Below are positions 1 to 64,000 of a stretch of DNA of 64,000 nt, piece by piece; position 1 is the first letter of the stretch, and each line of letters begins with the position of its first letter. The notes under the pieces were generated by a model that saw nothing but the letters and a program-made list of their open reading frames with translations, was not told where the DNA came from and searched no databases. A program made the translations under genes and the position numbers. The DNA is from Clostridia bacterium (GTDB lineage: Bacteria > Bacillota > Clostridia > Christensenellales > Aristaeellaceae): positions 228,603 through 292,602 of the forward strand of contig JAFUFB010000030.1 of the NCBI GenBank assembly GCA_017470145.1, read 5' to 3'.

Positions 1-2
1 AC

Positions 3-314
3 ATCCCCTATGTTTTCCACAACATCGACCTGGTGGAGTATCCCCATGGGCCCCAGGCGGAGGAAGGCCTGTCGGAGAAAATCCAGGAGCAGGTTTTCCA
101 GGCGGTCATCGCCTTCGCCAGAACTGGCAATCCGGCCTGTGATGAAATTCCAACCTGGCCCGCCAGCACGGCGAAAAAGGAGCATGTGCTGGTGGTGGAC
201 GGAAGCACCCGGGTGCTGACGAACTATGATCACGAGCTGATCCGCACCCTGGGCGTCTACGCGGAAACAATCACGCGCAAGATGCGGGAGGCAGCCGGAC
301 AGATTCAGCACTGA
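3..314 (+). CDS. Type-B carboxylesterase, C-terminal fragment (5' end outside window)
   Basis: The frame is open from base 3 with no start in the window and ends at TGA 312-314, leaving about 103 residues. The segment reading PYVFHNIDLVEYPHG, then FARTGNP, then WPAST matches the last part of para-nitrobenzyl-esterase/carboxylesterase family proteins, where FVF, FAR-GNPN and WP are conserved. The catalytic Ser, Glu and His of the alpha/beta hydrolase fold lie upstream, so activity cannot be judged. No lipid anchor or membrane segment is seen in the fragment. Family call is fairly firm; substrate is unknown. Confidence 0.75.
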   Translation: MPYVFHNIDLVEYPHGPQAEEGLSEKIQEQVFQAVIAFARTGNPACDEIPTWPASTAKKEHVLVVDGSTRVLTNYDHELIRTLGVYAETITRKMREAAGQIQH

Positions 315-324
315 GGAGATTCTA

Positions 325-353
325 TTGACGTAAAAGTCATTTTCAGGTAGAAT
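325..353 (+). promoter_or_regulatory. Sigma-A-type promoter for the sugar ABC importer
   Basis: TTGACG (325-330) and TAGAAT (348-353) are separated by 17 bases, close to the -35/-10 consensus. The site starts 11 bases after the esterase stop and lies about 80 bases before the first permease gene, so the importer is probably its own transcription unit. Confidence 0.75.
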
Positions 354-431
354 ACATGCCAGATTCAACAGACGCAATTCCTGTGTCTGTCTTTGTGGAA
401 ATGCATATACATAAGGAAGGATGAGGGAAAG

Positions 432-1382
432 ATGAGCGCGAAGTCGGTCAAAGCGCCCAGCCTGCGGGAAAGCACCAGCTGGAAGAAGGCGCTGCAGCGG
501 GACTGGCATCTATATCTGATGCTGCTGGTTCCAGTGGCCCTGGTCATCGTTTTCAACTACGCAGCCTATCCCGGGCTGCGGATGGTCTTTATGGACTATA
601 AGCCCGCCAAGGGCTATGCCGGGTCTAAATGGGTAGGGTGGGAAACCTTTGCCAAGGTGTTCCGGGATAAGGATTTTAACCGGGCGCTGAAGAACTCCAT
701 CGTCTTCAACCTGCTGGATCTGCTGATCAGCTTCCCCATGCCCATCATCCTGGCCTTGATGCTGAACGAGCTGCGCTTCCCCCGGTTCAAGAAGGTGACG
801 CAGACCATTCTGTATCTGCCTCACTTCCTCAGCTGGGTCATCGTGGGCTCCGTGGCCTATCAGCTGTTTAAGCCCAGCAGCGGCATCGTTAACGTGCTGA
901 TGAAAAACTGGGGCTGGATCGAGGAGGGCATTCCCTTCCTGACGGAGAAGAATCACTGGGCCGTGACCTATCTGCTCATCGGCGTTTGGCAGGGCATGGG
1001 CTGGGGCACCATCATTTATCTGGCAGCCATCACCGGCATCAGCGGCGAGCTGTATGAGGCCGCCATGATCGACGGGGCCAGCCGCATGCAGCGCATCTGG
1101 CACATCACTCTGCCCGGCATCCGCTCCACCATCGTGGTGCTGCTGATCATGAATCTGGGCAAGATCATGGGCAGCAACTTCGAGCGGCTGGACGTTTTCG
1201 CCAATACCCAGGTTCGAGATTATCAATACCAATTGGCCATCTATATCTACGAAAAAGGTCTGGCCAACAGCAAGTTCAGCATGGCCACTGCCGTGGGTCT
1301 GTTCCAGTCCCTGGTAGGGCTGATGCTGGTGTTGATCAGCGACCGCTTCTCCAAAGCCCTTGGAGAAGACGGGCTTCTGTAA
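432..1382 (+). CDS. ABC sugar importer permease, LplB family
   Basis: A 316-residue inner-membrane subunit of a CUT1-type carbohydrate ABC importer. Hydrophobic segments run from about residue 27 onward. The cytoplasmic EAA loop is at about 209-228 (EAAMIDGAS, then a conserved Pro), where the ATPase would dock. It resembles LplB/YteP permeases that import oligosaccharides or aldouronates. An upstream in-frame ATG at 393 exists, but the ATG at 432 fits the family N-terminus and has AAGGAAGG/GAGGGA before it. It is followed 13 bases later by the second permease. No ATPase gene is in the window; such systems often share an MsmX-like ATPase encoded elsewhere. Confidence 0.9.
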   Translation: MSAKSVKAPSLRESTSWKKALQRDWHLYLMLLVPVALVIVFNYAAYPGLRMVFMDYKPAKGYAGSKWVGWETFAKVFRDKDFNRALKNSIVFNLLDLLISFPMPIILALMLNELRFPRFKKVTQTILYLPHFLSWVIVGSVAYQLFKPSSGIVNVLMKNWGWIEEGIPFLTEKNHWAVTYLLIGVWQGMGWGTIIYLAAITGISGELYEAAMIDGASRMQRIWHITLPGIRSTIVVLLIMNLGKIMGSNFERLDVFANTQVRDYQYQLAIYIYEKGLANSKFSMATAVGLFQSLVGLMLVLISDRFSKALGEDGLL

Positions 1383-1395
1383 GGAGGTGGGAAAG

Positions 1396-2316
1396 ATGGC
1401 AAGAAATAAGGAAAAAGAATTTGACACCATCAATGACGGTTCCCACGCGATCCGCAAATTCTCCATCGGCGATTTTATCATCATCCTGGTGCTGGTGATT
1501 CTGTGCGCCACCTGCATACTGCCCTTCATTCACCTGGCGGCCAAGTCCATTTCCAGCAACACGGCGGTCATGCAGAAATCCGTGGTGCTGCTGCCCAAGG
1601 GTGTCAATTTTGACGCCTACGCCTCCATCTTCCAGGATGGTACCCTGGTGCACTCCTTTGTGTACAGCGTAGGGGTGGTGGCGCTGTTCACCCTGCTGGG
1701 CATGATCGCCTGCACCTGCGCAGCCTATCCCCTGTCCAAAAAGCGCCTGAAGGGCCGGACCTTCTTCACCATCCTGCTGATGATCCCCATGTACTTCAAC
1801 GCTGGGCTGATTCCGACCTACCTGCTGTACAAGAATCTGGGCATGCTGAACACCATGTGGGTGCTGATTCTGCCGCTGATTTATTCCTCCTATAATATGC
1901 TGATCATGAAGAACTACTTCCAGAGCAATATTCCAGACAGCCTGGAGGAAGCGGCTTTCCTGGATGGGGCCTCTAATTTCCAGATTCTTTTCCAGATCGT
2001 GCTGCCCCTGTCTCTGCCCATCATCGCGACCCTGAGCCTGTTCTACGCCGTGGGCCGGTGGAATGCCTATGCGGACAATAAGTATTACATCACCAAGGAA
2101 GCCCTGAAGATGATCCAGTACAAGCTGTATCAGCTGGTTTCCTCGGCGACGGAGGCCCAGACCGCCACCCTGTCCGAGGCCATCGAGGTCACCAGCACCC
2201 CCGAGGTGCTCCAGGCCGCCTGCATCATGTTCGCCACATTGCCGATCATTTGCATCTATCCCTTCCTGCAGAAATACTTTGTGAAGGGTGTAATGGTTGG
2301 AGCTGTAAAGGGTTAA
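1396..2316 (+). CDS. ABC sugar importer permease, YtcP/LplC family
   Basis: A 306-residue permease partner of the preceding LplB-like protein. Transmembrane segments start at about residue 27, and an EAA loop (EEAAFLDGAS, conserved Pro near 204) is at about 183-204. The start is set by AAGGAGGT at 1381-1388, seven bases before ATG 1396. A longer frame from 1360 overlaps the upstream gene and lacks this site. The stop codon lies inside the arm of a structured repeat (2313 onward) that separates the permeases from the binding-protein gene. Substrate is probably an oligosaccharide; its identity is not readable from the sequence. Confidence 0.9.
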   Translation: MARNKEKEFDTINDGSHAIRKFSIGDFIIILVLVILCATCILPFIHLAAKSISSNTAVMQKSVVLLPKGVNFDAYASIFQDGTLVHSFVYSVGVVALFTLLGMIACTCAAYPLSKKRLKGRTFFTILLMIPMYFNAGLIPTYLLYKNLGMLNTMWVLILPLIYSSYNMLIMKNYFQSNIPDSLEEAAFLDGASNFQILFQIVLPLSLPIIATLSLFYAVGRWNAYADNKYYITKEALKMIQYKLYQLVSSATEAQTATLSEAIEVTSTPEVLQAACIMFATLPIICIYPFLQKYFVKGVMVGAVKG

Positions 2317-2415
2317 AATTTCGCGACCGCCTGCGGCGGAAATTTCGCGAAATTTTAACAGAGTCCGCACAGAGCAGTCTCCCCTGTGGGGAGCCGCGAC
2401 AATGCGGACGACCGG
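2313..2415 (+). repeat. Structured intergenic element, copy 1
   Basis: This 103-bp unit folds into two parts. Part 1 has a 14-bp arm 2313-2326 pairing perfectly with 2345-2358. Inside is CCGCC-TGC-GGCGG (2327-2339), and a 5-nt bulge AAATT (2340-2344) lies on the right side. Part 2, after CAGAG, has an outer stem TCCGCA/TGCGGA enclosing a hairpin CTCCCC-TGT-GGGGAG, with fixed 9-nt strands on either side, ending in CGACCGG. The stop codon of the upstream permease (2314-2316) is part of the first arm. Four other copies in the window share the plan with different but complementary arms. Confidence 0.85.
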
Positions 2416-2519
2416 GTGAGAAATCTGCGACCGCCAGTGACGGAAATCTCGCAGATTTCTCACAGAGCCAACAAGGAGCGAGCTCGCCAGTGGCGAGTCG
2501 CGACTATGTTAGCGACCGG
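2416..2519 (+). repeat. Structured intergenic element, copy 2 (tandem with copy 1)
   Basis: It starts on the base after copy 1. The part 1 arm is GTGAGAAATCTGCGA (2416-2430), pairing over 15 bp with 2444-2458. The inner stem is degenerate (CCGCC against GACGG) and the 5-nt bulge is AAATC. Part 2 is CAGAG, outer strands CCAACA and TGTTAG (five of six paired), inner hairpin CTCGCC-AGT-GGCGAG, then CGACCGG. Compared with copy 1 the stems changed on both sides while lengths and unpaired motifs stayed fixed. Confidence 0.85.
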
Positions 2520-2649
2520 GACCCTGCTGGGATGTACGCAGAAAAAAACTAACTTCGCGGCGAAGCCGCCAAAACAAATCGCCAAGTGAACCTAACCAAT
2601 TGTGTTATTCGGAGCTATGCTCTGAAAATAAAAAAGGAGGAGATCCCCT
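2520..2649 (+). other. Leader between the repeat pair and the binding-protein gene
   Basis: Together with the two repeat copies this completes the 333-bp gap 2317-2649. It holds a short GC hairpin GCGGC-GAA-GCCGC at about 2557-2569 and an A/T-rich leader ending in AAGGAGG (about 2634-2640), the ribosome site of the next gene. I see no convincing promoter here, so the binding protein is probably co-transcribed with the permeases through the repeat pair. Confidence 0.5.
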
Positions 2650-4287
2650 ATGAAAAAGATCCTTGCCCTGGTGCTGACAGCCATCATGATGCTGTCCGTG
2701 CTGCCCCTGGCTTCCGCGGAAAGCGCGACGGCCTGGGAACCCTTCGCGGAGAACGTGTCCATCACGATCCCGGTCTATGACCGTGGTCAGGCGGGCGTAC
2801 CCAACGTGGAGGACAACTACTGGACCAAGTGGATCCAGGAAAACTTCGGCGACAAGTACAACATCACCGTGAATTTCGTCGCCATTCCCCGGACGGACGT
2901 TATGACCAAGTACTCCATGCTGGCGGCGGCGGATGATCTGCCCACCGTCCTGATGGAATACGACTATCCCAAGGTTTCTCAGTGGGCCGCTGATGGCTAC
3001 CTGACCACCTTCAACATGGATGATTTCGCGGCTGTGGCCCCCACCTATTACAATCGCATGGTGGAAAACAACCAGCTGTCCTTCACCCAGCTGAATGGCG
3101 AGACCTTCCTGGTAGCGGCCCTTCGCCCCTACTATGACACCGCCTACACCTTCCAGACCTTCGTCCGCATGGACTGGCTACGGCAGGTGGGCTATGACTA
3201 CGTGCCCGTGAAGACCTCTGAGTGGAACGAAGCCATGCAGAAGATCAAGGATGCCGGCATCGCGGAGCATCCCGCTGGCGGCGTCATGGTGACCGGCGTT
3301 GGTTCCGACCAGAACTACGCTTGGCGCACCTGGCCCCTGGATGAGAAAGAATGGGCCATGTATGGCGATTACAACATTCCTTCCCTGTCCTGGGAACCCA
3401 ACAAGAACCTGCTGAAGAACGAAAACTACAAGTACAACGCGGGCCTGCTGAATCCGGAATATTATCTGACCGGCACCGAGGATGAGAAGACCAACTTCAT
3501 CAACGGCGAGTATTATCAGTACGCGGCTTACATCTCCTCCAGCATGGATTGGCTGAATGCTTTCTATGAAGCCAACCCCGACGCCGAGCTGGCCATCGCG
3601 CCCGTGGGCGGCGAGATTGACGAAGCCAGTGGCACCAACCCCGGCTATCGTACGGACAACCCCTTCGGCATGATGGTTGGCTTCTCCAAGGACGCCACCG
3701 AAGATCAGCTGAAGGCTGCCTGGATGTACATGGAATGGCTGACCCAGGATGAAAACCTGTTCACCTTCCAGTGGGGCATCGAAGGCGAGAACTTCAACTA
3801 TGACGAGAACGGTCTGCCTGTGGCCATCAGCGATTATGATGGCGAATACAAGCAGGGCTTCAGCAACAACAAGGACTACTGGTGCATCACCATCGAAGCT
3901 CGCCAGGCCGGTACCATTGAGGACATGATCAAAAACAATCTGCCTCATGACCTGCCCCAGGACTTCACGGATGAAATCGTCAAGTGGTACAACGACAAGG
4001 TGCAGGTGAAGGACGCTGGCTGGGCCATCGACAACGCCAAGTGGGGCGTGACCATGGAAGCGGAAGCCGAGTATCAGACCGTCCTGACCAACCTGTACAA
4101 GGAATATCGCGACAAGCTGACCATGTGCGCTCCCGAAGAATTCGACGCGCTGTATGATCAGTTCGCCCAGGAATATCTGGACGCCGGTTATCAGGAAGTT
4201 ATCGACGAGCGCGCGGAAGCCTATGAGGCGGGTTATTCTACTCATATGCTGAACACCGAAGCGACCGAAGTCGAGCTGGCGAAGTAA
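2650..4287 (+). CDS. Extracellular solute-binding protein of the sugar ABC importer
   Basis: A 545-residue exported binding protein. It has a Sec signal peptide (KK, hydrophobic core, then ASAES, so cleavage near residue 24). The mature part is rich in acidic and aromatic residues, typical of LplA/YtcQ-like carbohydrate-binding proteins. There is no lipobox Cys at the cleavage region, unlike most monoderm binding proteins of this class, so how it stays near the permease is unclear. The start is fixed by AAGGAGG upstream. It is last in the operon, after a structured repeat pair, and is followed by two strong terminators. Placing the binding protein last behind stable stems may allow separate dosage. 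Confidence 0.85.
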   Translation: MKKILALVLTAIMMLSVLPLASAESATAWEPFAENVSITIPVYDRGQAGVPNVEDNYWTKWIQENFGDKYNITVNFVAIPRTDVMTKYSMLAAADDLPTVLMEYDYPKVSQWAADGYLTTFNMDDFAAVAPTYYNRMVENNQLSFTQLNGETFLVAALRPYYDTAYTFQTFVRMDWLRQVGYDYVPVKTSEWNEAMQKIKDAGIAEHPAGGVMVTGVGSDQNYAWRTWPLDEKEWAMYGDYNIPSLSWEPNKNLLKNENYKYNAGLLNPEYYLTGTEDEKTNFINGEYYQYAAYISSSMDWLNAFYEANPDAELAIAPVGGEIDEASGTNPGYRTDNPFGMMVGFSKDATEDQLKAAWMYMEWLTQDENLFTFQWGIEGENFNYDENGLPVAISDYDGEYKQGFSNNKDYWCITIEARQAGTIEDMIKNNLPHDLPQDFTDEIVKWYNDKVQVKDAGWAIDNAKWGVTMEAEAEYQTVLTNLYKEYRDKLTMCAPEEFDALYDQFAQEYLDAGYQEVIDERAEAYEAGYSTHMLNTEATEVELAK

Positions 4288-4340
4288 TTTCGGTAGATCA
4301 AGCGAACGAGAGGAATTCTCCTTTCGCCGCTGAAAAAAGG

Positions 4341-4373
4341 GGAGGGCGGCTGAGCCACCCTCCCTGTTTTTTT
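4341..4373 (+). terminator. Rho-independent terminator of the sugar importer
   Basis: GGAGGG-c-GGC, short loop, GCC-a-CCCTCC (4341-4363) forms a GC-rich stem followed by a run of seven T (4367-4373). Confidence 0.85.
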
Positions 4374-4374
4374 C

Positions 4375-4403
4375 ACCCACCCTTTGGGGGTGGGTTTTAT
4401 TTT
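4375..4403 (+). terminator. Second, backup terminator
   Basis: ACCCACCC with a 3-nt loop and GGGGTGGGT (4375-4395), followed by TTTATTTT. It lies directly after the first terminator, isolating the next gene. Confidence 0.75.
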
Positions 4404-4445
4404 ACTCTGAAAATGGTGTGCCAAGTAAAATCATCAAATTCCATC

Positions 4446-4473
4446 TTGAAAGATCCTGGTTTTTATATATAAT
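4446..4473 (+). promoter_or_regulatory. Sigma-A-type promoter for the radical SAM gene
   Basis: TTGAAA (4446-4451), 16-base spacer, then a perfect TATAAT (4468-4473). It is 69 bases before the ATG. Confidence 0.8.
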
Positions 4474-4481
4474 GAAACTAT

Positions 4482-4510
4482 ATCTGAAACGATATAAACA
4501 TCGTTCAGAT
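4482..4510 (+). promoter_or_regulatory. Operator-like inverted repeat over the transcription start
   Basis: ATCTGAAACGAT (4482-4493), a 6-base spacer, then ATCGTTCAGAT (4500-4510) form an imperfect palindrome with one base missing on the right side. It begins eight bases after the -10 box, covering the expected start point, so a repressor bound here would block initiation. It could also fold as a 5' leader hairpin. Confidence 0.55.
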
Positions 4511-4541
4511 AGAATACGAAGAATCGCAGAAGGACACGAGG

Positions 4542-5645
4542 ATGGAAAATAATCAGACATTTGATATTCAGGATTACATGACCAAAGGGGTGGAACGGGT
4601 GGTGTCCGACGCCATCAAGGCCACGCTGAAGGATCCCCGGGAGAGCGCCTTCATGGCCCGGTTCGCCCTGGCCAGCAAAAAGGCCTCCAACAAGCGCCGC
4701 AAGGCAGAGGACGCGGGAGAGCATATCCCGCCCTTCCTCATCGCCAGCATTACCAGCCAGTGCAATTTGCACTGCGCGGGCTGCTATTCCCGTTGCAATC
4801 ACGCCACGGTGGACAGCGCGCCGGTGAAGCAAATGACCAGCGAGGAATGGTTCCGGCTGTTCGACGAGGCGGATGACCTGGGCATCAGCTTTATCCTACT
4901 GGCCGGGGGCGAGCCCATGCTGCGCCGGGATATCATCGAAGCCGCGGGGCAGAAGCCCAATATCCTGTTCCCGATCTTTACCAATGGCACTTTTATGGAC
5001 AGCAAGTATTTCGATCTCTTCGACCAGCATCGGAATCTGATTCCCATCATGAGCATCGAAGGGGAAAAGGAAATCACGGATGCCCGCCGGGGAACCGGCA
5101 TTTACGACCGCCTGATTGCCAACATGGATGAACTGCACCGCCGGGGCCTGATCTTTGGCGCGTCGGTCACGGTGACGACGGAGAACCTGCGGGAGGTCTC
5201 CTCCCCCGCTTTCCTAAAGAGCCTTTCGGATCGGGGCTGCAAGGCGGTCATTTTTGTGGAGTTCGTCCCTGTGACGGAGGATAGCCAGGAGCTGGCCCCC
5301 GGGGATGCGGATCGGGAATATCTGGCGACGGAGATTCAGCGTCTCCGGGCGGAGCATCCCGAGATGGTGTATATCTCCTTCCCTGGGGATGAAAAGAGCT
5401 CCGGCGGCTGCGTGGCGGCCGGGCGGGGTTTCTTCCACATCAATTCCCATGGCGGCGCGGAGCCCTGCCCCTTCTCCCCCTATTCGGACATCAACGTTCG
5501 GGATACCTCGCTGAAAGAGGCCATCAATTCCCGGCTGTTCCGCACCCTGCGGGAGAATGGCCATCTGCTGGAGGATCATGCCGGCGGCTGCGTACTGTAT
5601 GAGAAGCGGGAGCTGGTGGAGCAGATTCTGGCAGGACAAAGATAA
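4542..5645 (+). CDS. Radical SAM protein with C-terminal Cys-rich region
   Basis: A 367-residue protein. Cys74-x3-Cys78-x2-Cys81 (CNLHCAGC) is the radical SAM 4Fe-4S motif, followed by GGEP at about 125. The C-terminal part has GGC, EPCPF and GGC motifs that could bind an auxiliary cluster in SPASM/twitch fashion. The N-terminal 60 residues are charged and helical. It stands alone: promoter and palindrome upstream, hairpins downstream, and no peptide substrate or partner gene nearby, so its substrate is unknown. A role in modifying a peptide, heme-like or lipid substrate is possible but not shown. Confidence 0.8.
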   Translation: MENNQTFDIQDYMTKGVERVVSDAIKATLKDPRESAFMARFALASKKASNKRRKAEDAGEHIPPFLIASITSQCNLHCAGCYSRCNHATVDSAPVKQMTSEEWFRLFDEADDLGISFILLAGGEPMLRRDIIEAAGQKPNILFPIFTNGTFMDSKYFDLFDQHRNLIPIMSIEGEKEITDARRGTGIYDRLIANMDELHRRGLIFGASVTVTTENLREVSSPAFLKSLSDRGCKAVIFVEFVPVTEDSQELAPGDADREYLATEIQRLRAEHPEMVYISFPGDEKSSGGCVAAGRGFFHINSHGGAEPCPFSPYSDINVRDTSLKEAINSRLFRTLRENGHLLEDHAGGCVLYEKRELVEQILAGQR

Positions 5646-5657
5646 GCGATCAGGCAA

Positions 5658-5679
5658 GCTCCCCGCGGATCGGGGGAGC
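5658..5679 (+). terminator. GC hairpin after the radical SAM gene
   Basis: GCTCCCC (5658-5664) pairs with GGGGAGC (5673-5679) just after the stop. No T-run follows, so it may be a processing or partial terminator. Confidence 0.4.
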
Positions 5680-5720
5680 GAGGCAACGCTTGTTACGTAC
5701 AAAATCAACAGGTTTTATTT

Positions 5721-5750
5721 GCGCTGATTGACACAAATCAGCGCTTTCTT
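5721..5750 (+). terminator. Terminator between the radical SAM gene and the ABC exporter
   Basis: GCGCTGATT (5721-5729) pairs with AATCAGCGC (5736-5744) over 9 bp and is followed by TTTCTT. Confidence 0.6.
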
Positions 5751-5762
5751 CAAGAAAACGGA

Positions 5763-5792
5763 TTTACATGGCGCAGAGGCGCATGATATAAT
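5763..5792 (+). promoter_or_regulatory. Probable promoter of the ABC exporter
   Basis: TTTACA (5763-5768), 18-base spacer, TATAAT (5787-5792), 29 bases before the ATG of the ABC exporter. Confidence 0.6.
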
Positions 5793-5821
5793 TCCTGCAA
5801 AGCACGGGAGGGGGCGATTTC

Positions 5822-7666
5822 ATGCCAGGACCGGGCGGCCCGAGGGGGCGCACACAGTTTCTGACGGAGGAGGAGAAGCAGAATTCTCCCCGAATCACAA
5901 AGGCGCTGCTAACGAGAGTTTTTTCCTATCTGAAACCCTATTGGCGGCAGCTGGCGCTGGTGCTGATCTGCATCATCGTCTCTTCCGTCTGCGCTATTTT
6001 TCCTTCCATCCTGACCGGTAACATCATTGATGTGCTGACGGGGAAGGATCTGGGCGGCTGGTTCGGGGCCGGGGTTTCCGCGCTGATCCGGCTGATTCTG
6101 TTTTCCCTGGCTCTGAATCTGGCCTCGAACCTCATTGGCGTGGGCGAAGCTTACCTGAACAACTGGATTGCCCAGCATATCTCCTTCGATATGCGGAATC
6201 AGATGTATCGTCACCTGCAGAAGATGTCTCAGCGGTTCTTTACCTCGGAAAACCAAGGGGATATCATCACCCGCATGACCAGCGACATCTCCGGGGTGGA
6301 GTCCGTCATTACCAATACCTTTACCAGCATTCTTTCCAATGTCATCACCCTGGCGGTGGCGGTCATTGCCATGTTCCAGAAGAACTGGATTCTGGCGCTG
6401 GTGGGCATCGCAGTGGTGCCGCTGTTCACCCTGCCCACCCGCCTGGCGGGAAAGGCCAGCTGGAAGCTGGCGGGCGAGGCCCAGGCCTGCAACGACGAAA
6501 TCAACGGCATCCTGAATGAAACCCTTTCCGTCAGCGGCCAGCTGCTGGTGAAGCTTTTCAGCCGGGAAGAAAAAGAATATCAGCGCTATGAAGACGCCAA
6601 CGCTCGTATGATCGGGCTGAACATCCGGGCGCGGATGGCCGGCCGATGGTTCTTCATGCTGCTGAATACCCTGACCACCATTGGCCCCATGCTGCTGTAT
6701 CTGGTGGGCGGAATCCTGATCATGCAGCGGGATAGCAGCCTCAGCGTGGGCGATATCACCGTGCTGGTGGCGCTGCTGGGGCGGATGTACGGTCCGGTGA
6801 ACAGCCTGCTGAATATCCAGGTGGACTGGATTCGGTCCATGGCCATGTTTACCCGTATCTTTGAATATTATGATATGCAGCCGGAGATCGACGATCGGCC
6901 GGACGCAAAAATCCTCACCGGGGCCAAGGGCGAAATCACCTTCGAGCATGTGGATTTCAGCTATGATGGAGATCGGAAGATCCTGAAGGATATCAATTTC
7001 ACGCTGCACAGCGGGGACTGCATCGCCATCGTCGGCCCCAGCGGCAGCGGAAAGAGCACCATCGTCAATCTGATCCCTCGGCTCTGGGATGTATCCGCCG
7101 GGCGGGTTACCTTCGATGGCCGGGATGTACGGGATTGGACCCTGCATTCCCTGCGGGATGAGGTAGGTGTGGTGACCCAGGAAACCTATCTGTTCAATGG
7201 CACCATTCGGGATAATCTGCTGTACGCGAAGCCAGAGGCCACGGAGCAGGAGATGATCGAAGCCTGCAAGCAAGCGAATATATATGATTTTATCCAGAAG
7301 CAGCCGGAGGGCTTGGATACCCTGGTGGGCAATCGAGGCTTGAAGCTTTCCGGCGGGGAAAAGCAGCGCATTTCCATCGCCCGAGCCCTGCTGAAGGATC
7401 CGGCCCTGCTGATCTTTGACGAGGCCACCTCCGCCCTGGATTCCATCTCAGAGGCAGCCATCCAGGCGGCCATCAATCCCCTGATTGAGGAGCGAACCTC
7501 CATCCTGATCGCCCATCGGCTGTCCACCATCCTGGCCGCGGACGAAATTTTAGTGGTGCGGGATGGCGAAATTGTAGAACGCGGAACCCATAAGGAGCTG
7601 GTCCACGCCGGCGGCACCTATCAGGAGCTGTACGAAACCCAGTTCAGCAAAGCCATGGAAGAATAA
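5822..7666 (+). CDS. ABC exporter half-transporter (permease fused to ATPase)
   Basis: A 614-residue MsbA/LmrA-type exporter. The N-terminal transmembrane domain has six predicted helices, about residues 35-330. The ATPase domain carries Walker A GPSGSGKST near 405-413, signature LSGGEKQR near 508, and Walker B LLIFDEATSALD near 530, followed by the H-loop AHRLS. It would work as a homodimer or with another half. The start ATG 5822 is preceded by GGGAGGGGG. The N-terminus is Pro/Gly-rich, as in many Bacillota lipid or drug exporters. It is monocistronic in the window and the cargo is unknown; an over-specific lipid A or drug label would not be justified. Confidence 0.9.
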   Translation: MPGPGGPRGRTQFLTEEEKQNSPRITKALLTRVFSYLKPYWRQLALVLICIIVSSVCAIFPSILTGNIIDVLTGKDLGGWFGAGVSALIRLILFSLALNLASNLIGVGEAYLNNWIAQHISFDMRNQMYRHLQKMSQRFFTSENQGDIITRMTSDISGVESVITNTFTSILSNVITLAVAVIAMFQKNWILALVGIAVVPLFTLPTRLAGKASWKLAGEAQACNDEINGILNETLSVSGQLLVKLFSREEKEYQRYEDANARMIGLNIRARMAGRWFFMLLNTLTTIGPMLLYLVGGILIMQRDSSLSVGDITVLVALLGRMYGPVNSLLNIQVDWIRSMAMFTRIFEYYDMQPEIDDRPDAKILTGAKGEITFEHVDFSYDGDRKILKDINFTLHSGDCIAIVGPSGSGKSTIVNLIPRLWDVSAGRVTFDGRDVRDWTLHSLRDEVGVVTQETYLFNGTIRDNLLYAKPEATEQEMIEACKQANIYDFIQKQPEGLDTLVGNRGLKLSGGEKQRISIARALLKDPALLIFDEATSALDSISEAAIQAAINPLIEERTSILIAHRLSTILAADEILVVRDGEIVERGTHKELVHAGGTYQELYETQFSKAMEE

Positions 7667-7718
7667 GGCGAAATAACATTATCCCCGTGTTTTTTCTGCA
7701 AAGGCGTGCTCATTTCTC

Positions 7719-8528
7719 TTACCCAATTCGAATCGGCTCCATATACCGCGGAATCCGCACCGGTACGAGGGAGCCATATTTCACCTTGACGTAATTCTCG
7801 AATTGCTTGGGATCCTCGCTGTTGCCGGCGAACATATCCCAGTGGCCGGGGATGGCCAGGTTGGGCTGCAGCTCGCCTGCCAAGTCAGCTGCCTCCTGGA
7901 AGGTCATGTTTCCGATGCAGTTTCTGCTGTATCTCGCCGCGTCCCGGCCATTGATGGGCAGCAGGGCCGCATTGATCTTTCCCATTCCCTTCAGCTTCGG
8001 CAGCATGCCCTCATACCGCAGGGTATCCCCGGCGTGATACACCCGGACGCCGTTGCCCTCGATGATGTACTGCAGGCAAGGATAGAGCCTGGTCGCAGGA
8101 TCCTGGTCCAGGAATTCATGGGCCGCAGCGATGGCGCGAATGGTTACCTCCCTAACCTGGCAGCTTTCCCCCTCATTGAGGCCCAGGCAATTCTGCTCGG
8201 GAACCTCATCCGCCAGGATGGCAGCCTGATGCATCCGGGGGAAGATGAATTTTGCTCCCGGACAGGTTCTGGCCCAGACACGCCAAGCCTCGTGGTCAAT
8301 ATGGTCCAGGTGATCATGGGTGCCCAGGAAAGCGCGAATTCCCTCCATCTCTTCCATAGGGACGGGTGGCGGCACCTGCCGATCCTCCCGCAGGGAGGCA
8401 AAATAATCCACGCAAAGCAGGGTATCCCCCATCTTGATCAGCAGGCCCATCTGCCCCATCCACCAGAGAACTGCTTCCCCCGGCGCGACCCGGGTTTCCT
8501 GAACGGACTGTAAAAATGGATGCATCAT
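7719..8528 (-). CDS. UlaG-like metallo-beta-lactamase-fold hydrolase
   Basis: A 269-residue soluble enzyme of the metallo-hydrolase superfamily. The metal motif His71-x-His73-x-Asp75-His76 (THDHLDHID) is present. A second cluster, IPGHWDMF, near residue 230 supplies the distal His. Length and spacing resemble UlaG (ascorbate-6-phosphate lactonase) and related proteins, but sugar-ascorbate genes are absent, so the substrate is open. GGGGGG lies just before tandem ATGs at 8528 and 8525. It converges with the ABC exporter and follows the GH20 gene on the same strand. Confidence 0.8.
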   Translation of the reverse strand: MMHPFLQSVQETRVAPGEAVLWWMGQMGLLIKMGDTLLCVDYFASLREDRQVPPPVPMEEMEGIRAFLGTHDHLDHIDHEAWRVWARTCPGAKFIFPRMHQAAILADEVPEQNCLGLNEGESCQVREVTIRAIAAAHEFLDQDPATRLYPCLQYIIEGNGVRVYHAGDTLRYEGMLPKLKGMGKINAALLPINGRDAARYSRNCIGNMTFQEAADLAGELQPNLAIPGHWDMFAGNSEDPKQFENYVKVKYGSLVPVRIPRYMEPIRIG

Positions 8529-8563
8529 ATCCCCCCATCCGTCACGTAACGTCTCGGCTTTTT

Positions 8564-8583
8564 CCTCCCCCTTCGGGGGTGGG
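8564..8583. terminator. GC hairpin between GH20 and the metallo-hydrolase
   Basis: CCTCCCCC-TTC-GGGGGTGGG forms a strong stem just downstream of the minus-strand GH20 gene. The T-rich flank lies on the plus-strand side, so direction of action is uncertain. Confidence 0.35.
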
Positions 8584-8618
8584 ATTTCCTTTATTCTTTC
8601 TTTTCCAACTGCCTGGCC

Positions 8619-10427
8619 TTATACAATCACGCTGGCGCTGATGAGCCGTTGATAGAATTGATACCGATCATTGGGCAGGGGCTCTGCCTCCAGCTCCTCT
8701 ATCACATCAATCTCACCCTTGAGCCAGCTTTCCAGTTTAGCAGCTGTTTCCTCCAATCGATAGATAGCCCCGCCATACCGATGGCCCATGACCTCCCAGC
8801 CAAAGGCCCGATAGCTTCTTTCCCACAGGGCCCGATGGGTTTCAGCCAGGGAGCGGTAGCGGGCGATAAGATCGGGAATCAGCTCCTCCAGCAGCCAGGA
8901 GAGCTTTCCCCGATCCTTGGCCAGATAGGCAGGCCGCAGCTGCTGCGCCAGTTCCGCCTTGCCCAGAGCAGCCTCGAACAGCGCGCCGGCATAGCGGCAA
9001 TCCAACCGCTCCTCCCAGGGCCGCAGCGTCCGCAACGCCTGTGCATATCTCTCCGTCAGGCTTTCCCAGGTGTCCCCCTCCAGGGTAACGAGCGGCAGCA
9101 ATGGATCGCCCCAGATCAGGGCTTTTCCGTTCCGATGATCCTCCGGGCTGGGATAGAAATCTCCCCAGGCGTCGATGACCTCCCGGGGCAAGCCCGTCAG
9201 GCATTCACCCATGGCCTGGATTTCGGTCTCAGCCGCCTCCGGCCCCTGCCAGCAGGTTTCGGAGAACAGCGGCAGCAGCCCATCCGCCAGAAAAAGATCC
9301 GTCTCCGCCCCATCATCCCCCCACAGGGTGGCAAAAACGGTATCCAGCCGATGCTTCGCCGCCTGGCGCAGGGCCGGGCGCATGGTTGCCTCCGTGCGCT
9401 TTACATGGGGCAGGAAGCCGGACCAGGTCCAGTTTCCGCCGGCGAACACCGTTCCCCGGCCCATCCGTGCATGCTCCTTCAGCATCAGGTCGTAGGTTTC
9501 CTCCTCCTGATGATAATAATCCCAATAGACCATCTCCACCTGGGGCAGCTGGGCGATCACTTCTTCTGGCACATGGGCTTCCGGGTCATAATAATTCCCG
9601 GTCTTGGAGCCCAGGCGGAAGAACATATCGCTCCACATCATGGGCTGCAGGCCATTCTTTTCACAGATTTCCGTCACCCGGGCCAAATGCTGATTCAACA
9701 GCTGGAAGCGGTTGGTTTCCCCATGCAGGTCGTGATATCTGCCCAGGCCCACCATATGGGCTTCATCCATGCCGATATGAATCCGGCGGGAGCGCACCGT
9801 CTTCGCCAGGGCGGCAATCTCCGTCTCCAGCAGCTGATAGACCTTCTCCTCCCCGATCAGATAAATATCATCAATATCCCCCATGCCTGCGGCCGCCGGC
9901 CATTGCAGGAACTGCTTCATATGGGCCAGGGTCTGGATGCAGGGGATCAGCTCCACGCCCATGGCGGCGGCATAATCATCCATCTGCTGCATCTCCTGCA
10001 GGGTATAGCGCCCCCGCAGATAGCCGAAATAGGGTTGCCCCGGCACCTCCACGGTATCCTCCGTGTAAAGCATCAACAGATTCATGCCCAGGGCCGCCAG
10101 GTGATCAATATAGCGGCAAACAGCTTCCGGCTTCATCACCGCGTTTCGGGACATATCGATCATGGCCCCACAATGGGCATAATGCCGGTTCTCCTGCAAT
10201 GTCAGCTCCGTCTTCCCTTCCCGCAGGGCTCGACTCAACCGGAAGAGCCCCCGAGCCGCCGCGGAAGCATCCCCCGCCGCGATGCGGGCAGCTTCTCCCT
10301 GCCGCCAGGAGATTTCCAGCCCTGGGCCTTCCGCCAATTCCACGGAAAAAGGCAGATGAACCCCCGTGGTTTCTTCCACCCGCTGCTGCAGGAATGCCAG
10401 ATTGATCTTCTCTACTTCTGCCGCCAT
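8619..10427 (-). CDS. Glycoside hydrolase family 20 hexosaminidase-like protein
   Basis: A 602-residue protein of the GH20 beta-N-acetylhexosaminidase family. The acid/base pair Asp221-Glu222 sits in HIGMDEAHM, and an N-terminal alpha/beta domain precedes the TIM barrel (about residues 80-400). The MDEAHM form is typical of the streptococcal GH20C-like clade that acts on GlcNAc/GalNAc-terminated sugars. There is no signal peptide, so it should act in the cytoplasm on imported glycans. AGGAGG lies eight bases before the ATG. A C-terminal helical domain follows the barrel. The neighbouring genes do not define the glycan, although the sugar importer at 0.4-4.3 kb could supply it. Confidence 0.82.
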   Translation of the reverse strand: MAAEVEKINLAFLQQRVEETTGVHLPFSVELAEGPGLEISWRQGEAARIAAGDASAAARGLFRLSRALREGKTELTLQENRHYAHCGAMIDMSRNAVMKPEAVCRYIDHLAALGMNLLMLYTEDTVEVPGQPYFGYLRGRYTLQEMQQMDDYAAAMGVELIPCIQTLAHMKQFLQWPAAAGMGDIDDIYLIGEEKVYQLLETEIAALAKTVRSRRIHIGMDEAHMVGLGRYHDLHGETNRFQLLNQHLARVTEICEKNGLQPMMWSDMFFRLGSKTGNYYDPEAHVPEEVIAQLPQVEMVYWDYYHQEEETYDLMLKEHARMGRGTVFAGGNWTWSGFLPHVKRTEATMRPALRQAAKHRLDTVFATLWGDDGAETDLFLADGLLPLFSETCWQGPEAAETEIQAMGECLTGLPREVIDAWGDFYPSPEDHRNGKALIWGDPLLPLVTLEGDTWESLTERYAQALRTLRPWEERLDCRYAGALFEAALGKAELAQQLRPAYLAKDRGKLSWLLEELIPDLIARYRSLAETHRALWERSYRAFGWEVMGHRYGGAIYRLEETAAKLESWLKGEIDVIEELEAEPLPNDRYQFYQRLISASVIV

Positions 10428-10505
10428 TTTACTTGCCTCCTGAGACCGTTCTGTTTTATCGTTTCATCCCTTGGATGCTTGTATTGCCTTCCCAGTTGCA
10501 AACCG

Positions 10506-11417
10506 TCACTCCTGCTTCACAATTCCCGCAATTCTCAATCCCTTTTGAAAATCCTCCGGCAGGGGGGCCTGGAAGAATAATTTCTCCCCTGTGCGGGGAT
10601 GAGTGAAGCGCAGGGACCAGGCATGGAGCATGAGGCAGGGAACCTTCACACCCTTTTCCCAGCCATAGAGGGGATCCCCGCAAACGGGGTGATGAAGGGC
10701 CTTCATGTGCACCCGAATCTGATGGGTTCGGCCGGTCAGGATATGTACATCCAGCAGAGTAGCCTCCCGCCCCTCCGCCAGCACCTGCCATTCGGTGACG
10801 GCCTCCCGGCCCTCCGGGTCCACCGCCATTTTTTTGCGATCCTTCTTGCTGCGGTCGATGGGCAATTCTACCCTGCCCGCCGGCTCCTTCATCCGGCCCT
10901 CCACCAGGGCCCGATAATGCTTTTCAATTTCCCGATCCGCCAGCATCCGGCTCAGGGCCAGCTGGCTTTCATCATTCTTAGCCACGATCATTAATCCGGA
11001 GGTATCTTTATCCAGCCGATGCACAATGCCAGGCCGCAGCTCTCCGCCAATGCCCCCCAGGGAATCCAGATGATGCATCAGAGCATTGACCAAGGTCCCC
11101 TCCGCGTGGCCCGCCGCGGGATGGGTCACCATGCCCCGGGGCTTCACCACCACCGCCAGATCCGTATCCTGATAAAGAATCTGCAGGGGCAGATCCTCCG
11201 CCTGGGGCAGGGCGGGCTTCGGTTCCGGCACCGTCAATTCCAGCTCTTGTCCAGCGGGAGCCTTGGTTCCTGCTTTCGTGCAGGGCTTTCCAGCCAGGGT
11301 GCAGCAGCCTTCCGCCATCAGCGTTGCCACCCGGCTGCGACTGAGGCCAGAGACCTCGCTCAAAATCACATCCGTCCGCCGGCCGTCCCCGGCGGCCTTC
11401 CAAATCATTTCAGCCAT
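10506..11417 (-). CDS. RluA/RluD-family 23S rRNA pseudouridine synthase
   Basis: A 303-residue RNA-modifying enzyme. An S4-like RNA-binding domain covers about residues 14-62, then the catalytic domain carries HRLDKDTSG with the nucleophile Asp136. TGRTHQIRVH, typical of the RluA/RluD group, comes later. I place the start at ATG 11417, preceded by AGAGGAAC, rather than a GTG/ATG 24 bases upstream. This overlaps the end of lspA by 8 bases, implying translational coupling. lspA-rluD adjacency is common in Bacillota. The exact target uridines cannot be read from the sequence. Confidence 0.9.
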   Translation of the reverse strand: MAEMIWKAAGDGRRTDVILSEVSGLSRSRVATLMAEGCCTLAGKPCTKAGTKAPAGQELELTVPEPKPALPQAEDLPLQILYQDTDLAVVVKPRGMVTHPAAGHAEGTLVNALMHHLDSLGGIGGELRPGIVHRLDKDTSGLMIVAKNDESQLALSRMLADREIEKHYRALVEGRMKEPAGRVELPIDRSKKDRKKMAVDPEGREAVTEWQVLAEGREATLLDVHILTGRTHQIRVHMKALHHPVCGDPLYGWEKGVKVPCLMLHAWSLRFTHPRTGEKLFFQAPLPEDFQKGLRIAGIVKQE

Positions 11418-11850
11418 GTTCCTCTCCCCTGAACAGATCAATCATCACCAACAGGCAACCCACCACCAAGGCCACATCCGCCAGATTAAAGATGGCAAAG
11501 CGCACAAAAAGCAGCTCGATCATGTCTGGCACAAAGCCGGTGATCAGCCGGTCCGCCAGATTGCCTACTGCGCCTCCCAGCATCATCATGAGCCCCACCC
11601 AGCACAGGGGCCGGAGCGCTTTCCTTCGCAGGAAGAAGAAGGCGCCAACGATGACCCCCAGGCTCAGCAGGCCAAGGAGCCAGGGCCGCCCGGACAGCAG
11701 GGAAAAGGCCATGCCCGTGTTCCGGGCGGGATACAGGTCCAGGACGCCTGGGATCAGGAGGAAGCCTGAAGGCGGGATTCTGGGCCAGAGAAGCTTGCTG
11801 GCCCGGTCCAGCAGGAATACCAGCAGCGCAATCCATCCATATTTTTTCAT
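11410..11850 (-). CDS. lspA: Lipoprotein signal peptidase (signal peptidase II)
   Basis: A 146-residue membrane aspartyl protease that removes signal peptides from diacylglyceryl-modified prolipoproteins. There are four hydrophobic segments. The two catalytic Asp are seen in GNLADR (Asp100) and FNLAD (Asp125), with the conserved GGAxGN before the first. The protein is slightly short but complete. It is first in a two-gene unit with the pseudouridine synthase. A matching substrate in the window is the PG-binding lipoprotein at 33.0-34.8 kb. Confidence 0.93.
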   Translation of the reverse strand: MKKYGWIALLVFLLDRASKLLWPRIPPSGFLLIPGVLDLYPARNTGMAFSLLSGRPWLLGLLSLGVIVGAFFFLRRKALRPLCWVGLMMMLGGAVGNLADRLITGFVPDMIELLFVRFAIFNLADVALVVGCLLVMIDLFRGEEHG

Positions 11851-11880
11851 TCGTTATACTCTATCTGTTCTCCCATTCGC

Positions 11881-12018
11881 AGGAGAATTTCTTTTTTCCT
11901 CCCCTTTCAGGGGAGGATTCCTTATTTTTTCCCCCTCTGAGGAGAAATTTCTCGATTTTCTCCCCCTTCAAGGGAGGATTTCTTTGTCCTTCCTCCCTTT
12001 TTTAGGGGGAGGATTTTT
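11881..12018. repeat. Ladder of four degenerate pyrimidine-rich hairpins
   Basis: Four imperfect units of roughly 35 bp lie between lspA and rfbD. Each is a short CCCC(T)C/GAGGGG-type stem followed by A/T-rich sequence ending in GATT or ATTT. Stem lengths and loops vary. They resemble degenerate terminator stems but come in series, unlike an ordinary terminator. Confidence 0.55.
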
Positions 12019-12019
12019 T

Positions 12020-12047
12020 GAAAACAGGGGAGCCTGACGGCTCCCCT
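12020..12047 (-). terminator. Terminator of rfbD
   Basis: AGGGGAGCC and GGCTCCCCT (12026-12047) form a 9-bp stem with a TGAC-type loop, nine bases after the rfbD stop. Reading the minus strand it is followed by GTTTTC. Confidence 0.7.
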
Positions 12048-12055
12048 AACAGTCA

Positions 12056-12916
12056 TTATTGTTCCATCTTTTCCAGCGCCAGCTCCTGCATGAATCGGCC
12101 CAGGGCATTTTCCACCGTCGGCATGGGCGCCACGCCAGCCTCCCGCAGCTTCTGGGAAGACAGGCGGGAATTCAGCGGCCGATGCGCGGGGGTAGGATAA
12201 TCGCTGGAAGGCACGGGGATTACCCGGCATTTCAGCCCCTGTCCAGCCAGGATCAGCCGGGCAAAATGGGCCCAGGACATGTATCCCTCGTTGGCCACAT
12301 GATAAATGCCAAACTTCTCTGTCGGAATCAGGTCACAGATGACCCGGGCCAGATCCGCCGCATAGGTGGGGGAACCGATCTGATCATCCACCACTCGAAT
12401 TTCGGATTTTTCCGCCCCCAGGCGCAGCATGGTCCGGACAAAGTTCTTGCCATGGATACCATAGACCCAGGAGGTCCGCAGCAGGAAATAGCGCTTCATC
12501 AAGCTGCGAACGGCAATCTCCCCTTGCACCTTGCTGAGGCCATACACGTTCTGCGGATCGTAGGGCGCATCCTCCGTCCAGGGCTCTTCCCCTTTTCCGG
12601 AGAACACATAGTCCGTAGAAATATAGACCATCTTCGCGCCAACGCTGAGGGCGGCTCGCACCATGTTCATGGTGCCATCTCCGTTCACCGCCGCGCAGAC
12701 CTCCGGCTCGCTTTCCGCCTTATCCACGGCGGTATAAGCAGCGCAATGAACCACCACATCCGGCGCATATTCCTGGACGCAGGCCTTCACCGCCGGGCCA
12801 TCCGTCAGGTCAAAATCCTGCACGTCCACGCCCTTGCAGGGCACGCCTCGCTGATTCAGCAGCTGCACCACTTCCCAGCCCAGCTGGCCGTTAACTCCGG
12901 TCACCAGTACCCTCAT
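12056..12916 (-). CDS. rfbD: dTDP-4-dehydrorhamnose reductase
   Basis: A 286-residue short-chain reductase (RmlD) that converts dTDP-4-keto-L-rhamnose to dTDP-L-rhamnose. The NAD(P) motif GVNGQLG is at the N-terminus, STDYVFSG lies in the middle, and the catalytic YGLSK follows, all as in RmlD. The chosen ATG (12916) has GGAGG eight bases upstream; an ATG five codons earlier would put the site inside the gene. rfbA, rfbB and rfbC are not in the window. The product could feed the glycan locus at 36-64 kb. It lies downstream of lysC, separated by three structured repeats. Confidence 0.92.
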   Translation of the reverse strand: MRVLVTGVNGQLGWEVVQLLNQRGVPCKGVDVQDFDLTDGPAVKACVQEYAPDVVVHCAAYTAVDKAESEPEVCAAVNGDGTMNMVRAALSVGAKMVYISTDYVFSGKGEEPWTEDAPYDPQNVYGLSKVQGEIAVRSLMKRYFLLRTSWVYGIHGKNFVRTMLRLGAEKSEIRVVDDQIGSPTYAADLARVICDLIPTEKFGIYHVANEGYMSWAHFARLILAGQGLKCRVIPVPSSDYPTPAHRPLNSRLSSQKLREAGVAPMPTVENALGRFMQELALEKMEQ

Positions 12917-12938
12917 GGGTTTTTCCTCCATTCATTAT

Positions 12939-13092
12939 CCGGTCGCCCGCATTGTCGCGACTCCACACTGTGGATCGGATTCGCACGCGCACCGCGGGCG
13001 CAAGCGCCTCACGCACCGCGCGCGACATGATCGCTCTGTGCGGGCTCTGTAAGAATTTTTCGCAATTCCCGCCACTGGCGGGCGAAATTCTT
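12939..13092 (-). repeat. Structured intergenic element, copy with internal insertion
   Basis: Read on the minus strand it has the same plan as the 2.3-kb copies, but about 54 bp are inserted before the inner hairpin of part 2. The 5' arm of that hairpin is damaged by the insertion, and the insert carries its own GGCGC-TT-GCGCC hairpin. The first stem is 2 bp shorter on one side. It is the copy furthest from lysC and abuts the rfbD leader. Confidence 0.75.
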
Positions 13093-13095
13093 TGT

Positions 13096-13198
13096 CCGGT
13101 CGCCCGCATTGTCGCGACTCCACACTGTGGAGCTCGCTCTGTGCGGGCTCTGTAAGAATTTTTCGCAATTCCCGCCACTGGCGGGCGAAAAATTCTTT
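13096..13198 (-). repeat. Structured intergenic element, middle copy
   Basis: Nearly identical to the copy at 13201-13303, with a period of 105 bp. On the minus strand the arm AAGAATTTTTCGC pairs with GCGAAAAATTCTT, around CCGCC-AGT-GGCGG with bulge GAATT. Part 2 has CCCGCA/TGCGGG enclosing CTCCAC-AGT-GTGGAG, ending CGACCGG. Confidence 0.85.
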
Positions 13199-13200
13199 GT

Positions 13201-13303
13201 CCGGTCGCCCGCATTGTCGCGACTCCACACTGTGGAGCTCGCTCTGTGCGGGCTCTGTAAGAATTTTTCGCAATTCCCGCCACTGGCGGGCGAAAAATTC
13301 TTA
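13201..13303 (-). repeat. Structured intergenic element, copy fused to the lysC stop codon
   Basis: Same structure as the middle copy, but its outer arm begins with the TAA stop of aspartokinase (13303-13301) and the matching TTA is present on the other arm, giving a 14-bp perfect stem. The two other copies follow downstream. It lies in the direction of transcription between lysC and rfbD. Confidence 0.85.
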
Positions 13304-14623
13304 CCCAACAAACTCATGATAGATCGCACGAATCGTGGCTTCAAAGTCGCTGTCGTTGACACCGACGATGATGCTCAGCTCGCTGGAGCCCTGGTCGATC
13401 ATGCGGACATTGATCCGGGCCCGGCTCATGGCGGAGAACAGCCGCGCCGCGGTGCCGCAGTTGCGCACCATGCCCCGGCCTACCGTCGCGATGATGGACA
13501 AATTGTCGTTCACCGCGACGGAACCGCTGCCCCGGACCATCTCCTCCAGGCGGGCCATGATCTCCTCCCGATGAGGGGCTAGCAGCTCACTCTTCACCAC
13601 CACGCACATGGAATCGATGCCCGTGGGCATATGCTCAAAGGAAATGCCGTATTCCTCCAGCACGGAGAGCACCTTCCGGCCAAAGCCCACCTCGCTGTTC
13701 ATCATGTTCTTCTCCACATAGATGACGCTATAACCCTTGTGGCCGGCGATGCCGGTAATGGTGGGCACGGACACCTCGTTGGGGGCGTTCTTGGTAATCA
13801 GGGTGCCGGGATGATAGGGCTTATTGGTGTTGCGGATGTTGGTGGGAATCCCCGCCTGATGCACCGGGAACATAGCGTCCTCATGCAGCACGGAGGCGCC
13901 CATATGGCTCAGCTCCCGCAGCTCCTTATAGGTAATGGCGGAGATTTCGGAAGGGCCGTCCACAATCCGGGGATCCGCCATCAGGAAGCCGGACACATCC
14001 GTCCAGTTTTCATACACATCGGCATTCACCGCCCGGGACACCAAGGCCCCTGTAATATCGCTGCCGCCCCGGGAGAAGGTCACCACCTCGCCGTTTTCCA
14101 GCGCGCCGTAGAAACCGGGCACCACGGCGGACTGCCCATCCGCCAGCAGGGCGGAAAGCAGCTCCTGGGTCTTCTCATCATCCAATGTGCCGTCAGCGTG
14201 AAAACGAATCCCCTCCGCGGCATCCACAAACTTCCAGCCCAGATAATCCGCCATCAGCAGGCCGCAGAGATATTCCCCGCGGCTGGCGCACCAATCCCGA
14301 TTCTTCCCGCTTTCGATGCCCTCCGCCACCTGATTCAGGGCGGACTCGATATCCACCTTCAAATGCAGGGCCTGGGCGATGGAAAGATAGCGCTCCCGAA
14401 TCATCCCAAAAGGCTCCTGGATGGGTTTCCCTTCCGCTGCCAGGGCATGACAGGCGTACAGCAGATCCGTCACCTTGTCATCGGAGGCAAACCTTTTTCC
14501 CGGCGCACTGGGCACCAGATATCTACGCGTGGGCTCCAGCTCCAGGATGCTGCGAACCTTGCGGAATTGTTCATCATTGGCCAAACTGCTGCCGCCAAAC
14601 TTGGTGACAATACATTCAAGCAC
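13301..14623 (-). CDS. lysC: Aspartokinase
   Basis: A roughly 440-residue monofunctional aspartate kinase, the first step of the Lys/Met/Thr family. The N-terminal motif TKFGGSS and later FSRGGSDITG are the amino-acid-kinase substrate and nucleotide sites. The C-terminal third is a tandem ACT region (SVLEEYGISF and ELSIIVGVNDSD segments) for feedback control. I choose GTG 14623, with GGGGAGGA eight bases before it. An open extension to 14878 only translates a 75-bp tandem repeat in 25-codon periods and is not real coding. No lysine riboswitch is visible upstream. Confidence 0.92.
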   Translation of the reverse strand: MLECIVTKFGGSSLANDEQFRKVRSILELEPTRRYLVPSAPGKRFASDDKVTDLLYACHALAAEGKPIQEPFGMIRERYLSIAQALHLKVDIESALNQVAEGIESGKNRDWCASRGEYLCGLLMADYLGWKFVDAAEGIRFHADGTLDDEKTQELLSALLADGQSAVVPGFYGALENGEVVTFSRGGSDITGALVSRAVNADVYENWTDVSGFLMADPRIVDGPSEISAITYKELRELSHMGASVLHEDAMFPVHQAGIPTNIRNTNKPYHPGTLITKNAPNEVSVPTITGIAGHKGYSVIYVEKNMMNSEVGFGRKVLSVLEEYGISFEHMPTGIDSMCVVVKSELLAPHREEIMARLEEMVRGSGSVAVNDNLSIIATVGRGMVRNCGTAARLFSAMSRARINVRMIDQGSSELSIIVGVNDSDFEATIRAIYHEFVG

Positions 14624-14663
14624 GAAGACAGTCCTCCCCATCATGTGATACGAGGCTATTCTA

Positions 14664-14925
14664 CCGCCCAGTTTCTGGGCTGTCAATCTTTTTCTCGCAC
14701 CCCCGCTCCGCGGGGGTGCTTCGATCACATTCTTTTTCCGCCCAGCTCTTGGGCCATCAAGCTTTTTTTCGCACTCCCCGCTCCGCGGGGGTGCTTCGAT
14801 CACATTCTTTTTCCGCCCAGCTCTTGGGCCATCAAGCTTTTTTTCGCACTCCCCGCTCCGCGGGGGTGCTTCGATCACGTTCTTTTCCCGCCCAGCTCTT
14901 GGGCTGTTAATCAGTTTTTCGCTCC
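14664..14925 (-). repeat. 75-bp tandem hairpin repeat upstream of lysC
   Basis: This fills the 304-bp gap 14624-14927. CCCCGCTCCG recurs at 14701, 14776 and 14851, a period of exactly 75 bp, with partial units at both ends. Each unit has two hairpins: a GCAC-CCCCGC/GCGGGG-GTGC stem and GCCCA/TGGGC. A run of seven A or T lies between them. The left partial unit has a changed but still paired version, GCCCAG/CTGGGC. Because 75 is a multiple of three, the frame stays open and mimics coding sequence. Confidence 0.8.
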
Positions 14926-14927
14926 AC

Positions 14928-15590
14928 CTATTCCACCGCTCGGGTGCAGGTCAGGACGGTGATGTCCTTTGCTCCGCCCTGCCTTAAGGCGGCGATGCAG
15001 CGCAGGGCGGTGGTGCCCGTAGTCAGCACATCGTCCACCAGCAGCACCGGGCTTTCCACCTTTCCCAGGGGAATAAATGCCTTCTTCAGGTTTCGCTGCC
15101 GGCGCTCCCGGTCCAGCCGGGCCTGGGGCGTATCGTTTCCCCGGCGGGCCAGCAGAGGTTGGCAAGTCAAGCCTAATTGCCGTGCCACCGCTTCCGCCAG
15201 CAGCTGCCCATGATCCACGCACCGCTCCCGCAGGCGGGGCCGGGGGATAGGCACCCAGGTCACCACCGTGTCCGGGGGAAACTCCGGAAAGAAGGCCGGC
15301 CGGGTTTGCAACACGCCGGCCAACTCCGCCGCAGCCCGGGCTTCCGCTCCGTATTTCAGCCGCAGCACCAGCTCCCGGCTCAGCCCCCGATGAGGCCGCA
15401 TGCTCCAGGCAGGCACTCCCTGCAGCTCCCGAAACTCCCAGGATTCCAGGCTGTCGCTATAAAACAACTGCTCCCGGCAGGCAGGACACAGGCACTCCCC
15501 GCGAGCGGTTTTTCCGCAGCCCAGGCACACCGCGCCCTCGGGATACAGCACCTCCTGCAGGCATCTTTTGATCTCCCGCCAGACCCTCAT
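14928..15590 (-). CDS. comF: ComF-family phosphoribosyltransferase-like protein
   Basis: A 220-residue protein. The N-terminal zinc ribbon has CLGCG and CPAC (about residues 22-38). The C-terminal PRTase domain has the PRPP-loop LLVDDVLTTGTT near 180. ComF/GntX proteins take part in DNA uptake in competent Bacillota, probably with the ComFA helicase, which is not seen here. It overlaps the end of mfd by 4 bases (ATGA), so it is translationally coupled to it. Competence cannot be concluded from this gene alone. Confidence 0.88.
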   Translation of the reverse strand: MRVWREIKRCLQEVLYPEGAVCLGCGKTARGECLCPACREQLFYSDSLESWEFRELQGVPAWSMRPHRGLSRELVLRLKYGAEARAAAELAGVLQTRPAFFPEFPPDTVVTWVPIPRPRLRERCVDHGQLLAEAVARQLGLTCQPLLARRGNDTPQARLDRERRQRNLKKAFIPLGKVESPVLLVDDVLTTGTTALRCIAALRQGGAKDITVLTCTRAVE

Positions 15591-18500
15591 GCGGCGGGCT
15601 CCTTTTCGATTTCCGCCGTCAGGCGGCGCACCAGCTTCAGCAAGGTCTTCATCAACTCCCGATCCGAGGACAGCTGGGTGCGATACACCATGGCGGGGCG
15701 GCTGTCCCGGGCGAAGTTCAGATCCGGGCTGACCCGCACCATGGCCTGCATCAGCTTCGCCGGATCGGGAATATACTTCTCGTCCAGGCGGAACACCGCG
15801 CCGCCCTTGCCCCGGCTAACCTGGCTGACCCCCAGCCGGTTGCTCATGGCCCGCAGCTGGCTGACATCCAGCAGGGTTTCCACCACCGCCGGCACATCCC
15901 CATAGCGGTCGATGAGCTCGTCTGTCACCTCCGCCCGATCCTGATCCGTCAGGATGGAGGCGATGCGCTTATAGATCTCCATGCGCTGCTTTTCATCAGC
16001 AATATAATCCCCAGGCAGGAAGGCGTCCACCCGTAAATCCACCCGGGTTTCCAGATCCCGCCGGGGGGCCCCCTCGTTCACCTCCGCCAGGGTTTCCTCA
16101 ATCAGCTTACAATACATATCATAGCCCACGGTGGCCAGATGACCATGCTGCTCCGGGCCCAGGATGTTGCCTGCGCCCCGAATCTCCAGATCCCGCATGG
16201 CGATGCGGAAGCCCGCGCCGAATTCCGTAAACTCCCGAATGGCCTCCAGCCGCTGCTGAGCGGTTTCGCTGAGAATCTTATCCATCCGTACCGTGAAATA
16301 GGCATAGGCCTGGCGATTGCTGCGGCCCACCCGGCCCCGCAGCTGATACAGCTGGCTGAGGCCGAAGCGCTCCGCATCATAGACGATGAGGGTATTGGCG
16401 CTGGGCACGTCCAGGCCGCTCTCGATGATGGTGGTGCACAGCAGCACATCATAGCTGCCGGCATAGAAATCCATCATCACATCCTCCAGGGCGTGCTCCT
16501 TCATCTGCCCGTGGGCCACGCCTATCCGGGCCTCGGGCACCAGGGCCCGCAGCCGGGCATAGAAGCTCTCGATGCTGCGCACCCGATTGTACAGAAAATA
16601 GACCTGACCGCCTCGGCCCAGCTCCCGCAGGATGGCGTCCCGAATCACGGCGTCGGAATATTCCATCACCATGGTCTGGACGGGCATCCGCTCCTCCGGC
16701 GGGGTTTCCAGCACGCTCATATCCCGAATGCCCGTCATGGACATATGCAGCGTCCGGGGAATGGGGGTGGCGCTGAGGGTCAGCACGTCCACCTGGCGCT
16801 TCAGGTTCTTGATGGCCTCCTTATGGGCCACGCCGAAGCGCTGCTCCTCGTCCACGATCAGGAGCCCCAGATCCTTAAACTTCACATCCTTCGCCAGCAG
16901 CCGATGGGTGCCCACCAGAATATCGATCTTTCCCTCCGCCAGGTCCGCAAGCACCTGCTTTTGCTCCTTGGCGGTGCGGAAACGGCTGAGGAAATCCACT
17001 CGGGCCCCGGTGTTCCGGAAGCGCTTCAGGATGGTATTGTAATGCTGCTGCACCAGGATGGTGGTAGGTGCCAGCAGGGCCACCTGCTTCCCGTCTACAA
17101 CGGCCTTGAAAGCCGCCCGCAGGCTGACCTCCGTCTTGCCATAGCCCACGTCGCCACACAGCAGCCGGTCCATACTGCGGTCGCTTTCCATGTCAGCCTC
17201 GATCTCCCGGACGCTCTCCCTTTGGTCCGGGGTCAGCTCCCAGGGGAATTCATCCTCGAACTCCCGCTGCCAGGGGGTGGCCTTGCTGAAGGCATAGCCC
17301 GTCCGCTGGCTGCGCTCCGCATAGAGCTTTTTCAGGTCGAAGGCCAGGTGCTTCAGCCCCTCCTTCACCTTGCCCTTCTGCTTCGCCCACTCGCCTCCGC
17401 CCAGGCTGTTCAGCTTCGGGGGCTGAGAAGGATTTCCAATGTACCGCTGGACCCGCTCCAGCTGCTCCACGGGCACATAGAGCTTATCGTTGCCGTTATA
17501 TTGAATCAGCAAATAATCCCGCCAGGTGCCCTCGCTCTGCAGCCGGGTAATGCCCTTATAGATGCCGACGCCGTGATCCTCGTGCACGACAAAATCCCCC
17601 ACCTTCAGCTCCGTAAAGGTGGAGATGCGCTCTCCCGTACGTTTTTTGCTCTTGCTCTTCCGATACCCCTCGCCCCAGATATCCGCATCGCTGACCAGGG
17701 CCAGGTTGCCGCCGGGCATCAGGAAGCCCCGGCTCAGGGTCAGGGGCAGAATCACCGCCCCCTCCTTTGGTAGCGGCGCCTCCGGGTTTTCCAGGAAGGA
17801 GGCTTTCTCCTCCAGCTCCGCCAGATTCTCCGCCAGGCGGCGGCCCCGGGCTTCGCCGCCGCTGAGCAGCAGCATCCGATAGCCCTTTTCCCGCCAGGCC
17901 GCCAGATCGTTTTTCAGCAGGCGAATCTGCCCCTGATAGCCCACCAGACCGCCAGCCCCCAGGTCCACGCTATCCACCGGGCGAACGCCCCCCAGGCCCT
18001 GCAGCATCTCCGTCAGCACCAGCAGGGGCAGGGTTTCCATCTTTCGCCGGAGGGTCTCCCAATCCTGCAGCAGCTCCTCCTGAGGCTGCACCGCCTCGCC
18101 CCGGGCGATGGCGCTCTGCAAATCCTCGCCAAAGCCGGCCAGGCGCTCCTCCGTGCGGCTGCGAATCCGGTCCGGCTCCCACAGCAGCACCACATCCGGC
18201 TGCATCCAGTCCAGGAGGTCCGCGGTGTCCTCCGTCAGCACCGAAATCCAGCTGCGCATCCGCCGAAAGGGGACGCCGCTTTCCACCAGATCCGCGTCTG
18301 CCCGCAAGCGGGCCCGCCGGCGCTCCATCTCGTTGCTTTCCCGGCTCTGATAGGCCGCCTCCCGGGCTTTAGGGGCAATCTGGGTGTCGAAATATTCCTC
18401 GTCCTCGTCGTCCTCCGGCAGGGGCGGCAAATCCGCCAGCAGCCTGGGCGCCTCCTTCGGGGCCACTCCTGCCTCCCGCAGGGCGTTCCGCATCCTTTCC

Positions 18501-19195
18501 GCCGCGGCAGGGCCCTCCTCCGGCGTCAGCAGGGCTTCACAGGCCGGGGTGATTCGAGCTTCCTCCAATCGATCCTGGCTGCGCTGGCTGATGCAGTCAA
18601 AGGAGCGCAGGGAGTCCACCTCGTCATCGAAAAACTCGATGCGGATGCCCTCCTTGCCGGCAGGGGGATACAGATCCAGAATGGCGCCCCGCAGGGCAAA
18701 CTGGCCCTTGCCCTCCACCATGTTCACCCGCTCGTATCCCATCCGCGTCAGGCGGGACACCAGGCTGCTGAGGCTCATCCGATCCCCGGGGCGCAGGGTG
18801 AAGCAGGCCTGCCGGAAGGGCTCCGGCCGGCCCATGCGCTGCATGAGCGCCTCGCCGCTGGTGACCAGCAAGCGGGCCCCCTGGGTCATGGCGGAGAGGG
18901 CTTCCAGCCGCCGCCAGCTGCTTTCCAGGCTGCCAGCGGCTCGGGTCAGGTCGATTTCGCCCCCGGGGAGGCAGGGGCAATCCAGCCCCGTCCACTGGCG
19001 GGCGTCATCCGCCAGGCGGCTGGCCTTCAGGTCGTGCTCCGCCACCAAGAATACTTTTTTTCCCTCCCCGGCCAGCCGGGCGGCCACCGCCGCCGCCAAA
19101 GCCTGGGTGACGCCGGAAAGGGCCAGGGGCTGGCCGGCGGAAGCGCCGCCGATCTTCTCCCACGCCGGGATCGGAATCAAATCTAATAATTTCAA
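15587..19195 (-). CDS. mfd: Transcription-repair coupling factor Mfd
   Basis: A 1202-residue ATP-dependent translocase that removes stalled RNA polymerase and recruits UvrA. The N-terminal UvrB-homology region is followed by the RNA-polymerase-interaction domain (VVHEDHGVGIYKG near residue 525). The helicase core carries GDVGYGKTE and the DEEQ box LIVDEEQRFG, with the TRG motif and the C-terminal UvrA-inhibitory domain after it. The likely start is TTG 19195 with TAGGG upstream. pth-mfd order is a common arrangement in Bacillota. Length and motifs suggest a complete gene. Confidence 0.96.
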   Translation of the reverse strand: MKLLDLIPIPAWEKIGGASAGQPLALSGVTQALAAAVAARLAGEGKKVFLVAEHDLKASRLADDARQWTGLDCPCLPGGEIDLTRAAGSLESSWRRLEALSAMTQGARLLVTSGEALMQRMGRPEPFRQACFTLRPGDRMSLSSLVSRLTRMGYERVNMVEGKGQFALRGAILDLYPPAGKEGIRIEFFDDEVDSLRSFDCISQRSQDRLEEARITPACEALLTPEEGPAAAERMRNALREAGVAPKEAPRLLADLPPLPEDDEDEEYFDTQIAPKAREAAYQSRESNEMERRRARLRADADLVESGVPFRRMRSWISVLTEDTADLLDWMQPDVVLLWEPDRIRSRTEERLAGFGEDLQSAIARGEAVQPQEELLQDWETLRRKMETLPLLVLTEMLQGLGGVRPVDSVDLGAGGLVGYQGQIRLLKNDLAAWREKGYRMLLLSGGEARGRRLAENLAELEEKASFLENPEAPLPKEGAVILPLTLSRGFLMPGGNLALVSDADIWGEGYRKSKSKKRTGERISTFTELKVGDFVVHEDHGVGIYKGITRLQSEGTWRDYLLIQYNGNDKLYVPVEQLERVQRYIGNPSQPPKLNSLGGGEWAKQKGKVKEGLKHLAFDLKKLYAERSQRTGYAFSKATPWQREFEDEFPWELTPDQRESVREIEADMESDRSMDRLLCGDVGYGKTEVSLRAAFKAVVDGKQVALLAPTTILVQQHYNTILKRFRNTGARVDFLSRFRTAKEQKQVLADLAEGKIDILVGTHRLLAKDVKFKDLGLLIVDEEQRFGVAHKEAIKNLKRQVDVLTLSATPIPRTLHMSMTGIRDMSVLETPPEERMPVQTMVMEYSDAVIRDAILRELGRGGQVYFLYNRVRSIESFYARLRALVPEARIGVAHGQMKEHALEDVMMDFYAGSYDVLLCTTIIESGLDVPSANTLIVYDAERFGLSQLYQLRGRVGRSNRQAYAYFTVRMDKILSETAQQRLEAIREFTEFGAGFRIAMRDLEIRGAGNILGPEQHGHLATVGYDMYCKLIEETLAEVNEGAPRRDLETRVDLRVDAFLPGDYIADEKQRMEIYKRIASILTDQDRAEVTDELIDRYGDVPAVVETLLDVSQLRAMSNRLGVSQVSRGKGGAVFRLDEKYIPDPAKLMQAMVRVSPDLNFARDSRPAMVYRTQLSSDRELMKTLLKLVRRLTAEIEKEPAA

Positions 19196-19238
19196 TGTAT
19201 TTTTCCCTACAATTACGCGTATTTATCTTTATACCAGC

Positions 19239-19814
19239 TTACTTCTGATTGCCCAGCTGCATGGCATGATCAATGCCATGGGCCACCCAATCGACGGCGG
19301 CCTCCGCCGCCTTCTGGAAGGCGGCTTCCATCACGGGGCGATCCTCCACCCCCGGCCGGCCCAGCACCCAGTCCGCCAAGTCCTGCCCGGCGGGGCGATC
19401 CCCCACGCCGACCCGGATCCGGGGGAAATCCTGTACCCCCAGATGCTCCACGATGCTGCGCATGCCATTATGGGTACCCGGGCCGCCGCCCCGCCGCACC
19501 CGAACCCGCCCCGGGGGCAGGTCGATATCGTCATAGATCACCAGCAGGTGATCCGGCGTGCAGTGATACCAGCGCATCAGCTTCGCCACGCACTCTCCGC
19601 TGGCGTTCATGAAGGTCTGGGGGGCGCAAAGGACCACCTTCCGGTCCTCCTGGGGGATTTCAGTCAAAAGGCCCTGGAGCATCTTTCGCCCCAGGGTAAC
19701 CTGATAATGCTTTTCCAGCAGGGCCATGGTATCGAACCCTGCGTTATGGCGGGTGTGAGCATATTCCTCTCCGGGGTTGCCCAATCCAACTATGAGGTAT
19801 ACTTCTTTACTCAT
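19239..19814 (-). CDS. pth: Peptidyl-tRNA hydrolase
   Basis: A 191-residue cytosolic enzyme that frees tRNA from peptidyl-tRNA dropped by ribosomes. GLGNPG near the N-terminus, RHNAGF with the catalytic His, the MNASG segment, DDIDLPPG and GGGPGTHNG are all present as in the Pth family. It lies 43 bases upstream of mfd on the same strand. The ribosome site is weak and A/T-rich. Complete and conventional. Confidence 0.95.
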   Translation of the reverse strand: MSKEVYLIVGLGNPGEEYAHTRHNAGFDTMALLEKHYQVTLGRKMLQGLLTEIPQEDRKVVLCAPQTFMNASGECVAKLMRWYHCTPDHLLVIYDDIDLPPGRVRVRRGGGPGTHNGMRSIVEHLGVQDFPRIRVGVGDRPAGQDLADWVLGRPGVEDRPVMEAAFQKAAEAAVDWVAHGIDHAMQLGNQK

Positions 19815-19879
19815 TTTTAACTTTTCTTTTTTGTCATTTTTTCCTGTCCCCCTCCTGGGGACGCTTTTATGAGATTTTC

Positions 19880-19900
19880 AACTCCCCCTCCGGGGGAGTT
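19880..19900. terminator. Hairpin between the Lgt-like gene and pth
   Basis: AACTCCCCC-TCC-GGGGGAGTT is a perfect 9-bp stem 15 bases after the Lgt-like stop. A second smaller stem, GTCCCC/GGGGAC, lies at about 19847-19862. Flanking T-runs are modest, so terminator strength is uncertain. Confidence 0.5.
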
Positions 19901-19914
19901 GACTCATTAGGGTT

Positions 19915-20883
19915 TTAGTTTTTCATCGCCAGGTTCCAGGAAGTAACGCCCATGCCTATGCAGCAAATTGTTTCCAGCAGGTAGGCCATGCCCACGCTGA
20001 GGGTGGGGCTCTTGTCCACGGCAAATTCCAGAATCACGATGATGGGCACCATCAGGAGGAAGATCACCCCGTTCCCGATCAGCTTTTTCTGGGACATGCG
20101 CTGCCCCTCCGGCCTTTTCATCCACCGCAGGATCCCGAAGACCACCAGCCCCAGCAGCACCACAGCCGCCGTCACCTGGCTAACCCGCACGAACAGCCAC
20201 CTTAGGAAATTATCCCGCCGCAGGGCCTCCAGAATGATCTGGGCGCTGCTGTACAGCACCAGGAACATCCGGGCCCGATACCCTTGAGCCAGCCTGCGTC
20301 CATAAGTAATCAAAAGGACGAAGATAATCAGCCCCACCAGGCCTTCCAGCATGAACAGGGCGTAGTTCCATTCTTCCCATTCATTGACCACCGAAAGGGG
20401 GAAGAACTGCAGGGCTTCCACGTCCACCTCCGGGCCGATGCCCTCCCCGATGGAGAATTCTCCAAAGCGGGAAAGAGCAATTCCCAGGGCTCCTGCCGGG
20501 GCCAGGGCATCCAGCAGATCAGCCGTCTTCACCCGGGTCAGCTTTCCCGCCAGCAGCGCCCCCAGGGCCACGCCGCCCACCGCGCCCCAGAAGGCCGCGC
20601 CAGTGGCCGCGCCCCAGATTCGCAGCTCCTCATCCTCAATGTAAAAGAAGTTTTGCAGCCCAATATCCAGGAACAGCTCCCACCGGGCCGCCACATAGAA
20701 CAGCCGCGCCCCCAGGAGCCCCAACACAGCGCTCAGCACCACTGTGGCCAGGCGGGCGCTGGTTTTCAGCCTCCGCCCCTGCCACAGAAAGACGCCCAGG
20801 GCCGCCAGACAGGCAACCCACACGGCCACCGCGTAGGGCGTCATGGGCCGCCCCAGGATATTCCACATCACCGTTTCTTCCAA
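19915..20883 (-). CDS. Divergent Lgt-like (prolipoprotein diacylglyceryl transferase family) membrane protein
   Basis: A 322-residue polytopic membrane protein with about eight hydrophobic segments. LGARLFYV, SRFGEFSIGEGIG and the later EALRRDNFLRWLFVRVSQ resemble the Lgt family, where GRIGNFxNxE and a later Arg-rich strip line the active site. Here the signature Asn and the usual HGG segment are altered (GEFSIGEG, IWGAATGAAFWGA). It may therefore be a paralogue with another lipid-transfer role. The probable TTG start 20883 has AGGAG ten bases upstream. It is followed by pth and mfd. The standard Lgt, if any, is not in the window. Confidence 0.6.
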   Translation of the reverse strand: MEETVMWNILGRPMTPYAVAVWVACLAALGVFLWQGRRLKTSARLATVVLSAVLGLLGARLFYVAARWELFLDIGLQNFFYIEDEELRIWGAATGAAFWGAVGGVALGALLAGKLTRVKTADLLDALAPAGALGIALSRFGEFSIGEGIGPEVDVEALQFFPLSVVNEWEEWNYALFMLEGLVGLIIFVLLITYGRRLAQGYRARMFLVLYSSAQIILEALRRDNFLRWLFVRVSQVTAAVVLLGLVVFGILRWMKRPEGQRMSQKKLIGNGVIFLLMVPIIVILEFAVDKSPTLSVGMAYLLETICCIGMGVTSWNLAMKN

Positions 20884-20922
20884 AGCTTTGTTACTCCTTT
20901 CCCGCGCCCACAGGGGCCGCCA

Positions 20923-21948
20923 TCAATCCGGCAGCCAGGCATCGGCGAAATAGATCAGATCCCGCAGCTGCCGCTTCTTGCCGCTCTTGGGGCAATTCAC
21001 CTTGGCCCAGGTTTCCGTTCCTTTCCGGAACACCAGGGTAGAGGAGGCGCCGCCGTCCAGATTATAAGCGGTTTCGATATCCGGGAAGGAAGCCAGCAAT
21101 TCCACGAACTGGTCCAGCTTCAGCCCAGTGCTGCCCGGATCCTCCGGCCCCTCGCTGGTGATCAGCAGATATTCCAGGGGCCCGGTTTGGCAAATGGCCA
21201 TCCGCTGCGCCGGGCGGTTGGAGGACATCTGGCGGCTGTCATAGCCATAGCGAGGTTCCCCCTCCACCACCAGGGCAGGGCCAAAGGCGAAGGCGTTCAC
21301 TGCGCTGTCGCCCATGTCCAGAATCTTACTATAAATCTCTCCCCAGCTTTCCGCCTCCAGCACCACCAGATTTCCCTGATCGTCAATCACCAGGGTATCC
21401 CGGCCCTGCTCTTCCTTCCAGTTGTTCAGTTTGGCCTCGCTGGTCTTGGCGCTGGGCCGCTTCCAGGCCCCATGATGCAGCACGGGACCATCCACAAAGG
21501 CGACGCCGCCGCTGGAAACATCCGCTTCCAGCACGCCATTCACCGCCACCACCGCCTTGACCCGGCCCGCCAGCTTGCTGCCCAAGACCTTGGTGGTCTT
21601 CGCCAGGGAGTCCTCGGTGGTGACCGTACGAATCTGCGCGGGAGAAGCGATCTTCACCCGGGCGTACATATAATTGGTCTTATAGATGCGCCCCGTTCCC
21701 AAATTCACGGTGATGGAGGGATCTGCGTATCCATAGGGGCTCTTTTCCCCGGGCTGGAAGAGGTAATGCCCTTCATGGGGCCCGATGAAGGGATCCGACT
21801 GGGCCGTCAGGGTCGCAAACTGGCCCCCTTCCGCAGCCGGCAGCTCCAGGGCCATCACCTGATCATCATAGTCCTCCCCCAGGGCCGGCGCTGCCAAGAA
21901 GCACAGGGTCACCAGCCAAAGCAGCGATTTCCGAATCCAGTTTCTCAT
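20923..21948 (-). CDS. Exported phosphodiester glycosidase (NAGPA domain) protein
   Basis: A 341-residue secreted protein with a signal peptide ending near APALGED. The C-terminal region has FAFGPALVV, PAQRMAICQ and NLDGGASSTLVF, hallmark motifs of the NAGPA-type phosphodiester glycosidase domain, which cleaves sugar-1-phosphodiester links. In bacteria such proteins act on wall polymers. The start is ATG 21948 with GGGAGG four bases before it; a longer frame to 22110 overlaps asnA and lacks a site. It sits between asnA and the Lgt-like gene. Teichoic-type substrates are plausible but unproven. Confidence 0.8.
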   Translation of the reverse strand: MRNWIRKSLLWLVTLCFLAAPALGEDYDDQVMALELPAAEGGQFATLTAQSDPFIGPHEGHYLFQPGEKSPYGYADPSITVNLGTGRIYKTNYMYARVKIASPAQIRTVTTEDSLAKTTKVLGSKLAGRVKAVVAVNGVLEADVSSGGVAFVDGPVLHHGAWKRPSAKTSEAKLNNWKEEQGRDTLVIDDQGNLVVLEAESWGEIYSKILDMGDSAVNAFAFGPALVVEGEPRYGYDSRQMSSNRPAQRMAICQTGPLEYLLITSEGPEDPGSTGLKLDQFVELLASFPDIETAYNLDGGASSTLVFRKGTETWAKVNCPKSGKKRQLRDLIYFADAWLPD

Positions 21949-22004
21949 TTTTCCTCCCGACCTGTGTAGGTTCGTCATGCGCACGCGGTAATTCCCCGCC
22001 AGGA

Positions 22005-23009
22005 TCACAGCAGCAGAATGTTCGCCCGATGGCAGGCTTCCACCACTTCCTCCGGCCAGATGCTGGCCTGCACCTCGCCCACATGGGCCTTCCGCAGGAA
22101 ATAAACGCACATCCGGCTCTGGCCAATGCCGCCGCCGATGGTCTGGGGCAGCTCGCCGTTCAGCAGCGCCTTCTGGAAGGGCAGCTCCGCCCGCTCCTCA
22201 CAGCCCCGAATTTTCAACTGGCGCCGCAGGGCCTCCGGATCCACCCGGATGCCCATGCTGGACACCTCCAGGCTCATATCCAGCAGGGGATCATACAGCA
22301 GGATATCCCCGTTCAGGTTCCAGTCGTCATAGTCCGGGGCCCGGCCGTCATGAATCTCGCCGCTTTTCAGCGCGCCACCCACCTGCATCAGGAACACGGC
22401 CCCATATTCCTTCGCCGCCAGGTATTCCCGCCGGCGGGGTGTCTCCTCCGGATACCGATCCTCCAGCTCCTGTGTGGTCACAAAGGTGATCTCATCCGGC
22501 AGCTCCGGCTTGATATGGGGATAATGGGCGCAGACGTATCCTTCCGTCTTCCGCAGGGTCAGATAGATCTTGCGAACGATCTTCCGCAGGAATTCCTCGT
22601 TCCGCTCCTCCGGCGCCATAATCCGCTCCCAGTCCCACTGGTCCACGAAGATGGAGTGGATATTATCCGTCTCCTCGTCCCGACGGATGGCGTTCATGTC
22701 GGTATAGAGCCCTTCCCCCGGCTGGAAGCCATAGGTCTTCAGGGCCTGGCGCTTCCACTTGGCCAGGGAATGAACGATTTCCACCGTGCGGCCCGTTTCC
22801 AGCACATCGAAGGCTACCGGCCGCTCCACGCCGTTCAGGTTATCGTTGAGGCCGCTTTCTGGGGTCACCATGATGGGGGCGGACACCCGGGTCAGGTTCA
22901 GCGCCCGGCTCAGCTCCGCCTCAAAGAAGTCCTTCACCAGCTTGATGGCGATCTCCGTGTCCCGCAGGTCCAGGACCGGATTATAATCCTTGGGAATAAT
23001 CAGATGCAT
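22005..23009 (-). CDS. asnA: Aspartate-ammonia ligase (asparagine synthetase A)
   Basis: A 334-residue class-II-aaRS-like enzyme making Asn from Asp, ammonia and ATP. The length matches E. coli AsnA (about 330). VERPVAFD, HSLAKWKRQAL, YTDMNAIRRDE, HSIFVDQWDWE and the C-terminal GGGIGQSR are diagnostic AsnA stretches. The ATG at 23009 has GGAGG upstream; 13 extra codons upstream are unlikely. It follows the L,D-transpeptidase gene by 16 bases, likely in one transcript. Confidence 0.95.
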   Translation of the reverse strand: MHLIIPKDYNPVLDLRDTEIAIKLVKDFFEAELSRALNLTRVSAPIMVTPESGLNDNLNGVERPVAFDVLETGRTVEIVHSLAKWKRQALKTYGFQPGEGLYTDMNAIRRDEETDNIHSIFVDQWDWERIMAPEERNEEFLRKIVRKIYLTLRKTEGYVCAHYPHIKPELPDEITFVTTQELEDRYPEETPRRREYLAAKEYGAVFLMQVGGALKSGEIHDGRAPDYDDWNLNGDILLYDPLLDMSLEVSSMGIRVDPEALRRQLKIRGCEERAELPFQKALLNGELPQTIGGGIGQSRMCVYFLRKAHVGEVQASIWPEEVVEACHRANILLL

Positions 23010-23025
23010 ATGCCCTTCCTCCTTT

Positions 23026-24168
23026 TTATTTCCGCGCGTTCTTGGCATTCACCGTATCGATGCCCTCCTTCCGCAGCTGCGGGGCGCAGCCGGGGCAGGG
23101 GGTAAGCTTGCTGTAGGGCGTATCCTCCAATTCGCCCCAGGTAAAGGCCGTCATGGGGCGATACTTGGAATTCACCAGCAGGCAATCCGGGGAGCTGTGG
23201 TAATTCTTTCCGCCCTTGGGGTTATAATACAGGGGATAATCCTCGTCCGGGTAGCCCAGCTGGCGGCCCAGCTCGTCCCAGATAATAACCTTGGTCACCG
23301 GCTTACGGCTCAGGTTTTTCCACAGCCATTCAGCGTTGATCCCCTCGGGGGTCTTTTCCTTCTGAATGCGGATGCAGCCATGGCTGGCCTTCTCCCCTAA
23401 GTAGCGCTCGCAGCGGGTATAATCCCGGATTTCCTTGCCGGTGGCCTCGTCCATAGAGATCAGGCAGGGAACCTCATGGAGCATGATGCCGCTGTTGATC
23501 CGCAGGGCTTTATCGCAATACAGGCTGCCGGCCCAGAAGGCCCCCACCCAGCTGACGATGCCGTATTCCCCCGCCGGGGTCTCGTTAAAGGGAGTATCCT
23601 CTCGGGGGAAGCCAGTGGAGCACAGCAGGGTGGAATACAGATGGCCCTGCTTGTATACATACAGCCGCTGCTGCAGCTTGTCAATGACGATGCCATACTC
23701 ATCGTCCACCGGCAGCTCCTGCAGCAGCTTGGTTTCCACATAGCCCTGGAAGCGAGTGGCCCAGACCTGCACCTTGGAGCCCTCCTCCGCCGAGGAATAA
23801 GCCTCGATCAGCGTCCAGTCCCTTTCCTGCCGCAGGACATGGACCCCCTGGCTGGCGCAGGTCACCACGCCCACATAATCCATGCAATCCTTCTCCGGTC
23901 GGGCCCGGACCAGCACCTGATCCCGCTGCTTGCCGGAAAGCACGGTCAGGGGCTGCATCAGCACCTCCCAGACCACATCCTCATCCAGCTCTCCTTCGGA
24001 CATCTGCCAGAAGCAGAAATCATGATCGCAGAGGACTTCGCTGTCTTCATTCGGCGTACGAAACACCAGGTCGTGGGCGGGCAAGGGATCCGCCAGGGCA
24101 GCGGAAAAGAGCGTGATAAAGCCTCCCAGCAGGCCGCTGAGAAAGCGCTGAATCCCTTTCTTTTTCAT
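23026..24168 (-). CDS. Exported L,D-transpeptidase (YkuD) with SH3-like domain
   Basis: A 380-residue wall enzyme. The signal peptide spans about residues 1-27. An SH3-like region comes next, then the YkuD catalytic domain with His263-Gly-Cys265-Ile-Arg, where Cys265 is the nucleophile, and an upstream His at ML-HEVP. YkuD enzymes form 3-3 peptidoglycan cross-links or attach proteins. The C-terminal 70 residues contain three Cys, two of them in a CPGC motif, and may form an extra disulfide-bonded module. The start is ATG 24168 with GGAGG. It is downstream of the SH3/PG-binding gene but separated from it by a strong terminator. Confidence 0.88.
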   Translation of the reverse strand: MKKKGIQRFLSGLLGGFITLFSAALADPLPAHDLVFRTPNEDSEVLCDHDFCFWQMSEGELDEDVVWEVLMQPLTVLSGKQRDQVLVRARPEKDCMDYVGVVTCASQGVHVLRQERDWTLIEAYSSAEEGSKVQVWATRFQGYVETKLLQELPVDDEYGIVIDKLQQRLYVYKQGHLYSTLLCSTGFPREDTPFNETPAGEYGIVSWVGAFWAGSLYCDKALRINSGIMLHEVPCLISMDEATGKEIRDYTRCERYLGEKASHGCIRIQKEKTPEGINAEWLWKNLSRKPVTKVIIWDELGRQLGYPDEDYPLYYNPKGGKNYHSSPDCLLVNSKYRPMTAFTWGELEDTPYSKLTPCPGCAPQLRKEGIDTVNAKNARK

Positions 24169-24249
24169 ACTGCCTCCGTTTTGTAGAAGCTGTTTCGCTG
24201 TATGCACGCGGGTTTTCCCCTCCGCAAATCGAAACAGCTTTTATCTCTC

Positions 24250-24285
24250 TAAAAACGCCGTCGCGTACCGCGGTACGCGACGGCG
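24250..24285 (-). terminator. Terminator of the SH3/PG-binding gene: perfect 30-bp palindrome
   Basis: A perfectly self-complementary 30-base sequence (24256-24285, arms CGCCGTCGCGTACCG) is followed on the minus strand by TTTTT. It lies 38 bases after the stop of the SH3/PG-binding gene. Confidence 0.85.
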
Positions 24286-24322
24286 AGGCTATTATATCCA
24301 ATACAGGACATGCATGTCAATT

Positions 24323-26764
24323 TTATTTCATCGCCTGCGTCTTTGCCCAGCCCGCGTCGATGGTGTTCTGATGGGAGGTGGCGTAGGGGCCAATGGCTTC
24401 CACCTGGGCCTGGGTTCGGGGGAAATGCAGGCAGGAATGGCCGGCAAAATTGTTGTCCGTAATATGCTGCACGCTGTGGGGCATGGAGTGGGTGGAGGCC
24501 ATGTAGATGCTGCCATCCGCAAAGACGACCCACACCGCCCGGGGATTCCAGGTATTTCCGCCGAAAACCTTCTCCATCTTGGAGGTGTCCGCCGCCGTCA
24601 GGGGCTCATAGTCCGCGTGGGCACCCAGGGAGAAGATATGTACCTGCCAGGAGATACCGGTTTCATAATCGTACACCGTAGCATAGGGATACTTCCGGCA
24701 GATGGCCTTGGTGGTAGTATACCAGTTGGCATACTGCACCCGACTGGCCGAAGGAGTCACACTGCCGCTGGAGGCCACCTTGACGGGGGCCGCGGTGGCC
24801 GTGGCCGTGGCGCTGTCATTCGTGGTGGCTGCCACCACGCTGGAGCTGTCCAGCTTCTTCAGGGTCTTCACTCCGGCGATGCCGTCCGCCGTCAGCTTGT
24901 TGGCCTTCTGGAAAGCCACCAGGGCCGCGTAGGTCTTGGCGCCGAAGACACCGTCCGCCTTGCCGGTCAGATAGCCCAGCTGAATCAAAGTTTCCTGCAG
25001 CGATTTTACCTCGCTGCCCGTGGAGCCCTGCCGCAGCGTGCCGTCATCCGGGGCCGCAGTAACCGTGACCGCCACCTTGGTTCCGTTGGGGGCGGGGGTC
25101 GGCGTAGCCTTCGCTGTGGCCTGCTTCGCGTCGATGGAATACAGCTGGCTCAGGGTCTCGCTGCCAGCGGTGCCATCCACGCTCAGGCCATTGGTCTTCT
25201 GGAAGGCACGAACCGCTTTTTCCGTGGCGGTGCCATAGTTGCCATCCGGCTCCCCAGTCAGGTATCCCAAATCGATCAGCGTCTGCTGCATCATGGCCAC
25301 ATCGGCGCTCATGGTGCCCTTCCGCAGGGTTTCATAATTCGCTTCCGTGGGAATGCCGCTTTCCTCGTCTCCCGGGGCCGGCGTCACCTCCGGTACGGGG
25401 GTCGGCGTGGCGTCCTTGGCCAGGGTATCCTCCGCGAAGAGCACGGCGTAGGTACCTTTGCCTGCCACCCCGTCCGCCTCCAGGCCATGATCCGTCTGGA
25501 AGGCCTTCAGGGCGGAAGCCGTCTGGGCGCCAAATTTGCCGTCCACCCGGCCCTTGAAATATCCCAGCTCCTTCAGCCGGCTCTGCAGGGTCTTGACATC
25601 GTCGCCGCTGTCATCCCGGCGCAGGGTATAGGCCGGCACAGTGTAGGTTGGCGCAGGGGTCGGCGTGGCTGTGGGCTTGGGCGTCGGCGTGGCGCTGGCA
25701 GGCAGCGCTTCCTCAGAGGCCAGGGCTTTCTGGGTTGCTTCGCCCACGATACCGTCCGCGGTAATTCCATTTTTCTTCTGGAAGGCGATGACCGCCTTCT
25801 TGGTGGCCGTATCAAAGGTGCGGTTGATCTCCCCGGTGTAATACCCCAGATCCTTCAACTGCTGCTGCAATTCGCCCACCGCGTCGCCGGTGCCGTTCAG
25901 CTTCAGCGTCGCACCTGCCACGGGGCTCACCGTGCTCACCTTGGTGGCCTTTCCGTTGCTGGCCTTCGGCTTTCCGGAATAGAGGAAGGCCTGGGCGTTG
26001 GCGTCCATGACCCCCGTGGTAGGATAATCATTGGCCTGCTGGAACAGGAGCACCGCATTCTCCGTGGCGGCGCCGAACTTGCCATCCGCGGATCCCTTCA
26101 AATATCCCAGCTCGATGAGAGCTTCCTGCAGGGCCTTGACCTCCGCCCCCTCGATGCCCTTTTCCAGCACCAGATATTCCGCCGCGCTTTCCTCGGGGCT
26201 CAGGGTGGGCACCGGGGTGGGCGTGGGGGTTACCTTTACCTTCTTTACTTCCTTCAGGACGATATACTCATTCTTCACATAGCCGGTAATGCCCTTGTAT
26301 TCCACCTCCGCCCAGGTTCCACTATTGGCCCGGACGATGATCTCCGCGCCCTGCGGAATCTTTTTCAGCAGGGTGGCCCGGACGGATTTGCTCTGCCGCA
26401 GGTTCACGGATTCCCGGGTCACGGTAGTATAGGGATAAGAACTGACGGTTTCCATGGGTTCCGGCGTCACGGCAACGATGGTGGCCTGATCGGTCACCAC
26501 ATAATCGCTCTGGACGTATCCCGTGGTACCGTTATACTTCACCTTGTAGAAGCTGCCCGTCTTCTCCAGCACCTCGATCTGCGCCCCGGCGGGCACATTG
26601 GTCAGGATGGTGGCCGTTTTGGACGCGCTGCGCCGCAGGCGAACGGAATCCGTCGTCGTGGTCAGGAAAGGATAGCTCAGGGCGGCCGCCGCCAGGCTAC
26701 AGACCATGGCCAGCAGTACAGTCATCAGGGCCAACCGCCGAATCCACTTTTTCCTATCGGACAT
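24323..26764 (-). CDS. Large exported SH3/peptidoglycan-binding protein with conserved C-terminal domain
   Basis: An 813-residue protein. It starts with an N-terminal membrane or signal segment (about residues 8-30). Two SH3-like domains of about 60 residues follow (SVRLRRSASKT, SVNLRQSKSVR). Five PG_binding_1 repeats come next, each ending A(L)xAFQ-x5-ADG-AG, joined by Thr-Pro linkers. The C-terminal 120 residues are different: SWQVHIFSLGAHAD, STHSMPHSVQ and GHSCLHFPRT. GHSCLHF recalls the HGC(I)R catalytic loop of YkuD enzymes, so a wall-modifying activity is possible. ATG 26764 has GGAGG eight bases upstream; the longer frame is leader. A strong promoter is at 26909-26937. Confidence 0.85.
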   Translation of the reverse strand: MSDRKKWIRRLALMTVLLAMVCSLAAAALSYPFLTTTTDSVRLRRSASKTATILTNVPAGAQIEVLEKTGSFYKVKYNGTTGYVQSDYVVTDQATIVAVTPEPMETVSSYPYTTVTRESVNLRQSKSVRATLLKKIPQGAEIIVRANSGTWAEVEYKGITGYVKNEYIVLKEVKKVKVTPTPTPVPTLSPEESAAEYLVLEKGIEGAEVKALQEALIELGYLKGSADGKFGAATENAVLLFQQANDYPTTGVMDANAQAFLYSGKPKASNGKATKVSTVSPVAGATLKLNGTGDAVGELQQQLKDLGYYTGEINRTFDTATKKAVIAFQKKNGITADGIVGEATQKALASEEALPASATPTPKPTATPTPAPTYTVPAYTLRRDDSGDDVKTLQSRLKELGYFKGRVDGKFGAQTASALKAFQTDHGLEADGVAGKGTYAVLFAEDTLAKDATPTPVPEVTPAPGDEESGIPTEANYETLRKGTMSADVAMMQQTLIDLGYLTGEPDGNYGTATEKAVRAFQKTNGLSVDGTAGSETLSQLYSIDAKQATAKATPTPAPNGTKVAVTVTAAPDDGTLRQGSTGSEVKSLQETLIQLGYLTGKADGVFGAKTYAALVAFQKANKLTADGIAGVKTLKKLDSSSVVAATTNDSATATATAAPVKVASSGSVTPSASRVQYANWYTTTKAICRKYPYATVYDYETGISWQVHIFSLGAHADYEPLTAADTSKMEKVFGGNTWNPRAVWVVFADGSIYMASTHSMPHSVQHITDNNFAGHSCLHFPRTQAQVEAIGPYATSHQNTIDAGWAKTQAMK

Positions 26765-27086
26765 AATCTCGACCTCCATCTCCATGGCTGGAATCTTGCT
26801 GGGAGAGACGCCCTTCCGGTGGGGCTCCCCCTGTATACGGGACGCAGGATGATTCGTTATTCCCCATGGAAAAAGAAAAATCCCGCTGACAGACTGATAC
26901 ACAGTTGTATTCTACGCGACCGCGCACCATTTGTCAACAAGATTTTCATCTTTTTGTAATATTTAATTCATTTTTTGTAACTTTTGTTTCCCTGTGGGGG
27001 GGGAGCGTCTGCATCTACTACGCTCCCGCTCCGCAGCGGAAGCTGCTACATTCCCTACGCCCCCGCTCCGCAGGGCGCTTTCCCCA
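26765..27086. other. 322-bp intergenic region between rnc and the SH3/PG-binding gene
   Basis: It holds the promoter at 26909-26937 and its A/T-rich upstream stretch. Close to the rnc stop (about 27018-27080) are two related GC hairpin modules containing CCCGCTCCGCAG. These resemble the stem of the 75-bp repeat near lysC and may end rnc transcription. No small ORF looked credible. Confidence 0.5.
26909..26937 (-). promoter_or_regulatory. Sigma-A promoter of the SH3/PG-binding gene
   Basis: On the minus strand TTGACA (26937-26932), 17-base spacer, TAGAAT (26914-26909). An A/T-rich stretch at 26938-26990 lies directly upstream and could serve as an UP element. It gives a leader of about 140 bases. 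Confidence 0.85.
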
Positions 27087-27737
27087 TCAATGGGATAATA
27101 TTTCCAGCGCTTTCACCGCGGCTTCCTGCTCCGCCTGCTTCTTGGTATGCCCTTCTCCGGTGGCGATGGCCTTCCCGGCCCGGTACACCGTGGCCTGGAA
27201 GCGGGGATCATGGGCCGGGCCGCTCTGGCCGGTAATCCGGTATTCCGGCGGGTCCCCGCCGCCCCGCTGCAACAGCTCCTGCAGGGCGCCCTTGCTATCC
27301 TGGGTGGGGCGCTGCACCTCCGCCGGGCTGGGCCAGCACCGCTCCATCACGCCCCGGGCTGCCTCCATGCCTCCGTCCAAATAGATCGCCGCCAGGATGG
27401 CCTCCATGGCGTCGCACAGGACGCTGGGCTTTTCCCGGCCCCCGGTTTGCTCCTCTCCCCGGTCCATGATCAAGGCCTCCCCCACCGCCAGGTTTCTCGC
27501 CACCTGGCTCAGGGCCGCCTCGCAGACCATCAGAGCCCGCAGATGGGTCAAGCCTCCTTCCCGGTCCTCCGGATATTCCCGGTACAGCTTGTCGCTCATC
27601 AGATACTGCAGCACCGCGTCCCCCAGGAACTCCAGCCGCTGGTTATCTTTCTTCCCCATGGAGGGATGGGTCAAAGCGCGGCGCAGCAGCGCTGGATTTT
27701 GGAAGGTATATCCCAGATTTTTTTCCAGTTGTGTCAT
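27087..27737 (-). CDS. rnc: Ribonuclease III
   Basis: A 216-residue double-strand-specific endoribonuclease that processes rRNA and structured mRNA leaders. The signature NQRLEFLGDAVL and the second acidic site DAMEAILAAIYLDGG form the catalytic domain. A dsRNA-binding domain lies at the C-terminus (DPRFQATV, KKQAEQEAA). ATG 27737 has AAGGAG upstream; 45 extra codons in the longer frame cross a hairpin region and are unlikely. It follows acpP and plsX as in many Bacillota. Its substrates could include the stem-rich repeats described in this window. Confidence 0.94.
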   Translation of the reverse strand: MTQLEKNLGYTFQNPALLRRALTHPSMGKKDNQRLEFLGDAVLQYLMSDKLYREYPEDREGGLTHLRALMVCEAALSQVARNLAVGEALIMDRGEEQTGGREKPSVLCDAMEAILAAIYLDGGMEAARGVMERCWPSPAEVQRPTQDSKGALQELLQRGGGDPPEYRITGQSGPAHDPRFQATVYRAGKAIATGEGHTKKQAEQEAAVKALEILSH

Positions 27738-27765
27738 GGCTTCTCCTTCTCTTTCCCCGGTCCCG

Positions 27766-27801
27766 GTCGCGTGGTTCCCCTCGTTAGCGGAATCACGCGA
27801 C
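27766..27801. other. Long hairpin between acpP and rnc
   Basis: GTCGCGTG-G-TTCC pairs with GGAA-T-CACGCGAC over 13 positions (one G-T). A second stem, ATCAGGGG/CCCCTGAT, lies directly beside it (about 27817-27847). They sit in the 152-bp gap of the plsX-acpP-rnc unit and may tune rnc expression or be self-cleavage sites of RNase III, as is known for rnc leaders elsewhere. Confidence 0.5.
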
Positions 27802-27889
27802 TGAGGCCGAAAAAGATCAGGGGCTCCCCGGAAGGATACCCCTGATTCCAGAAAACGCTGATAGGTTTTCATCGGCGTCTTCCTAAGTA

Positions 27890-28120
27890 TTACTTCTGCA
27901 GGCTGTCGATATACTTGACCACATCGCCCACGGTCTTCAGCCGCATGATCTGATCATCCTCCACGGTGATGCCAAAGCGGTCTTCCAGATCCATGATCAT
28001 GACCATGATGTTGGCGGAATCCGCCTTCAGATCCTCTACCAGCCGGGTATCCTCGGTGATGGTAGCGGCGTCCGCCCGCAGCTGGGTCGCGATCATTTCC
28101 TTCACGGTATCAAAAGTCAT
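27890..28120 (-). CDS. acpP: Acyl carrier protein
   Basis: A 76-residue acidic carrier of fatty-acid synthesis. The phosphopantetheine Ser lies in LKADSANIM, where most ACPs have DSL; the change of Leu to Ala just after the Ser is mild. Helical pattern and length are standard. It lies between plsX and rnc, as is usual in Bacillota. Confidence 0.92.
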   Translation of the reverse strand: MTFDTVKEMIATQLRADAATITEDTRLVEDLKADSANIMVMIMDLEDRFGITVEDDQIMRLKTVGDVVKYIDSLQK

Positions 28121-28169
28121 CTTCTTTTTCCTCCTCTTTCAGTCCCGAAAAATTCCCATCTATGTTTGC

Positions 28170-29180
28170 TCAGCCTTCCCGGCTGGAAACATCCTGTTGA
28201 ACGCCCTGGGCAATTTTCTCCGCCACCCGGCCCCGGATCATCTTTTCACATTGGCCGATGGCGCAGGCAAAGGCATGGGCATTGCTGGAGCCATGGGCTT
28301 TCACCACAGCGCCCTGGACGCCCAGCAGTGGCGCGCCGCCCACCTCCGTATAATCCATGGTTTTCTTTACCCGGCGGAAGGCCGGTTTCCCAATGGCACC
28401 GGAAAGCTTGCCCCGCAGGTCAGCCATCATCTCCTTCTTGATGATGCCCATCAGGGTGCCGGCCACGCCTTCCATGAATTTCAGCACCAGATTGCCGCTG
28501 AAGCCATCCGCCACCAGCACGTCCGCCTGATCACCGGTGATATCCCGGGCTTCCACATTGCCGACGAAATGATAGGACGCCTGCTCCATCAGAGGATAGG
28601 TTTCCTTCACCAGGGCATTGCCCTTCTCCGCTTCCGCGCCGATGTTGATCAGGCCCACCCGGGGCTTTTCCATCCCCATGACGCCCCGCATATAGGCATC
28701 GCCCATGAGGCCGAACTGCACCAGATATTCCGGCTTGCAATCCACGTTGGCCCCGCAGTCGATCAGCAGGAAATGGCCCTTGCCATTGGGCAGGAGCGGC
28801 GCCAGGGCGGGCCGCTCAATGCCAGGAATCCGGCCCAGGCGGAACATTCCTCCCGCCAGTACGGCACCGGTGCTGCCGGCGGACACAAAGCCGTCGCAGC
28901 TGCCCTCCCGCACCGCCAGCATGCCTTTCACGGTGGCGCTGCCCGTCTTTTTTCTTACGCCCATGACGGGGCTTTCGTGGTTGGTGATGACCTCTGGCGC
29001 GTCGTCCAGGGTGATACGCGCACGCACGTCATCCGCTTGGCTCAGCAGGGGCTCCACCTGGTCCAGGGGCCCGCCCAGGACCACCTGGAGATCGCTGTCC
29101 TTGCGCAGGGCTTCCAGGGTGCCTTCGACAATGGCCTGGGGGGCATTGTCACCCCCCATGGCATCTACATAAATCTTCAT
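28170..29180 (-). CDS. plsX: Phosphate acyltransferase PlsX
   Basis: A 336-residue peripheral membrane enzyme making acyl-phosphate from acyl-ACP for phospholipid synthesis. The N-terminal DAMGGDNAP, the central GVRKKTGSATVKG, LLIDCGANVDCKP and the later DGFSGNLVLKFMEG are all PlsX signatures. It heads plsX-acpP-rnc. fapR and fabD are absent, unlike in Bacillus. Confidence 0.95.
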   Translation of the reverse strand: MKIYVDAMGGDNAPQAIVEGTLEALRKDSDLQVVLGGPLDQVEPLLSQADDVRARITLDDAPEVITNHESPVMGVRKKTGSATVKGMLAVREGSCDGFVSAGSTGAVLAGGMFRLGRIPGIERPALAPLLPNGKGHFLLIDCGANVDCKPEYLVQFGLMGDAYMRGVMGMEKPRVGLINIGAEAEKGNALVKETYPLMEQASYHFVGNVEARDITGDQADVLVADGFSGNLVLKFMEGVAGTLMGIIKKEMMADLRGKLSGAIGKPAFRRVKKTMDYTEVGGAPLLGVQGAVVKAHGSSNAHAFACAIGQCEKMIRGRVAEKIAQGVQQDVSSREG

Positions 29181-29285
29181 TGTTTCTTTCGGTCTTTTCC
29201 GCGGAGAATCTTATTTGTTGCTCCGTGAGACCCCTCTCCCCTACACCCCTCCCCCGCATCGGCGGGGGACAGGGAAAATAATGTG

Positions 29286-29302
29286 GTGGGGCTTCGCCCC
29301 AC
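29286..29302. terminator. Hairpins between proS and plsX
   Basis: GTGGGGC-TTC-GCCCCAC (29286-29302) and CCCCCGC/GCGGGGG (about 29252-29269) occupy the 197-bp gap. On the minus strand the first is followed by a modest T-rich stretch, consistent with ending proS transcription. Confidence 0.5.
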
Positions 29303-29377
29303 GGCCTCCTTCTGTAACAGCTCTGTCACTGAAGGCCCCGGTATGTTGACACCGAAACGCTTCACCAAGAAGCAAGA

Positions 29378-30823
29378 TCAATATGCCTTCGCGAAGTACA
29401 TAACCTTCTTCGCGGGTTTGCCGCAGCAGACGCAGGTATCACCAAAGCGATGAGCCTCCTGGTCGAAGGGCATGTTACGTGAGGAGGCGTTGAACTTCTC
29501 CTTGATTTCATCCTCGCAGGCCTGCTCGCCGCACCACATGGCCTTGGCAAAGCCGGTTTGCACCGCCTGCTCCAGCTCCTCCATGTTGTGAACGGTGGTG
29601 GTCCGGGCATCCCGGAAGGCCCGGGCCTGCTCCAGCAGGGTCTTCTGGATATCCTCCAGCAGCTCCTGCAGCTTCTCCGCCAGGCCCTCCAGCGGCAGGG
29701 TGAACTTTTCAAAGGTATCCCGGCGGAACACGGTCACCACGCCGTTTTCCAGATCCCGGGGGCCTACCTCCAGCCGCACCGGCACGCCCTTCAGCTCCCA
29801 GTCGTTGAACTTGAAGCCGGGGGACACGGTGTCCCGGTCGTCCAGCTTCACCCGGAAGCCCGCCTGCTTCAGCTCCTGATACAGCTTGTCGCAGGCCTCC
29901 AGCACGCCGCCCTTATGGGCCGCAATGGGCAAAATCACCGCCTGGATGGGAGCGATTTTCGGCGGAAGCCGCAGACCCCGCTCGTCGCCGTGGGTCATGA
30001 TGATGGCGCCAATGAGCCGGGTACTGACGCCCCAGGAGGTCTCGTGGACGTATTCCAGCTTGCCTTCCTTGCTCTGGTACTGGATGTTATAGGCCTCGGC
30101 GAAATTGGTGCCGAAATTGTGACTGGTGCCCGCCTGCAAAGCCTTGCCGTCCTGCATCATGGCCTCCATGGAATAGGTGGCCCGGGCGCCGGCGAACTTT
30201 TCCTTCTCGCTCTTCTGGCCCACATACACCGGCAGGGCCAGCACGTTTTCCGCCACCTCCCGATAGACCTCCAGCATCTTCAGGGTCTCCTCCTCCGCCT
30301 CCTCGGCGGTGGCGTGGATGGTATGGCCCTCCTGCCACAAGAATTCGCTGGTCCGCAGGAAGGGGCGGGTGGCCTTTTCCCACCGCATGACGGAGCACCA
30401 CTGGTTGTACATCATGGGCAGATCCCGCCAGGTCTGCACCCACTTGGAATACATGGTGCAGAAGATTGTTTCACTGGTGGGGCGCACCGCCAACCGCTCC
30501 TGCAGCTGTTCCGTCCCCCCCTGGGTAACCCAGGCCACCTCCGGCGCGAAGCCCTCCACATGCTCCGCCTCCTTCAGCAGCAGGCTTTCCGGAATCAGCA
30601 TAGGGAAATACACATTCTGAGCCCCGGTCTCCTTAAAGCGGGCGTCCATCTCCTGCTGAATCCGCTCCCAGATGGCATATCCATAGGGACGGATGATCAT
30701 GCAGCCCCGAACCGGCGCGTAATCGCACAGCTCCGTCTGCTTGATCACATCCGTATACCACTGGGAAAAGTCCTCGCTGCGCGGGGTGATATGGGTAACA
30801 AACTCCTGTTTTTCCTTGGCCAT
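29378..30823 (-). CDS. proS: Prolyl-tRNA synthetase, short (archaeal/eukaryal-like) form
   Basis: A 481-residue class II synthetase charging tRNA-Pro. The length and the lack of the 180-residue editing insert mark it as the short ProS type. Motif 2 RWEKATRPFLRTSEF, motif 3 HGDERGLRLP, and a C-terminal zinc knuckle with CVCCGKPA plus Tyr at the very end are seen. It starts 21 bases after the anchored propeller-like gene, so there is no room for a T-box between them. Confidence 0.94.
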   Translation of the reverse strand: MAKEKQEFVTHITPRSEDFSQWYTDVIKQTELCDYAPVRGCMIIRPYGYAIWERIQQEMDARFKETGAQNVYFPMLIPESLLLKEAEHVEGFAPEVAWVTQGGTEQLQERLAVRPTSETIFCTMYSKWVQTWRDLPMMYNQWCSVMRWEKATRPFLRTSEFLWQEGHTIHATAEEAEEETLKMLEVYREVAENVLALPVYVGQKSEKEKFAGARATYSMEAMMQDGKALQAGTSHNFGTNFAEAYNIQYQSKEGKLEYVHETSWGVSTRLIGAIIMTHGDERGLRLPPKIAPIQAVILPIAAHKGGVLEACDKLYQELKQAGFRVKLDDRDTVSPGFKFNDWELKGVPVRLEVGPRDLENGVVTVFRRDTFEKFTLPLEGLAEKLQELLEDIQKTLLEQARAFRDARTTTVHNMEELEQAVQTGFAKAMWCGEQACEDEIKEKFNASSRNMPFDQEAHRFGDTCVCCGKPAKKVMYFAKAY

Positions 30824-30844
30824 GACCTTGTTCCTCCATTTAGA

Positions 30845-32029
30845 TTATTGCGGCAACCCCAGGGAATACACCGAATCACCGGCGGCAACGACAGCCCGGC
30901 CGTCGCTGGTGATGCCGTAGAAAGCGGTCACCTGAGCATTCTCCGGCAGGGGCATGCCGCTGATGAAAAACCGCTGGCTGTTCACATCCGCCCGATAGAT
31001 GTATTCCTTGCTAAAGGTGAAGATATTCCCCCGCCAGATGCAAGCGCCCACGCACTCCGTAGGCAGGGTATATCGCTTGTCCACGTCCCCTTCCAGCACC
31101 CGCAGCTCCGTAATGGTCTGGGCGCTGCTGGTCTGGCTGGTGGGGGCCAGCAGCATCTTGGCCGGGCCCCGCTCCGGAATCTCATAATCGATCAGCTTCC
31201 AGCCATACACCAGCATGGTGGCGTTGGTGTCCTGGACGCATTTGTAATCATAGGTGTAGCACTGCTGGGTGTTGAACACCCGCAGCCGGGCGTTTTCGTA
31301 CACCACCTTGTAAGCCAGGGCCTCCCCCAGGCTCACCTCACCGGTGTTCATTTTGCCCACCTGGAAGGTGTTGAGAATGGTATTGGGCGCAGTGCCGAAC
31401 ACATCCAGACTCAGGGTCCACAGATAGTCCCCCTGATCGCCAAAGAACCCGGTATCCAGAATCATCAGCCCGGCGAAGGCTTCCTGCTCCACGTCGATCT
31501 GAGCGCCCTGCAGGTCCTTTACAATCAGCTTGGACTCCGTATCGCTGCCCACCACCACCGCGCAGTATCTTTCGCCCACCCGGACGAACTGCACCGTACC
31601 TTCCATGCTCTCATTATAGGTGGAATTGCCCTTCTGGTCCACCAGGTACATCTGCATGCCACTCCACACGGCCACATGCTTCGGCCCGGCGTAGAAGGTA
31701 GCCCCCGCCCCCGCCGGGAAGCTCCAACGAATGGTGCCTGTCGAGGAGAGGCAATGCAGGTTGACCCCGTCATAGTACAGCACGCTGTCGCCAAAGGGGG
31801 TCACGTTCTGATTGGAATAGCAAGGCAGGCGCGTCGCTCCACTTTCCCGGGGATTGCCACCTCGCAAAAAGTGGAAGCCCAACAGCACTGCTACGATAGC
31901 CGCCACCAGGATAATCCAGCTGCGAATCTGCCGCCGGCGCTTTTGCTCCTGGGAGGGGCGATTCTCCGCCGCGTTACGGCTGCGGGACCGGATCAGCTGA
32001 TCGCTCTGGATATTTTTATTTCTTGCCAT
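30845..32029 (-). CDS. Membrane-anchored extracellular beta-propeller-like protein (DUF5711-like)
   Basis: A 394-residue protein with a short basic N-terminus, one transmembrane segment (about residues 37-55, RSWIILVAAIVAVLLGF), and an outside part built of repeating beta-rich units (YDGVNLHCLSSTG, YLVDQKGNS and similar), as in WD/PQQ-type propellers of unknown function in Clostridia. I do not recognise a catalytic motif. It lies between mrp and proS on one strand. The family label is tentative; a sensor or assembly role would be guesswork. Confidence 0.6.
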   Translation of the reverse strand: MARNKNIQSDQLIRSRSRNAAENRPSQEQKRRRQIRSWIILVAAIVAVLLGFHFLRGGNPRESGATRLPCYSNQNVTPFGDSVLYYDGVNLHCLSSTGTIRWSFPAGAGATFYAGPKHVAVWSGMQMYLVDQKGNSTYNESMEGTVQFVRVGERYCAVVVGSDTESKLIVKDLQGAQIDVEQEAFAGLMILDTGFFGDQGDYLWTLSLDVFGTAPNTILNTFQVGKMNTGEVSLGEALAYKVVYENARLRVFNTQQCYTYDYKCVQDTNATMLVYGWKLIDYEIPERGPAKMLLAPTSQTSSAQTITELRVLEGDVDKRYTLPTECVGACIWRGNIFTFSKEYIYRADVNSQRFFISGMPLPENAQVTAFYGITSDGRAVVAAGDSVYSLGLPQ

Positions 32030-32050
32030 CCGGCCCCTCCTTTTCCATCC

Positions 32051-32911
32051 TTATCCAACCACGCGGTTGGGGCAGCGTTCCACCGCCGCCAGGGCGCCAT
32101 CCATCCAATCCTCATTGAACAGCTCGATGACTCCGGTGTCGCATTCCCGGGCCAGGGCCGGATCCATGGGCAGCTGGGCCAGCAGGGGAATGGAATGCTC
32201 CTGGGCGATCTTCGCCGTCCGGCTCTCCCCGAAGGGATAAATCTTCTTCCCACAATCCGGACAGGCGATCCAGCTCATGTTCTCCACAATGCCCAGCACT
32301 GGGATGTTCATCATCTTCGCCATGTTCAGGGCCTTTTCCACAATCATGCCCACCAGCTCCTGGGGGCTGGTGACGATGAGGATACCGTCCACCGGCAGGC
32401 TCTGGAACACCGTCAGGGGCACATCCCCCGTTCCCGGAGGCATATCCACAAACATGAAGTCCACATCGCCCCAGACCACATCGCTCCAGAACTGCTTGAC
32501 CGTTCCGCTGATGAGGCTGCCCCGCCACACCACCGGATCCGTATCGTTTTCCAGCAGCAGATTGACGCTCATCATCTTGATGCCCGTCCGGCTCTGGGCG
32601 GGAAGGATCCCCTCGTCGCTGCCCATGGCAGGATCCCGCACGCCAAACATCTTCGGAATGCTGGGGCCCGTAATGTCTCCATCCAGGATCGCCGTCTTGA
32701 ACCCGTTCCGCTGGGTCAGCACAGCCATGAGCCCGGTAACCAGGCTTTTCCCTACGCCACCCTTGCCGCTGACCACGGCGATGACCCGCTTCACCTTGCT
32801 ATGAGCATTGGCCGGGGCCAGCAGGCTCCCGGACCCGCTGCGGCTGGGGCAATCCACGCCGCAGGCGGAGCAATCATGCGCGCATTCTGACAAATCTCTC
32901 ACCTCGTTCAA
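32051..32911 (-). CDS. Mrp/ApbC-type iron-sulfur carrier ATPase
   Basis: A 286-residue ParA-like P-loop ATPase. The deviant Walker A GKGGVGKS is at 49-56. DMPPGTGD and the cluster-binding CPDCGKK pair identify Mrp/NBP35 proteins, which deliver Fe-S clusters. The N-terminus adds Cys10, Cys14, Cys17 and Cys21, as in NBP35-type forms. Radical SAM enzymes at 4.5 and 39.8 kb are possible clients, though not specifically. Confidence 0.9.
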   Translation of the reverse strand: MNEVRDLSECAHDCSACGVDCPSRSGSGSLLAPANAHSKVKRVIAVVSGKGGVGKSLVTGLMAVLTQRNGFKTAILDGDITGPSIPKMFGVRDPAMGSDEGILPAQSRTGIKMMSVNLLLENDTDPVVWRGSLISGTVKQFWSDVVWGDVDFMFVDMPPGTGDVPLTVFQSLPVDGILIVTSPQELVGMIVEKALNMAKMMNIPVLGIVENMSWIACPDCGKKIYPFGESRTAKIAQEHSIPLLAQLPMDPALARECDTGVIELFNEDWMDGALAAVERCPNRVVG

Positions 32912-33035
32912 AATGTTTCCACCCTTTCGCCCCGCCTGGGCAGGACGAAACAGTTGCGAACCTTATCTAATTCGAGAAGGACCTTTCTTTTTCCTCTTTT
33001 TGGCCCCCGAGGACGGGAAATCCCTTTCCCAGAGA

Positions 33036-34823
33036 TCAATAGCCGAAGAGCACCTCCAGGGTTCTCCCCCCGGCCACACCATCCGCCGTCAAGCCGTTCT
33101 TCCGCTGGAAGGCCTTCACCGCCGCCTCCGTGGCGCTGTCGTACACCCCGGTGATATCCTCCAGATAGCCCATCTCCACCAGGCAATCCTGAATCTCCAC
33201 CACCAGTTCTCCCCGGTCTCCCAGGCGGGCGGTATCATAATCCACGGAGGCATCCTCCGCCGATTGCGCATCCGGCGCGTAAAGCTTCGCCAGGGTTGCG
33301 CTGCCTGCCACCCCATCCACCGGGGTCAGCCGGTTCTGAATCTGGAAGGCCCGCACCGCGTCCGAGGTAGTGGTGCCATACTTGCCATCGATGGCCCCCG
33401 TGTAATACCCCAGCCGCTTCAGGGCGGTTTGCAGGGTTTTAATCTCACTGCCGGAATCCCCCTCCCGCAGGGAGGAATTGGAAATGGCGTCGCTGCTGTA
33501 CAGCTTGTTCAGGGTCGCCGTGCCCGCCTTGCCATCCACCTTCAGATCGTTTCTGCGCTGGAAGGCCCGCACCGCTTCCTCCGTGGCCGCGCCAAAGCTG
33601 CCATCCACCGTTCCCTCCAGATAGCCCAGCTCCTTCAGCCGCTTCTGCAGGGTCCGCACCGCGTCGCCCTCGCTGCCCCATTCCAGGGTTTCCCCCGTGC
33701 TGGCAGCCACCGTCGTTCCCCGAGCCGCGCTATCCGAATAAATGGCCTGTAGGGTGTCCGGCCCGGCGATGCCGTCCTCCCAAAGGCCCTTGGTCTTCTT
33801 CTGGAAGGCCCGCACCGCTGCCTCCGTGGCCTCGTCATAGGTGCCGGTGGCCTTGCCCCCCAGCCAACCCAGCTGGATCAGGCGGTTCTGCAACGTCCGA
33901 ACCTTCTGGCCGCTGGCGCCGAGCTGCAGGTAATAATCCTTGCTCAGGTTCGGCGTCGCCGTGGGCCGCGGTGTGGCAGTCACCCGGGGCGTAGGCTTCG
34001 GGGTGGCCGTGGGCCGGGCGGTAGGCTTCGCCGTGGGCTTAGGCGTCGGCGTCGCAGTGGCCTGTTTCTTGGTAATAGCCGAGGAGGAGTTTAGCTTCTC
34101 CAGGGTCTTCTCCCCCGCTTTGCCATCTGCGGTTAAGCCACTGGCCTTCTGGAAGGCCTTCACCGCCGCCTCCGTGGCGGGACCGAAGTCCCCGTCCGCC
34201 GACCCGGTGTACCACCCCAGAGCCTTCAGCCGCTTCTGCAGCGCCTTGACCTCCTCCGAATTGGTGAAGCCCCGCTGCAGGCTCTTGGGCGTTGCCGTGG
34301 GGGTGGCCGGCGGCGCGGTAATGATCTGCACCGTGGGCCGGGGCGTAGCCGCTTCACCGGTGCCTGCGTTGCCGCCCTGTCCCTCCGGATCCGGCGTCCG
34401 GGTGGAAAGAATAATCGTGCTGGACTCCGGGGTGATGCCCGGCAAAACAGATACAGTCACCCCGGCGGGTGGCTCCGTAACCCCCTGCACCGTTCCCCAA
34501 TCGCTCCATCCGGCGCTGCCGCTCTGGGGCGTGGGCGTAGGTGTGGCCTGGTTCTCCGGCGTCTCCGGAACAGAATTGGTGGTCTGAATCTGGCCCCCAT
34601 TCTGGTAATTATATAAATTCTGAGTTTCCACTACCACCGTGTCCGGCGTCACTTCCACCGTGGCGGTGGGCGCGAGGGTTTGGAAAGGCAGATTCCCGCT
34701 GCTGGTCTGGTTATTACCCACATCGTTGATATCATCCGGCGCGATGTAGCATCCGGACAGCGCCATCATCAGCCCCAGCAGGCCCGCCAGCGCCGCGTAT
34801 TTTCCCTTTCCCTGTTGATTCAA
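33036..34823 (-). CDS. Lipoprotein with five peptidoglycan-binding repeats
   Basis: A 595-residue lipoprotein. The lipobox LALSGC-type stretch (MMALSGC, Cys25) follows a short basic start. Long Thr-Pro-rich linkers precede five PG_binding_1 units (each LQ-RL--LGY, then AFQ, DG-AG). The first is at about 185-250, and the last four are nearly contiguous to the C-terminus. No enzyme domain is visible. The start is probably TTG 34823, after AGGAGAGG. It would be processed by LspA and hold the membrane to the wall. It is clearly related in domain make-up to the SH3/PG-binding protein at 24.3 kb. Confidence 0.85.
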   Translation of the reverse strand: MNQQGKGKYAALAGLLGLMMALSGCYIAPDDINDVGNNQTSSGNLPFQTLAPTATVEVTPDTVVVETQNLYNYQNGGQIQTTNSVPETPENQATPTPTPQSGSAGWSDWGTVQGVTEPPAGVTVSVLPGITPESSTIILSTRTPDPEGQGGNAGTGEAATPRPTVQIITAPPATPTATPKSLQRGFTNSEEVKALQKRLKALGWYTGSADGDFGPATEAAVKAFQKASGLTADGKAGEKTLEKLNSSSAITKKQATATPTPKPTAKPTARPTATPKPTPRVTATPRPTATPNLSKDYYLQLGASGQKVRTLQNRLIQLGWLGGKATGTYDEATEAAVRAFQKKTKGLWEDGIAGPDTLQAIYSDSAARGTTVAASTGETLEWGSEGDAVRTLQKRLKELGYLEGTVDGSFGAATEEAVRAFQRRNDLKVDGKAGTATLNKLYSSDAISNSSLREGDSGSEIKTLQTALKRLGYYTGAIDGKYGTTTSDAVRAFQIQNRLTPVDGVAGSATLAKLYAPDAQSAEDASVDYDTARLGDRGELVVEIQDCLVEMGYLEDITGVYDSATEAAVKAFQRKNGLTADGVAGGRTLEVLFGY

Positions 34824-34895
34824 TTTCCACCTCTCCTTTCCCCTTGAAATCTGATCGCTTCCCGTTTCTTCCAAACCGTCCCTTCCCTCGCCGGC

Positions 34896-35579
34896 TTACT
34901 TCCCTTCTGTAAAGGGAAACAGCTCTGTGAAGGTATTATAGTGATCTTCCGTATACCAGACCCTGCCCTCCGTGGAAAAAATCACCCGGTAGGCGTTCCG
35001 CTTTCCCTTGGTATAATAGCAGTCCGCCTCGTGATACGTAATTCCCTTCCCCTGGGGCAGCTTGCCCTCATAATTGCCAAAGTAATCCCCGCCGATACTT
35101 TTGCCCGGGGCCACATCGCTGACGTAATTATAGCTGCTGTCCCATCCCAGGGCCTGGGCCTGCTTCTTGGTAATAAAGTTCTCCGGCAGCTGCATGTCGT
35201 GGGAAAACAGATAGTCTGCAATGCTCTGGGGCTCAATGATGGGCCCCTCGGGCTCCGGCGTGGCCGTCGGCCCGGCTGGGGCCGGCGTTGCCGTGGGCTT
35301 GGGGGTCTTGGTGGGTTTGGGCGTCGCTGTCGCCTTTGGGGTAGGCGAAGCCGTCACCCGGGGCGTGGGGGTATTCTTCTTTTTCTTATTGTTTTTCGCC
35401 GACAGCGCGGCTTCCTTCAGGCGCTCCGCCGCTGAACCATCGGCCCCCTGGCGCAGGCTGACGCCCTGAGGTGCCAGCTCCTGTGCGCTCTCCGCCCGAC
35501 CCCAGACCATCCCCAGATCGCCGCCCAGCAGGATCAGCACCAGGGCCAGGGCCAGTAAACCTTTCCAAAGCTTCTTCAT
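34896..35579 (-). CDS. Exported barnase-like guanyl-specific ribonuclease
   Basis: A 227-residue protein. The signal or anchor segment covers about residues 5-28. A Lys/Thr/Pro-rich linker runs over about 62-112. Residues 118-220 closely match barnase: ADYLFSHDMQLPENFITK, then APGKSIGGD, HEAD, RNAYR and EDHYNTF. Catalytic Glu184, Arg198 and His213 are all present, as is Arg194. At the guanine and inhibitor face the usual Arg is Tyr170, with Glu171 kept. It begins 1 base after the rlmH stop, so it is probably coupled. I see no barstar gene in the window. Confidence 0.85.
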   Translation of the reverse strand: MKKLWKGLLALALVLILLGGDLGMVWGRAESAQELAPQGVSLRQGADGSAAERLKEAALSAKNNKKKKNTPTPRVTASPTPKATATPKPTKTPKPTATPAPAGPTATPEPEGPIIEPQSIADYLFSHDMQLPENFITKKQAQALGWDSSYNYVSDVAPGKSIGGDYFGNYEGKLPQGKGITYHEADCYYTKGKRNAYRVIFSTEGRVWYTEDHYNTFTELFPFTEGK

Positions 35580-35580
35580 C

Positions 35581-36060
35581 TTATTTATGATACCTTTCTC
35601 CCGCATTGATCTTTTCCGCCCGATACAGCTGCTCCAGCAGCATGACCCGGGCCAGCTGATGGGGGAAGGTCATCTGGCTCATGCTCATCTCCCCCTCCGC
35701 CCGGCGCAGCACGTTTTCTCCCAGGCCCAGGCTGCCGCCGATGAGGAACACCAGCCGCCCGATGCCCTGGTTCTTCGCCTCCTGCATTTCCCGGGCCAGC
35801 TCCGGGCTGGTTCGTTGCCGGCCGGGAATGGTCAGGGCGATGACCCGGTCTCCCGGGCGGAGCCGCCGGAGCATCTCCTCCCCTTCCCGGGTTTTGATTC
35901 CCTCCTCCTCCGCCAGGGAGGCGCCCTCCCGTTCCGGCAGGTCGGGAATCTCGATTTCCTCGTATCGGCCGAACCGACTGAGCCGTTTCAGGTACTCATC
36001 CGCCATTTGACGGTAGGGCTTTTCCTTCATTTTGCCTACGGCAATAATCGCAATGTGCAT
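35581..36060 (-). CDS. rlmH: 23S rRNA (pseudouridine1915-N3)-methyltransferase
   Basis: A 159-residue SPOUT methyltransferase. The C-terminal knot motifs FLIGGSLGLG, SMSQMTFPHQLARV and LLEQLYRAEKINAG, ending in YHK, are diagnostic of RlmH (YbeA). It modifies helix 69 of 23S rRNA. It lies between a polytopic membrane protein and the barnase-like RNase gene, with only 9 and 1 bases of separation. Confidence 0.95.
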   Translation of the reverse strand: MHIAIIAVGKMKEKPYRQMADEYLKRLSRFGRYEEIEIPDLPEREGASLAEEEGIKTREGEEMLRRLRPGDRVIALTIPGRQRTSPELAREMQEAKNQGIGRLVFLIGGSLGLGENVLRRAEGEMSMSQMTFPHQLARVMLLEQLYRAEKINAGERYHK

Positions 36061-36069
36061 CTTTTTCCC

Positions 36070-37833
36070 TTACTTGGCCAGATCCTCCGCCAGGGCGGCA
36101 GGATTGGGCAGGTCAAAGACTGTGTAGCCGCCGAAGGAGGCTACCTCCACCGCGCCATACTGGTTTTCCTCCCCCAGCTCCGTCGCCAGGTCGAAATTCG
36201 CTACCACCGCCGCCTTCTTGGTGGCGATCAGCTCCGGATCCCGCAGCTTGGCGTCGGACAGCCAGTCGAAATACTGAATCGGGTGCTTCCGCCGGCCAAC
36301 CTCTACCGGCAGGGATTTCACCTGGCCGTCCGTCAGCTCGGTGATGACCGCCGCATCCCAGTAGGAGGCATAGGCCATGGTATACTCATTCTCCCGCAGA
36401 TATTCCGCGATGGGGCGCATGCCCGCCACATTATCCGTGTCCCCATAGTTCAGGCCATTATAGGTTACATCCCGATAGCTGCCCGGATCCCGGAAGAAGG
36501 CCGCGTAATAGCATCCGTTGGCCAGCAGCAGAGCCAGGGTAATGATGGCCACCAGGCCATGCACGGACAGGGGCGCATCCCCGCCGAAAAACCGCTGCCA
36601 GAATGTCTTCGCCTGCTTCCGCTCCTCCGGCGGCAGCCCGCTGTCCGGCCGCAGATCTGCTTTGCCCAGGGCGGGAATGATCCAGAAGGCCGCCGGCAGG
36701 AAGTAGAGCTCCATGCGATACTCCTCCCCCAGGGACAGCATCATGAACACCCCGGTCATCACCAGTTGCGTCATAAACATGAACACACAGAGGAACCGGG
36801 CCGCCGGATCCGCCGTGTTCCGCAGGGTATGGAAGCCCAGCAGCACGGCGATGAGCCAGATCAGTAATCCACAGACCCCCAGCAGGCCGAACAGGGTAAA
36901 CAGCCGGGACTGGTCATGGAAGCCCAGGGTGATCAGCAGATTCCGGAAAATCTCATCCAGCTTGGTAATGCCGCTCCAGGCCACATACTGGCCCGTATAA
37001 TCCGTATAGCTATAGACCCCCGCAAAGGCGGAAAGATTCACCAGATAGCCAATTCCGGAGCAGGCAAAGGCGGCCAAGGCACCCACCAGCTCTGGCCAGG
37101 CAGCCCGCAGACGGCTCTGCTCCCCCTTTTCGCCCACCAGGGCAGACAGGAGCGAAGCGGCCAGCAGCGGCGCCGTGCAAACCATCAGCTGGCGCACACC
37201 GCCCAGTCCCGCCAGGAAGGAGACCAGGCAAAGCCCGCCCGCAAAGGCCCAAAGGGGCCAGCGTTTCCCTTCCCGCGGAGCATGCACCCGCCGGGCAAAG
37301 CCCAGGTAGGCCCCCACCGTCAGGCAGGCAATGATCATGTAAAAGGAGTAATAGTTATGATACAGCACGATGCGCCCATAGGGCACGCTGAAGGGCAGCA
37401 GCAGGGCCGCCCCGGCGATGCAAAAACGGTTGAAGGGAATCCGGGCCTGCCTGGCCAGGAAGCCAAAGGCGCCCAGCATCATCATTTGCATGATCACCGC
37501 GCCCCAGAACCGCACCAGGAACCAGCTGGAGGTCAAGTGGAACAGCAGCGCGTATACGATCTGGCAATCAATGACCTGCAGCTCCGTAGAATAATACCAG
37601 CTGGAGGACAGAATCCCGCCCTCCCGGGCCAGCTTCTCCCCCAGAATCAATTCCGAAGAGGTGTCGCTGTCGAACAGATTGCCGGAAACCACATAGGTCG
37701 TCCAGATGGAGACCCCCACCGCGCACAGAAGCAGCAGCAAGCAGAGGATGCGCTTGGTTCCGATACGCGCCAGGCTGCGCCCCGCCGGCCCGGGGGCCGC
37801 TTGGCTTCGCCGATTGATCCGCTGTGTCATCAT
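36070..37833 (-). CDS. Polytopic membrane protein, GT-C-like, function unknown
   Basis: A 587-residue protein with about 11 hydrophobic segments and an early luminal loop containing FDSDTSSELILGEKLA, which recalls the acidic first loop of GT-C glycosyltransferases using polyprenyl-phosphate sugars. The C-terminal 130 residues form a soluble alpha/beta-like region (residues DNVAGMRPIAEYL onward). Tandem ATGs at 37833/37830 follow GAAGGGAG. It heads the rlmH unit but belongs by type to the glycan locus. No exact family was recognised. Confidence 0.6.
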   Translation of the reverse strand: MMTQRINRRSQAAPGPAGRSLARIGTKRILCLLLLLCAVGVSIWTTYVVSGNLFDSDTSSELILGEKLAREGGILSSSWYYSTELQVIDCQIVYALLFHLTSSWFLVRFWGAVIMQMMMLGAFGFLARQARIPFNRFCIAGAALLLPFSVPYGRIVLYHNYYSFYMIIACLTVGAYLGFARRVHAPREGKRWPLWAFAGGLCLVSFLAGLGGVRQLMVCTAPLLAASLLSALVGEKGEQSRLRAAWPELVGALAAFACSGIGYLVNLSAFAGVYSYTDYTGQYVAWSGITKLDEIFRNLLITLGFHDQSRLFTLFGLLGVCGLLIWLIAVLLGFHTLRNTADPAARFLCVFMFMTQLVMTGVFMMLSLGEEYRMELYFLPAAFWIIPALGKADLRPDSGLPPEERKQAKTFWQRFFGGDAPLSVHGLVAIITLALLLANGCYYAAFFRDPGSYRDVTYNGLNYGDTDNVAGMRPIAEYLRENEYTMAYASYWDAAVITELTDGQVKSLPVEVGRRKHPIQYFDWLSDAKLRDPELIATKKAAVVANFDLATELGEENQYGAVEVASFGGYTVFDLPNPAALAEDLAK

Positions 37834-37862
37834 AGGTCGCTCCCTTCGCTTCCAAATATTGT

Positions 37863-39686
37863 TTATCCCCATTGGCCTGTGGAGGCCAGCCAGTAAAGGG
37901 CATAGCTAATATTCACCCAGGCGCAGGTGAGGAACGCCGCCCCGGCCAGGAAACCACCCGCTGCGGCGGAGATCCGCTTCCGCCATTCAAAGGGCGCCAT
38001 CAACGCCACCGCCAGCACGCTCCACAGGGGAATGAAATATCGCGCCTGCATGCCCTGCACCTGGCCCCCCACCGGGGAGGAGACGATGAACTGCGTATAG
38101 ACCAGCACCAGCTCGATGCCGAAGGCCAGGGCCAGGAGCCCGACCCGCCGGCCCGGGGTCAGCAGCTTCGTTCCCCGCCGCTTCTCTCCCCAGGCGCACA
38201 GGGGTGCCACCAGCAGCAGCAACGCCAGGAACAGATCGTTCCATTCTGTGTTATTTCCCAGATAAGCCCAGTGGGAAATGCCCATGGTCATCAGCATGCT
38301 CCGGGATTGCCAGAAATACAACAGCGGCCGCAGCAGCCCCTCCCCCGGATTGGCCAGCATCCAGGCAATCTGCCCGGCTGCGTCCGCCCCAGCGAAGCGT
38401 TCATCCCCGCCCCGGATGGAATCATAGGCCCCGGGCATCACCAAGGCCGCCATGCACCAGCCCAGCACCAGCAGCACATAGCCCCGGAAAATCCAAGCCT
38501 GCTTTTTGCCGCCCCAGCGCTGGGCGGGAATCATCCACAGGCTAAGCAGCATCAGGCTGTATGCCGGCTTCGCCACCGTGCCAAAGGCCAGCAGGGCTAC
38601 CATGGTCAACGCCCGAAGGGGAGAGATTCGATCTTCCTTCTCCACCGATTCCAGCACCAGCGCCAGCCCCAGCAGGATACTCCCCGTGACTACGGTGTCA
38701 TAGGTTCGGCTGGTCATCTGGAACAGAATCGTCGGCAGCGCGCCGGCCACCAGAAAGGTCACCTTATAGCGAGGGGCATGGTGCACCGCCAGGGCCGCCA
38801 AGGCCGCGTATACCAGGCTGCTGCAGAGGATGCAGGCCCGATAGATGATCCCCGCATCCTGGGTGAAAAGCCCCGCCAGGGCGCCGCCCAGGGCCAGGGG
38901 TAAATATCCCGGATACCAGGTAATCCACTGGCTCAGCCAATGCTGCAGAGAGGCCGCGTTCCCGGGCAGCATGGCCGCCACGATCACCTCGTGCACATCC
39001 TCTTCATCCCAGCTGCGCCACACGCTGCCCATATCGATCAAGGGCTTCTTCAGGCTGAGGAGCAGGCCGATCCCGAAGATCAGCAGGAACGTCCCCCAGG
39101 GCAGCCACCGATCCAGCGGATGCTGCCGCCCTTTGTTCGCTCGCACGTCTTGCATCTGCGGCCGGACAGGGGTCAGGGCCAGTAGCAGGAGACCCAGGGC
39201 AAAATACAGCAGCACAGGGTTCCGCCGGGTCACCCGCCCCATCTCCCAGAGCAGGGGGTAGAAATTGCCTTCCTCGTCCGCTTCCCCCTTGACCTTGATG
39301 CTGCCCTCCCCTTCCGCGGAAAGGGCCAGGGTGTAGGTTTGCGTCCCCGTAAAGCTTCCGGAAAGCGTCAGCCCCTCGCTATCCCCCAGATCATCAATCG
39401 CCTGGCGAACAACGGCCACCTCTGCCCCCTGAGCGTCCCGCAGGGTGGCGATCACCGTCATGCCCACCGCCTTCTTGACGCCGGACAGGGTCATCCGCAG
39501 GTCATTCACCCGCTCCATGCCCGGGGTCCACGGCCAGGAGATTTCTCCCGCCGCGGGAATCTCTTCCTTCTTTCGTCCGCTATTGTTGGAAAACTCGCTT
39601 TCCTGCTGAAAGGGCAGGAAAATATAGGCCAGCACCAGGAAGGCCGCCAACCCCACTGCGATTCCTCGGGCTATTCTTGCTCTCAT
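37863..39686 (-). CDS. DUF2142-like polytopic membrane protein
   Basis: A 607-residue protein with an N-terminal transmembrane segment, then an extracytoplasmic beta-sandwich-like domain (about residues 50-140), then about 12 membrane helices. The late motif GGQVQGMQARYFIPL matches the C-terminal hallmark of DUF2142 proteins (V-GVQGRYFIP), which are probable GT-C glycosyltransferases or polymerases in surface glycan loci. The acidic pair SWDEEDVHEV stands where others have GPDE-HF. It shares the N-terminal domain type with the protein at 42.5 kb. Confidence 0.7.
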   Translation of the reverse strand: MRARIARGIAVGLAAFLVLAYIFLPFQQESEFSNNSGRKKEEIPAAGEISWPWTPGMERVNDLRMTLSGVKKAVGMTVIATLRDAQGAEVAVVRQAIDDLGDSEGLTLSGSFTGTQTYTLALSAEGEGSIKVKGEADEEGNFYPLLWEMGRVTRRNPVLLYFALGLLLLALTPVRPQMQDVRANKGRQHPLDRWLPWGTFLLIFGIGLLLSLKKPLIDMGSVWRSWDEEDVHEVIVAAMLPGNAASLQHWLSQWITWYPGYLPLALGGALAGLFTQDAGIIYRACILCSSLVYAALAALAVHHAPRYKVTFLVAGALPTILFQMTSRTYDTVVTGSILLGLALVLESVEKEDRISPLRALTMVALLAFGTVAKPAYSLMLLSLWMIPAQRWGGKKQAWIFRGYVLLVLGWCMAALVMPGAYDSIRGGDERFAGADAAGQIAWMLANPGEGLLRPLLYFWQSRSMLMTMGISHWAYLGNNTEWNDLFLALLLLVAPLCAWGEKRRGTKLLTPGRRVGLLALAFGIELVLVYTQFIVSSPVGGQVQGMQARYFIPLWSVLAVALMAPFEWRKRISAAAGGFLAGAAFLTCAWVNISYALYWLASTGQWG

Positions 39687-39736
39687 CCTTCTCTTCGCTT
39701 CTCCTCAAAGGCGGGTCGCACCCCGGATCATATGCC

Positions 39737-39770
39737 GAAATCGGAAAGGAGGCCGCTCCTTCCCGATTTC
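39737..39770. other. Strong hairpin between the radical SAM/SPASM gene and the DUF2142-like gene
   Basis: GAAATCGG-AAAGGAG and CTCCTTC-CCGATTTC pair over about 15 positions with one mismatch. No T-run follows on the minus strand. It may attenuate or protect the transcript. Confidence 0.5.
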
Positions 39771-39786
39771 AGATGATGATACTTAC

Positions 39787-40785
39787 TTATCTTCTGTCCT
39801 TCAGGCGGTTCTTTTCGTCCCCGCCGGAGCGGTTCGCCGCCTCCTGATTTCCCGCCAGGATATGCTTCACCAGCGTCATCCGGAAGCCCGCGTCGATGAA
39901 GTCGCAATGCTTGCAGAAGGGATAGTTCTGCCGGCCGGCGGCGATATCCTCCCGGGCCTTCCGCAGCTTGGGATTGTCCCAGCACTCCTTCAGGGTCATG
40001 GTATGCAGATCCCCGAAATCCGTCACCTCGTAGTTATCGCAGCAGCACAACCCCGCCTTGCCGTTGGGCATGATCCACATATCCGTAAAGGGCAGCAGGC
40101 AGGTTTCCGTAATCACCTTCTCCGTCGCCTGCTTGTTGGGCGCGGAGCCGGCCCGATTGGTCAGCACCTCCTGCAGATACCGCATCTGAATGACGATGTC
40201 AATCCCTTCGAACTCCGCCGGATGGGTCTTGGCGTAATCATAGATGGCCTGAATATTCTTGTGCAGCTTATACTCATTGGCGTAGTTATTGATGATCAGC
40301 TGATCCAGATAGGGCTGCAGTGCCTTCAACCGGTCCATGTTCAGAATCAGGCCGTTGGTGGACATGAAGATGAAGCTCTCCGGCAGCTTTTCCCGGGCAT
40401 ACTTGTGCATCTCCACAATCCGCTTGTCCAGCAGCGGCTCGTTGTTGCCGTAGAGGGTCAGATGCCCCTTGTATCCCCACTCCGCCAGCTGGTCAATGAT
40501 GGACTTGTACAGATCCATGTCCATCAGCTGGAAGGGCCGCTTCTCGGCATGAATGTTCGCCGTGCAAAAGGCGCAGGTGGAGTTGCACCGGTTGATGGTT
40601 TCGATATTTACCACATTGGGCATAGGCGCTTCCGCCTGGCTCAGAAAATAATCCGTATATTTTTTTTGCATTTTGCTGCGGGTAATAAACTGCAGCTTTA
40701 AATAAGCTTCGCTGGAAACCTTGGGAAACTTTACCCGCGCCCAGAAGCCAAACTTCCCCAGAAAACTGCTGATTCGAATCGCCAT
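39787..40785 (-). CDS. Radical SAM/SPASM protein in the glycan locus
   Basis: A 332-residue protein. The N-terminal amphipathic stretch is followed by CNSTCAFC at about residues 67-74, the C-x3-C-x2-C radical SAM motif. GNNEPLLD then marks the SAM-binding strand. C-terminal Cys in CLLPF, CCCDN and the late FCKHC fit a SPASM-type extra cluster. Ribosome site GGGGGAG precedes the ATG. It sits 12 bases after the flavoprotein gene. Similar proteins occur in surface polysaccharide loci, where the substrate is usually undefined. Confidence 0.82.
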   Translation of the reverse strand: MAIRISSFLGKFGFWARVKFPKVSSEAYLKLQFITRSKMQKKYTDYFLSQAEAPMPNVVNIETINRCNSTCAFCTANIHAEKRPFQLMDMDLYKSIIDQLAEWGYKGHLTLYGNNEPLLDKRIVEMHKYAREKLPESFIFMSTNGLILNMDRLKALQPYLDQLIINNYANEYKLHKNIQAIYDYAKTHPAEFEGIDIVIQMRYLQEVLTNRAGSAPNKQATEKVITETCLLPFTDMWIMPNGKAGLCCCDNYEVTDFGDLHTMTLKECWDNPKLRKAREDIAAGRQNYPFCKHCDFIDAGFRMTLVKHILAGNQEAANRSGGDEKNRLKDRR

Positions 40786-40797
40786 GAAATCTCCCCC

Positions 40798-42351
40798 TCA
40801 GGACTTGCCTACCTCGTGGTATTCCTGCTCCGTGTTTACGCTCCAGATGTTATCCTTGCTCTTTTCGCCGGAAAGAATGTTCTTCACCGTCTCAAAGGAG
40901 GTGCACATGCTATGGTCAATATTGTTGTAGCGATGCTGCCCGTTCCGGCCCACGCAGTACAGGTTTTCCACCTTGTTCAGCCAGGCCCGCAGCTCGTCGA
41001 TATGCTCGTAGGAATCGAAATAGGCGGGGTAGGCCTTTTTCACCCGTTCCACGTGGAAATCCAGCACCTCGTCCTCTCGGTCGATGAGCCCCAGCTCCAC
41101 CATTTCGTGGATGCCCATCCGGCCGAAGGCTTCGTCCGACATGGACCACATCTGGTCTCCCTCGTTGCAGAAGTATTCCAGCCCCATCCACACGGTATGC
41201 TCCAGGTCCTTCACCATATAGGGAGACCAGTTGTTGTAGATCTGGAAGCGGCCCATCTGAACATGGCGGTCGTGAACATAGACCCAGTTGTCCGGAACGA
41301 TGTTCCCGATGGTCTTGGTCTTCGTCTTGTTCTCCAGCTTCAGCCGGGGAATCAGCACGCCCACGGTCATATAATCCCGATAGGGCAAGCCCTCCGCGAT
41401 GGCCCGGATGTTCTCCGGCACGTCGTTCATGCCATGCACCAGATCCTTCAGCGGCATGGAGGAAATGACGCAATCCGCCGGCAGAATCTCCTCCGCCCCA
41501 TTTCGGATCACCTTGACCCCCATCAGGTGGTCGCCTTCCTTTACCAAACCCACGACCCGGGTGTTCATCAGGACCTTCCCGCCCTTCTTTTCCACCTCGC
41601 TGGCCGTGATTTCCCACAGCTGGCCCGGGCCCAGCTTCGGATAGGCAAATTCCTCAATCAGGGAGGTTTCCACCTTGCGGTTCTTCCGGTGGAACATTTT
41701 CCCAAAGATGTCCTTCAGCACCGCCCGGATGCTGAGGCCCTTTACCCGCTGGGCCCCCCAGGAGGGGTCGATCTCGCTGGGATGGCGGCCCCACAAATTC
41801 TCGGTATAATGCTCGAAGAACATGGAGTAGAGCTTCTTGCCGAAGCGATTAATATAGAAATCCTCCAGGGATTTCTCCTCCCGCTTGTGGAACACCGTTT
41901 TCAGATAGGAGAAGCCTACGGCAATGGTGGTCCCCAGGCCCATGTTCCGAATGGTTTCCATCTTCAGGGTCACCGGATAATCAAAGAACTTGCTGTTGAA
42001 AAAGATCCGGCTCAACCGGTTCCGCCGCAGCATAACCCGATCCGTCTTCTCCGGATCCGGCCCGCCGGGCTTCACCTGGGAGGTCCGGCCCAGCTGCACA
42101 TCGTCCCGGGGCATGGCGCCCTGGGTGGGCAGCATATGCTCCCACCAGTCGTTCACCTCCGGCACCTTGGAAAAGAACCGGTGCCCGCCCATATCCATGC
42201 GGTTGCCATGGTAGGCCACGGTCTTGGAAATGCCGCCTACCTGATTGCTTTCCTCCAGCACCGTGACTTCATATTCATCCGATTGATTCAGCAGCTCATA
42301 GGCCGCGGTCAGCCCCGCGGGGCCCGCCCCGATCACCAGCGCTTTTTTCAT
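40798..42351 (-). CDS. FAD-dependent oxidoreductase/mutase resembling UDP-galactopyranose mutase
   Basis: A 517-residue flavoprotein. The N-terminal Rossmann motif [10 protein letters not shown] is at 8-17, followed by the Glu that binds ribose. GGHRFF and the central [29 protein letters not shown] stretch are shared with Glf-like and amine-oxidase-like proteins of polysaccharide clusters (COG1232). Whether it contracts a hexopyranose ring or oxidises another sugar or lipid is not decidable. It lies downstream of a DUF2142 gene with a 157-bp gap lacking any ORF. Confidence 0.7.
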
Positions 42352-42508
42352 TCCTTTTCAAATGCAGGTCGCCCTGCGCCTCCTGATTTTCTTCAACTTC
42401 CACAGGCCTTCCCAAGCGGCGGAAAACCTCATCCTTCAGTTTACCGCCCATGCCCTCTTTTGTCAAGAAATCCACCGTTTTCAAGCCCAGCAGCTATCCT
42501 TGCCCGAA

Positions 42509-44557
42509 TCAGATATGGAAGGTCTGCATCAGGATATGGTCAATGGACATCGCATGCAGGAAAACAAGCGTCCAAAGCAATTTCCGATCATCAGCTGCGT
42601 CCCTTCTCTGGATGGATTTTGTTTCCAGCGCCAGGAAAATCACCGGCATCAGCGGGATAAAATATCTGCCTTGGATGCCGAAGACCCGATTCGCGCCTAC
42701 AGGCGTCCAGATCAGCACCTCCACCATTTCCAGCAGCACAATTCCTCCAAAGATGATCAAGAGGAGCATCGCCCTGTTCCAGGGACGACTGCCCAGCTCG
42801 GGCTCGCTGACCTTTTTCTGAGACAGAACCGCCAGCAGGAGAAGATAAGCGACAGGCAGATAAGCGTCAATCCACAGGCTGTATCCGCAGAAGACAAAGC
42901 CCGTGGCTTCCGCCAGCCATTCCAGGAGATTCTCCTCCGCGGAATAGAACAGAATTCGAAGAATATGGATCGGATCCCGCAGGATGGCCTCCAGGGTATA
43001 TACATCCGAGCCGCTCTTCAGTACCGCCGAACCGCTTCTGGCTGAGGGAATCCAGAAAGCTGCCAGGATCACCGCCATCGTCAGGATCATTCCCCCGATG
43101 GAAAGGGTCTTATTCCATCGTACGAATCTCTTCTTCGGAATCAGCAGCAGCAGTCCCGCCAGGATGATATAAACAACCTTGGAGGGAGCCATTACCGCGC
43201 CCACCAGGATCAGGGATAGATATTCCTTTTTCTCCACGGGCGTCTCCCGCCAGATGGCGCGTAGCGCCAAAGCTGTCCACAAAAGGGCCAGACCATTGGT
43301 AAATGCGTCGTAGGAATAGGACGCAGCCTGATGAATGGCCATAGGCAGCAATCCAATTCCGAAAAACAGCTCCTTTTTTCTCGGCACGATTCGCACTGCC
43401 AAATAAACACAGAGCGCGTAAAACAGCAGGTTGAAAAGTCGGCCCAAATAATATAGCCAAAGTGGATTCACCCGCAGGAGCCTTCCCACCGCCAAGCCCA
43501 TCGCCTGGGGGAGGAACATCAAGGGATAGGAAAAGGAGGTAGGAACCCAGTTGATCTTGGTCTCGTCCGTCCCCCGCGCTTCAAACAGCCTTTGAACAAT
43601 CTGCGCGTACTTCGTTGGCGAATTAAAATTCGCCTCCCACTGGCCATCCACGTCGAATTCCAACGCGCTTCCCTCCGCCTTGTTTGGCTGAAAAAGAAGG
43701 TAATTGGAAACCCCATAGGAATCATCGAAATGGGAGGACTCATCCGGGCCCGCGTTGGGGGTGATGGCAAACATGAAAAGAATTCCTAACATGATTGCTC
43801 CGATGGCCGCCTTCTTTTCCAGGGGCAAATCCGTGCCAAACAGCAGCTTTCCCATAACCGTCAGGTAGATCCAGGCGCCATAGTGCAGGCACCAAGCAAA
43901 AACAACAGCCTCGTCTAAGGAATATGCCTGGGGGATTCCCAACGTCTGCACAAACCACAGGGTGAAGAGGAAAAACAAGACGCCGACCAGCAGGAAACGC
44001 CCCACCCGTCCCCCGCTCTTCCGCCGGGCGGGAAGCGGAAGAATTGAAAGCAAGCCAAAGCCAATCGCCAGATACAGCAGCGTGCCGTATCTGTTCAGGG
44101 TCTTCTTTGCCCAATTCATGGAAGGCTTGAACCCATCCTCCTCCTCTGTTCCTCTCAGTTTGATGCTCCCCTCCCCACTGGCACTCAAGCTGATTCGGTA
44201 AATGGTCCCGGCATCAAAGAGGCCCTGAATGGTCCAGTCGCCCTCCTCGTTCAATTCAGAAATGACTGTAGTCGCAGAAAGAATCTCCTCCCCCGCCAGT
44301 GATTCCATCACCAGCTTCAGCCCCAGCTCCGGCGCGTTTTTTGCCCCATGCGCCCGAAGGGTAAATTCGCTGGTCCCCTCCTCCTCCGGGGCCCATTCCC
44401 AGCTCACGCTTTCTCCGGCGGCCAGCTCATATTTAGCCCGGCCATCATAAATGGAGCCATAGATATAGTTTTCTTCCCCCGTGGGCACGGCAAAGAAAAG
44501 GATTAACAATACCATCGCGGCCAAGCCTGCGGCGCAGCGAAGCATCCACTCTTTCAT
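42509..44557 (-). CDS. DUF2142 membrane protein, probable GT-C glycosyltransferase
   Basis: A 682-residue protein. The order is one N-terminal helix, an extracytoplasmic beta-rich domain (about 40-155), then about 12 helices. NAGPDESSHFDDSYG is the classic DUF2142 acidic loop and GANRVFGIQGRYFIPL its C-terminal motif. It is the first gene of the minus block and diverges from the glycosyltransferase operon across a 321-bp gap. It probably moves a sugar from a polyprenyl-phosphate carrier on the outer face of the membrane. Confidence 0.75.
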   Translation of the reverse strand: MKEWMLRCAAGLAAMVLLILFFAVPTGEENYIYGSIYDGRAKYELAAGESVSWEWAPEEEGTSEFTLRAHGAKNAPELGLKLVMESLAGEEILSATTVISELNEEGDWTIQGLFDAGTIYRISLSASGEGSIKLRGTEEEDGFKPSMNWAKKTLNRYGTLLYLAIGFGLLSILPLPARRKSGGRVGRFLLVGVLFFLFTLWFVQTLGIPQAYSLDEAVVFAWCLHYGAWIYLTVMGKLLFGTDLPLEKKAAIGAIMLGILFMFAITPNAGPDESSHFDDSYGVSNYLLFQPNKAEGSALEFDVDGQWEANFNSPTKYAQIVQRLFEARGTDETKINWVPTSFSYPLMFLPQAMGLAVGRLLRVNPLWLYYLGRLFNLLFYALCVYLAVRIVPRKKELFFGIGLLPMAIHQAASYSYDAFTNGLALLWTALALRAIWRETPVEKKEYLSLILVGAVMAPSKVVYIILAGLLLLIPKKRFVRWNKTLSIGGMILTMAVILAAFWIPSARSGSAVLKSGSDVYTLEAILRDPIHILRILFYSAEENLLEWLAEATGFVFCGYSLWIDAYLPVAYLLLLAVLSQKKVSEPELGSRPWNRAMLLLIIFGGIVLLEMVEVLIWTPVGANRVFGIQGRYFIPLMPVIFLALETKSIQRRDAADDRKLLWTLVFLHAMSIDHILMQTFHI

Positions 44558-44878
44558 CCTACTTCATCCTCCTACATCGGCTTGAAGCCGTCATTTTCTC
44601 TGTATCCGGGAAATGCACTACTCTCCCGTCCGTGGGACGCGGCGAAACACAAGCATCCCCCAGCCATCACAAGGAATATACAACTGAATATCCTTTTGTT
44701 CAAGATACACCCTTCAAAAAACATGATCACGGATAGATGAGCCAGTCATTCGCGCGGGCATACACCTTGCCCATCTCTTGTGGGAATGTCGATTGAAAAA
44801 CCCCGCCGTTTATGGTAGCATTAGAATGGAAAGAAGGGCGCAGCAAAAGAGGAAGCCAGCCGAAAGGAGCGCAGGGGG
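44558..44878. other. 321-bp divergent intergenic region
   Basis: It separates the two halves of the glycan locus. On the minus side GTAGGAGGATGAAGTAGG precedes the DUF2142 ATG. On the plus side a promoter is predicted at 44793-44821. The base composition is lower in GC than its surroundings. No ORF or clear operator was recognised. Confidence 0.5.
44793..44821 (+). promoter_or_regulatory. Predicted promoter of the sugar operon
   Basis: TTGAAA (44793-44798), exactly 17 bases, then TAGCAT (44816-44821). The -10 box is weak (four of six). It is 57 bases before the first ATG. Confidence 0.5.
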
Positions 44879-45865
44879 ATGCCAGCAGTTACAACCAAGA
44901 GTCCATCGGTTCTCGACGCCGGCGGTGCCAAGAAAAGGATGTCCATTGTCACCCCGTGTTACTTCAACGAAAAGAACCTGGACGACACCTATGCCGAAAT
45001 CAAGGCCACCGTGTTTGATCTCCTGCCGGAATACGATTGGGAATGGATCCTGGTGGACGATGGCTCTGGGGATAACACCTTGGGGGTGGCCCAGCGGCTG
45101 CAGCGGCAGGATCCGCGAATTCGCATCGTTAAGCTCTCCCGCAATTTCGGCGAATTTCGTGCAGTGGTGGCGGGGCTCTCCGTCGCCCGGGGGGAGGCCA
45201 TTGCCGTCATCTGTGCCGATCTGCAGGATCCTCCCTCTCTGATTCCCCATTTGGTGGCCTCCTGGCAGCAGGGGAACAAGGTCAATTTGGCTGTGCGCGG
45301 CGGCCGGGAAGGCTCCCGGCTGAAAAATTGGTTTGCGGATACCTATTATCGGCTGATTCGCAAATGGGTCATTCCGGATTATCCGGAACGGGGCTTCGAC
45401 TTTTTCCTCATAGACCGGAAAGTAGCGCAGGAGCTGGTGCGCATGCAGGAAAAGAACTCCAGCATCTATCTGCAACTGATCTGGCTGGGCTATCGGCCCA
45501 CCATCATTGAATATGATCAAAAGGATCGGGAAAAGGGCGTATCCATGTGGACCTATTCCAAGCGCATCAATCTGTTTGTGGATACCTTCATCGTCTTTTC
45601 CCATAAGCCCATTCGCTTCCTGACAGGCGCCGGGCTGCTGGTGGGGCTCATTTCCCTGATCTTCGGAGTTTATGTCATCTTCGATAAAATCATCAACCAT
45701 ACTCCCGCAGGCTGGGCCTCTGTCATGCTGGCGGTGCTGCTAACCTCCAGCTTCCAAATGGTGATGATGGGCGTACTGGGGGAATATCTGTGGCGCAATC
45801 TGGATGAAACTCGAAAACGCCCGCTATACGTCATTGATGAAGTAATGGACGGGCAGGAAGAGTGA
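44879..45865 (+). CDS. GtrB/DPM1-like polyprenyl-phosphate glycosyltransferase
   Basis: A 328-residue GT2 enzyme with a GT-A domain and two C-terminal membrane helices (about 240-262 and 275-305). SIVTPCYFNEKN, WILVDDGSGDNT and the metal site CADLQDPP are typical of enzymes that load a sugar on undecaprenyl-phosphate at the cytoplasmic face. Its product would serve the GT-C proteins around it. AGGGG precedes ATG 44879; an ATG at 44939 is a possible alternative. It heads the plus operon, 9 bases before the 2,3-dehydratase. Confidence 0.85.
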   Translation: MPAVTTKSPSVLDAGGAKKRMSIVTPCYFNEKNLDDTYAEIKATVFDLLPEYDWEWILVDDGSGDNTLGVAQRLQRQDPRIRIVKLSRNFGEFRAVVAGLSVARGEAIAVICADLQDPPSLIPHLVASWQQGNKVNLAVRGGREGSRLKNWFADTYYRLIRKWVIPDYPERGFDFFLIDRKVAQELVRMQEKNSSIYLQLIWLGYRPTIIEYDQKDREKGVSMWTYSKRINLFVDTFIVFSHKPIRFLTGAGLLVGLISLIFGVYVIFDKIINHTPAGWASVMLAVLLTSSFQMVMMGVLGEYLWRNLDETRKRPLYVIDEVMDGQEE

Positions 45866-45874
45866 GGCGAGCCG

Positions 45875-47302
45875 ATGGAAGCAAGAACAGGCATAGGTCG
45901 ATGGATTCAAGGCTTTGAGGGCATCGCTGAAATCGCGGCGCAGGAAACGCCGCTGCACTCCTTCTCCGAGATTCTCGCCTGGCTGGAGGACCGCAAGAAA
46001 AATCAGCATATCCAGATCAATCAAATTCCCCTGGAAGCCTGTCAGCCCTGGTACTACGATCATTCCGAGGGCGTCATCCGAAATCCCGAGGGCAGCTTTT
46101 TCCGCATCGGCGGCATGGTCTCCCGGGATCTGGGAGGAAACGAGCAGTCCCAGCCCATCATTCTGCAACCTGAAATTGGCTATCTGGGCATCGTATGCCG
46201 AAAGTTCGGCGGGGTATGGCATTTTTTGATGCAGGCTAAAATCGAGCCGGGGAACATCAATTATGTTCAGATTTCCCCCACCCTTCAAGCCACGAAGAGC
46301 AACTTTACCCGCCGCCATGGCGGCAAAGAGCCGCCCTATCTTTCCTTGTTCCAGCACATGCGCCGGGAGGATATCCTGGTGGATCAAATCCAGTCGGAAC
46401 AATCCTCCCGATTCTGGGGGAAGCGGAATCGAAATGTGATCATCAAAACGGAAGAGGATGTGCCGGAGCTGCCCTCCCACCGATGGATGACCCTGGATCA
46501 AATTCGGGCATGCATGCGGCGGGATAATCTAGTCAATATGGATACCCGGACGGTGCTCAGTTGCCTTCCCTATGTGTTCATGATGGACAGCGTCGGCGGA
46601 TATGCTACCCCCTTTGCGAGCTCCATGCGCGCCATTCGCCATGAAGATATGACTGAAATCTATCTGCGAATGAACAATTATAAGATGTTCCACGCCCCGG
46701 AGCGTCATCTGGTTCCCCTGCTCTCCCTGCCGGATTGGTCCTTTGCGGAGGGAGCCTTCCGTCGTCGGCAAGGATACCCCTTTCAGCTGATTTTCTGTCA
46801 ACTGAACATCGAGGGGCGGGAGGTCACCCGGTGGAATCAGCCCTTATTTGCGGCCCTGGGGCAAGCCACCTTCGGCCTGATCTGCCGGGTTCGGGAAGCC
46901 CAATATGAAGCGCTGGTCCGCGTAAAGCCAGAGATGGGCTGCTTCGACGGGGCGGAGCTGGGGCCCTCCGTGCAGGAGGAGCCCGGTCAGGCGCATTGCC
47001 GGGACAGTGTTGCTAAATATTTCTTCGATCAGTTGGCTAAAAAGGATGGTGTTTTAACGGACGTGGCCCTCTCGGAGGAGGGCGGCCGGTTCTATCACGA
47101 GCAGAATCGAAATGTGATTCTGCTTTCAAGGGCAGAAATCGAATTCGACCCGGATCAATATGTTTGGGTCACCCTGGGTACGCTGAACGCCATGACCCAG
47201 ATCAATAACTGCCTGAATATTCAGCTGCGAAATCTATTGATGCTGCTGGCCATGCAATCCATGACAAGGGAGGAAAGGAAAACAGATGATACCGATCAAT
47301 GA
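45875..47302 (+). CDS. NDP-hexose 2,3-dehydratase (EvaA/TylX3/SpcT family)
   Basis: A 475-residue protein formed by two related halves. The first (about 60-215) carries LQPEIGYLGIV, QAKIEPGN and QISPTLQAT, the family fingerprint. The second (about 285-460) repeats the fold with the degenerate VKPEMGCF, LGPSVQ. Each half ends with an RNVI-L strand. EvaA-type enzymes remove water across C2-C3 of dTDP-4-keto-6-deoxyglucose, giving a 2,6-dideoxy-3,4-diketo sugar, mostly known from antibiotic glycosylation in actinomycetes. It overlaps the aminotransferase gene by 17 bases, indicating coupled translation and a shared pathway. Confidence 0.88.
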   Translation: MEARTGIGRWIQGFEGIAEIAAQETPLHSFSEILAWLEDRKKNQHIQINQIPLEACQPWYYDHSEGVIRNPEGSFFRIGGMVSRDLGGNEQSQPIILQPEIGYLGIVCRKFGGVWHFLMQAKIEPGNINYVQISPTLQATKSNFTRRHGGKEPPYLSLFQHMRREDILVDQIQSEQSSRFWGKRNRNVIIKTEEDVPELPSHRWMTLDQIRACMRRDNLVNMDTRTVLSCLPYVFMMDSVGGYATPFASSMRAIRHEDMTEIYLRMNNYKMFHAPERHLVPLLSLPDWSFAEGAFRRRQGYPFQLIFCQLNIEGREVTRWNQPLFAALGQATFGLICRVREAQYEALVRVKPEMGCFDGAELGPSVQEEPGQAHCRDSVAKYFFDQLAKKDGVLTDVALSEEGGRFYHEQNRNVILLSRAEIEFDPDQYVWVTLGTLNAMTQINNCLNIQLRNLLMLLAMQSMTREERKTDDTDQ

Positions 47303-48389
47303 TCTGAGCCGAGGCTTCCGGCTGTATCAGCAAGAATACGAGGCCAAGGCCCTGGAGGTGCTGCGCAGCGGCTGGTATGTGCTGGGAAAAGAGGTCTCCA
47401 GCTTCGAGGAGGAATTCGCCGCTGCCCTGGGGGAGGGCTGCTACTGCGCAGGCGTGGATAATGGGCTGGACGCTATCCTGGTTGGTCTCATGGCCGCGGG
47501 CATTCAGCCCGAGGATGAAATCATCGTGCAGGCCAACGGATACATCGCCACCATGCTGGGGATTATGCAATGCGGCGCCGTGCCCGTGTTCGTGGAGCCG
47601 GACGAATATTATCAGCTGGACGCCGCCAACATTGAAGCCGCGATTACGGAAAAAACCAAGGCGGTGCTGGTGACGCATCTGTACGGTTTAGCCACCAGAA
47701 TGGATCCCATTCTGGAAATCTGCCAGCGGCGGGGGCTCCTGCTGTTTGAGGACTGCGCCCAATCCCATTTTGCCCCCTGGCAAGGCGTCTATACCGGTCT
47801 TTTGGGTGACGCCTCCTTTTTCAGCTTCTATCCCACCAAAAATCTGGGGGGCTTCGGCGATGGCGGCGGGGTGGTATCCCGCAAAAAAGAAATCATCGAC
47901 CGGGTGAAAGTGATCCGGAACTATGGCAGCGATTATCGCTATCATAACATCGAAATCGGATATAATGACCGGCTGGATGAGTTGCAGGCGGGGCTGCTGC
48001 GGGTCAAACTGAAGCATATGCCCGCGCTGCTGGCCAATCGGGATCACATTGCCCAGCGCTATCTGAGGGAAATCAACAATCCGCTGGTGGAGCTACCGAA
48101 GACCCCAGCGGGGTGCAAACACACCTGGTATCAATTCACCGTCCGGGTAGCGAACCAGGCCGGCTTCCGGGAATTCCTGAAGGAGCGGGGCGTAGGTACG
48201 GATATCGCCTGGAAAACACCGCCCTATCTGCAGCCCTGCATGGTAGAAAAATTTGGCTACCGTCGAGGGGATTTCCCAAAGACGGAAGCCATCTGTGACA
48301 CCATCGTCTCCCTGCCCATGATGGATTTCATGGAAGAGGAAGAAATCAGCAAAGTGATCCAGGAGGTAAATTGCTATGCAGGGCTGTGA
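47286..48389 (+). CDS. Sugar aminotransferase (DegT/DnrJ/EryC1/StrS family)
   Basis: A 367-residue PLP enzyme. The Schiff-base Lys185 is in FYPTKNLGGFGD and the cofactor Asp156 in LFEDCAQSH. The N-terminal VLRSGWYVLG and the length agree with FdtB/QdtB/TylB-type 3-keto-sugar aminotransferases, a good match with the 3,4-ketoisomerase that follows. It would aminate C3 of a dTDP-3-keto-6-deoxy sugar with glutamate as donor. AGGAAAGG lies upstream. It overlaps the dehydratase by 17 bases and the isomerase by 14. Confidence 0.88.
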   Translation: MIPINDLSRGFRLYQQEYEAKALEVLRSGWYVLGKEVSSFEEEFAAALGEGCYCAGVDNGLDAILVGLMAAGIQPEDEIIVQANGYIATMLGIMQCGAVPVFVEPDEYYQLDAANIEAAITEKTKAVLVTHLYGLATRMDPILEICQRRGLLLFEDCAQSHFAPWQGVYTGLLGDASFFSFYPTKNLGGFGDGGGVVSRKKEIIDRVKVIRNYGSDYRYHNIEIGYNDRLDELQAGLLRVKLKHMPALLANRDHIAQRYLREINNPLVELPKTPAGCKHTWYQFTVRVANQAGFREFLKERGVGTDIAWKTPPYLQPCMVEKFGYRRGDFPKTEAICDTIVSLPMMDFMEEEEISKVIQEVNCYAGL

Positions 48390-48798
48390 ACTCATTTCCA
48401 TTAAGCAGAACGTGGAGGCGGATGGAACCCTCTTCGTCATGGAGCATGGGCGAGAGGTTCCCTTTCCCATCCAGCGGATCTTTTTTGTTTCCCGGGTCGC
48501 TCCGGGCGCCAGCCGGGGAGACCATGCCACCAAGGAGACGCGGCTCATCCTCTTTCCTGTAGCCGGGGAATGCGATGTAGTGGTGGATAATGGAACAGAG
48601 CAGGAAACCTATCACATGGACGATCCCGCCCAGGGATTGATGATCGCCCCCATGATCTGGCGCAGCATGCGGCATTTCACGCCGGATTGCGTCATGATGG
48701 CGGTCTGCGACCGGCCCTTTGCCCCCGGCAACGAAACCTACGATGATTATTCCGCCTATCTGCAGGCATTGAACGAAAAAGGGGTTGCAACTAGATGA
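48376..48798 (+). CDS. FdtA/QdtA-like dTDP-sugar 3,4-ketoisomerase (cupin)
   Basis: A 140-residue cupin. PFPIQRIFFV, RGDHATKE, the central G-C-VVVDNG, then GLMIAPMIWRSM and FTPDCVMMAV align along the whole length with FdtA/QdtA, which move the keto group from C4 to C3 of dTDP-4-keto-6-deoxyglucose. In the family the active site holds an H-x-H pair; here it is His50-Ala-Thr52, so one His is lost. That could alter rate or the face of protonation. GGAGG is ten bases before the ATG. Overlaps: 14 bases with the aminotransferase, 4 with the oxidoreductase. Confidence 0.85.
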   Translation: MQGCELISIKQNVEADGTLFVMEHGREVPFPIQRIFFVSRVAPGASRGDHATKETRLILFPVAGECDVVVDNGTEQETYHMDDPAQGLMIAPMIWRSMRHFTPDCVMMAVCDRPFAPGNETYDDYSAYLQALNEKGVATR

Positions 48799-49826
48799 TT
48801 CGTATTGGCATCGTTGGCACAGCCAGCATCGCCCAACGGCGAATGATTCCCGCGATTCTGAAGCATCCCGCGTTCCAGTACGCGGGGGCGTCCATCGCCA
48901 CCCAGCAGGAGACAGGCTTCTCCGGCACAGCCAAGGAGTTTGCGCCTCTCTGGGCCAAAAAGCAGGAAAAGGCCGCCGAGCTATCCGCCTGTTTCGGTGG
49001 ACGTACCTGGGAAAGCTATCGCGCCTTGCTACAGGATCCGGCCGTGGACGCGGTGTATGTCGCTCTGCCCCCTGCCCTGCATAAACGCTGGATTCGCGAA
49101 GCCATTCTGCAGGGAAAGCACGTGTTGGCGGAAAAGCCTTTCACAACCCGTGCTCAGGATGCCCAGGAGCTGATCGCCCTGGCCCGGGAACACCAGGTCG
49201 CCCTGGTGGAAAACTACGGCTTTCCCCTGCATCATCAGATGCGACACATTCAGGAATGGATCCAGGCAGGGGCCATCGGCGATATCCGGCTCGTGCGCGC
49301 TACCTTTGGCTTCCCACACCGGGACGCGACGGACTTTCGGTATCAAAAGGCCCTGGGGGGCGGCGCGCTGCTGGATTGCGGAGGATATACTCTGAAGGCG
49401 GCCACAGAGATGCTGGGCGGGCCGCTGGAGGTGCTTTCCGCTGAAGCCCTTTTTCTGCCCGAGCATGAGGTAGACATGGCGGGCACCGTCACGCTGCGCA
49501 GCCCCACTGGCCGTTGCGCTCAGCTGGCCTACGGTATGGATCATGCCTATCGATGCGAGCTGGAGGTCTGGGGAAATCAGGGCTTGATTACCGCCCCCCG
49601 CATCTTTACCGCGCCGGACGGCTTCGAAGCCCCGGTCTATTTGACGCAGGGCCAACATACGGAGGAATACAAAGCCAGCGATGATCAATTCCTCCGGATC
49701 GTGGAAAAATTCGCGGACTGCATCGCCTCCCCGGAGGCCCGGGAACGGTCATGGGCAGAAATCCGCACCCAAAGCCTCCTGACGGAACAGGTTCGAGTGA
49801 TGGCTCAAATTAAAGGAAAAGACTGA
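48795..49826 (+). CDS. Gfo/Idh/MocA oxidoreductase, probable NDP-sugar 3-ketoreductase
   Basis: A 343-residue NAD(P)-dependent enzyme. The N-terminal GIVGTASIAQR Rossmann motif is followed by AEKPFTT with the conserved Lys near 113, then GGGALLDCGGY typical of the family. The KijD10/TylC1-type 3-ketoreductases that act after EvaA-type dehydratases belong to this superfamily, and the four-gene overlap (ATGA with the isomerase) supports that role. An insert of about 20 residues (TQQETGFSG to WAKK) follows the first strand. Exact stereochemistry cannot be predicted. Confidence 0.8.
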   Translation: MIRIGIVGTASIAQRRMIPAILKHPAFQYAGASIATQQETGFSGTAKEFAPLWAKKQEKAAELSACFGGRTWESYRALLQDPAVDAVYVALPPALHKRWIREAILQGKHVLAEKPFTTRAQDAQELIALAREHQVALVENYGFPLHHQMRHIQEWIQAGAIGDIRLVRATFGFPHRDATDFRYQKALGGGALLDCGGYTLKAATEMLGGPLEVLSAEALFLPEHEVDMAGTVTLRSPTGRCAQLAYGMDHAYRCELEVWGNQGLITAPRIFTAPDGFEAPVYLTQGQHTEEYKASDDQFLRIVEKFADCIASPEARERSWAEIRTQSLLTEQVRVMAQIKGKD

Positions 49827-49969
49827 TGAAAGCTTCCCTGCAGGGCAGGGGCCGGAATCATTCTCGTAGATGAGCATTTCTGAAGGGCATGGGATCGGTT
49901 TCTCCTGCAAAGGGATGGTACCCTCCCGATCGTATGCAATCAAGCAGTGACAGATGAGGTGAAAGTATT

Positions 49970-51559
49970 TTGAAAAACAAGCGCGGAACAGGTCAGTCCC
50001 CTTGGAAACTGAACACCCTGCTATATGGGCTGTGGCTGCTTTTGGTTTTGGGAACCGGCGCTTACGCCAGCCATTATGACGCACCGTTGCATCAGCTGAC
50101 CGGGCGGCTTTGGATGGCTCTGGCGGCGGCTGGCCTGCTTGCTCCGCTGGTGCTGAAATGGGTGCGGAACTGGACACCCCGGCGTCATCGCCTGGGGCAG
50201 CATCTATCCCCCTGGGCCTTTCGCTGCATCTGCTTCGGATGCAGCCTGCTGGTTTTAGGCTTTTGCTTTCTAGCGGTCAATCCTGGCGGCTTTGACGGCG
50301 ATCCCGGGGTGCAGCTGCGACAGGCTGTCACCGGCGCCTATGACGATTATTACCCCGTGCTTCATACCCTGATCGCCTTTAAGCTGCCGTTGATGCTGAC
50401 GGGGGGATGGTTCCCTTCCATCATGCTGTTTCAAATTCTGCTCTTCTCCCTAGCGCTGACTTGGGTTTGCGACACCGTCCGCCTCTGGGCAAATCCCTTC
50501 TGGGCCTTTCTCAGCCTGGCAGTCATCCTGCTGAACCCTATTACCCAATCTTATTTGATGTATGGCTACAAGGATGAGACCTTCGGCATCTGCGCCATGA
50601 CGCTGGTGTGCATGAACGCGCGGATTCTGTTTTCCAAGGGCGACTGGCTGAAAAAGCCGGTGCATCTGGCGGCATTTGCTCTCCTGCTGGCGGCAACCTC
50701 CCTGGTTCGTTATAATGGCATCCTGTTTGCTCTCCCCTGCCTGGCCGGCGCCGCACTGTGCGTGAATTGGAAGCGTGCCCTGGCTGCCGGCGGAGCGGCT
50801 CTGCTGCTGATCCTAGGAGTCCGAGGCCCCCTGTCCTCCGCCATAGGCGTCACCAAGACGGAGGACAGGAGCAGCCAAACCATGGGGCTGCCCATGGCTG
50901 TCATCGGCGGCGCTTATACCTACCGCGGGGAAAAGCTGGATGAAGACTTGACCACCTTTGTGGAAAGCGTGGCTCCCCGGGAGGTTTGGGAAGAAAAATA
51001 TACCTACGGCGTCTATAACTGGGTGGATTGGGACCCCCGGAGCAATCACCAGGCCCTGGCAGACGCCGGGTTCGGCGGTGCGCTGAAGTACATGCTACGC
51101 GCCTTTCGAGAAGCGCCCAAGGAAAGCCTGAACGCGCTGATTGAAACCACGGACATCGTGTACGGCATCCGGCCGGATCACCTGGCGGATGGGGCAGTAT
51201 ATGTCTCTGGAGCGGACATGGGCCTGCGGGATCAGGGCATCCCATGGATGAAAAATCTGATGTATGAATATCGGCGCATCATGTATATCCTGGCACCCCA
51301 TTGCTATCTTCACAGCGGAGTTACCCTGCTTCTGCTCGTGACCGCGGCCCTGGGAAGATGGAAGCTACAGCGCAAGGAAAGCTGGCTTCGGATTATCCCT
51401 GTATTATCCGTGTTCGCCTACAACCTGGTGACCATGCTGATGCTCTTCTCCTGGTGGGACGGCGCGCGGTTCTTCCATTATTCCCTGTGGGTAGCGCCAG
51501 TGCTGCTGGTCATGCTGCTGCGCCGGGAAGAGGGGGATACCGCAGCGGTTGGACCATAG
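49970..51559 (+). CDS. Polytopic membrane protein (DUF6020-like)
   Basis: A 529-residue protein with about 11 helices. After the third helix comes VNPGGFDGDPGVQLRQAVTG followed by HTL, resembling the Asn-Pro-Gly...Asp...Gln motif of DUF6020 and other GT-C-like proteins. A long outside loop (about 290-425) separates the last helices. The start is TTG 49970 with GAGGTGA upstream, 143 bases after the oxidoreductase. It may transfer or polymerise polyprenyl-linked sugars. Confidence 0.6.
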   Translation: MKNKRGTGQSPWKLNTLLYGLWLLLVLGTGAYASHYDAPLHQLTGRLWMALAAAGLLAPLVLKWVRNWTPRRHRLGQHLSPWAFRCICFGCSLLVLGFCFLAVNPGGFDGDPGVQLRQAVTGAYDDYYPVLHTLIAFKLPLMLTGGWFPSIMLFQILLFSLALTWVCDTVRLWANPFWAFLSLAVILLNPITQSYLMYGYKDETFGICAMTLVCMNARILFSKGDWLKKPVHLAAFALLLAATSLVRYNGILFALPCLAGAALCVNWKRALAAGGAALLLILGVRGPLSSAIGVTKTEDRSSQTMGLPMAVIGGAYTYRGEKLDEDLTTFVESVAPREVWEEKYTYGVYNWVDWDPRSNHQALADAGFGGALKYMLRAFREAPKESLNALIETTDIVYGIRPDHLADGAVYVSGADMGLRDQGIPWMKNLMYEYRRIMYILAPHCYLHSGVTLLLLVTAALGRWKLQRKESWLRIIPVLSVFAYNLVTMLMLFSWWDGARFFHYSLWVAPVLLVMLLRREEGDTAAVGP

Positions 51560-51638
51560 AAGGGGCCGTTTCATTCCACCCACGCCAAAGAATGAACCCT
51601 CTCCCAAGAGAGGATAACGAAGAGGAGCCTGGACCGCC

Positions 51639-53282
51639 ATGACACATCCCATCAATAACAATCGTCCCCTCAAATCACAGAAGCAAGGCCCTGCCTCCCT
51701 CCGGGGGATCGGTGCCCTGCTTGTCATCCTGTTTTTTTGTCAACTGGCGGTGCTTTGCTACTTTAATCTGACTCAATTGCGGAATCATATGGGTTACGAT
51801 TCCTCCTGGAATTATCTGCGGGCCGCACTGATGTGGCGGGAGAAGGCGCTGACCAGTCCTATCTGGGGAGAGCTTTCGAATCTGAACCTGGATACCCACC
51901 TGATCCTGATCTCTCTGCTTTATGGTATCACCGGGGACCTGCTGCTCTCCTATGGTCTGGGAAATATCGCCATTGTCCTCCTGCTGCTGTGGGTGCTATG
52001 GGAAATTCTGGGGCGGATGAAGGTTCGCTTTCACGCCCGGATGATCAGCCTGAATCTGATGATCTGCCCCTACCTTTCCTCGGGCTTCTATCTGTTTAAT
52101 GATCTGGGCTACTTCAGCAACGTCCTCTCCGGCGCGTCCTTTTACAGCCTGCGCATGCTGATTGCCCTGATGGTCATGTATGAATTTCTGAAGATCATTC
52201 AGGATCAAAAATTCGGTTGGCTGGTCTGGATCATTTGGCCCCTGTGCGTGCTCAGCGGTTATTCCAGTGGCGTGTATCTCATTGTGGTGCTGCTGGCCCC
52301 CTACCTGGCATATGAGCTGGAAATGGCCGCGATCCAGAACAGCTGGAAGCAGCTGATTCGGAAGGAAAGCGTTTTCGCCTATCTTTGCTGCCTGGCGGTG
52401 CTGGTGGGGAAGCTGTTCGGCTTCAACGCGCTGGACAATACCTTCACCTGGACCTCCCTCCAGGATCTATGGACCAATTTCGGCGCGGTGATTCAGGGCT
52501 TTATGAAGCTGATGCAAGCCCTGCCGGTATTGGCGGATGACAAGCCACTCATGTCCATCGCCGGGCTGGCACGGGTCTTTATCCTGGTGATTTTCGCCCT
52601 GATGGCCGTTTCCATCGGCTTCCTGCTCCGGCGAGTAGGCAAGGAGTGGAAGCACAGCCGGGCTCTCCTGTTTTTTGTCAATCTCCTGCTGGTCAATTTC
52701 CTCATCTTCGGACTGTTTAACGCGCAATATGGCACCGAAATTTTTGAGGAAAGATACCTGCTGGTGGCCTTCTTCGCCGCCATTATTCTGACCGCCTTGT
52801 TCTTCAACGAATTGGACCCCCAGCGAATCCTTTCCCTGATGCTGTCCCTGGCCATGACCGGCGCCCTGCTGATGGTGGATATCCAGTCCGATTATAACTA
52901 TCTGCGAACCACCAACGACGTATGGCCCCTGGCGGAAATTCAGTCCCTGGCTGAGGAATACGACGCGGGCATTGTATATTGCTGGGGCTATGATCTGAAC
53001 GTTATTCGTCGGGTCATGCGGGCCTGCGACTTAAACCGGGTGTATAAGGAGATCCCGGATGAGGGCGGATATTACACCCATTGGGATGATTATTATTATT
53101 TCGACACCAACGCGGAATATACCGGCCCTACCTTGCTGCTCTGCCCTGCTGATCAGCAACTGGTGCCGGAGGAAACCCTGGCAAAATTTACCTGGGTGGG
53201 CAAGCTGGAATACAGCTTGTTTGACCAGCCCAGGCAGATCGACGTATATACCAGCGATCATAATCCCACCCTGTGGGATTAG
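51639..53282 (+). CDS. Polytopic membrane protein of the glycan locus, function unknown
   Basis: A 547-residue protein with about 12 helices. The first loop reads LTQLRNHMGYDSSWNYLRA, and a roughly 130-residue C-terminal extracytoplasmic part includes ADQQLVPEE and IDVYTS. This is the layout of GT39/GT-C transferases, but no signature is decisive. It is last in the plus operon, and its end faces the end of the minus operon with 10 bases between. Confidence 0.55.
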   Translation: MTHPINNNRPLKSQKQGPASLRGIGALLVILFFCQLAVLCYFNLTQLRNHMGYDSSWNYLRAALMWREKALTSPIWGELSNLNLDTHLILISLLYGITGDLLLSYGLGNIAIVLLLLWVLWEILGRMKVRFHARMISLNLMICPYLSSGFYLFNDLGYFSNVLSGASFYSLRMLIALMVMYEFLKIIQDQKFGWLVWIIWPLCVLSGYSSGVYLIVVLLAPYLAYELEMAAIQNSWKQLIRKESVFAYLCCLAVLVGKLFGFNALDNTFTWTSLQDLWTNFGAVIQGFMKLMQALPVLADDKPLMSIAGLARVFILVIFALMAVSIGFLLRRVGKEWKHSRALLFFVNLLLVNFLIFGLFNAQYGTEIFEERYLLVAFFAAIILTALFFNELDPQRILSLMLSLAMTGALLMVDIQSDYNYLRTTNDVWPLAEIQSLAEEYDAGIVYCWGYDLNVIRRVMRACDLNRVYKEIPDEGGYYTHWDDYYYFDTNAEYTGPTLLLCPADQQLVPEETLAKFTWVGKLEYSLFDQPRQIDVYTSDHNPTLWD

Positions 53283-53292
53283 GCGTTCTATT

Positions 53293-54960
53293 TCATTTTT
53301 CCGGTACTGGTCGGCGGATCGACTTCATCGCCATCCAAATCAATAACGGGGCGCAAACCATCAACGGATAGACATATCGGGGGAGAATTCCGGGGCCTAA
53401 GGCAATCGTCCCCACCAGACATAACAAAAACAGCGGAAGCCACAACCATTTCCGGTGCTTGCCCTGCAGCAGGATACCAATCACCAGCAGCAGCAAGTAC
53501 ACATAGCTAGCTGGTGCAAAAATGGAACGGAGCAGCGGAATCTTTAAGAACGCATTTTCCGTCAAAATCTTTTCCAAAAACGCTTCCAGGGCGGGAAACT
53601 TGCTTTCCAACCTCATCGGGTACCAGGACTTGATATCCGTCATCAAATACCCCTGCCGATCCCCGGTGCCATAGATTTGTGTGTGGGATATATCCCGTAT
53701 ATTCCACAGTCCCTCCGTCGTATACAGCAGGGAATCGATGCTAATGGCCGGATATTTGGTGAAGAGACGGAAGCTGCCCTGCAAATAACGCACCAGATCC
53801 TCCCGGGTTTCCAGGCGCAGACAGGCCTTCATGGGGTCTGCCAGATGCGGATCATAGTTGATTTCGTTCATGCTGTAAAAATCATCCAGGAGGATACCTG
53901 TTTCAGCGTCCAGGTTGCTGACTTCCTCCTGCACTCTGCCCGCCATCTGGCTGGGCACGCTGCACATCTCTGCCAGCAGGGCCGGCGATGCATGCAGCGC
54001 CTTCCCCAGTCCCCAATCCGCGCCCATCCCCAGCAGGGTTCCCGCCAACAGCGCCGCCAGCATCCGACGGCCTGTTTTCTTTTTGATCTGGAACAGGCAT
54101 AAAAGAATCAGCAGCGCGAGCCCATACCGGGCATTGTTTCGAAGCATGACCACCAAGGCAATCACCGCCACCTCCGCCATCATCAGCCACTTCCGCCGGG
54201 GCGGATTTACCTCCATCATCCGGAGAAAAATCAGCCCGGATAGAAGAATCAGCGCGGAAAACAGCGTATCCTTCGTGGTGCTCATGGCCAGAATGGGATG
54301 CACGGGGAAAAGAGCAAAAAACAGCAGGGTCAACCAATAAAACACATTGCTTCTCGCCCGCTGTCGCAGAAAAGCGCAGCAGCAGGCATAGATCAGCGCG
54401 CAGATACCGCCCTGAATGGCGCTGTACAGCAGGGGAGCCCATTGAGGGTGCCCCTTTTCCAGCGCAAAGCGATAGCAGTTTCCCAACAGCAGGGTGTGCA
54501 GCAGCGGGTGGTGCTTGCTGTAAACCCCTGTGATCACCTGATCCGCCTGCCAGGGGTCATAGTTCCAGAACCCGGGATAGTACGCCAGCCACACGGGCAG
54601 CCAGCAGAGCAGCAGCACTCCCAGGGAGAAAAGAAAACAGCGGACAAAGGATCCCCGCAGGAATCCCTGCTCCTGGATTTGTTCCCGCTGGTTGCTTTCC
54701 ATTTTAGTCCATTTCCCTAAGCCCCTGCAGAGCAAACGCAGCAGCCTTCTGACGAGCTCTGTCAGCGCCAAAGAGCCAGCGATCCATCCCAGCAGCTGCA
54801 GCCCCGTCATATGCGCAAAGGAATAACCTCTGTCGAAGAATGCACCCAACAGGGTAGCGGCAGAAAAGATGAAAGCCAGGGAATACTCCATCCATGGCTC
54901 CAGGATCTCATTGGGATCCCGAAAACAGCCCCTCCAGCCATTGACCTTTGCCTTTGCCAT
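53293..54960 (-). CDS. Polytopic membrane protein (DUF6020-like)
   Basis: A 555-residue protein with about 12 helices. WLAYYPGFWNYDPWQADQV followed by HHPLLHTLL is the same YPG...D...Q...HP-HT pattern as in the protein at 50.0 kb, with a further TTKDTLFSA motif that is conserved in this group. GGAGG precedes the ATG. It is the last gene of the minus operon, downstream of the thiolase. Probable GT-C-type activity. Confidence 0.65.
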   Translation of the reverse strand: MAKAKVNGWRGCFRDPNEILEPWMEYSLAFIFSAATLLGAFFDRGYSFAHMTGLQLLGWIAGSLALTELVRRLLRLLCRGLGKWTKMESNQREQIQEQGFLRGSFVRCFLFSLGVLLLCWLPVWLAYYPGFWNYDPWQADQVITGVYSKHHPLLHTLLLGNCYRFALEKGHPQWAPLLYSAIQGGICALIYACCCAFLRQRARSNVFYWLTLLFFALFPVHPILAMSTTKDTLFSALILLSGLIFLRMMEVNPPRRKWLMMAEVAVIALVVMLRNNARYGLALLILLCLFQIKKKTGRRMLAALLAGTLLGMGADWGLGKALHASPALLAEMCSVPSQMAGRVQEEVSNLDAETGILLDDFYSMNEINYDPHLADPMKACLRLETREDLVRYLQGSFRLFTKYPAISIDSLLYTTEGLWNIRDISHTQIYGTGDRQGYLMTDIKSWYPMRLESKFPALEAFLEKILTENAFLKIPLLRSIFAPASYVYLLLLVIGILLQGKHRKWLWLPLFLLCLVGTIALGPGILPRYVYPLMVCAPLLIWMAMKSIRRPVPEK

Positions 54961-55018
54961 TTTTTCCTCCGCCTTCTCCCGCTGCCAGGAATCTCCTCAG
55001 CCTCCTCGCCAAGGCACC

Positions 55019-56269
55019 TCATGCCCTGCTGACCACAAAGGCATAATTCGTTGTCGCCGTGCCTCCGATGTTCAGCATCATGCCGTGACGGGCGTCCTTC
55101 ACCTGGTAATTCCCTGCGTTGCCCGTCACCTGCTTATACAGATCCAGCAGCATTCGAACCCCTGTCGCGCCCACGGGATGACCGCAGCCGATCAGCCCTC
55201 CACTGGGGTTCACGGGCTTTTCCCCGGCAAAGGAAATGAGCCCGCTCTCCACCGCCTCATATTCCCTGCCCGGGTCCGCCAGGCCGAAGGCGGAAAGGGC
55301 CGCATATTCGGAGGATGTGAAGCAATCATGGGCTTCGAAAACATCTATGTCCGCCACGGTGAGCCCCGCGCGGCCATAGGCGTCCAGCACCGCGCGCCGG
55401 GTCCATGGGAGAATGTACGGCGAATCCGCGTTCTCCGCCATTTTCTTTTCGAACAGCATGGGCGCTACCCGATGGCCATATCCCCGGAGGATCGGCTTTG
55501 CCTGGATGCCCTTTTCCTTCAAATAGACCTCCGAGCACAGCACCACCACTGCGGCGCCATCCGTCACCTGAGAGCAGTCCGACGCCGCCAGCCGTCCCCC
55601 CACCAGAGGGTTGGTTTCTGTCCCCCGGGTCTGGGCCTGCTCCAGGCTCATGAACCATTTCCGGGTCTGGGCCAGGGGATTTCGCTTCGCGTTGGCATAA
55701 TTCATGGTAGAGATGGCGGCCAGGGCATTCATGTATCGATCCTCGTCCAGGACGGCATACTTTCGAAGGGTTTCATCCGCCAGGCGGCCGAAGAGCTTCG
55801 GGAAGGGGAAATCAATGTTCTTCGCTTCCTTCTCGTACAGGGCAGCCCGGCCCAGGAAATCGCCGCCGGTGCGGGAATCCACCGTTTTCATCAGCTCCCA
55901 GCCCACCACGATGCAAACATCATAATCCCCGGATTTGATCTTGGTCTGGGCCGCGTCAATGGCCGCGGAGCCGGAGGCGCAGGCGGCCTCATATCTGGCG
56001 GAGGGCACCCCATAGAAGGCAGGATGCACCTCCGTCAGCAGCGCTCCCAGATGCCCCTGCTCCGTATATTTTTCCGCGATAAAATTGCCCACAAAGCAGG
56101 CCACCCGGTTTTGCTCATTGAGCGCGGTCAGCTCCTCGTAGGTGACGCCCGCGCTGGAAAGTCCATCATCCATGGCTTCCTTCAGGATAGCGACGGTGTT
56201 CTTCCCTTCCTTTTTCCAATTGCGCTCAAAATCCGTCTGCGCTCCGCCCAGAATATACACCTCTCTCAT
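55019..56269 (-). CDS. SCP2/SCP-x-type thiolase (acyl-CoA C-acetyltransferase-like)
   Basis: A 416-residue thiolase-fold enzyme. The nucleophile Cys97 is in [27 protein letters not shown] supplies His364, and HGMMLNIGG near 395 ends the active site in the SCP2 style rather than the Cys-x-Gly of classical thiolase. It could form acetoacetyl-CoA or another 3-ketoacyl-CoA. It overlaps the upstream dehydrogenase by 4 bases (ATGA), so the two likely act in sequence. No beta-oxidation gene set is nearby; the setting is a glycan operon. Confidence 0.85.
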
Positions 56270-57579
56270 GCATGTCTCCCTGATCTGAAATATGGCCGAT
56301 AATCATACCGGGAGGGCTCCGTCTCCGCCAGCAGCGCGTCCACATCGATCTGCGCGCACACCTCCGGCAGGCTTTCCCGCATCAGCGTCGACACATCCGT
56401 CACGGCGCGCAACGCCTGTAGCATCGCCAAGGGCGGGCACCAATTAAATCCCGCCGCCATCACGTCGTCCGCGGCCTGCAGGGAGTATCCCACCTCCCCT
56501 GCGGCGTGCAGGGAATAAACGATATAATTCAGCAAAAAGCGCCGGCAGATATTTGCCTCCTGGGAGTGATTCGTCACCAGGCAGGCAAAGGCCTGACGAT
56601 AGTTTCCCTCCTGGATGCTCCTCCGCATCTTCTCCGCAAAGGGGAAGGCATAGGGGATGACGTCCCGATAAATGCCGCCGTTAATATCATACACCAGCTG
56701 CCGCTTGAGCCCGCTTTCATAGGTCACCCGCTGATATAGGCCGCTGCCCGTCTTCCGACCCAGCTTTTTTTCCGCGATCAGCTTTTCCACAAAGGAGGGC
56801 AGCACAAAGCTCTCCCGGGCATAATCATGGGTGTTCTCATACAGATTGTGGACAATGGCGCTGTGGACATCCAGGCCCACAAAATCTGAGGTCACCAGCG
56901 GGGCCATGGCCCGGCCGGTAAACGAACCCAGGATAGCGTCCAGATAATCAATCCCGCCATGATCCCGATACCGCTCTGCGTATTGCAGCGCCTCGTTAAT
57001 GAACTGAAACCCAATCCGGTTGGCCAAGAAGGCCGGGGAATCCTTGACCTGGACCACCGTTCGATACAGCCGCTTTTCCAGATACTCCTTCAGCGCCTCC
57101 AGAGCCTGGGCGTCTGACCAAGCGGTGGCCGTCAGCTCGCAAAGAGGCATGCTGTAGGGGGGATTGAACAGATGCACCCCGAAGAACCGTCTCCGGGCTT
57201 CCTCCGGGTAACATTCCGCCAGAGTATGAATCGACAGCCCTGATGTGCCCGTGCAGGAAAAGGCCTCCGGCTGCAAGGCTGCGGCCACCCGCCGGGCAAT
57301 AGCCTGCTTGAGCGGCATTTCCTCCGCGGCGCTTTCGAACACCAGATCACTTTCCGCGACGCAGGCCTCCAGGGAAGCAAAATCCGCGGGGCTCAAATTC
57401 TTCGCGATGGCGTCCGCCCGAACGGATTTCACGATGCGCGGCAGCGTCCTTTTCACCTTTTCCAGATCCCGCCCCACGCAGTATACCCGGCAGTTTCCAA
57501 AGGAGGCAAAAATCCCCGCCACGTTGGCTCCCATGGTTCCCGTGACCCCAATGACCGTGACCGTCCGTATCTCCTGCAT
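56266..57579 (-). CDS. 3-hydroxyacyl-CoA dehydrogenase
   Basis: A 437-residue NAD-dependent enzyme. The dinucleotide motif GVTGTMG is at 11-17. Ser113 (GTSGLS), His136 (GVHLFNPP) and Glu148 (CELT) fit the catalytic set of the family. After the NAD domain there is a longer C-terminal part than in the 282-residue butyrate-pathway Hbd, with two helical dimerisation-type regions. Together with the thiolase it can produce a 3-hydroxyacyl-CoA such as 3-hydroxybutyryl-CoA. It starts 9 bases after the acyltransferase gene. Confidence 0.87.
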
Positions 57580-57588
57580 GCTCCCCTC

Positions 57589-58476
57589 TCATTCCGCCAG
57601 ATCGACGATCTGGTGGGCCTCCTTCTCTGCCAAATCCAGCCCGGCGTACCAGGCGTCAAACCCAATTTTCTCCCAGGGCATATATTTATCAAAATGCTCC
57701 CGCCAGGGATAGACCGGCTTTCCGGTGATTTTATGCCGCACCTTCCGCACATCCGAGATCACCTTCGCAGGGTTGCCTACCGCCACGGCGTAGGGCTCCA
57801 CGGATTTGGTCACGATGGCTCCGGCGCCCACCAGGCAGTCCTGCCCAATGTCCAGCCCTGGCATCACGATGGACCCGGTGGCGATAATCGCGAAGGGATG
57901 CACATGCACGCCTTCGAAATTGTCCGAGGGCGGATTGGGATCGTTGGTTAGCACCACATAGGGGAAGATCCAGACAAAATCGTCCACCTGGGAGAGCTGG
58001 CCAATATGCACATTGCTGTGCAGCCGAACATAGTTCCCGATTTTACAATTTCCCTGGATATCTGAAAGTGTCCCCACGCTGACATGATGCCCGATTTGGG
58101 CCTTTTCCCGGATGGTAACCTGATGACCGGTCTGAAAATCATCGCCAATCTCGGAGCCTGCGTACAGGATGGAGCCGCTGCGGATCAAGGCCTTTTCCCC
58201 AATGGTCAGGGGATGCTCGTGGCTTTGGCGATCCAGACAAAAACCCATCCAATATTCGCCGACGATGCAATTGGAGCCGACAAACGAATCCCGGCCAATG
58301 GTCACGCCGCTGCGAATCACTGTATTGCTATCGATATAGGTATTGGCCCCAATGGTCACATGATCCTCTATCACGCAATTGTGCCCCAGGGTCACATTCT
58401 CCCCCAGGGTCACCTCCTGGCCGATGACACAGTGCTGTCCCATGCGGATTCCCTCTGTTTCCTTCGCCAAAACCAT
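57589..58476 (-). CDS. Left-handed beta-helix sugar acyltransferase
   Basis: A roughly 295-residue hexapeptide-repeat protein. From about residue 9 to 235 it repeats [IV]G-x4 units (IGQEVTLGENVTLGHN and onward), with loops at about 75-90 and 185-205. It then ends in GNPAKVI and a helical tail. This is the build of WbbJ/FdtC/PglD-like acyltransferases that acylate amino sugars with acyl-CoA. Start is uncertain: ATG 58476 touches GGGGAGGG, TTG 58470 has better spacing, and ATG 58443 has GAGGG. It is placed beside 3-hydroxyacyl-CoA-forming genes, hinting at its donor. Confidence 0.82.
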   Translation of the reverse strand: MVLAKETEGIRMGQHCVIGQEVTLGENVTLGHNCVIEDHVTIGANTYIDSNTVIRSGVTIGRDSFVGSNCIVGEYWMGFCLDRQSHEHPLTIGEKALIRSGSILYAGSEIGDDFQTGHQVTIREKAQIGHHVSVGTLSDIQGNCKIGNYVRLHSNVHIGQLSQVDDFVWIFPYVVLTNDPNPPSDNFEGVHVHPFAIIATGSIVMPGLDIGQDCLVGAGAIVTKSVEPYAVAVGNPAKVISDVRKVRHKITGKPVYPWREHFDKYMPWEKIGFDAWYAGLDLAEKEAHQIVDLAE

Positions 58477-58540
58477 CCCTCCCCTTTCGTGCGAAAGCAT
58501 ACCATAAACCCATCCTTTTGTCCACGCGCCTGTTTCGCGT

Positions 58541-60040
58541 TCATTTTCTGGCCAGTGCCTGACGAATGGTTGCCTTTTCGTTTTTGTCCATGCCTGTGCC
58601 CCAGAGCAGCGCCGCATATACCGCCGCATAGGCTGCCACCACGCCCAGCAGCCGAGGCCAACTGTTCAGCTCCAGATTCCGAACCAGCAGCCATCCCCCC
58701 AGGCAAAGCAGCAGCGCCTGAGGAATCCAGCGAAGCAGCGCCTTCCAGAAGGCGATTACATTCAGCCCTACCCGGAAATGATAGTACAGGTTCATAAACA
58801 AGCCCGTGCCCAGCACCATGGCCGCCAGGGTGCCCAGACTGGTTCCCACCACGCCCCACAGGCGAATGAGCGCGATGCTGGCCGCCACATTCACGCAGGC
58901 GATGACGAAATAAATGATCGCCCGGGGCCGATGCTGATTCTTCGCCGTTTGGATATTTACCCCGATGGACTGCACCCCCTGGATGTAATTGGCCAGCATC
59001 AGGATGGCCCCCACCCAGTAGGATTGCTCGTACCCTTCTCCCGCCCAGAGCTGGATGAAGGGCCGGCCCACCAGAATGAATCCGGTAAGGATCAGCAGCA
59101 GCACATAATTATTATACCTGCCAATGCGAATAAATATCTCTGTCAGCTTTCCATCGTCCCGCTCTTCCACGGCGACGCGGTTCACCTCCGGCACGAACAT
59201 CTCCGGAATGACCCAGGAGCAGAAGATAAAATAGGTGCATAGCTCAAAGCCCACGCTGTAAACAGCCACCGGCACCGTACCCATCAGGCGGGCCAGCAGC
59301 AGCTTGTCCACATTGGAATTCATCTGATCTACCACATCGCTGAGAAAAACGAAGAAGGTGAATGCCACCAGCTCCGCAAACAGGGCCCGATCAAATTTGC
59401 CAAAGCGGAAGCGCATCCCCAGCGGCCCCAGGCAATACCACATATTCAGCGCCAGCTTCAGCACCGACAGCCCCAGGGTCACCCAGGCCAGGCCCACCGC
59501 GCCGCCTCCCAGATACAGCACCGGCAAGCCGCAGAGGGGAATCAGCACATAATTCAGAATCACCAGCCCCCGCTTGAACACAAAGCGCTCTCGGGCGGTA
59601 ATATACACGGTGAACACCGAGGTGGGGAAGGAGCAGGCCAGATTCAGCACCAGCAGGATCATGATCTTCCTGGCGGTTACATAATCCGCCGCGGACAGCC
59701 GGGAACCCAGCAGCTGAATATGGCTCACCAGGAATGCGCCGGCCGCTACGCAGATGGCCGTGATCACCAGGAAAATCCGCAGGAACATGCCGTTGATCCG
59801 GGCCACGCCTTCCTCGCCCTCCTGGGCCTTCGCCCGGGAATAGAAGCTGATGTAAGCGAAGGTGAAGCCAAAGTTCATCAGGTTCAGATAGTTGACCACC
59901 GACTGAACCAGCTGATACAAGCCATACTCACTTTGGCCCAGAATCCGAATCACGAAGGGATTGTACACCAGGTTGACCACAATCGCGATTCCCTGGGCCA
60001 GGAAGGATAGCACCACCCCTTGACTGATCTGTTTATTCAC
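58541..60040 (-). CDS. Wzx-type lipid-linked oligosaccharide flippase
   Basis: A 499-residue MOP-superfamily membrane protein with about 12-14 helices. The opening ISQGVVLSFLAQGIAI and later FGFTFAYISFYSRAKA are typical of polysaccharide biosynthesis flippases. It moves undecaprenyl-diphosphate-linked repeat units outward. I choose GTG 60040 because GGAGGG lies nine bases upstream; this overlaps the end of the GT2 gene by 8 bases. It links the locus to a lipid-linked repeat-unit pathway. Confidence 0.85.
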   Translation of the reverse strand: MNKQISQGVVLSFLAQGIAIVVNLVYNPFVIRILGQSEYGLYQLVQSVVNYLNLMNFGFTFAYISFYSRAKAQEGEEGVARINGMFLRIFLVITAICVAAGAFLVSHIQLLGSRLSAADYVTARKIMILLVLNLACSFPTSVFTVYITARERFVFKRGLVILNYVLIPLCGLPVLYLGGGAVGLAWVTLGLSVLKLALNMWYCLGPLGMRFRFGKFDRALFAELVAFTFFVFLSDVVDQMNSNVDKLLLARLMGTVPVAVYSVGFELCTYFIFCSWVIPEMFVPEVNRVAVEERDDGKLTEIFIRIGRYNNYVLLLILTGFILVGRPFIQLWAGEGYEQSYWVGAILMLANYIQGVQSIGVNIQTAKNQHRPRAIIYFVIACVNVAASIALIRLWGVVGTSLGTLAAMVLGTGLFMNLYYHFRVGLNVIAFWKALLRWIPQALLLCLGGWLLVRNLELNSWPRLLGVVAAYAAVYAALLWGTGMDKNEKATIRQALARK

Positions 60041-61058
60041 GATTTTTCCCTCCGCGGTGAATCTGCAGCCAGGCGAAGGCAATCCGGGGCGGGCTCAGCC
60101 ATCCTGCCCGGAAAACCCACTTCCGAACCTCCCGCCGCTCCGCTTTCTCCAATTCCGGGTATCGCAGCAATTTTTCTCCCTGGCGGAAGCCCGCTCGCCC
60201 GCAGGCAGCCAGATAGGTGCGATACTTCCCCGGGTCCATCCTCTGCCGCAGCCCTTTCCGCAGAAACCAACCCATCCACACGGCGGTGGCAAAGCGGGCC
60301 AGCACTTCCCGCTCCCACCTGTCGTCCATGATCCGCAGGCATGCCCCCAGCCCCGCCAGGTTCAAGGCCGCCCGCTCCTCCGGCTGCATGGCGGTATACA
60401 CGCTTCCCTCCGCCTGCCGATAGGCATATACCGGCCGGGGAATCCGCACCAGCTTTCCCCCGTTCAGGCCGTTCAGGGTAATATCGTTATCATCAAAAAG
60501 CCCCAGCTGTGCCAGCTTTTGCAGGTTCTCCGGCGTATGGGCGTTCCGGAAAACGCAGGCCCCCGCGTGGGTATATTGCCAGCGGAGATAGGTCTTCCGA
60601 TGGGTCGGCACCGGCGCGGCTCGGTCCGGCTGCTTGGCCCGTCTGGCCTGCCCTTCCCGGTACATCCAGGTGTCAAAGGCCACTACATGAACCTCCGGCT
60701 GCGCCTCCAATACCGCCAGGGCCTGGGGAAGAAAGTCCGTTTCCGAATAAAAGTCGTCCCCATCCATCAGGCAATAATACTCCCCCTTGGCATGCCGAAC
60801 CAGGTTCAGCCGGTTCAGGCTGGCCCGCTCCACGGAGTTATACTTTTGGGCCGGATCCCGCGGCATGACGAAGAGATGAATATGCTCCGGATCCTGCGCC
60901 ACATAGGCCTGGACCGCTTCGATGGTGCCATCCGTGGAGCCGTCATCCCCGATGAGAATTTCCCACTCCGCCGGCTTTTCCAGCGCCAGCAGGCTTTCCA
61001 TGCTTTCCCGGACAAACCGCACCTGCTGATAATAAGTAACCAGGAAGGAAATTTTCAC
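60033..61058 (-). CDS. GT2-family glycosyltransferase
   Basis: A 341-residue cytoplasmic GT-A enzyme. LVTYYQQVRF, ILIGDDGSTDGT and the metal motif CLMDGDDFY (about residues 95-103) define it. No membrane helix is evident, so it probably extends a lipid-linked sugar chain on the inner face. It is 15 bases downstream of the GT87-like gene and overlaps the flippase start. Donor and acceptor are unknown. Confidence 0.85.
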   Translation of the reverse strand: MKISFLVTYYQQVRFVRESMESLLALEKPAEWEILIGDDGSTDGTIEAVQAYVAQDPEHIHLFVMPRDPAQKYNSVERASLNRLNLVRHAKGEYYCLMDGDDFYSETDFLPQALAVLEAQPEVHVVAFDTWMYREGQARRAKQPDRAAPVPTHRKTYLRWQYTHAGACVFRNAHTPENLQKLAQLGLFDDNDITLNGLNGGKLVRIPRPVYAYRQAEGSVYTAMQPEERAALNLAGLGACLRIMDDRWEREVLARFATAVWMGWFLRKGLRQRMDPGKYRTYLAACGRAGFRQGEKLLRYPELEKAERREVRKWVFRAGWLSPPRIAFAWLQIHRGGKNRE

Positions 61059-61073
61059 CCGTCCAAACTCCTC

Positions 61074-62381
61074 TCACGCAACTTTCAATTTCGCTCCGGC
61101 GTTTTCTTTTCCCCGTCTGGGGCTCCGCAGCTCCATCGCCATCATCGCCAGGATCAGCACATACGTCACCAAATATAAATAGATTTCCACGGAGGTCAGG
61201 GCGTAAGCTTCATACCTTCGCTCCAGGGGAATCACCGCCAGCCACCACACCGGAATCGTATACAGCAGCCCATACAGGGCGGAAAGCAAACCGGTTTGCA
61301 GCCGCCCCGTCCCTTCCTCCGGCCCCGCCTTCAGCAGCATCACCAACGGAATGGCAAAATAGGACAGGGTGTATCGAAAGGAATTGGAGGGGAAAAACAC
61401 CATCAGGCAGATGAGGAAGAACATCGTCCGCTGCTTGCTCTTGCTGCGCCAGGCCAGCCACACCCATCCCAGACAAACCACGATGGTCAGCAGCTTTCCC
61501 CAGAGGCCCGCCTCCCCGCCGGTGATCCAGCGGAAGAGGGTGGTAAAGATGCCCTGCAAATACTGAGGCCTGCCATAGTCCGAGGTTTGCATCGTGTTCA
61601 GCAGATTATCCACCCAGGCCTGGACGCCCGAGACTCCGCCAAAGAAAGCAAAGGGAACGAAAAGCAGCAGCAGGCTATAGAGGATCAGCCGGAGCAGTTC
61701 CTTGTATCGCTTTTCCTTCAGATACAGCAGCCCAAAGACGGCAGGATACAGCTTCAGCGCCACACAGGCGGCCAGCAGCCACAGCCCCGCCTCCCTGCGG
61801 CCGCCGCTGGCGCTGTCCCGAAGCTGCAGCCCGATCATCAGCAGCCCCAGCACCAGCATGGTGGAATTCCCGGTCAGGAAGCCGCTACCCGCGAAGATGG
61901 CGGACAGCATCAGCAGCGTAAAAATCATCCAGTCTCTTTTTCGATTCCGCTGCCCCGTCATCTCAATGGCTATGAACAGCAGCAGTGCGTTGAAAATCAA
62001 ATAGATGGAAAAGACGGACAGCGCGCCGGGAATCTGCTCCGCCTCCGGCAGTGCGCCAATCACCTCCCCCTGGATCGCCGTCAGCCGATACAGCAGATGA
62101 TACATGCCGTAAGCCAGGGGCGGAAAGAGCGGCATATAGGTCGTCTGTTCGTCCCCCGTCATATGCTGGTACAGGCTCAGGCGATCCGCCGAGTCATCCA
62201 GATGAGGAAAATAATCGATAAACCGGATTTCCGGCGCGTTCTCCTGGATCATCCATGTATACAATTGCCCGCCCCAACGAAGGGAAAGCAGAAAATAAAG
62301 CAAAATCCCCAGCGCCGAGATCAGGTAAAACAGCGTCCGCGGATCCCATCGTGATCCGTTCAATTGATGATGGTCTCTCAT
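61074..62381 (-). CDS. GT87-like (DUF2029) integral membrane glycosyltransferase
   Basis: A 435-residue protein with about 10 helices. The first outer loop has FIDYFPHLDDSADRLSLYQ and then PLFPPLAYGMYHLLY, agreeing with the Asp-rich loop and (F)PPL motif of GT87/DUF2029 mannosyltransferases that use polyprenyl-phosphate sugars. The GtrB-like enzyme at 44.9 kb could make its donor. It belongs to the minus-strand glycan operon between two GT2 genes. Confidence 0.7.
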   Translation of the reverse strand: MRDHHQLNGSRWDPRTLFYLISALGILLYFLLSLRWGGQLYTWMIQENAPEIRFIDYFPHLDDSADRLSLYQHMTGDEQTTYMPLFPPLAYGMYHLLYRLTAIQGEVIGALPEAEQIPGALSVFSIYLIFNALLLFIAIEMTGQRNRKRDWMIFTLLMLSAIFAGSGFLTGNSTMLVLGLLMIGLQLRDSASGGRREAGLWLLAACVALKLYPAVFGLLYLKEKRYKELLRLILYSLLLLFVPFAFFGGVSGVQAWVDNLLNTMQTSDYGRPQYLQGIFTTLFRWITGGEAGLWGKLLTIVVCLGWVWLAWRSKSKQRTMFFLICLMVFFPSNSFRYTLSYFAIPLVMLLKAGPEEGTGRLQTGLLSALYGLLYTIPVWWLAVIPLERRYEAYALTSVEIYLYLVTYVLILAMMAMELRSPRRGKENAGAKLKVA

Positions 62382-62442
62382 GCTTCTCCCTTTCTCCAGA
62401 GTATCTTCCCATTAGGGGCGGCAAAGCCGTCCGTTTCTCCGG

Positions 62443-63381
62443 TCATTGCTTCTGTTTTCTGGCCACCCGCGCCTCCAGCAATCGGGTATAGATCAAAAAC
62501 GGCAGGTATCGAATCTTGAGCAGGATCCGCTTTCCCCGGGACAGCCGCGGCCACCGAGCCTTGGCTAAATAGAATTGCAGGCCCTGGCGCTTCAGCAGGT
62601 TATAAACGCCCTGAAACGGGCCGAAGCGATGATCATAGGGGAAAATGAATTGATCATAGATTTTGAACATATCCGCCATGAACGCCTCGCTGTAGTTCCC
62701 GGAGCTACTGATTCCATTCAATTGATAGCGCAGAATCACCTCATCCAGATAGGCGAAGGGAACCCCTTTTTCCGTCAGCATCAACCAATAGGGATAATCC
62801 TCGATCAGCCGGATGGACTCCGGATAGAGGCCATTTTCCTCCAGCAGCCGCCGGGTCATGATTTTACAGGCTCCCGGCAAAAAATTCCGTGAAAACAGAC
62901 GTTGCCGGGTTTGCTCCACAGTGTAGGATTTCAACAGATCATAATCCGATTCGCAGCTGAGCAAATAATCTACGATCTCTCCCGCCGGGGTAATCCCCTG
63001 CATTTTGCCAAAGCAGATTTCCCGTCCGCTTTCCTCCAGCGCCCGCACCATGTCCGACAGAGCCTTTTCATGGGCAAACTCATCCTCCGGGGAGAAGGAA
63101 TAGAGATACTCCCCCTGGGAGGCCCGAATGGCATCGTTCATATTCCGGACCGTGCCCACATTCTCCGGATGGGACACCCAGCAAACCCTCTGCACGTTTT
63201 CCCCTTTGTGGTGCTGGATATATTCCTCCACCCGGGGCTGCTGCAGCGAAAAATCAGGGGAAGCGTCATCGGATAGCACCAGCTCCAGGGCGGGATAATC
63301 CTGCCGAAAGATGCTATCCAAGGTGCCATATACCCGATCCAGGTTCCGATAGCTCAGCAGCAAAACGGAAAGCAGTTTCAA
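62443..63381 (-). CDS. GT2-family glycosyltransferase
   Basis: A 312-residue GT-A enzyme. SVLLLSYRNLDRVYGTLDSI and VLSDDASPD form the nucleotide-sugar site. Where most GT2 proteins have DxD this one reads YSFSPEDEF, so the metal site is Glu-Asp-Glu, a tolerated variant. The C-terminal region is basic (RWPRLSRGKRILLKIR), which may bring it to the membrane surface. It lies 62 bases upstream of the GT87-like gene. Confidence 0.8.
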   Translation of the reverse strand: MKLLSVLLLSYRNLDRVYGTLDSIFRQDYPALELVLSDDASPDFSLQQPRVEEYIQHHKGENVQRVCWVSHPENVGTVRNMNDAIRASQGEYLYSFSPEDEFAHEKALSDMVRALEESGREICFGKMQGITPAGEIVDYLLSCESDYDLLKSYTVEQTRQRLFSRNFLPGACKIMTRRLLEENGLYPESIRLIEDYPYWLMLTEKGVPFAYLDEVILRYQLNGISSSGNYSEAFMADMFKIYDQFIFPYDHRFGPFQGVYNLLKRQGLQFYLAKARWPRLSRGKRILLKIRYLPFLIYTRLLEARVARKQKQ

Positions 63382-63413
63382 AAAACCATCCTCCCCAGCA
63401 AACGCAGTTTTTC

Positions 63414-64000
63414 TTAATTATAGTACTCGATCAGCGTAACCATCATGCCGGACACTCCCGCAAAGAACATGGCCGCCAACATCAAGCCATTGTAAAGCCC
63501 CTGCTTGCCCCGGTTGCGGGTACGTCCCGAGCCCAACAGCGCCATGGCCGGGAACAGAAAGGGAATCATATATCGATTCTGCACCCCGTCAATCAGCGGC
63601 GAGCCCACTTCTGTAAACCAGGCATACATGGCCGTGATCATCAACACCAGGGATCCAAAGAGCAACACCTCCCCAAAGGCCCGAATGCCCACCCGGAGCC
63701 GCAGCCGGTCCTCCGGCGCATCCGTAAAGGTGACCAGTGCCATCAGGATCAGCACCAGCACGGCGTTATCCCCGCCCCCCTGATATCCATAGGAGCAGAC
63801 CAACCCACCCATCCGGTTCGGATCCAGGTAACCCTGCAGGAAATGCCAAAGAATCTCCAAGTACGCCAGCGGGTTTTGCAGAATAAACTGGATTTGTCCA
63901 AAGGTGTTTACGTTGCCTTCCCCCCGGCTGTCCCCTTCGCCGCCGCTCTGTCCCAGGGGCACCAGGATATGCAGCATGATCAAAACCATGGCCAGCAGGA
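63414..64000 (-). CDS. DUF2142-like membrane protein, C-terminal part (gene continues past window)
   Basis: About 195 residues are visible. They hold four to five helices, and the motif GSPLIDGVQNRYMIPFLFP is the C-terminal signature of DUF2142 proteins. The frame remains open to base 64000, so the N-terminal two thirds lie outside. It would be the third member of this family in the locus. Confidence 0.7.
   Translation of the reverse strand, partial: LLAMVLIMLHILVPLGQSGGEGDSRGEGNVNTFGQIQFILQNPLAYLEILWHFLQGYLDPNRMGGLVCSYGYQGGGDNAVLVLILMALVTFTDAPEDRLRLRVGIRAFGEVLLFGSLVLMITAMYAWFTEVGSPLIDGVQNRYMIPFLFPAMALLGSGRTRNRGKQGLYNGLMLAAMFFAGVSGMMVTLIEYYN

Follow-up and report, generated by a model that had tools for sequence, protein, structure and literature searches.

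Genes at the locus

Within the 64,000-nucleotide stretch of DNA that we analysed (the window), four open reading frames on the forward strand, each started by ATG, occupy positions 45875–49826 and overlap by exactly 17, 14, and 4 bases. The first (45875..47302; 475 residues) encodes an NDP-hexose 2,3-dehydratase, which matches PF03559 in two stretches as two tandem domains (389.8 bits) and has EvaA as its best solved relative (278.9 bits). This is followed by a sugar 3-aminotransferase of the DegT family whose active-site loop is divergent (47286..48389; 367 residues; PF01041 with 309.6 bits, QdtB with 308.7 bits), and then by a small FdtA-family cupin (48376..48798; 140 residues; PF05523 with 113.8 bits), for which the best solved relative is FdtA (chain 2pak, a mutant; 78.0 bits). 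Closing the unit is a Gfo/Idh/MocA ketoreductase of the KijD10 group (48795..49826; 343 residues), with 84.3 bits to PF01408, 80.3 bits to PF22725, and 205.2 bits to KijD10 itself. The overlaps and the four families named by an earlier sequence-only reading are thus borne out by the coordinates, the Pfam matches, and the best solved relatives. The same reading had described the unit as lacking a C4 reductase, and while there is indeed no SDR-type gene within the four-gene unit, the Gfo/Idh protein could itself work at C4.

Ending 9 bases upstream of the dehydratase gene is a forward-strand gene (44879..45865) for a GT2 protein (PF00535) resembling polyprenyl-phosphate glycosyltransferases, with the GtrB sll0501 as best solved relative (188 bits over residues 17–322 of 328) and ArnC at 115 bits. 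Downstream, and again on the forward strand, two genes encode proteins that are hydrophobic as judged by eye and have no Pfam family, and these are candidates for an extracytoplasmic glycosyltransferase (49970..51559) and for an extracytoplasmic glycosyltransferase partner of the GT2 (51639..53282); for the latter, no solved relative was found. A GtrB-like GT2 beside hydrophobic-protein genes is reminiscent of the GtrB/ArnC three-component systems of glycan modification, although both downstream proteins differ in having no Pfam family. No acetyltransferase family was seen by Pfam among the genes at 44879–53282. Scans for promoters (10 sites against 6.1 expected) and terminators (14 against 9.0) were set aside.

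Recurrence of the unit in other genomes

The four-gene order, together with the upstream GT2 gene and a downstream membrane-protein gene, was found again at two loci, L027 and L028, where the dehydratase is 96% and 73% identical to the window copy, respectively; we equated these with genomes G1358 and G1385 of the same genus and counted them once. The first three genes (hereafter, the trio) also occur at L029 and L030 (60%). All told, the trio is kept as a unit in five genomes, with an adjacent reductase in three of them. Given that the order recurs at L027 and L028, and the trio at L029 and L030, the arrangement is not a matter of chance, and an artefact was set aside, as both the order and the overlaps reappear in other genomes. 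The co-occurrence of all four genes holds for the window, L027, and L028, but not for Solobacterium, in which both genomes carry the trio with no KijD10-like reductase beside it and no close homologue elsewhere in the genome.

The GT2 gene adjoins the unit in all three Clostridia trio loci (being in the same place at L027 and L028), and the hydrophobic protein at 51639..53282 has a downstream copy in L027 (97%) and L028 (58–59%), while that at 49970..51559 was found in L027 and not in L028. G1070, a genome of the same genus with no dehydratase match, has a GT2 copy that is 76% identical and convergent with an adjacent aminotransferase-FdtA pair. In both Solobacterium genomes, the nearest relative of the GT2 gene is separated from the trio and neighbours a gene for a UDP-glucuronate decarboxylase, so the donor of the GT2 may be another sugar. 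An SDR protein encoded beside this copy was considered as the C4 reductase of Solobacterium and rejected, as it is a relative of UDP-glucuronate decarboxylase (411 bits); in four of four other genomes, the best match is 28% identical.

Across the class, PF03559 is present in 9 of 391 sampled genomes, and many of the dehydratase loci examined adjoin a KijD10-like gene, with some near a GtrB-like gene, which makes it doubtful that such chemistry is known chiefly from antibiotic clusters, as had been suggested. RmlB was found above the cut-off in four of the five trio genomes, the one without being G394.

Conserved and altered active-site residues

In all five trio dehydratases, the equivalents of the EvaA glutamates E139 and E190 (within QAK-x-EPG and IQSEQ) are retained, and PMC8987622 describes these as the catalytic pair in pocket A of EvaA. 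The window reductase falls in our tree with dehydratase-linked Clostridia reductases, and the unit's reductases carry VENYGF or TENYGF where other aligned Clostridia reductases have HENYMF. Moreover, it keeps the lysine (AEKP) and the tyrosine (GGY) that are altered in the KijD10 chains 3rcb and 3rc7, and which we take to be catalytic. KijD10 was deposited as a sugar 3-ketoreductase rather than a C4 enzyme, though the residues of the window protein fit either position, and it could act at C3 or C4.

Deviations are found in the cupin. Its His50 aligns with the FdtA histidine changed in chain 2pae, a residue that is His in 35 of 35 non-trio rows, but the second FdtA histidine (changed in chain 2pak) is replaced by Thr in the cupins of all five trio genomes, giving DHAT in place of HAH or HAN; we presume both of these FdtA positions to be active-site histidines. 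At the second site, the 35 non-trio rows (34 distinct, as L049 and L080 are one gene) have His in 25 and Asn, the residue of one subgroup, in 10. Of a further 17 non-trio loci, 16 were counted, since L132 did not match the motif filter, and all 16 carry one or other of these two residues, making 51 of 51 altogether. Similarly, the R-x-[YF]-x strand reads FF or FM in the trio, where at least one Tyr is found in 35/35 and 16/16 of the other FdtA rows, while the W-R pair common among these rows is retained. Thus, the earlier assignment as an FdtA/QdtA 3,4-ketoisomerase stands for the PF05523 family and one active-site histidine, though not for the second histidine and the tyrosine. Decay of the gene was set aside, as trio cupins are 64–99% identical to that of the window with many invariant positions, which argues for selection. 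For the trio cupin, "ketoisomerase" is then a family label and its function a prediction: this has probably changed, although with one active-site histidine and the W-R pair in place the protein may retain isomerase activity.

The aminotransferase retains the PLP lysine (FYPTK, aligned to QdtB), and those of the trio nest in the tree among FdtA-linked enzymes with support of 99/98. At two positions, they nonetheless resemble the aminotransferases of FdtA-free, dehydratase-type loci: Asp58 is found in 3/3 trio and 7/7 dehydratase-type rows and in 0/11 FdtA-linked rows, and position 308 is Ala or Ser in 3/3 trio and Ser in 7/7 dehydratase-type rows, with His in 10/11 FdtA-linked ones. Here, the IHYPxPxH loop of the FdtA-linked enzymes is replaced by DIAWKTPPY or DISWKTPPY. 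The trio enzyme also carries VDNG, in a comparison that left out aligned stretches under 150 residues. Overall convergence with the dehydratase-type enzymes was not clearly above background, the residues newly common to both amounting to 6 of 34 comparable columns against 7/55, 5/50, 13/83, and 7/83 for four other groups. For this reason, and since QdtB likewise has Tyr at position 282, the aminotransferase argument depends on Asp58 and His308; together, Asp58 and the loss of the IHYP histidine hint at direct amination at C3.

Possible routes to a 3-amino-2,3,6-trideoxyhexose

Several known systems each share part of this gene set. In a passage of PMC10054333, the proposed route to the rhodosamine/daunosamine moieties of aclacinomycin (AknN, AknZ, AknL, and AknM) runs from a 2,3-dehydratase and 3-amination to a 3-amino-4-keto-2,3,6-trideoxyhexose, followed by C4 reduction, and that of PMC9452638 for the angolosamine of kidamycin proposes a 2,3-dehydratase, a 3-aminotransferase, and a 4-ketoreductase, with no isomerase named. 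An isomerase step in angolosamine biosynthesis was likewise not borne out by passages of PMC4644662 and PMC9452638. The same logic of 2,3-dehydration and 3-amination provides a proposed precedent for direct amination, although in the antibiotic clusters for aclacinomycin and kidamycin the 3,5-epimerase and the C4 reductase come from other families, whereas the unit has an FdtA-family cupin, a Gfo/Idh reductase, and a gene for a lipid-carrier glycosyltransferase. Like FdtA/FdtB and QdtA/QdtB, which serve 3-amino-3,6-dideoxy sugars, the unit pairs a cupin of the same family with an adjacent DegT aminotransferase, but it differs by the residues lost from both proteins and by its added 2,3-dehydratase. 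As in EvaA/KijD10-type 2,6-dideoxysugar modules, it joins a dehydratase to a Gfo/Idh reductase with catalytic residues kept, except that the aminotransferase and cupin sit between them.

Our tentative reading, which we rate a little below even chances, is that direct C3 amination lets the unit build a dTDP-3-amino-2,3,6-trideoxyhexose destined for a surface glycan, with the cupin serving as an epimerase or tautomerase. The families, gene order, kept and lost residues, and presence of RmlB are observed, and from these we infer the reactions, their order and stereochemistry, the acceptor, and the cupin's role. RmlB, encoded on another contig, would supply dTDP-4-keto-6-deoxyglucose, from which the dehydratase would strip the C2 hydroxyl to give dTDP-3,4-diketo-2,6-dideoxyhexose, and the aminotransferase would act directly at C3 of this product. 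C4 would then be reduced, by the Gfo/Idh protein here and by some other reductase in Solobacterium. With one catalytic-site histidine left, the cupin might handle one of the keto sugars by enolisation, making epimerisation or tautomerisation a likelier role than standard 3,4-ketoisomerisation. The finished sugar would probably be moved onto undecaprenyl phosphate by the GtrB-like GT2, after which a membrane protein from an adjoining gene may attach it to an outer glycan. A more specific version, possible but doubtful, has the cupin as a repurposed FdtA/QdtA member that no longer isomerises and instead epimerises or tautomerises the 2-deoxy-3,4-diketo or 3-amino-4-keto nucleotide sugar, filling the place of the RmlC-type 3,5-epimerases in antibiotic clusters for 3-amino-2,3,6-trideoxysugars. 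In that case, gut Bacillota would have assembled independently, from FdtA stock, a pathway for an amino sugar of the antibiotic type that they display on their surface.

The sequence-only reading had arrived at the same product class by another order, namely 2,3-dehydration, KijD10-like reduction at C3, a 4-to-3 keto shift by the cupin, and amination at C3. That one unit without a separate C4 reductase holds all four families, with the KijD10 Lys and Tyr and one FdtA histidine retained and an aminotransferase nested among FdtA-linked ones, agrees with this order. However, the trio without a close reductase in both Solobacterium genomes means that C3 reduction need not come first, the cupin appears to lack parts of the usual active site, the aminotransferase has lost its IHYP histidine, and the routes proposed in the excerpts of PMC9452638 and PMC10054333 name no isomerase. 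We therefore regard this order as unlikely, while the enzyme families, the unit, the probable 3-amino-2,3,6-trideoxyhexose class, and the glycan setting are kept from that reading.

Quite improbable in our view is the making of two sugars, a 2,6-dideoxyhexose by the dehydratase and reductase and a 3-amino-3,6-dideoxyhexose by the cupin and aminotransferase. Clostridia dehydratase-reductase pairs without a QdtB-like aminotransferase do recur, and a Streptomyces plasmid cluster joins FdtA, an aminotransferase, RfbA/B/C, a dehydratase, a Gfo/Idh protein, and a macrolide-family glycosyltransferase. Yet Solobacterium retains the dehydratase, aminotransferase, and cupin but not the reductase, the aminotransferase and cupin depart from their FdtA-linked counterparts in just the lineage that is tied to a dehydratase, and an ordinary FdtA-aminotransferase pair is already encoded elsewhere in the genome of the window. 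Amination at C4, by which dehydration and C3 reduction would lead to a 4-amino-2,4,6-trideoxyhexose with the cupin as an accessory, has a counterpart in the same genus, where the L147 dehydratase adjoins an aminotransferase of the dTDP-4-amino-4,6-dideoxygalactose transaminase type (399.9 bits to 6blg), with which the L146 enzyme groups. As the trio aminotransferase has its place among the FdtA-linked, QdtB-like enzymes, away from these C4 types, we consider amination at C4 very improbable.

Anthracyclines and other antibiotics are well-known carriers of 3-amino-2,3,6-trideoxyhexoses, and no such sugar is described for Clostridia glycans among the literature matches listed (titles and abstract openings, with few subscription journals). 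If this unit does make one for a surface glycan, then a rare, perhaps cationic sugar would be displayed on the envelope of commensal gut Bacillota, and the small enzyme set behind it, including a cupin of probably altered function, would be directly assayable.

Architecture and likely product of the unit

At 45875-49826 on the forward strand of the window, four ATG-started open reading frames overlap by 17, 14, and 4 bases, as had been read from the sequence, and the enzyme families then named were borne out by Pfam, with PF03559 (two stretches) for the dehydratase, PF01041 for the aminotransferase, PF05523 for the cupin, and PF01408 plus PF22725 for the reductase. In gene order, the closest solved relatives are EvaA, QdtB, FdtA, and KijD10. 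The product likely belongs to the 3-amino-2,3,6-trideoxyhexose class, in agreement with the sequence-only reading. The step order proposed there (2,3-dehydration, C3 reduction, 3,4-keto shift, C3 amination) is the less favoured one; a direct amination at C3 of the dehydratase product would be our preferred route.

Two papers describe related routes. For the aclacinomycin sugar, the proposed enzymes are dehydratase AknN, 3-aminotransferase AknZ acting on the 3,4-diketo-2,6-dideoxy product, epimerase AknL, and reductase AknM (PMC10054333), and for the angolosamine of kidamycin, a 2,3-dehydratase, 3-aminotransferase, 4-ketoreductase, and N-methyltransferase (PMC9452638). Plasmid clusters of Streptomyces and Kitasatospora join a dehydratase and an aminotransferase with rfbC, plus an epimerase/dehydratase-family or Gfo/Idh gene; no FdtA is annotated in their fetched stretches, and their records are absent from the 30 records matching the window cupin. 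One Streptomyces plasmid carries FdtA, aminotransferase, RfbA/B/C, dehydratase, and Gfo/Idh all together. Elsewhere (loci L146 and L147 of the same genus, L032, L036, and L041), a 2,3-dehydratase is joined with more distant DegT aminotransferases, and the closeness of that in L147 to dTDP-4-amino-4,6-dideoxygalactose transaminases suggests that such cassettes make 4-amino-2,4,6-trideoxysugars.

The cupin, the aminotransferase, and the order of steps

The third gene had been called a 3,4-ketoisomerase. Its family assignment stood (PF05523, FdtA closest), but two residue tests went against the function. Compared with FdtA, the window cupin keeps the histidine changed in mutant chain 2pae and has threonine at that changed in 2pak, a site with His (25) or Asn (10) in 35 further FdtA-family rows, all of which also have tyrosine at one of two strand positions; 16 more rows agree at both sites. 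The cupins found with the unit's dehydratase and aminotransferase (together, the trio) all have this threonine, have FF or FM at the strand positions, and are conserved apart from the changed sites. The arginine of their D-x-R-G motif is aspartate, but since this also occurs in some other rows, it was left uncounted as a peculiarity of the trio. Given the threonine and missing tyrosine, we use '3,4-ketoisomerase' for the trio cupin as the name of its family; this cupin is the part of the unit most worth testing.

A second, ordinary FdtA with the HAH motif lies on another contig of the window genome (C15:25549-25932; L049:10543-12054), beside an aminotransferase 41% identical to the window's, and the two look like a standard 3-amino-3,6-dideoxysugar pair. 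In an FdtA subgroup (L116, L117, L119, L125-L131), HAN replaces HAH and FY replaces YY; the trio aminotransferase has its nearest relatives next to L116, L117, and L119.

The window aminotransferase keeps its PLP lysine. In a 22-row tree, the trio enzymes fall within FdtA-linked aminotransferases (99/98 with those of L116, L117, and L119), apart from actinobacterial and Serratia enzymes that are linked to a dehydratase but not to FdtA. Here, two positions nevertheless speak for direct amination. D58 is present in 3/3 trio and 5/5 dehydratase-linked rows versus 0/11 FdtA-linked ones, and also in the two further rows of the dehydratase-linked clade for which the annotation shows no dehydratase inside about 5 kb. 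Position 308 is Ala or Ser in the trio, Ser in 7/7 dehydratase-type rows, and His (10/11) or Tyr (one) in FdtA-linked rows. Position 282 is Tyr in trio and dehydratase-type rows and His in 10/11 FdtA-linked rows, though QdtB also has Tyr. Where the trio differs from the four sequences nearest to it, 34 columns were comparable and 6 of them match the dehydratase-linked group, against 7/55, 5/50, 13/83, and 7/83 for four other groups; with such counts, the case for direct amination is that of two motif positions (D58 and 308) and no general signal.

Conservation and spread of the trio

A dehydratase scan of the genome contig collection gave ten loci. Four of these (L027 and L028 from Clostridia, L029 and L030 from Solobacterium) bear the trio, which with the window's makes five genomes; no reductase lies beside it in L029 and L030, which have the dehydratase, aminotransferase, and cupin only. 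L027, a MAG of Clostridia recovered from the omasum of roe deer, has a dehydratase 96% identical to the window's and shares with L028 the gene order GtrB/ArnC-like glycosyltransferase (GT2), dehydratase, aminotransferase, cupin, and reductase, with a membrane-protein gene downstream. The remaining six loci have a dehydratase and a KijD10-like gene (6/6) but not the trio. In the tree, the dehydratases of the trio group together as a single clade (100/100). Identities to the window's proteins of 85-86% for the aminotransferases and 60-73% for the dehydratases of L028-L030, across Clostridia and Erysipelotrichaceae, suggest that the unit passed between these groups by transfer.

Within the dehydratase-linked reductases of Clostridia, those of the window, L027, and L028 group as one clade (96/100). 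Whole-genome searches with the window reductase scored 777.7 bits in its own genome, 748.3 in G391, and 432.5 in G392; in the two Solobacterium genomes they found no close homologue (at most 45.7 and 50.5 bits, with roughly half the protein aligned at 29-30% identity), and no substitute reductase was identified there. By these searches, the reductase is not obligatory to the trio; the MAGs may be incomplete, though other genes border the Solobacterium trio on both sides in both. This trio (L029:7998-10883; L030) is flanked by an rbfA-like gene, read by eye, and by WXG100-type genes, one of two in L029 being over the Pfam cut-off. In this setting, housekeeping-type genes lie on one side, and on the other an FtsK/SpoIIIE-type ATPase accompanies the two WXG100-type genes.

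Within the genus, 6/45 genomes have a dehydratase match and three the trio (the window's, G1358, and G1385, the latter two apparently L027 and L028); the other three dehydratases are on contigs of 3.8-9.8 kb. Within the class, PF03559 occurs in 9/391 genomes, and no trio was seen in the stretches read from the other eight; several of their dehydratases (L039, L045-L048) sit at the end of a contig, and a short G360 contig was covered in part. Scoring above 270 bits against the trio profile, trio-type cupins occur in 1/398 phylum and 1/396 order genomes, both times the window's own, and in 1/195 Solobacterium-family genomes (G393), all other matches scoring 98.1 bits or less.

Sugar supply and destination

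RmlB is over the cut-off in four of the five trio genomes, with that of the window genome (2.4 Mb, 83.7% complete) on another contig, and an RmlD-domain protein is encoded inside the window (12056-12931). GT2 (44879-45865, forward strand), whose closest solved relative is GtrB, followed by ArnC, stops 9 bases short of the unit and adjoins it in all three Clostridia trio loci. In G1070 of the same genus, which lacks a dehydratase match, a 76% identical GT2 lies next to, and convergent with, an aminotransferase-FdtA pair. No glycosyltransferase was recognised near the Solobacterium trio in the stretches read (L029, L030); the closest GT2 copy there (66%) lies away from it, divergent from a UDP-glucuronate decarboxylase-like gene, and has a DUF6056 membrane protein after it (L165:4058-7613; L166:7161-10687), possibly a lipid-linked xylose system. 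In the other four genomes, nothing is closer to this decarboxylase relative than 28% identity. With the Clostridia adjacency in favour and the Solobacterium placement against, the unit's sugar is a likely candidate for the GT2 donor. Among the genes at 44879-53282 (unit plus neighbours), Pfam showed neither an acetyltransferase nor a formyltransferase family, so the product amine may stay free.

On the opposite strand, genes for DUF2142 and DUF6020 membrane proteins (Pfam) lie on both sides of the unit (37863-39686, 42509-44557, and 53293-54960), and a PF00545 ribonuclease-domain protein is encoded near the glycan region (34896-35606, reverse strand).
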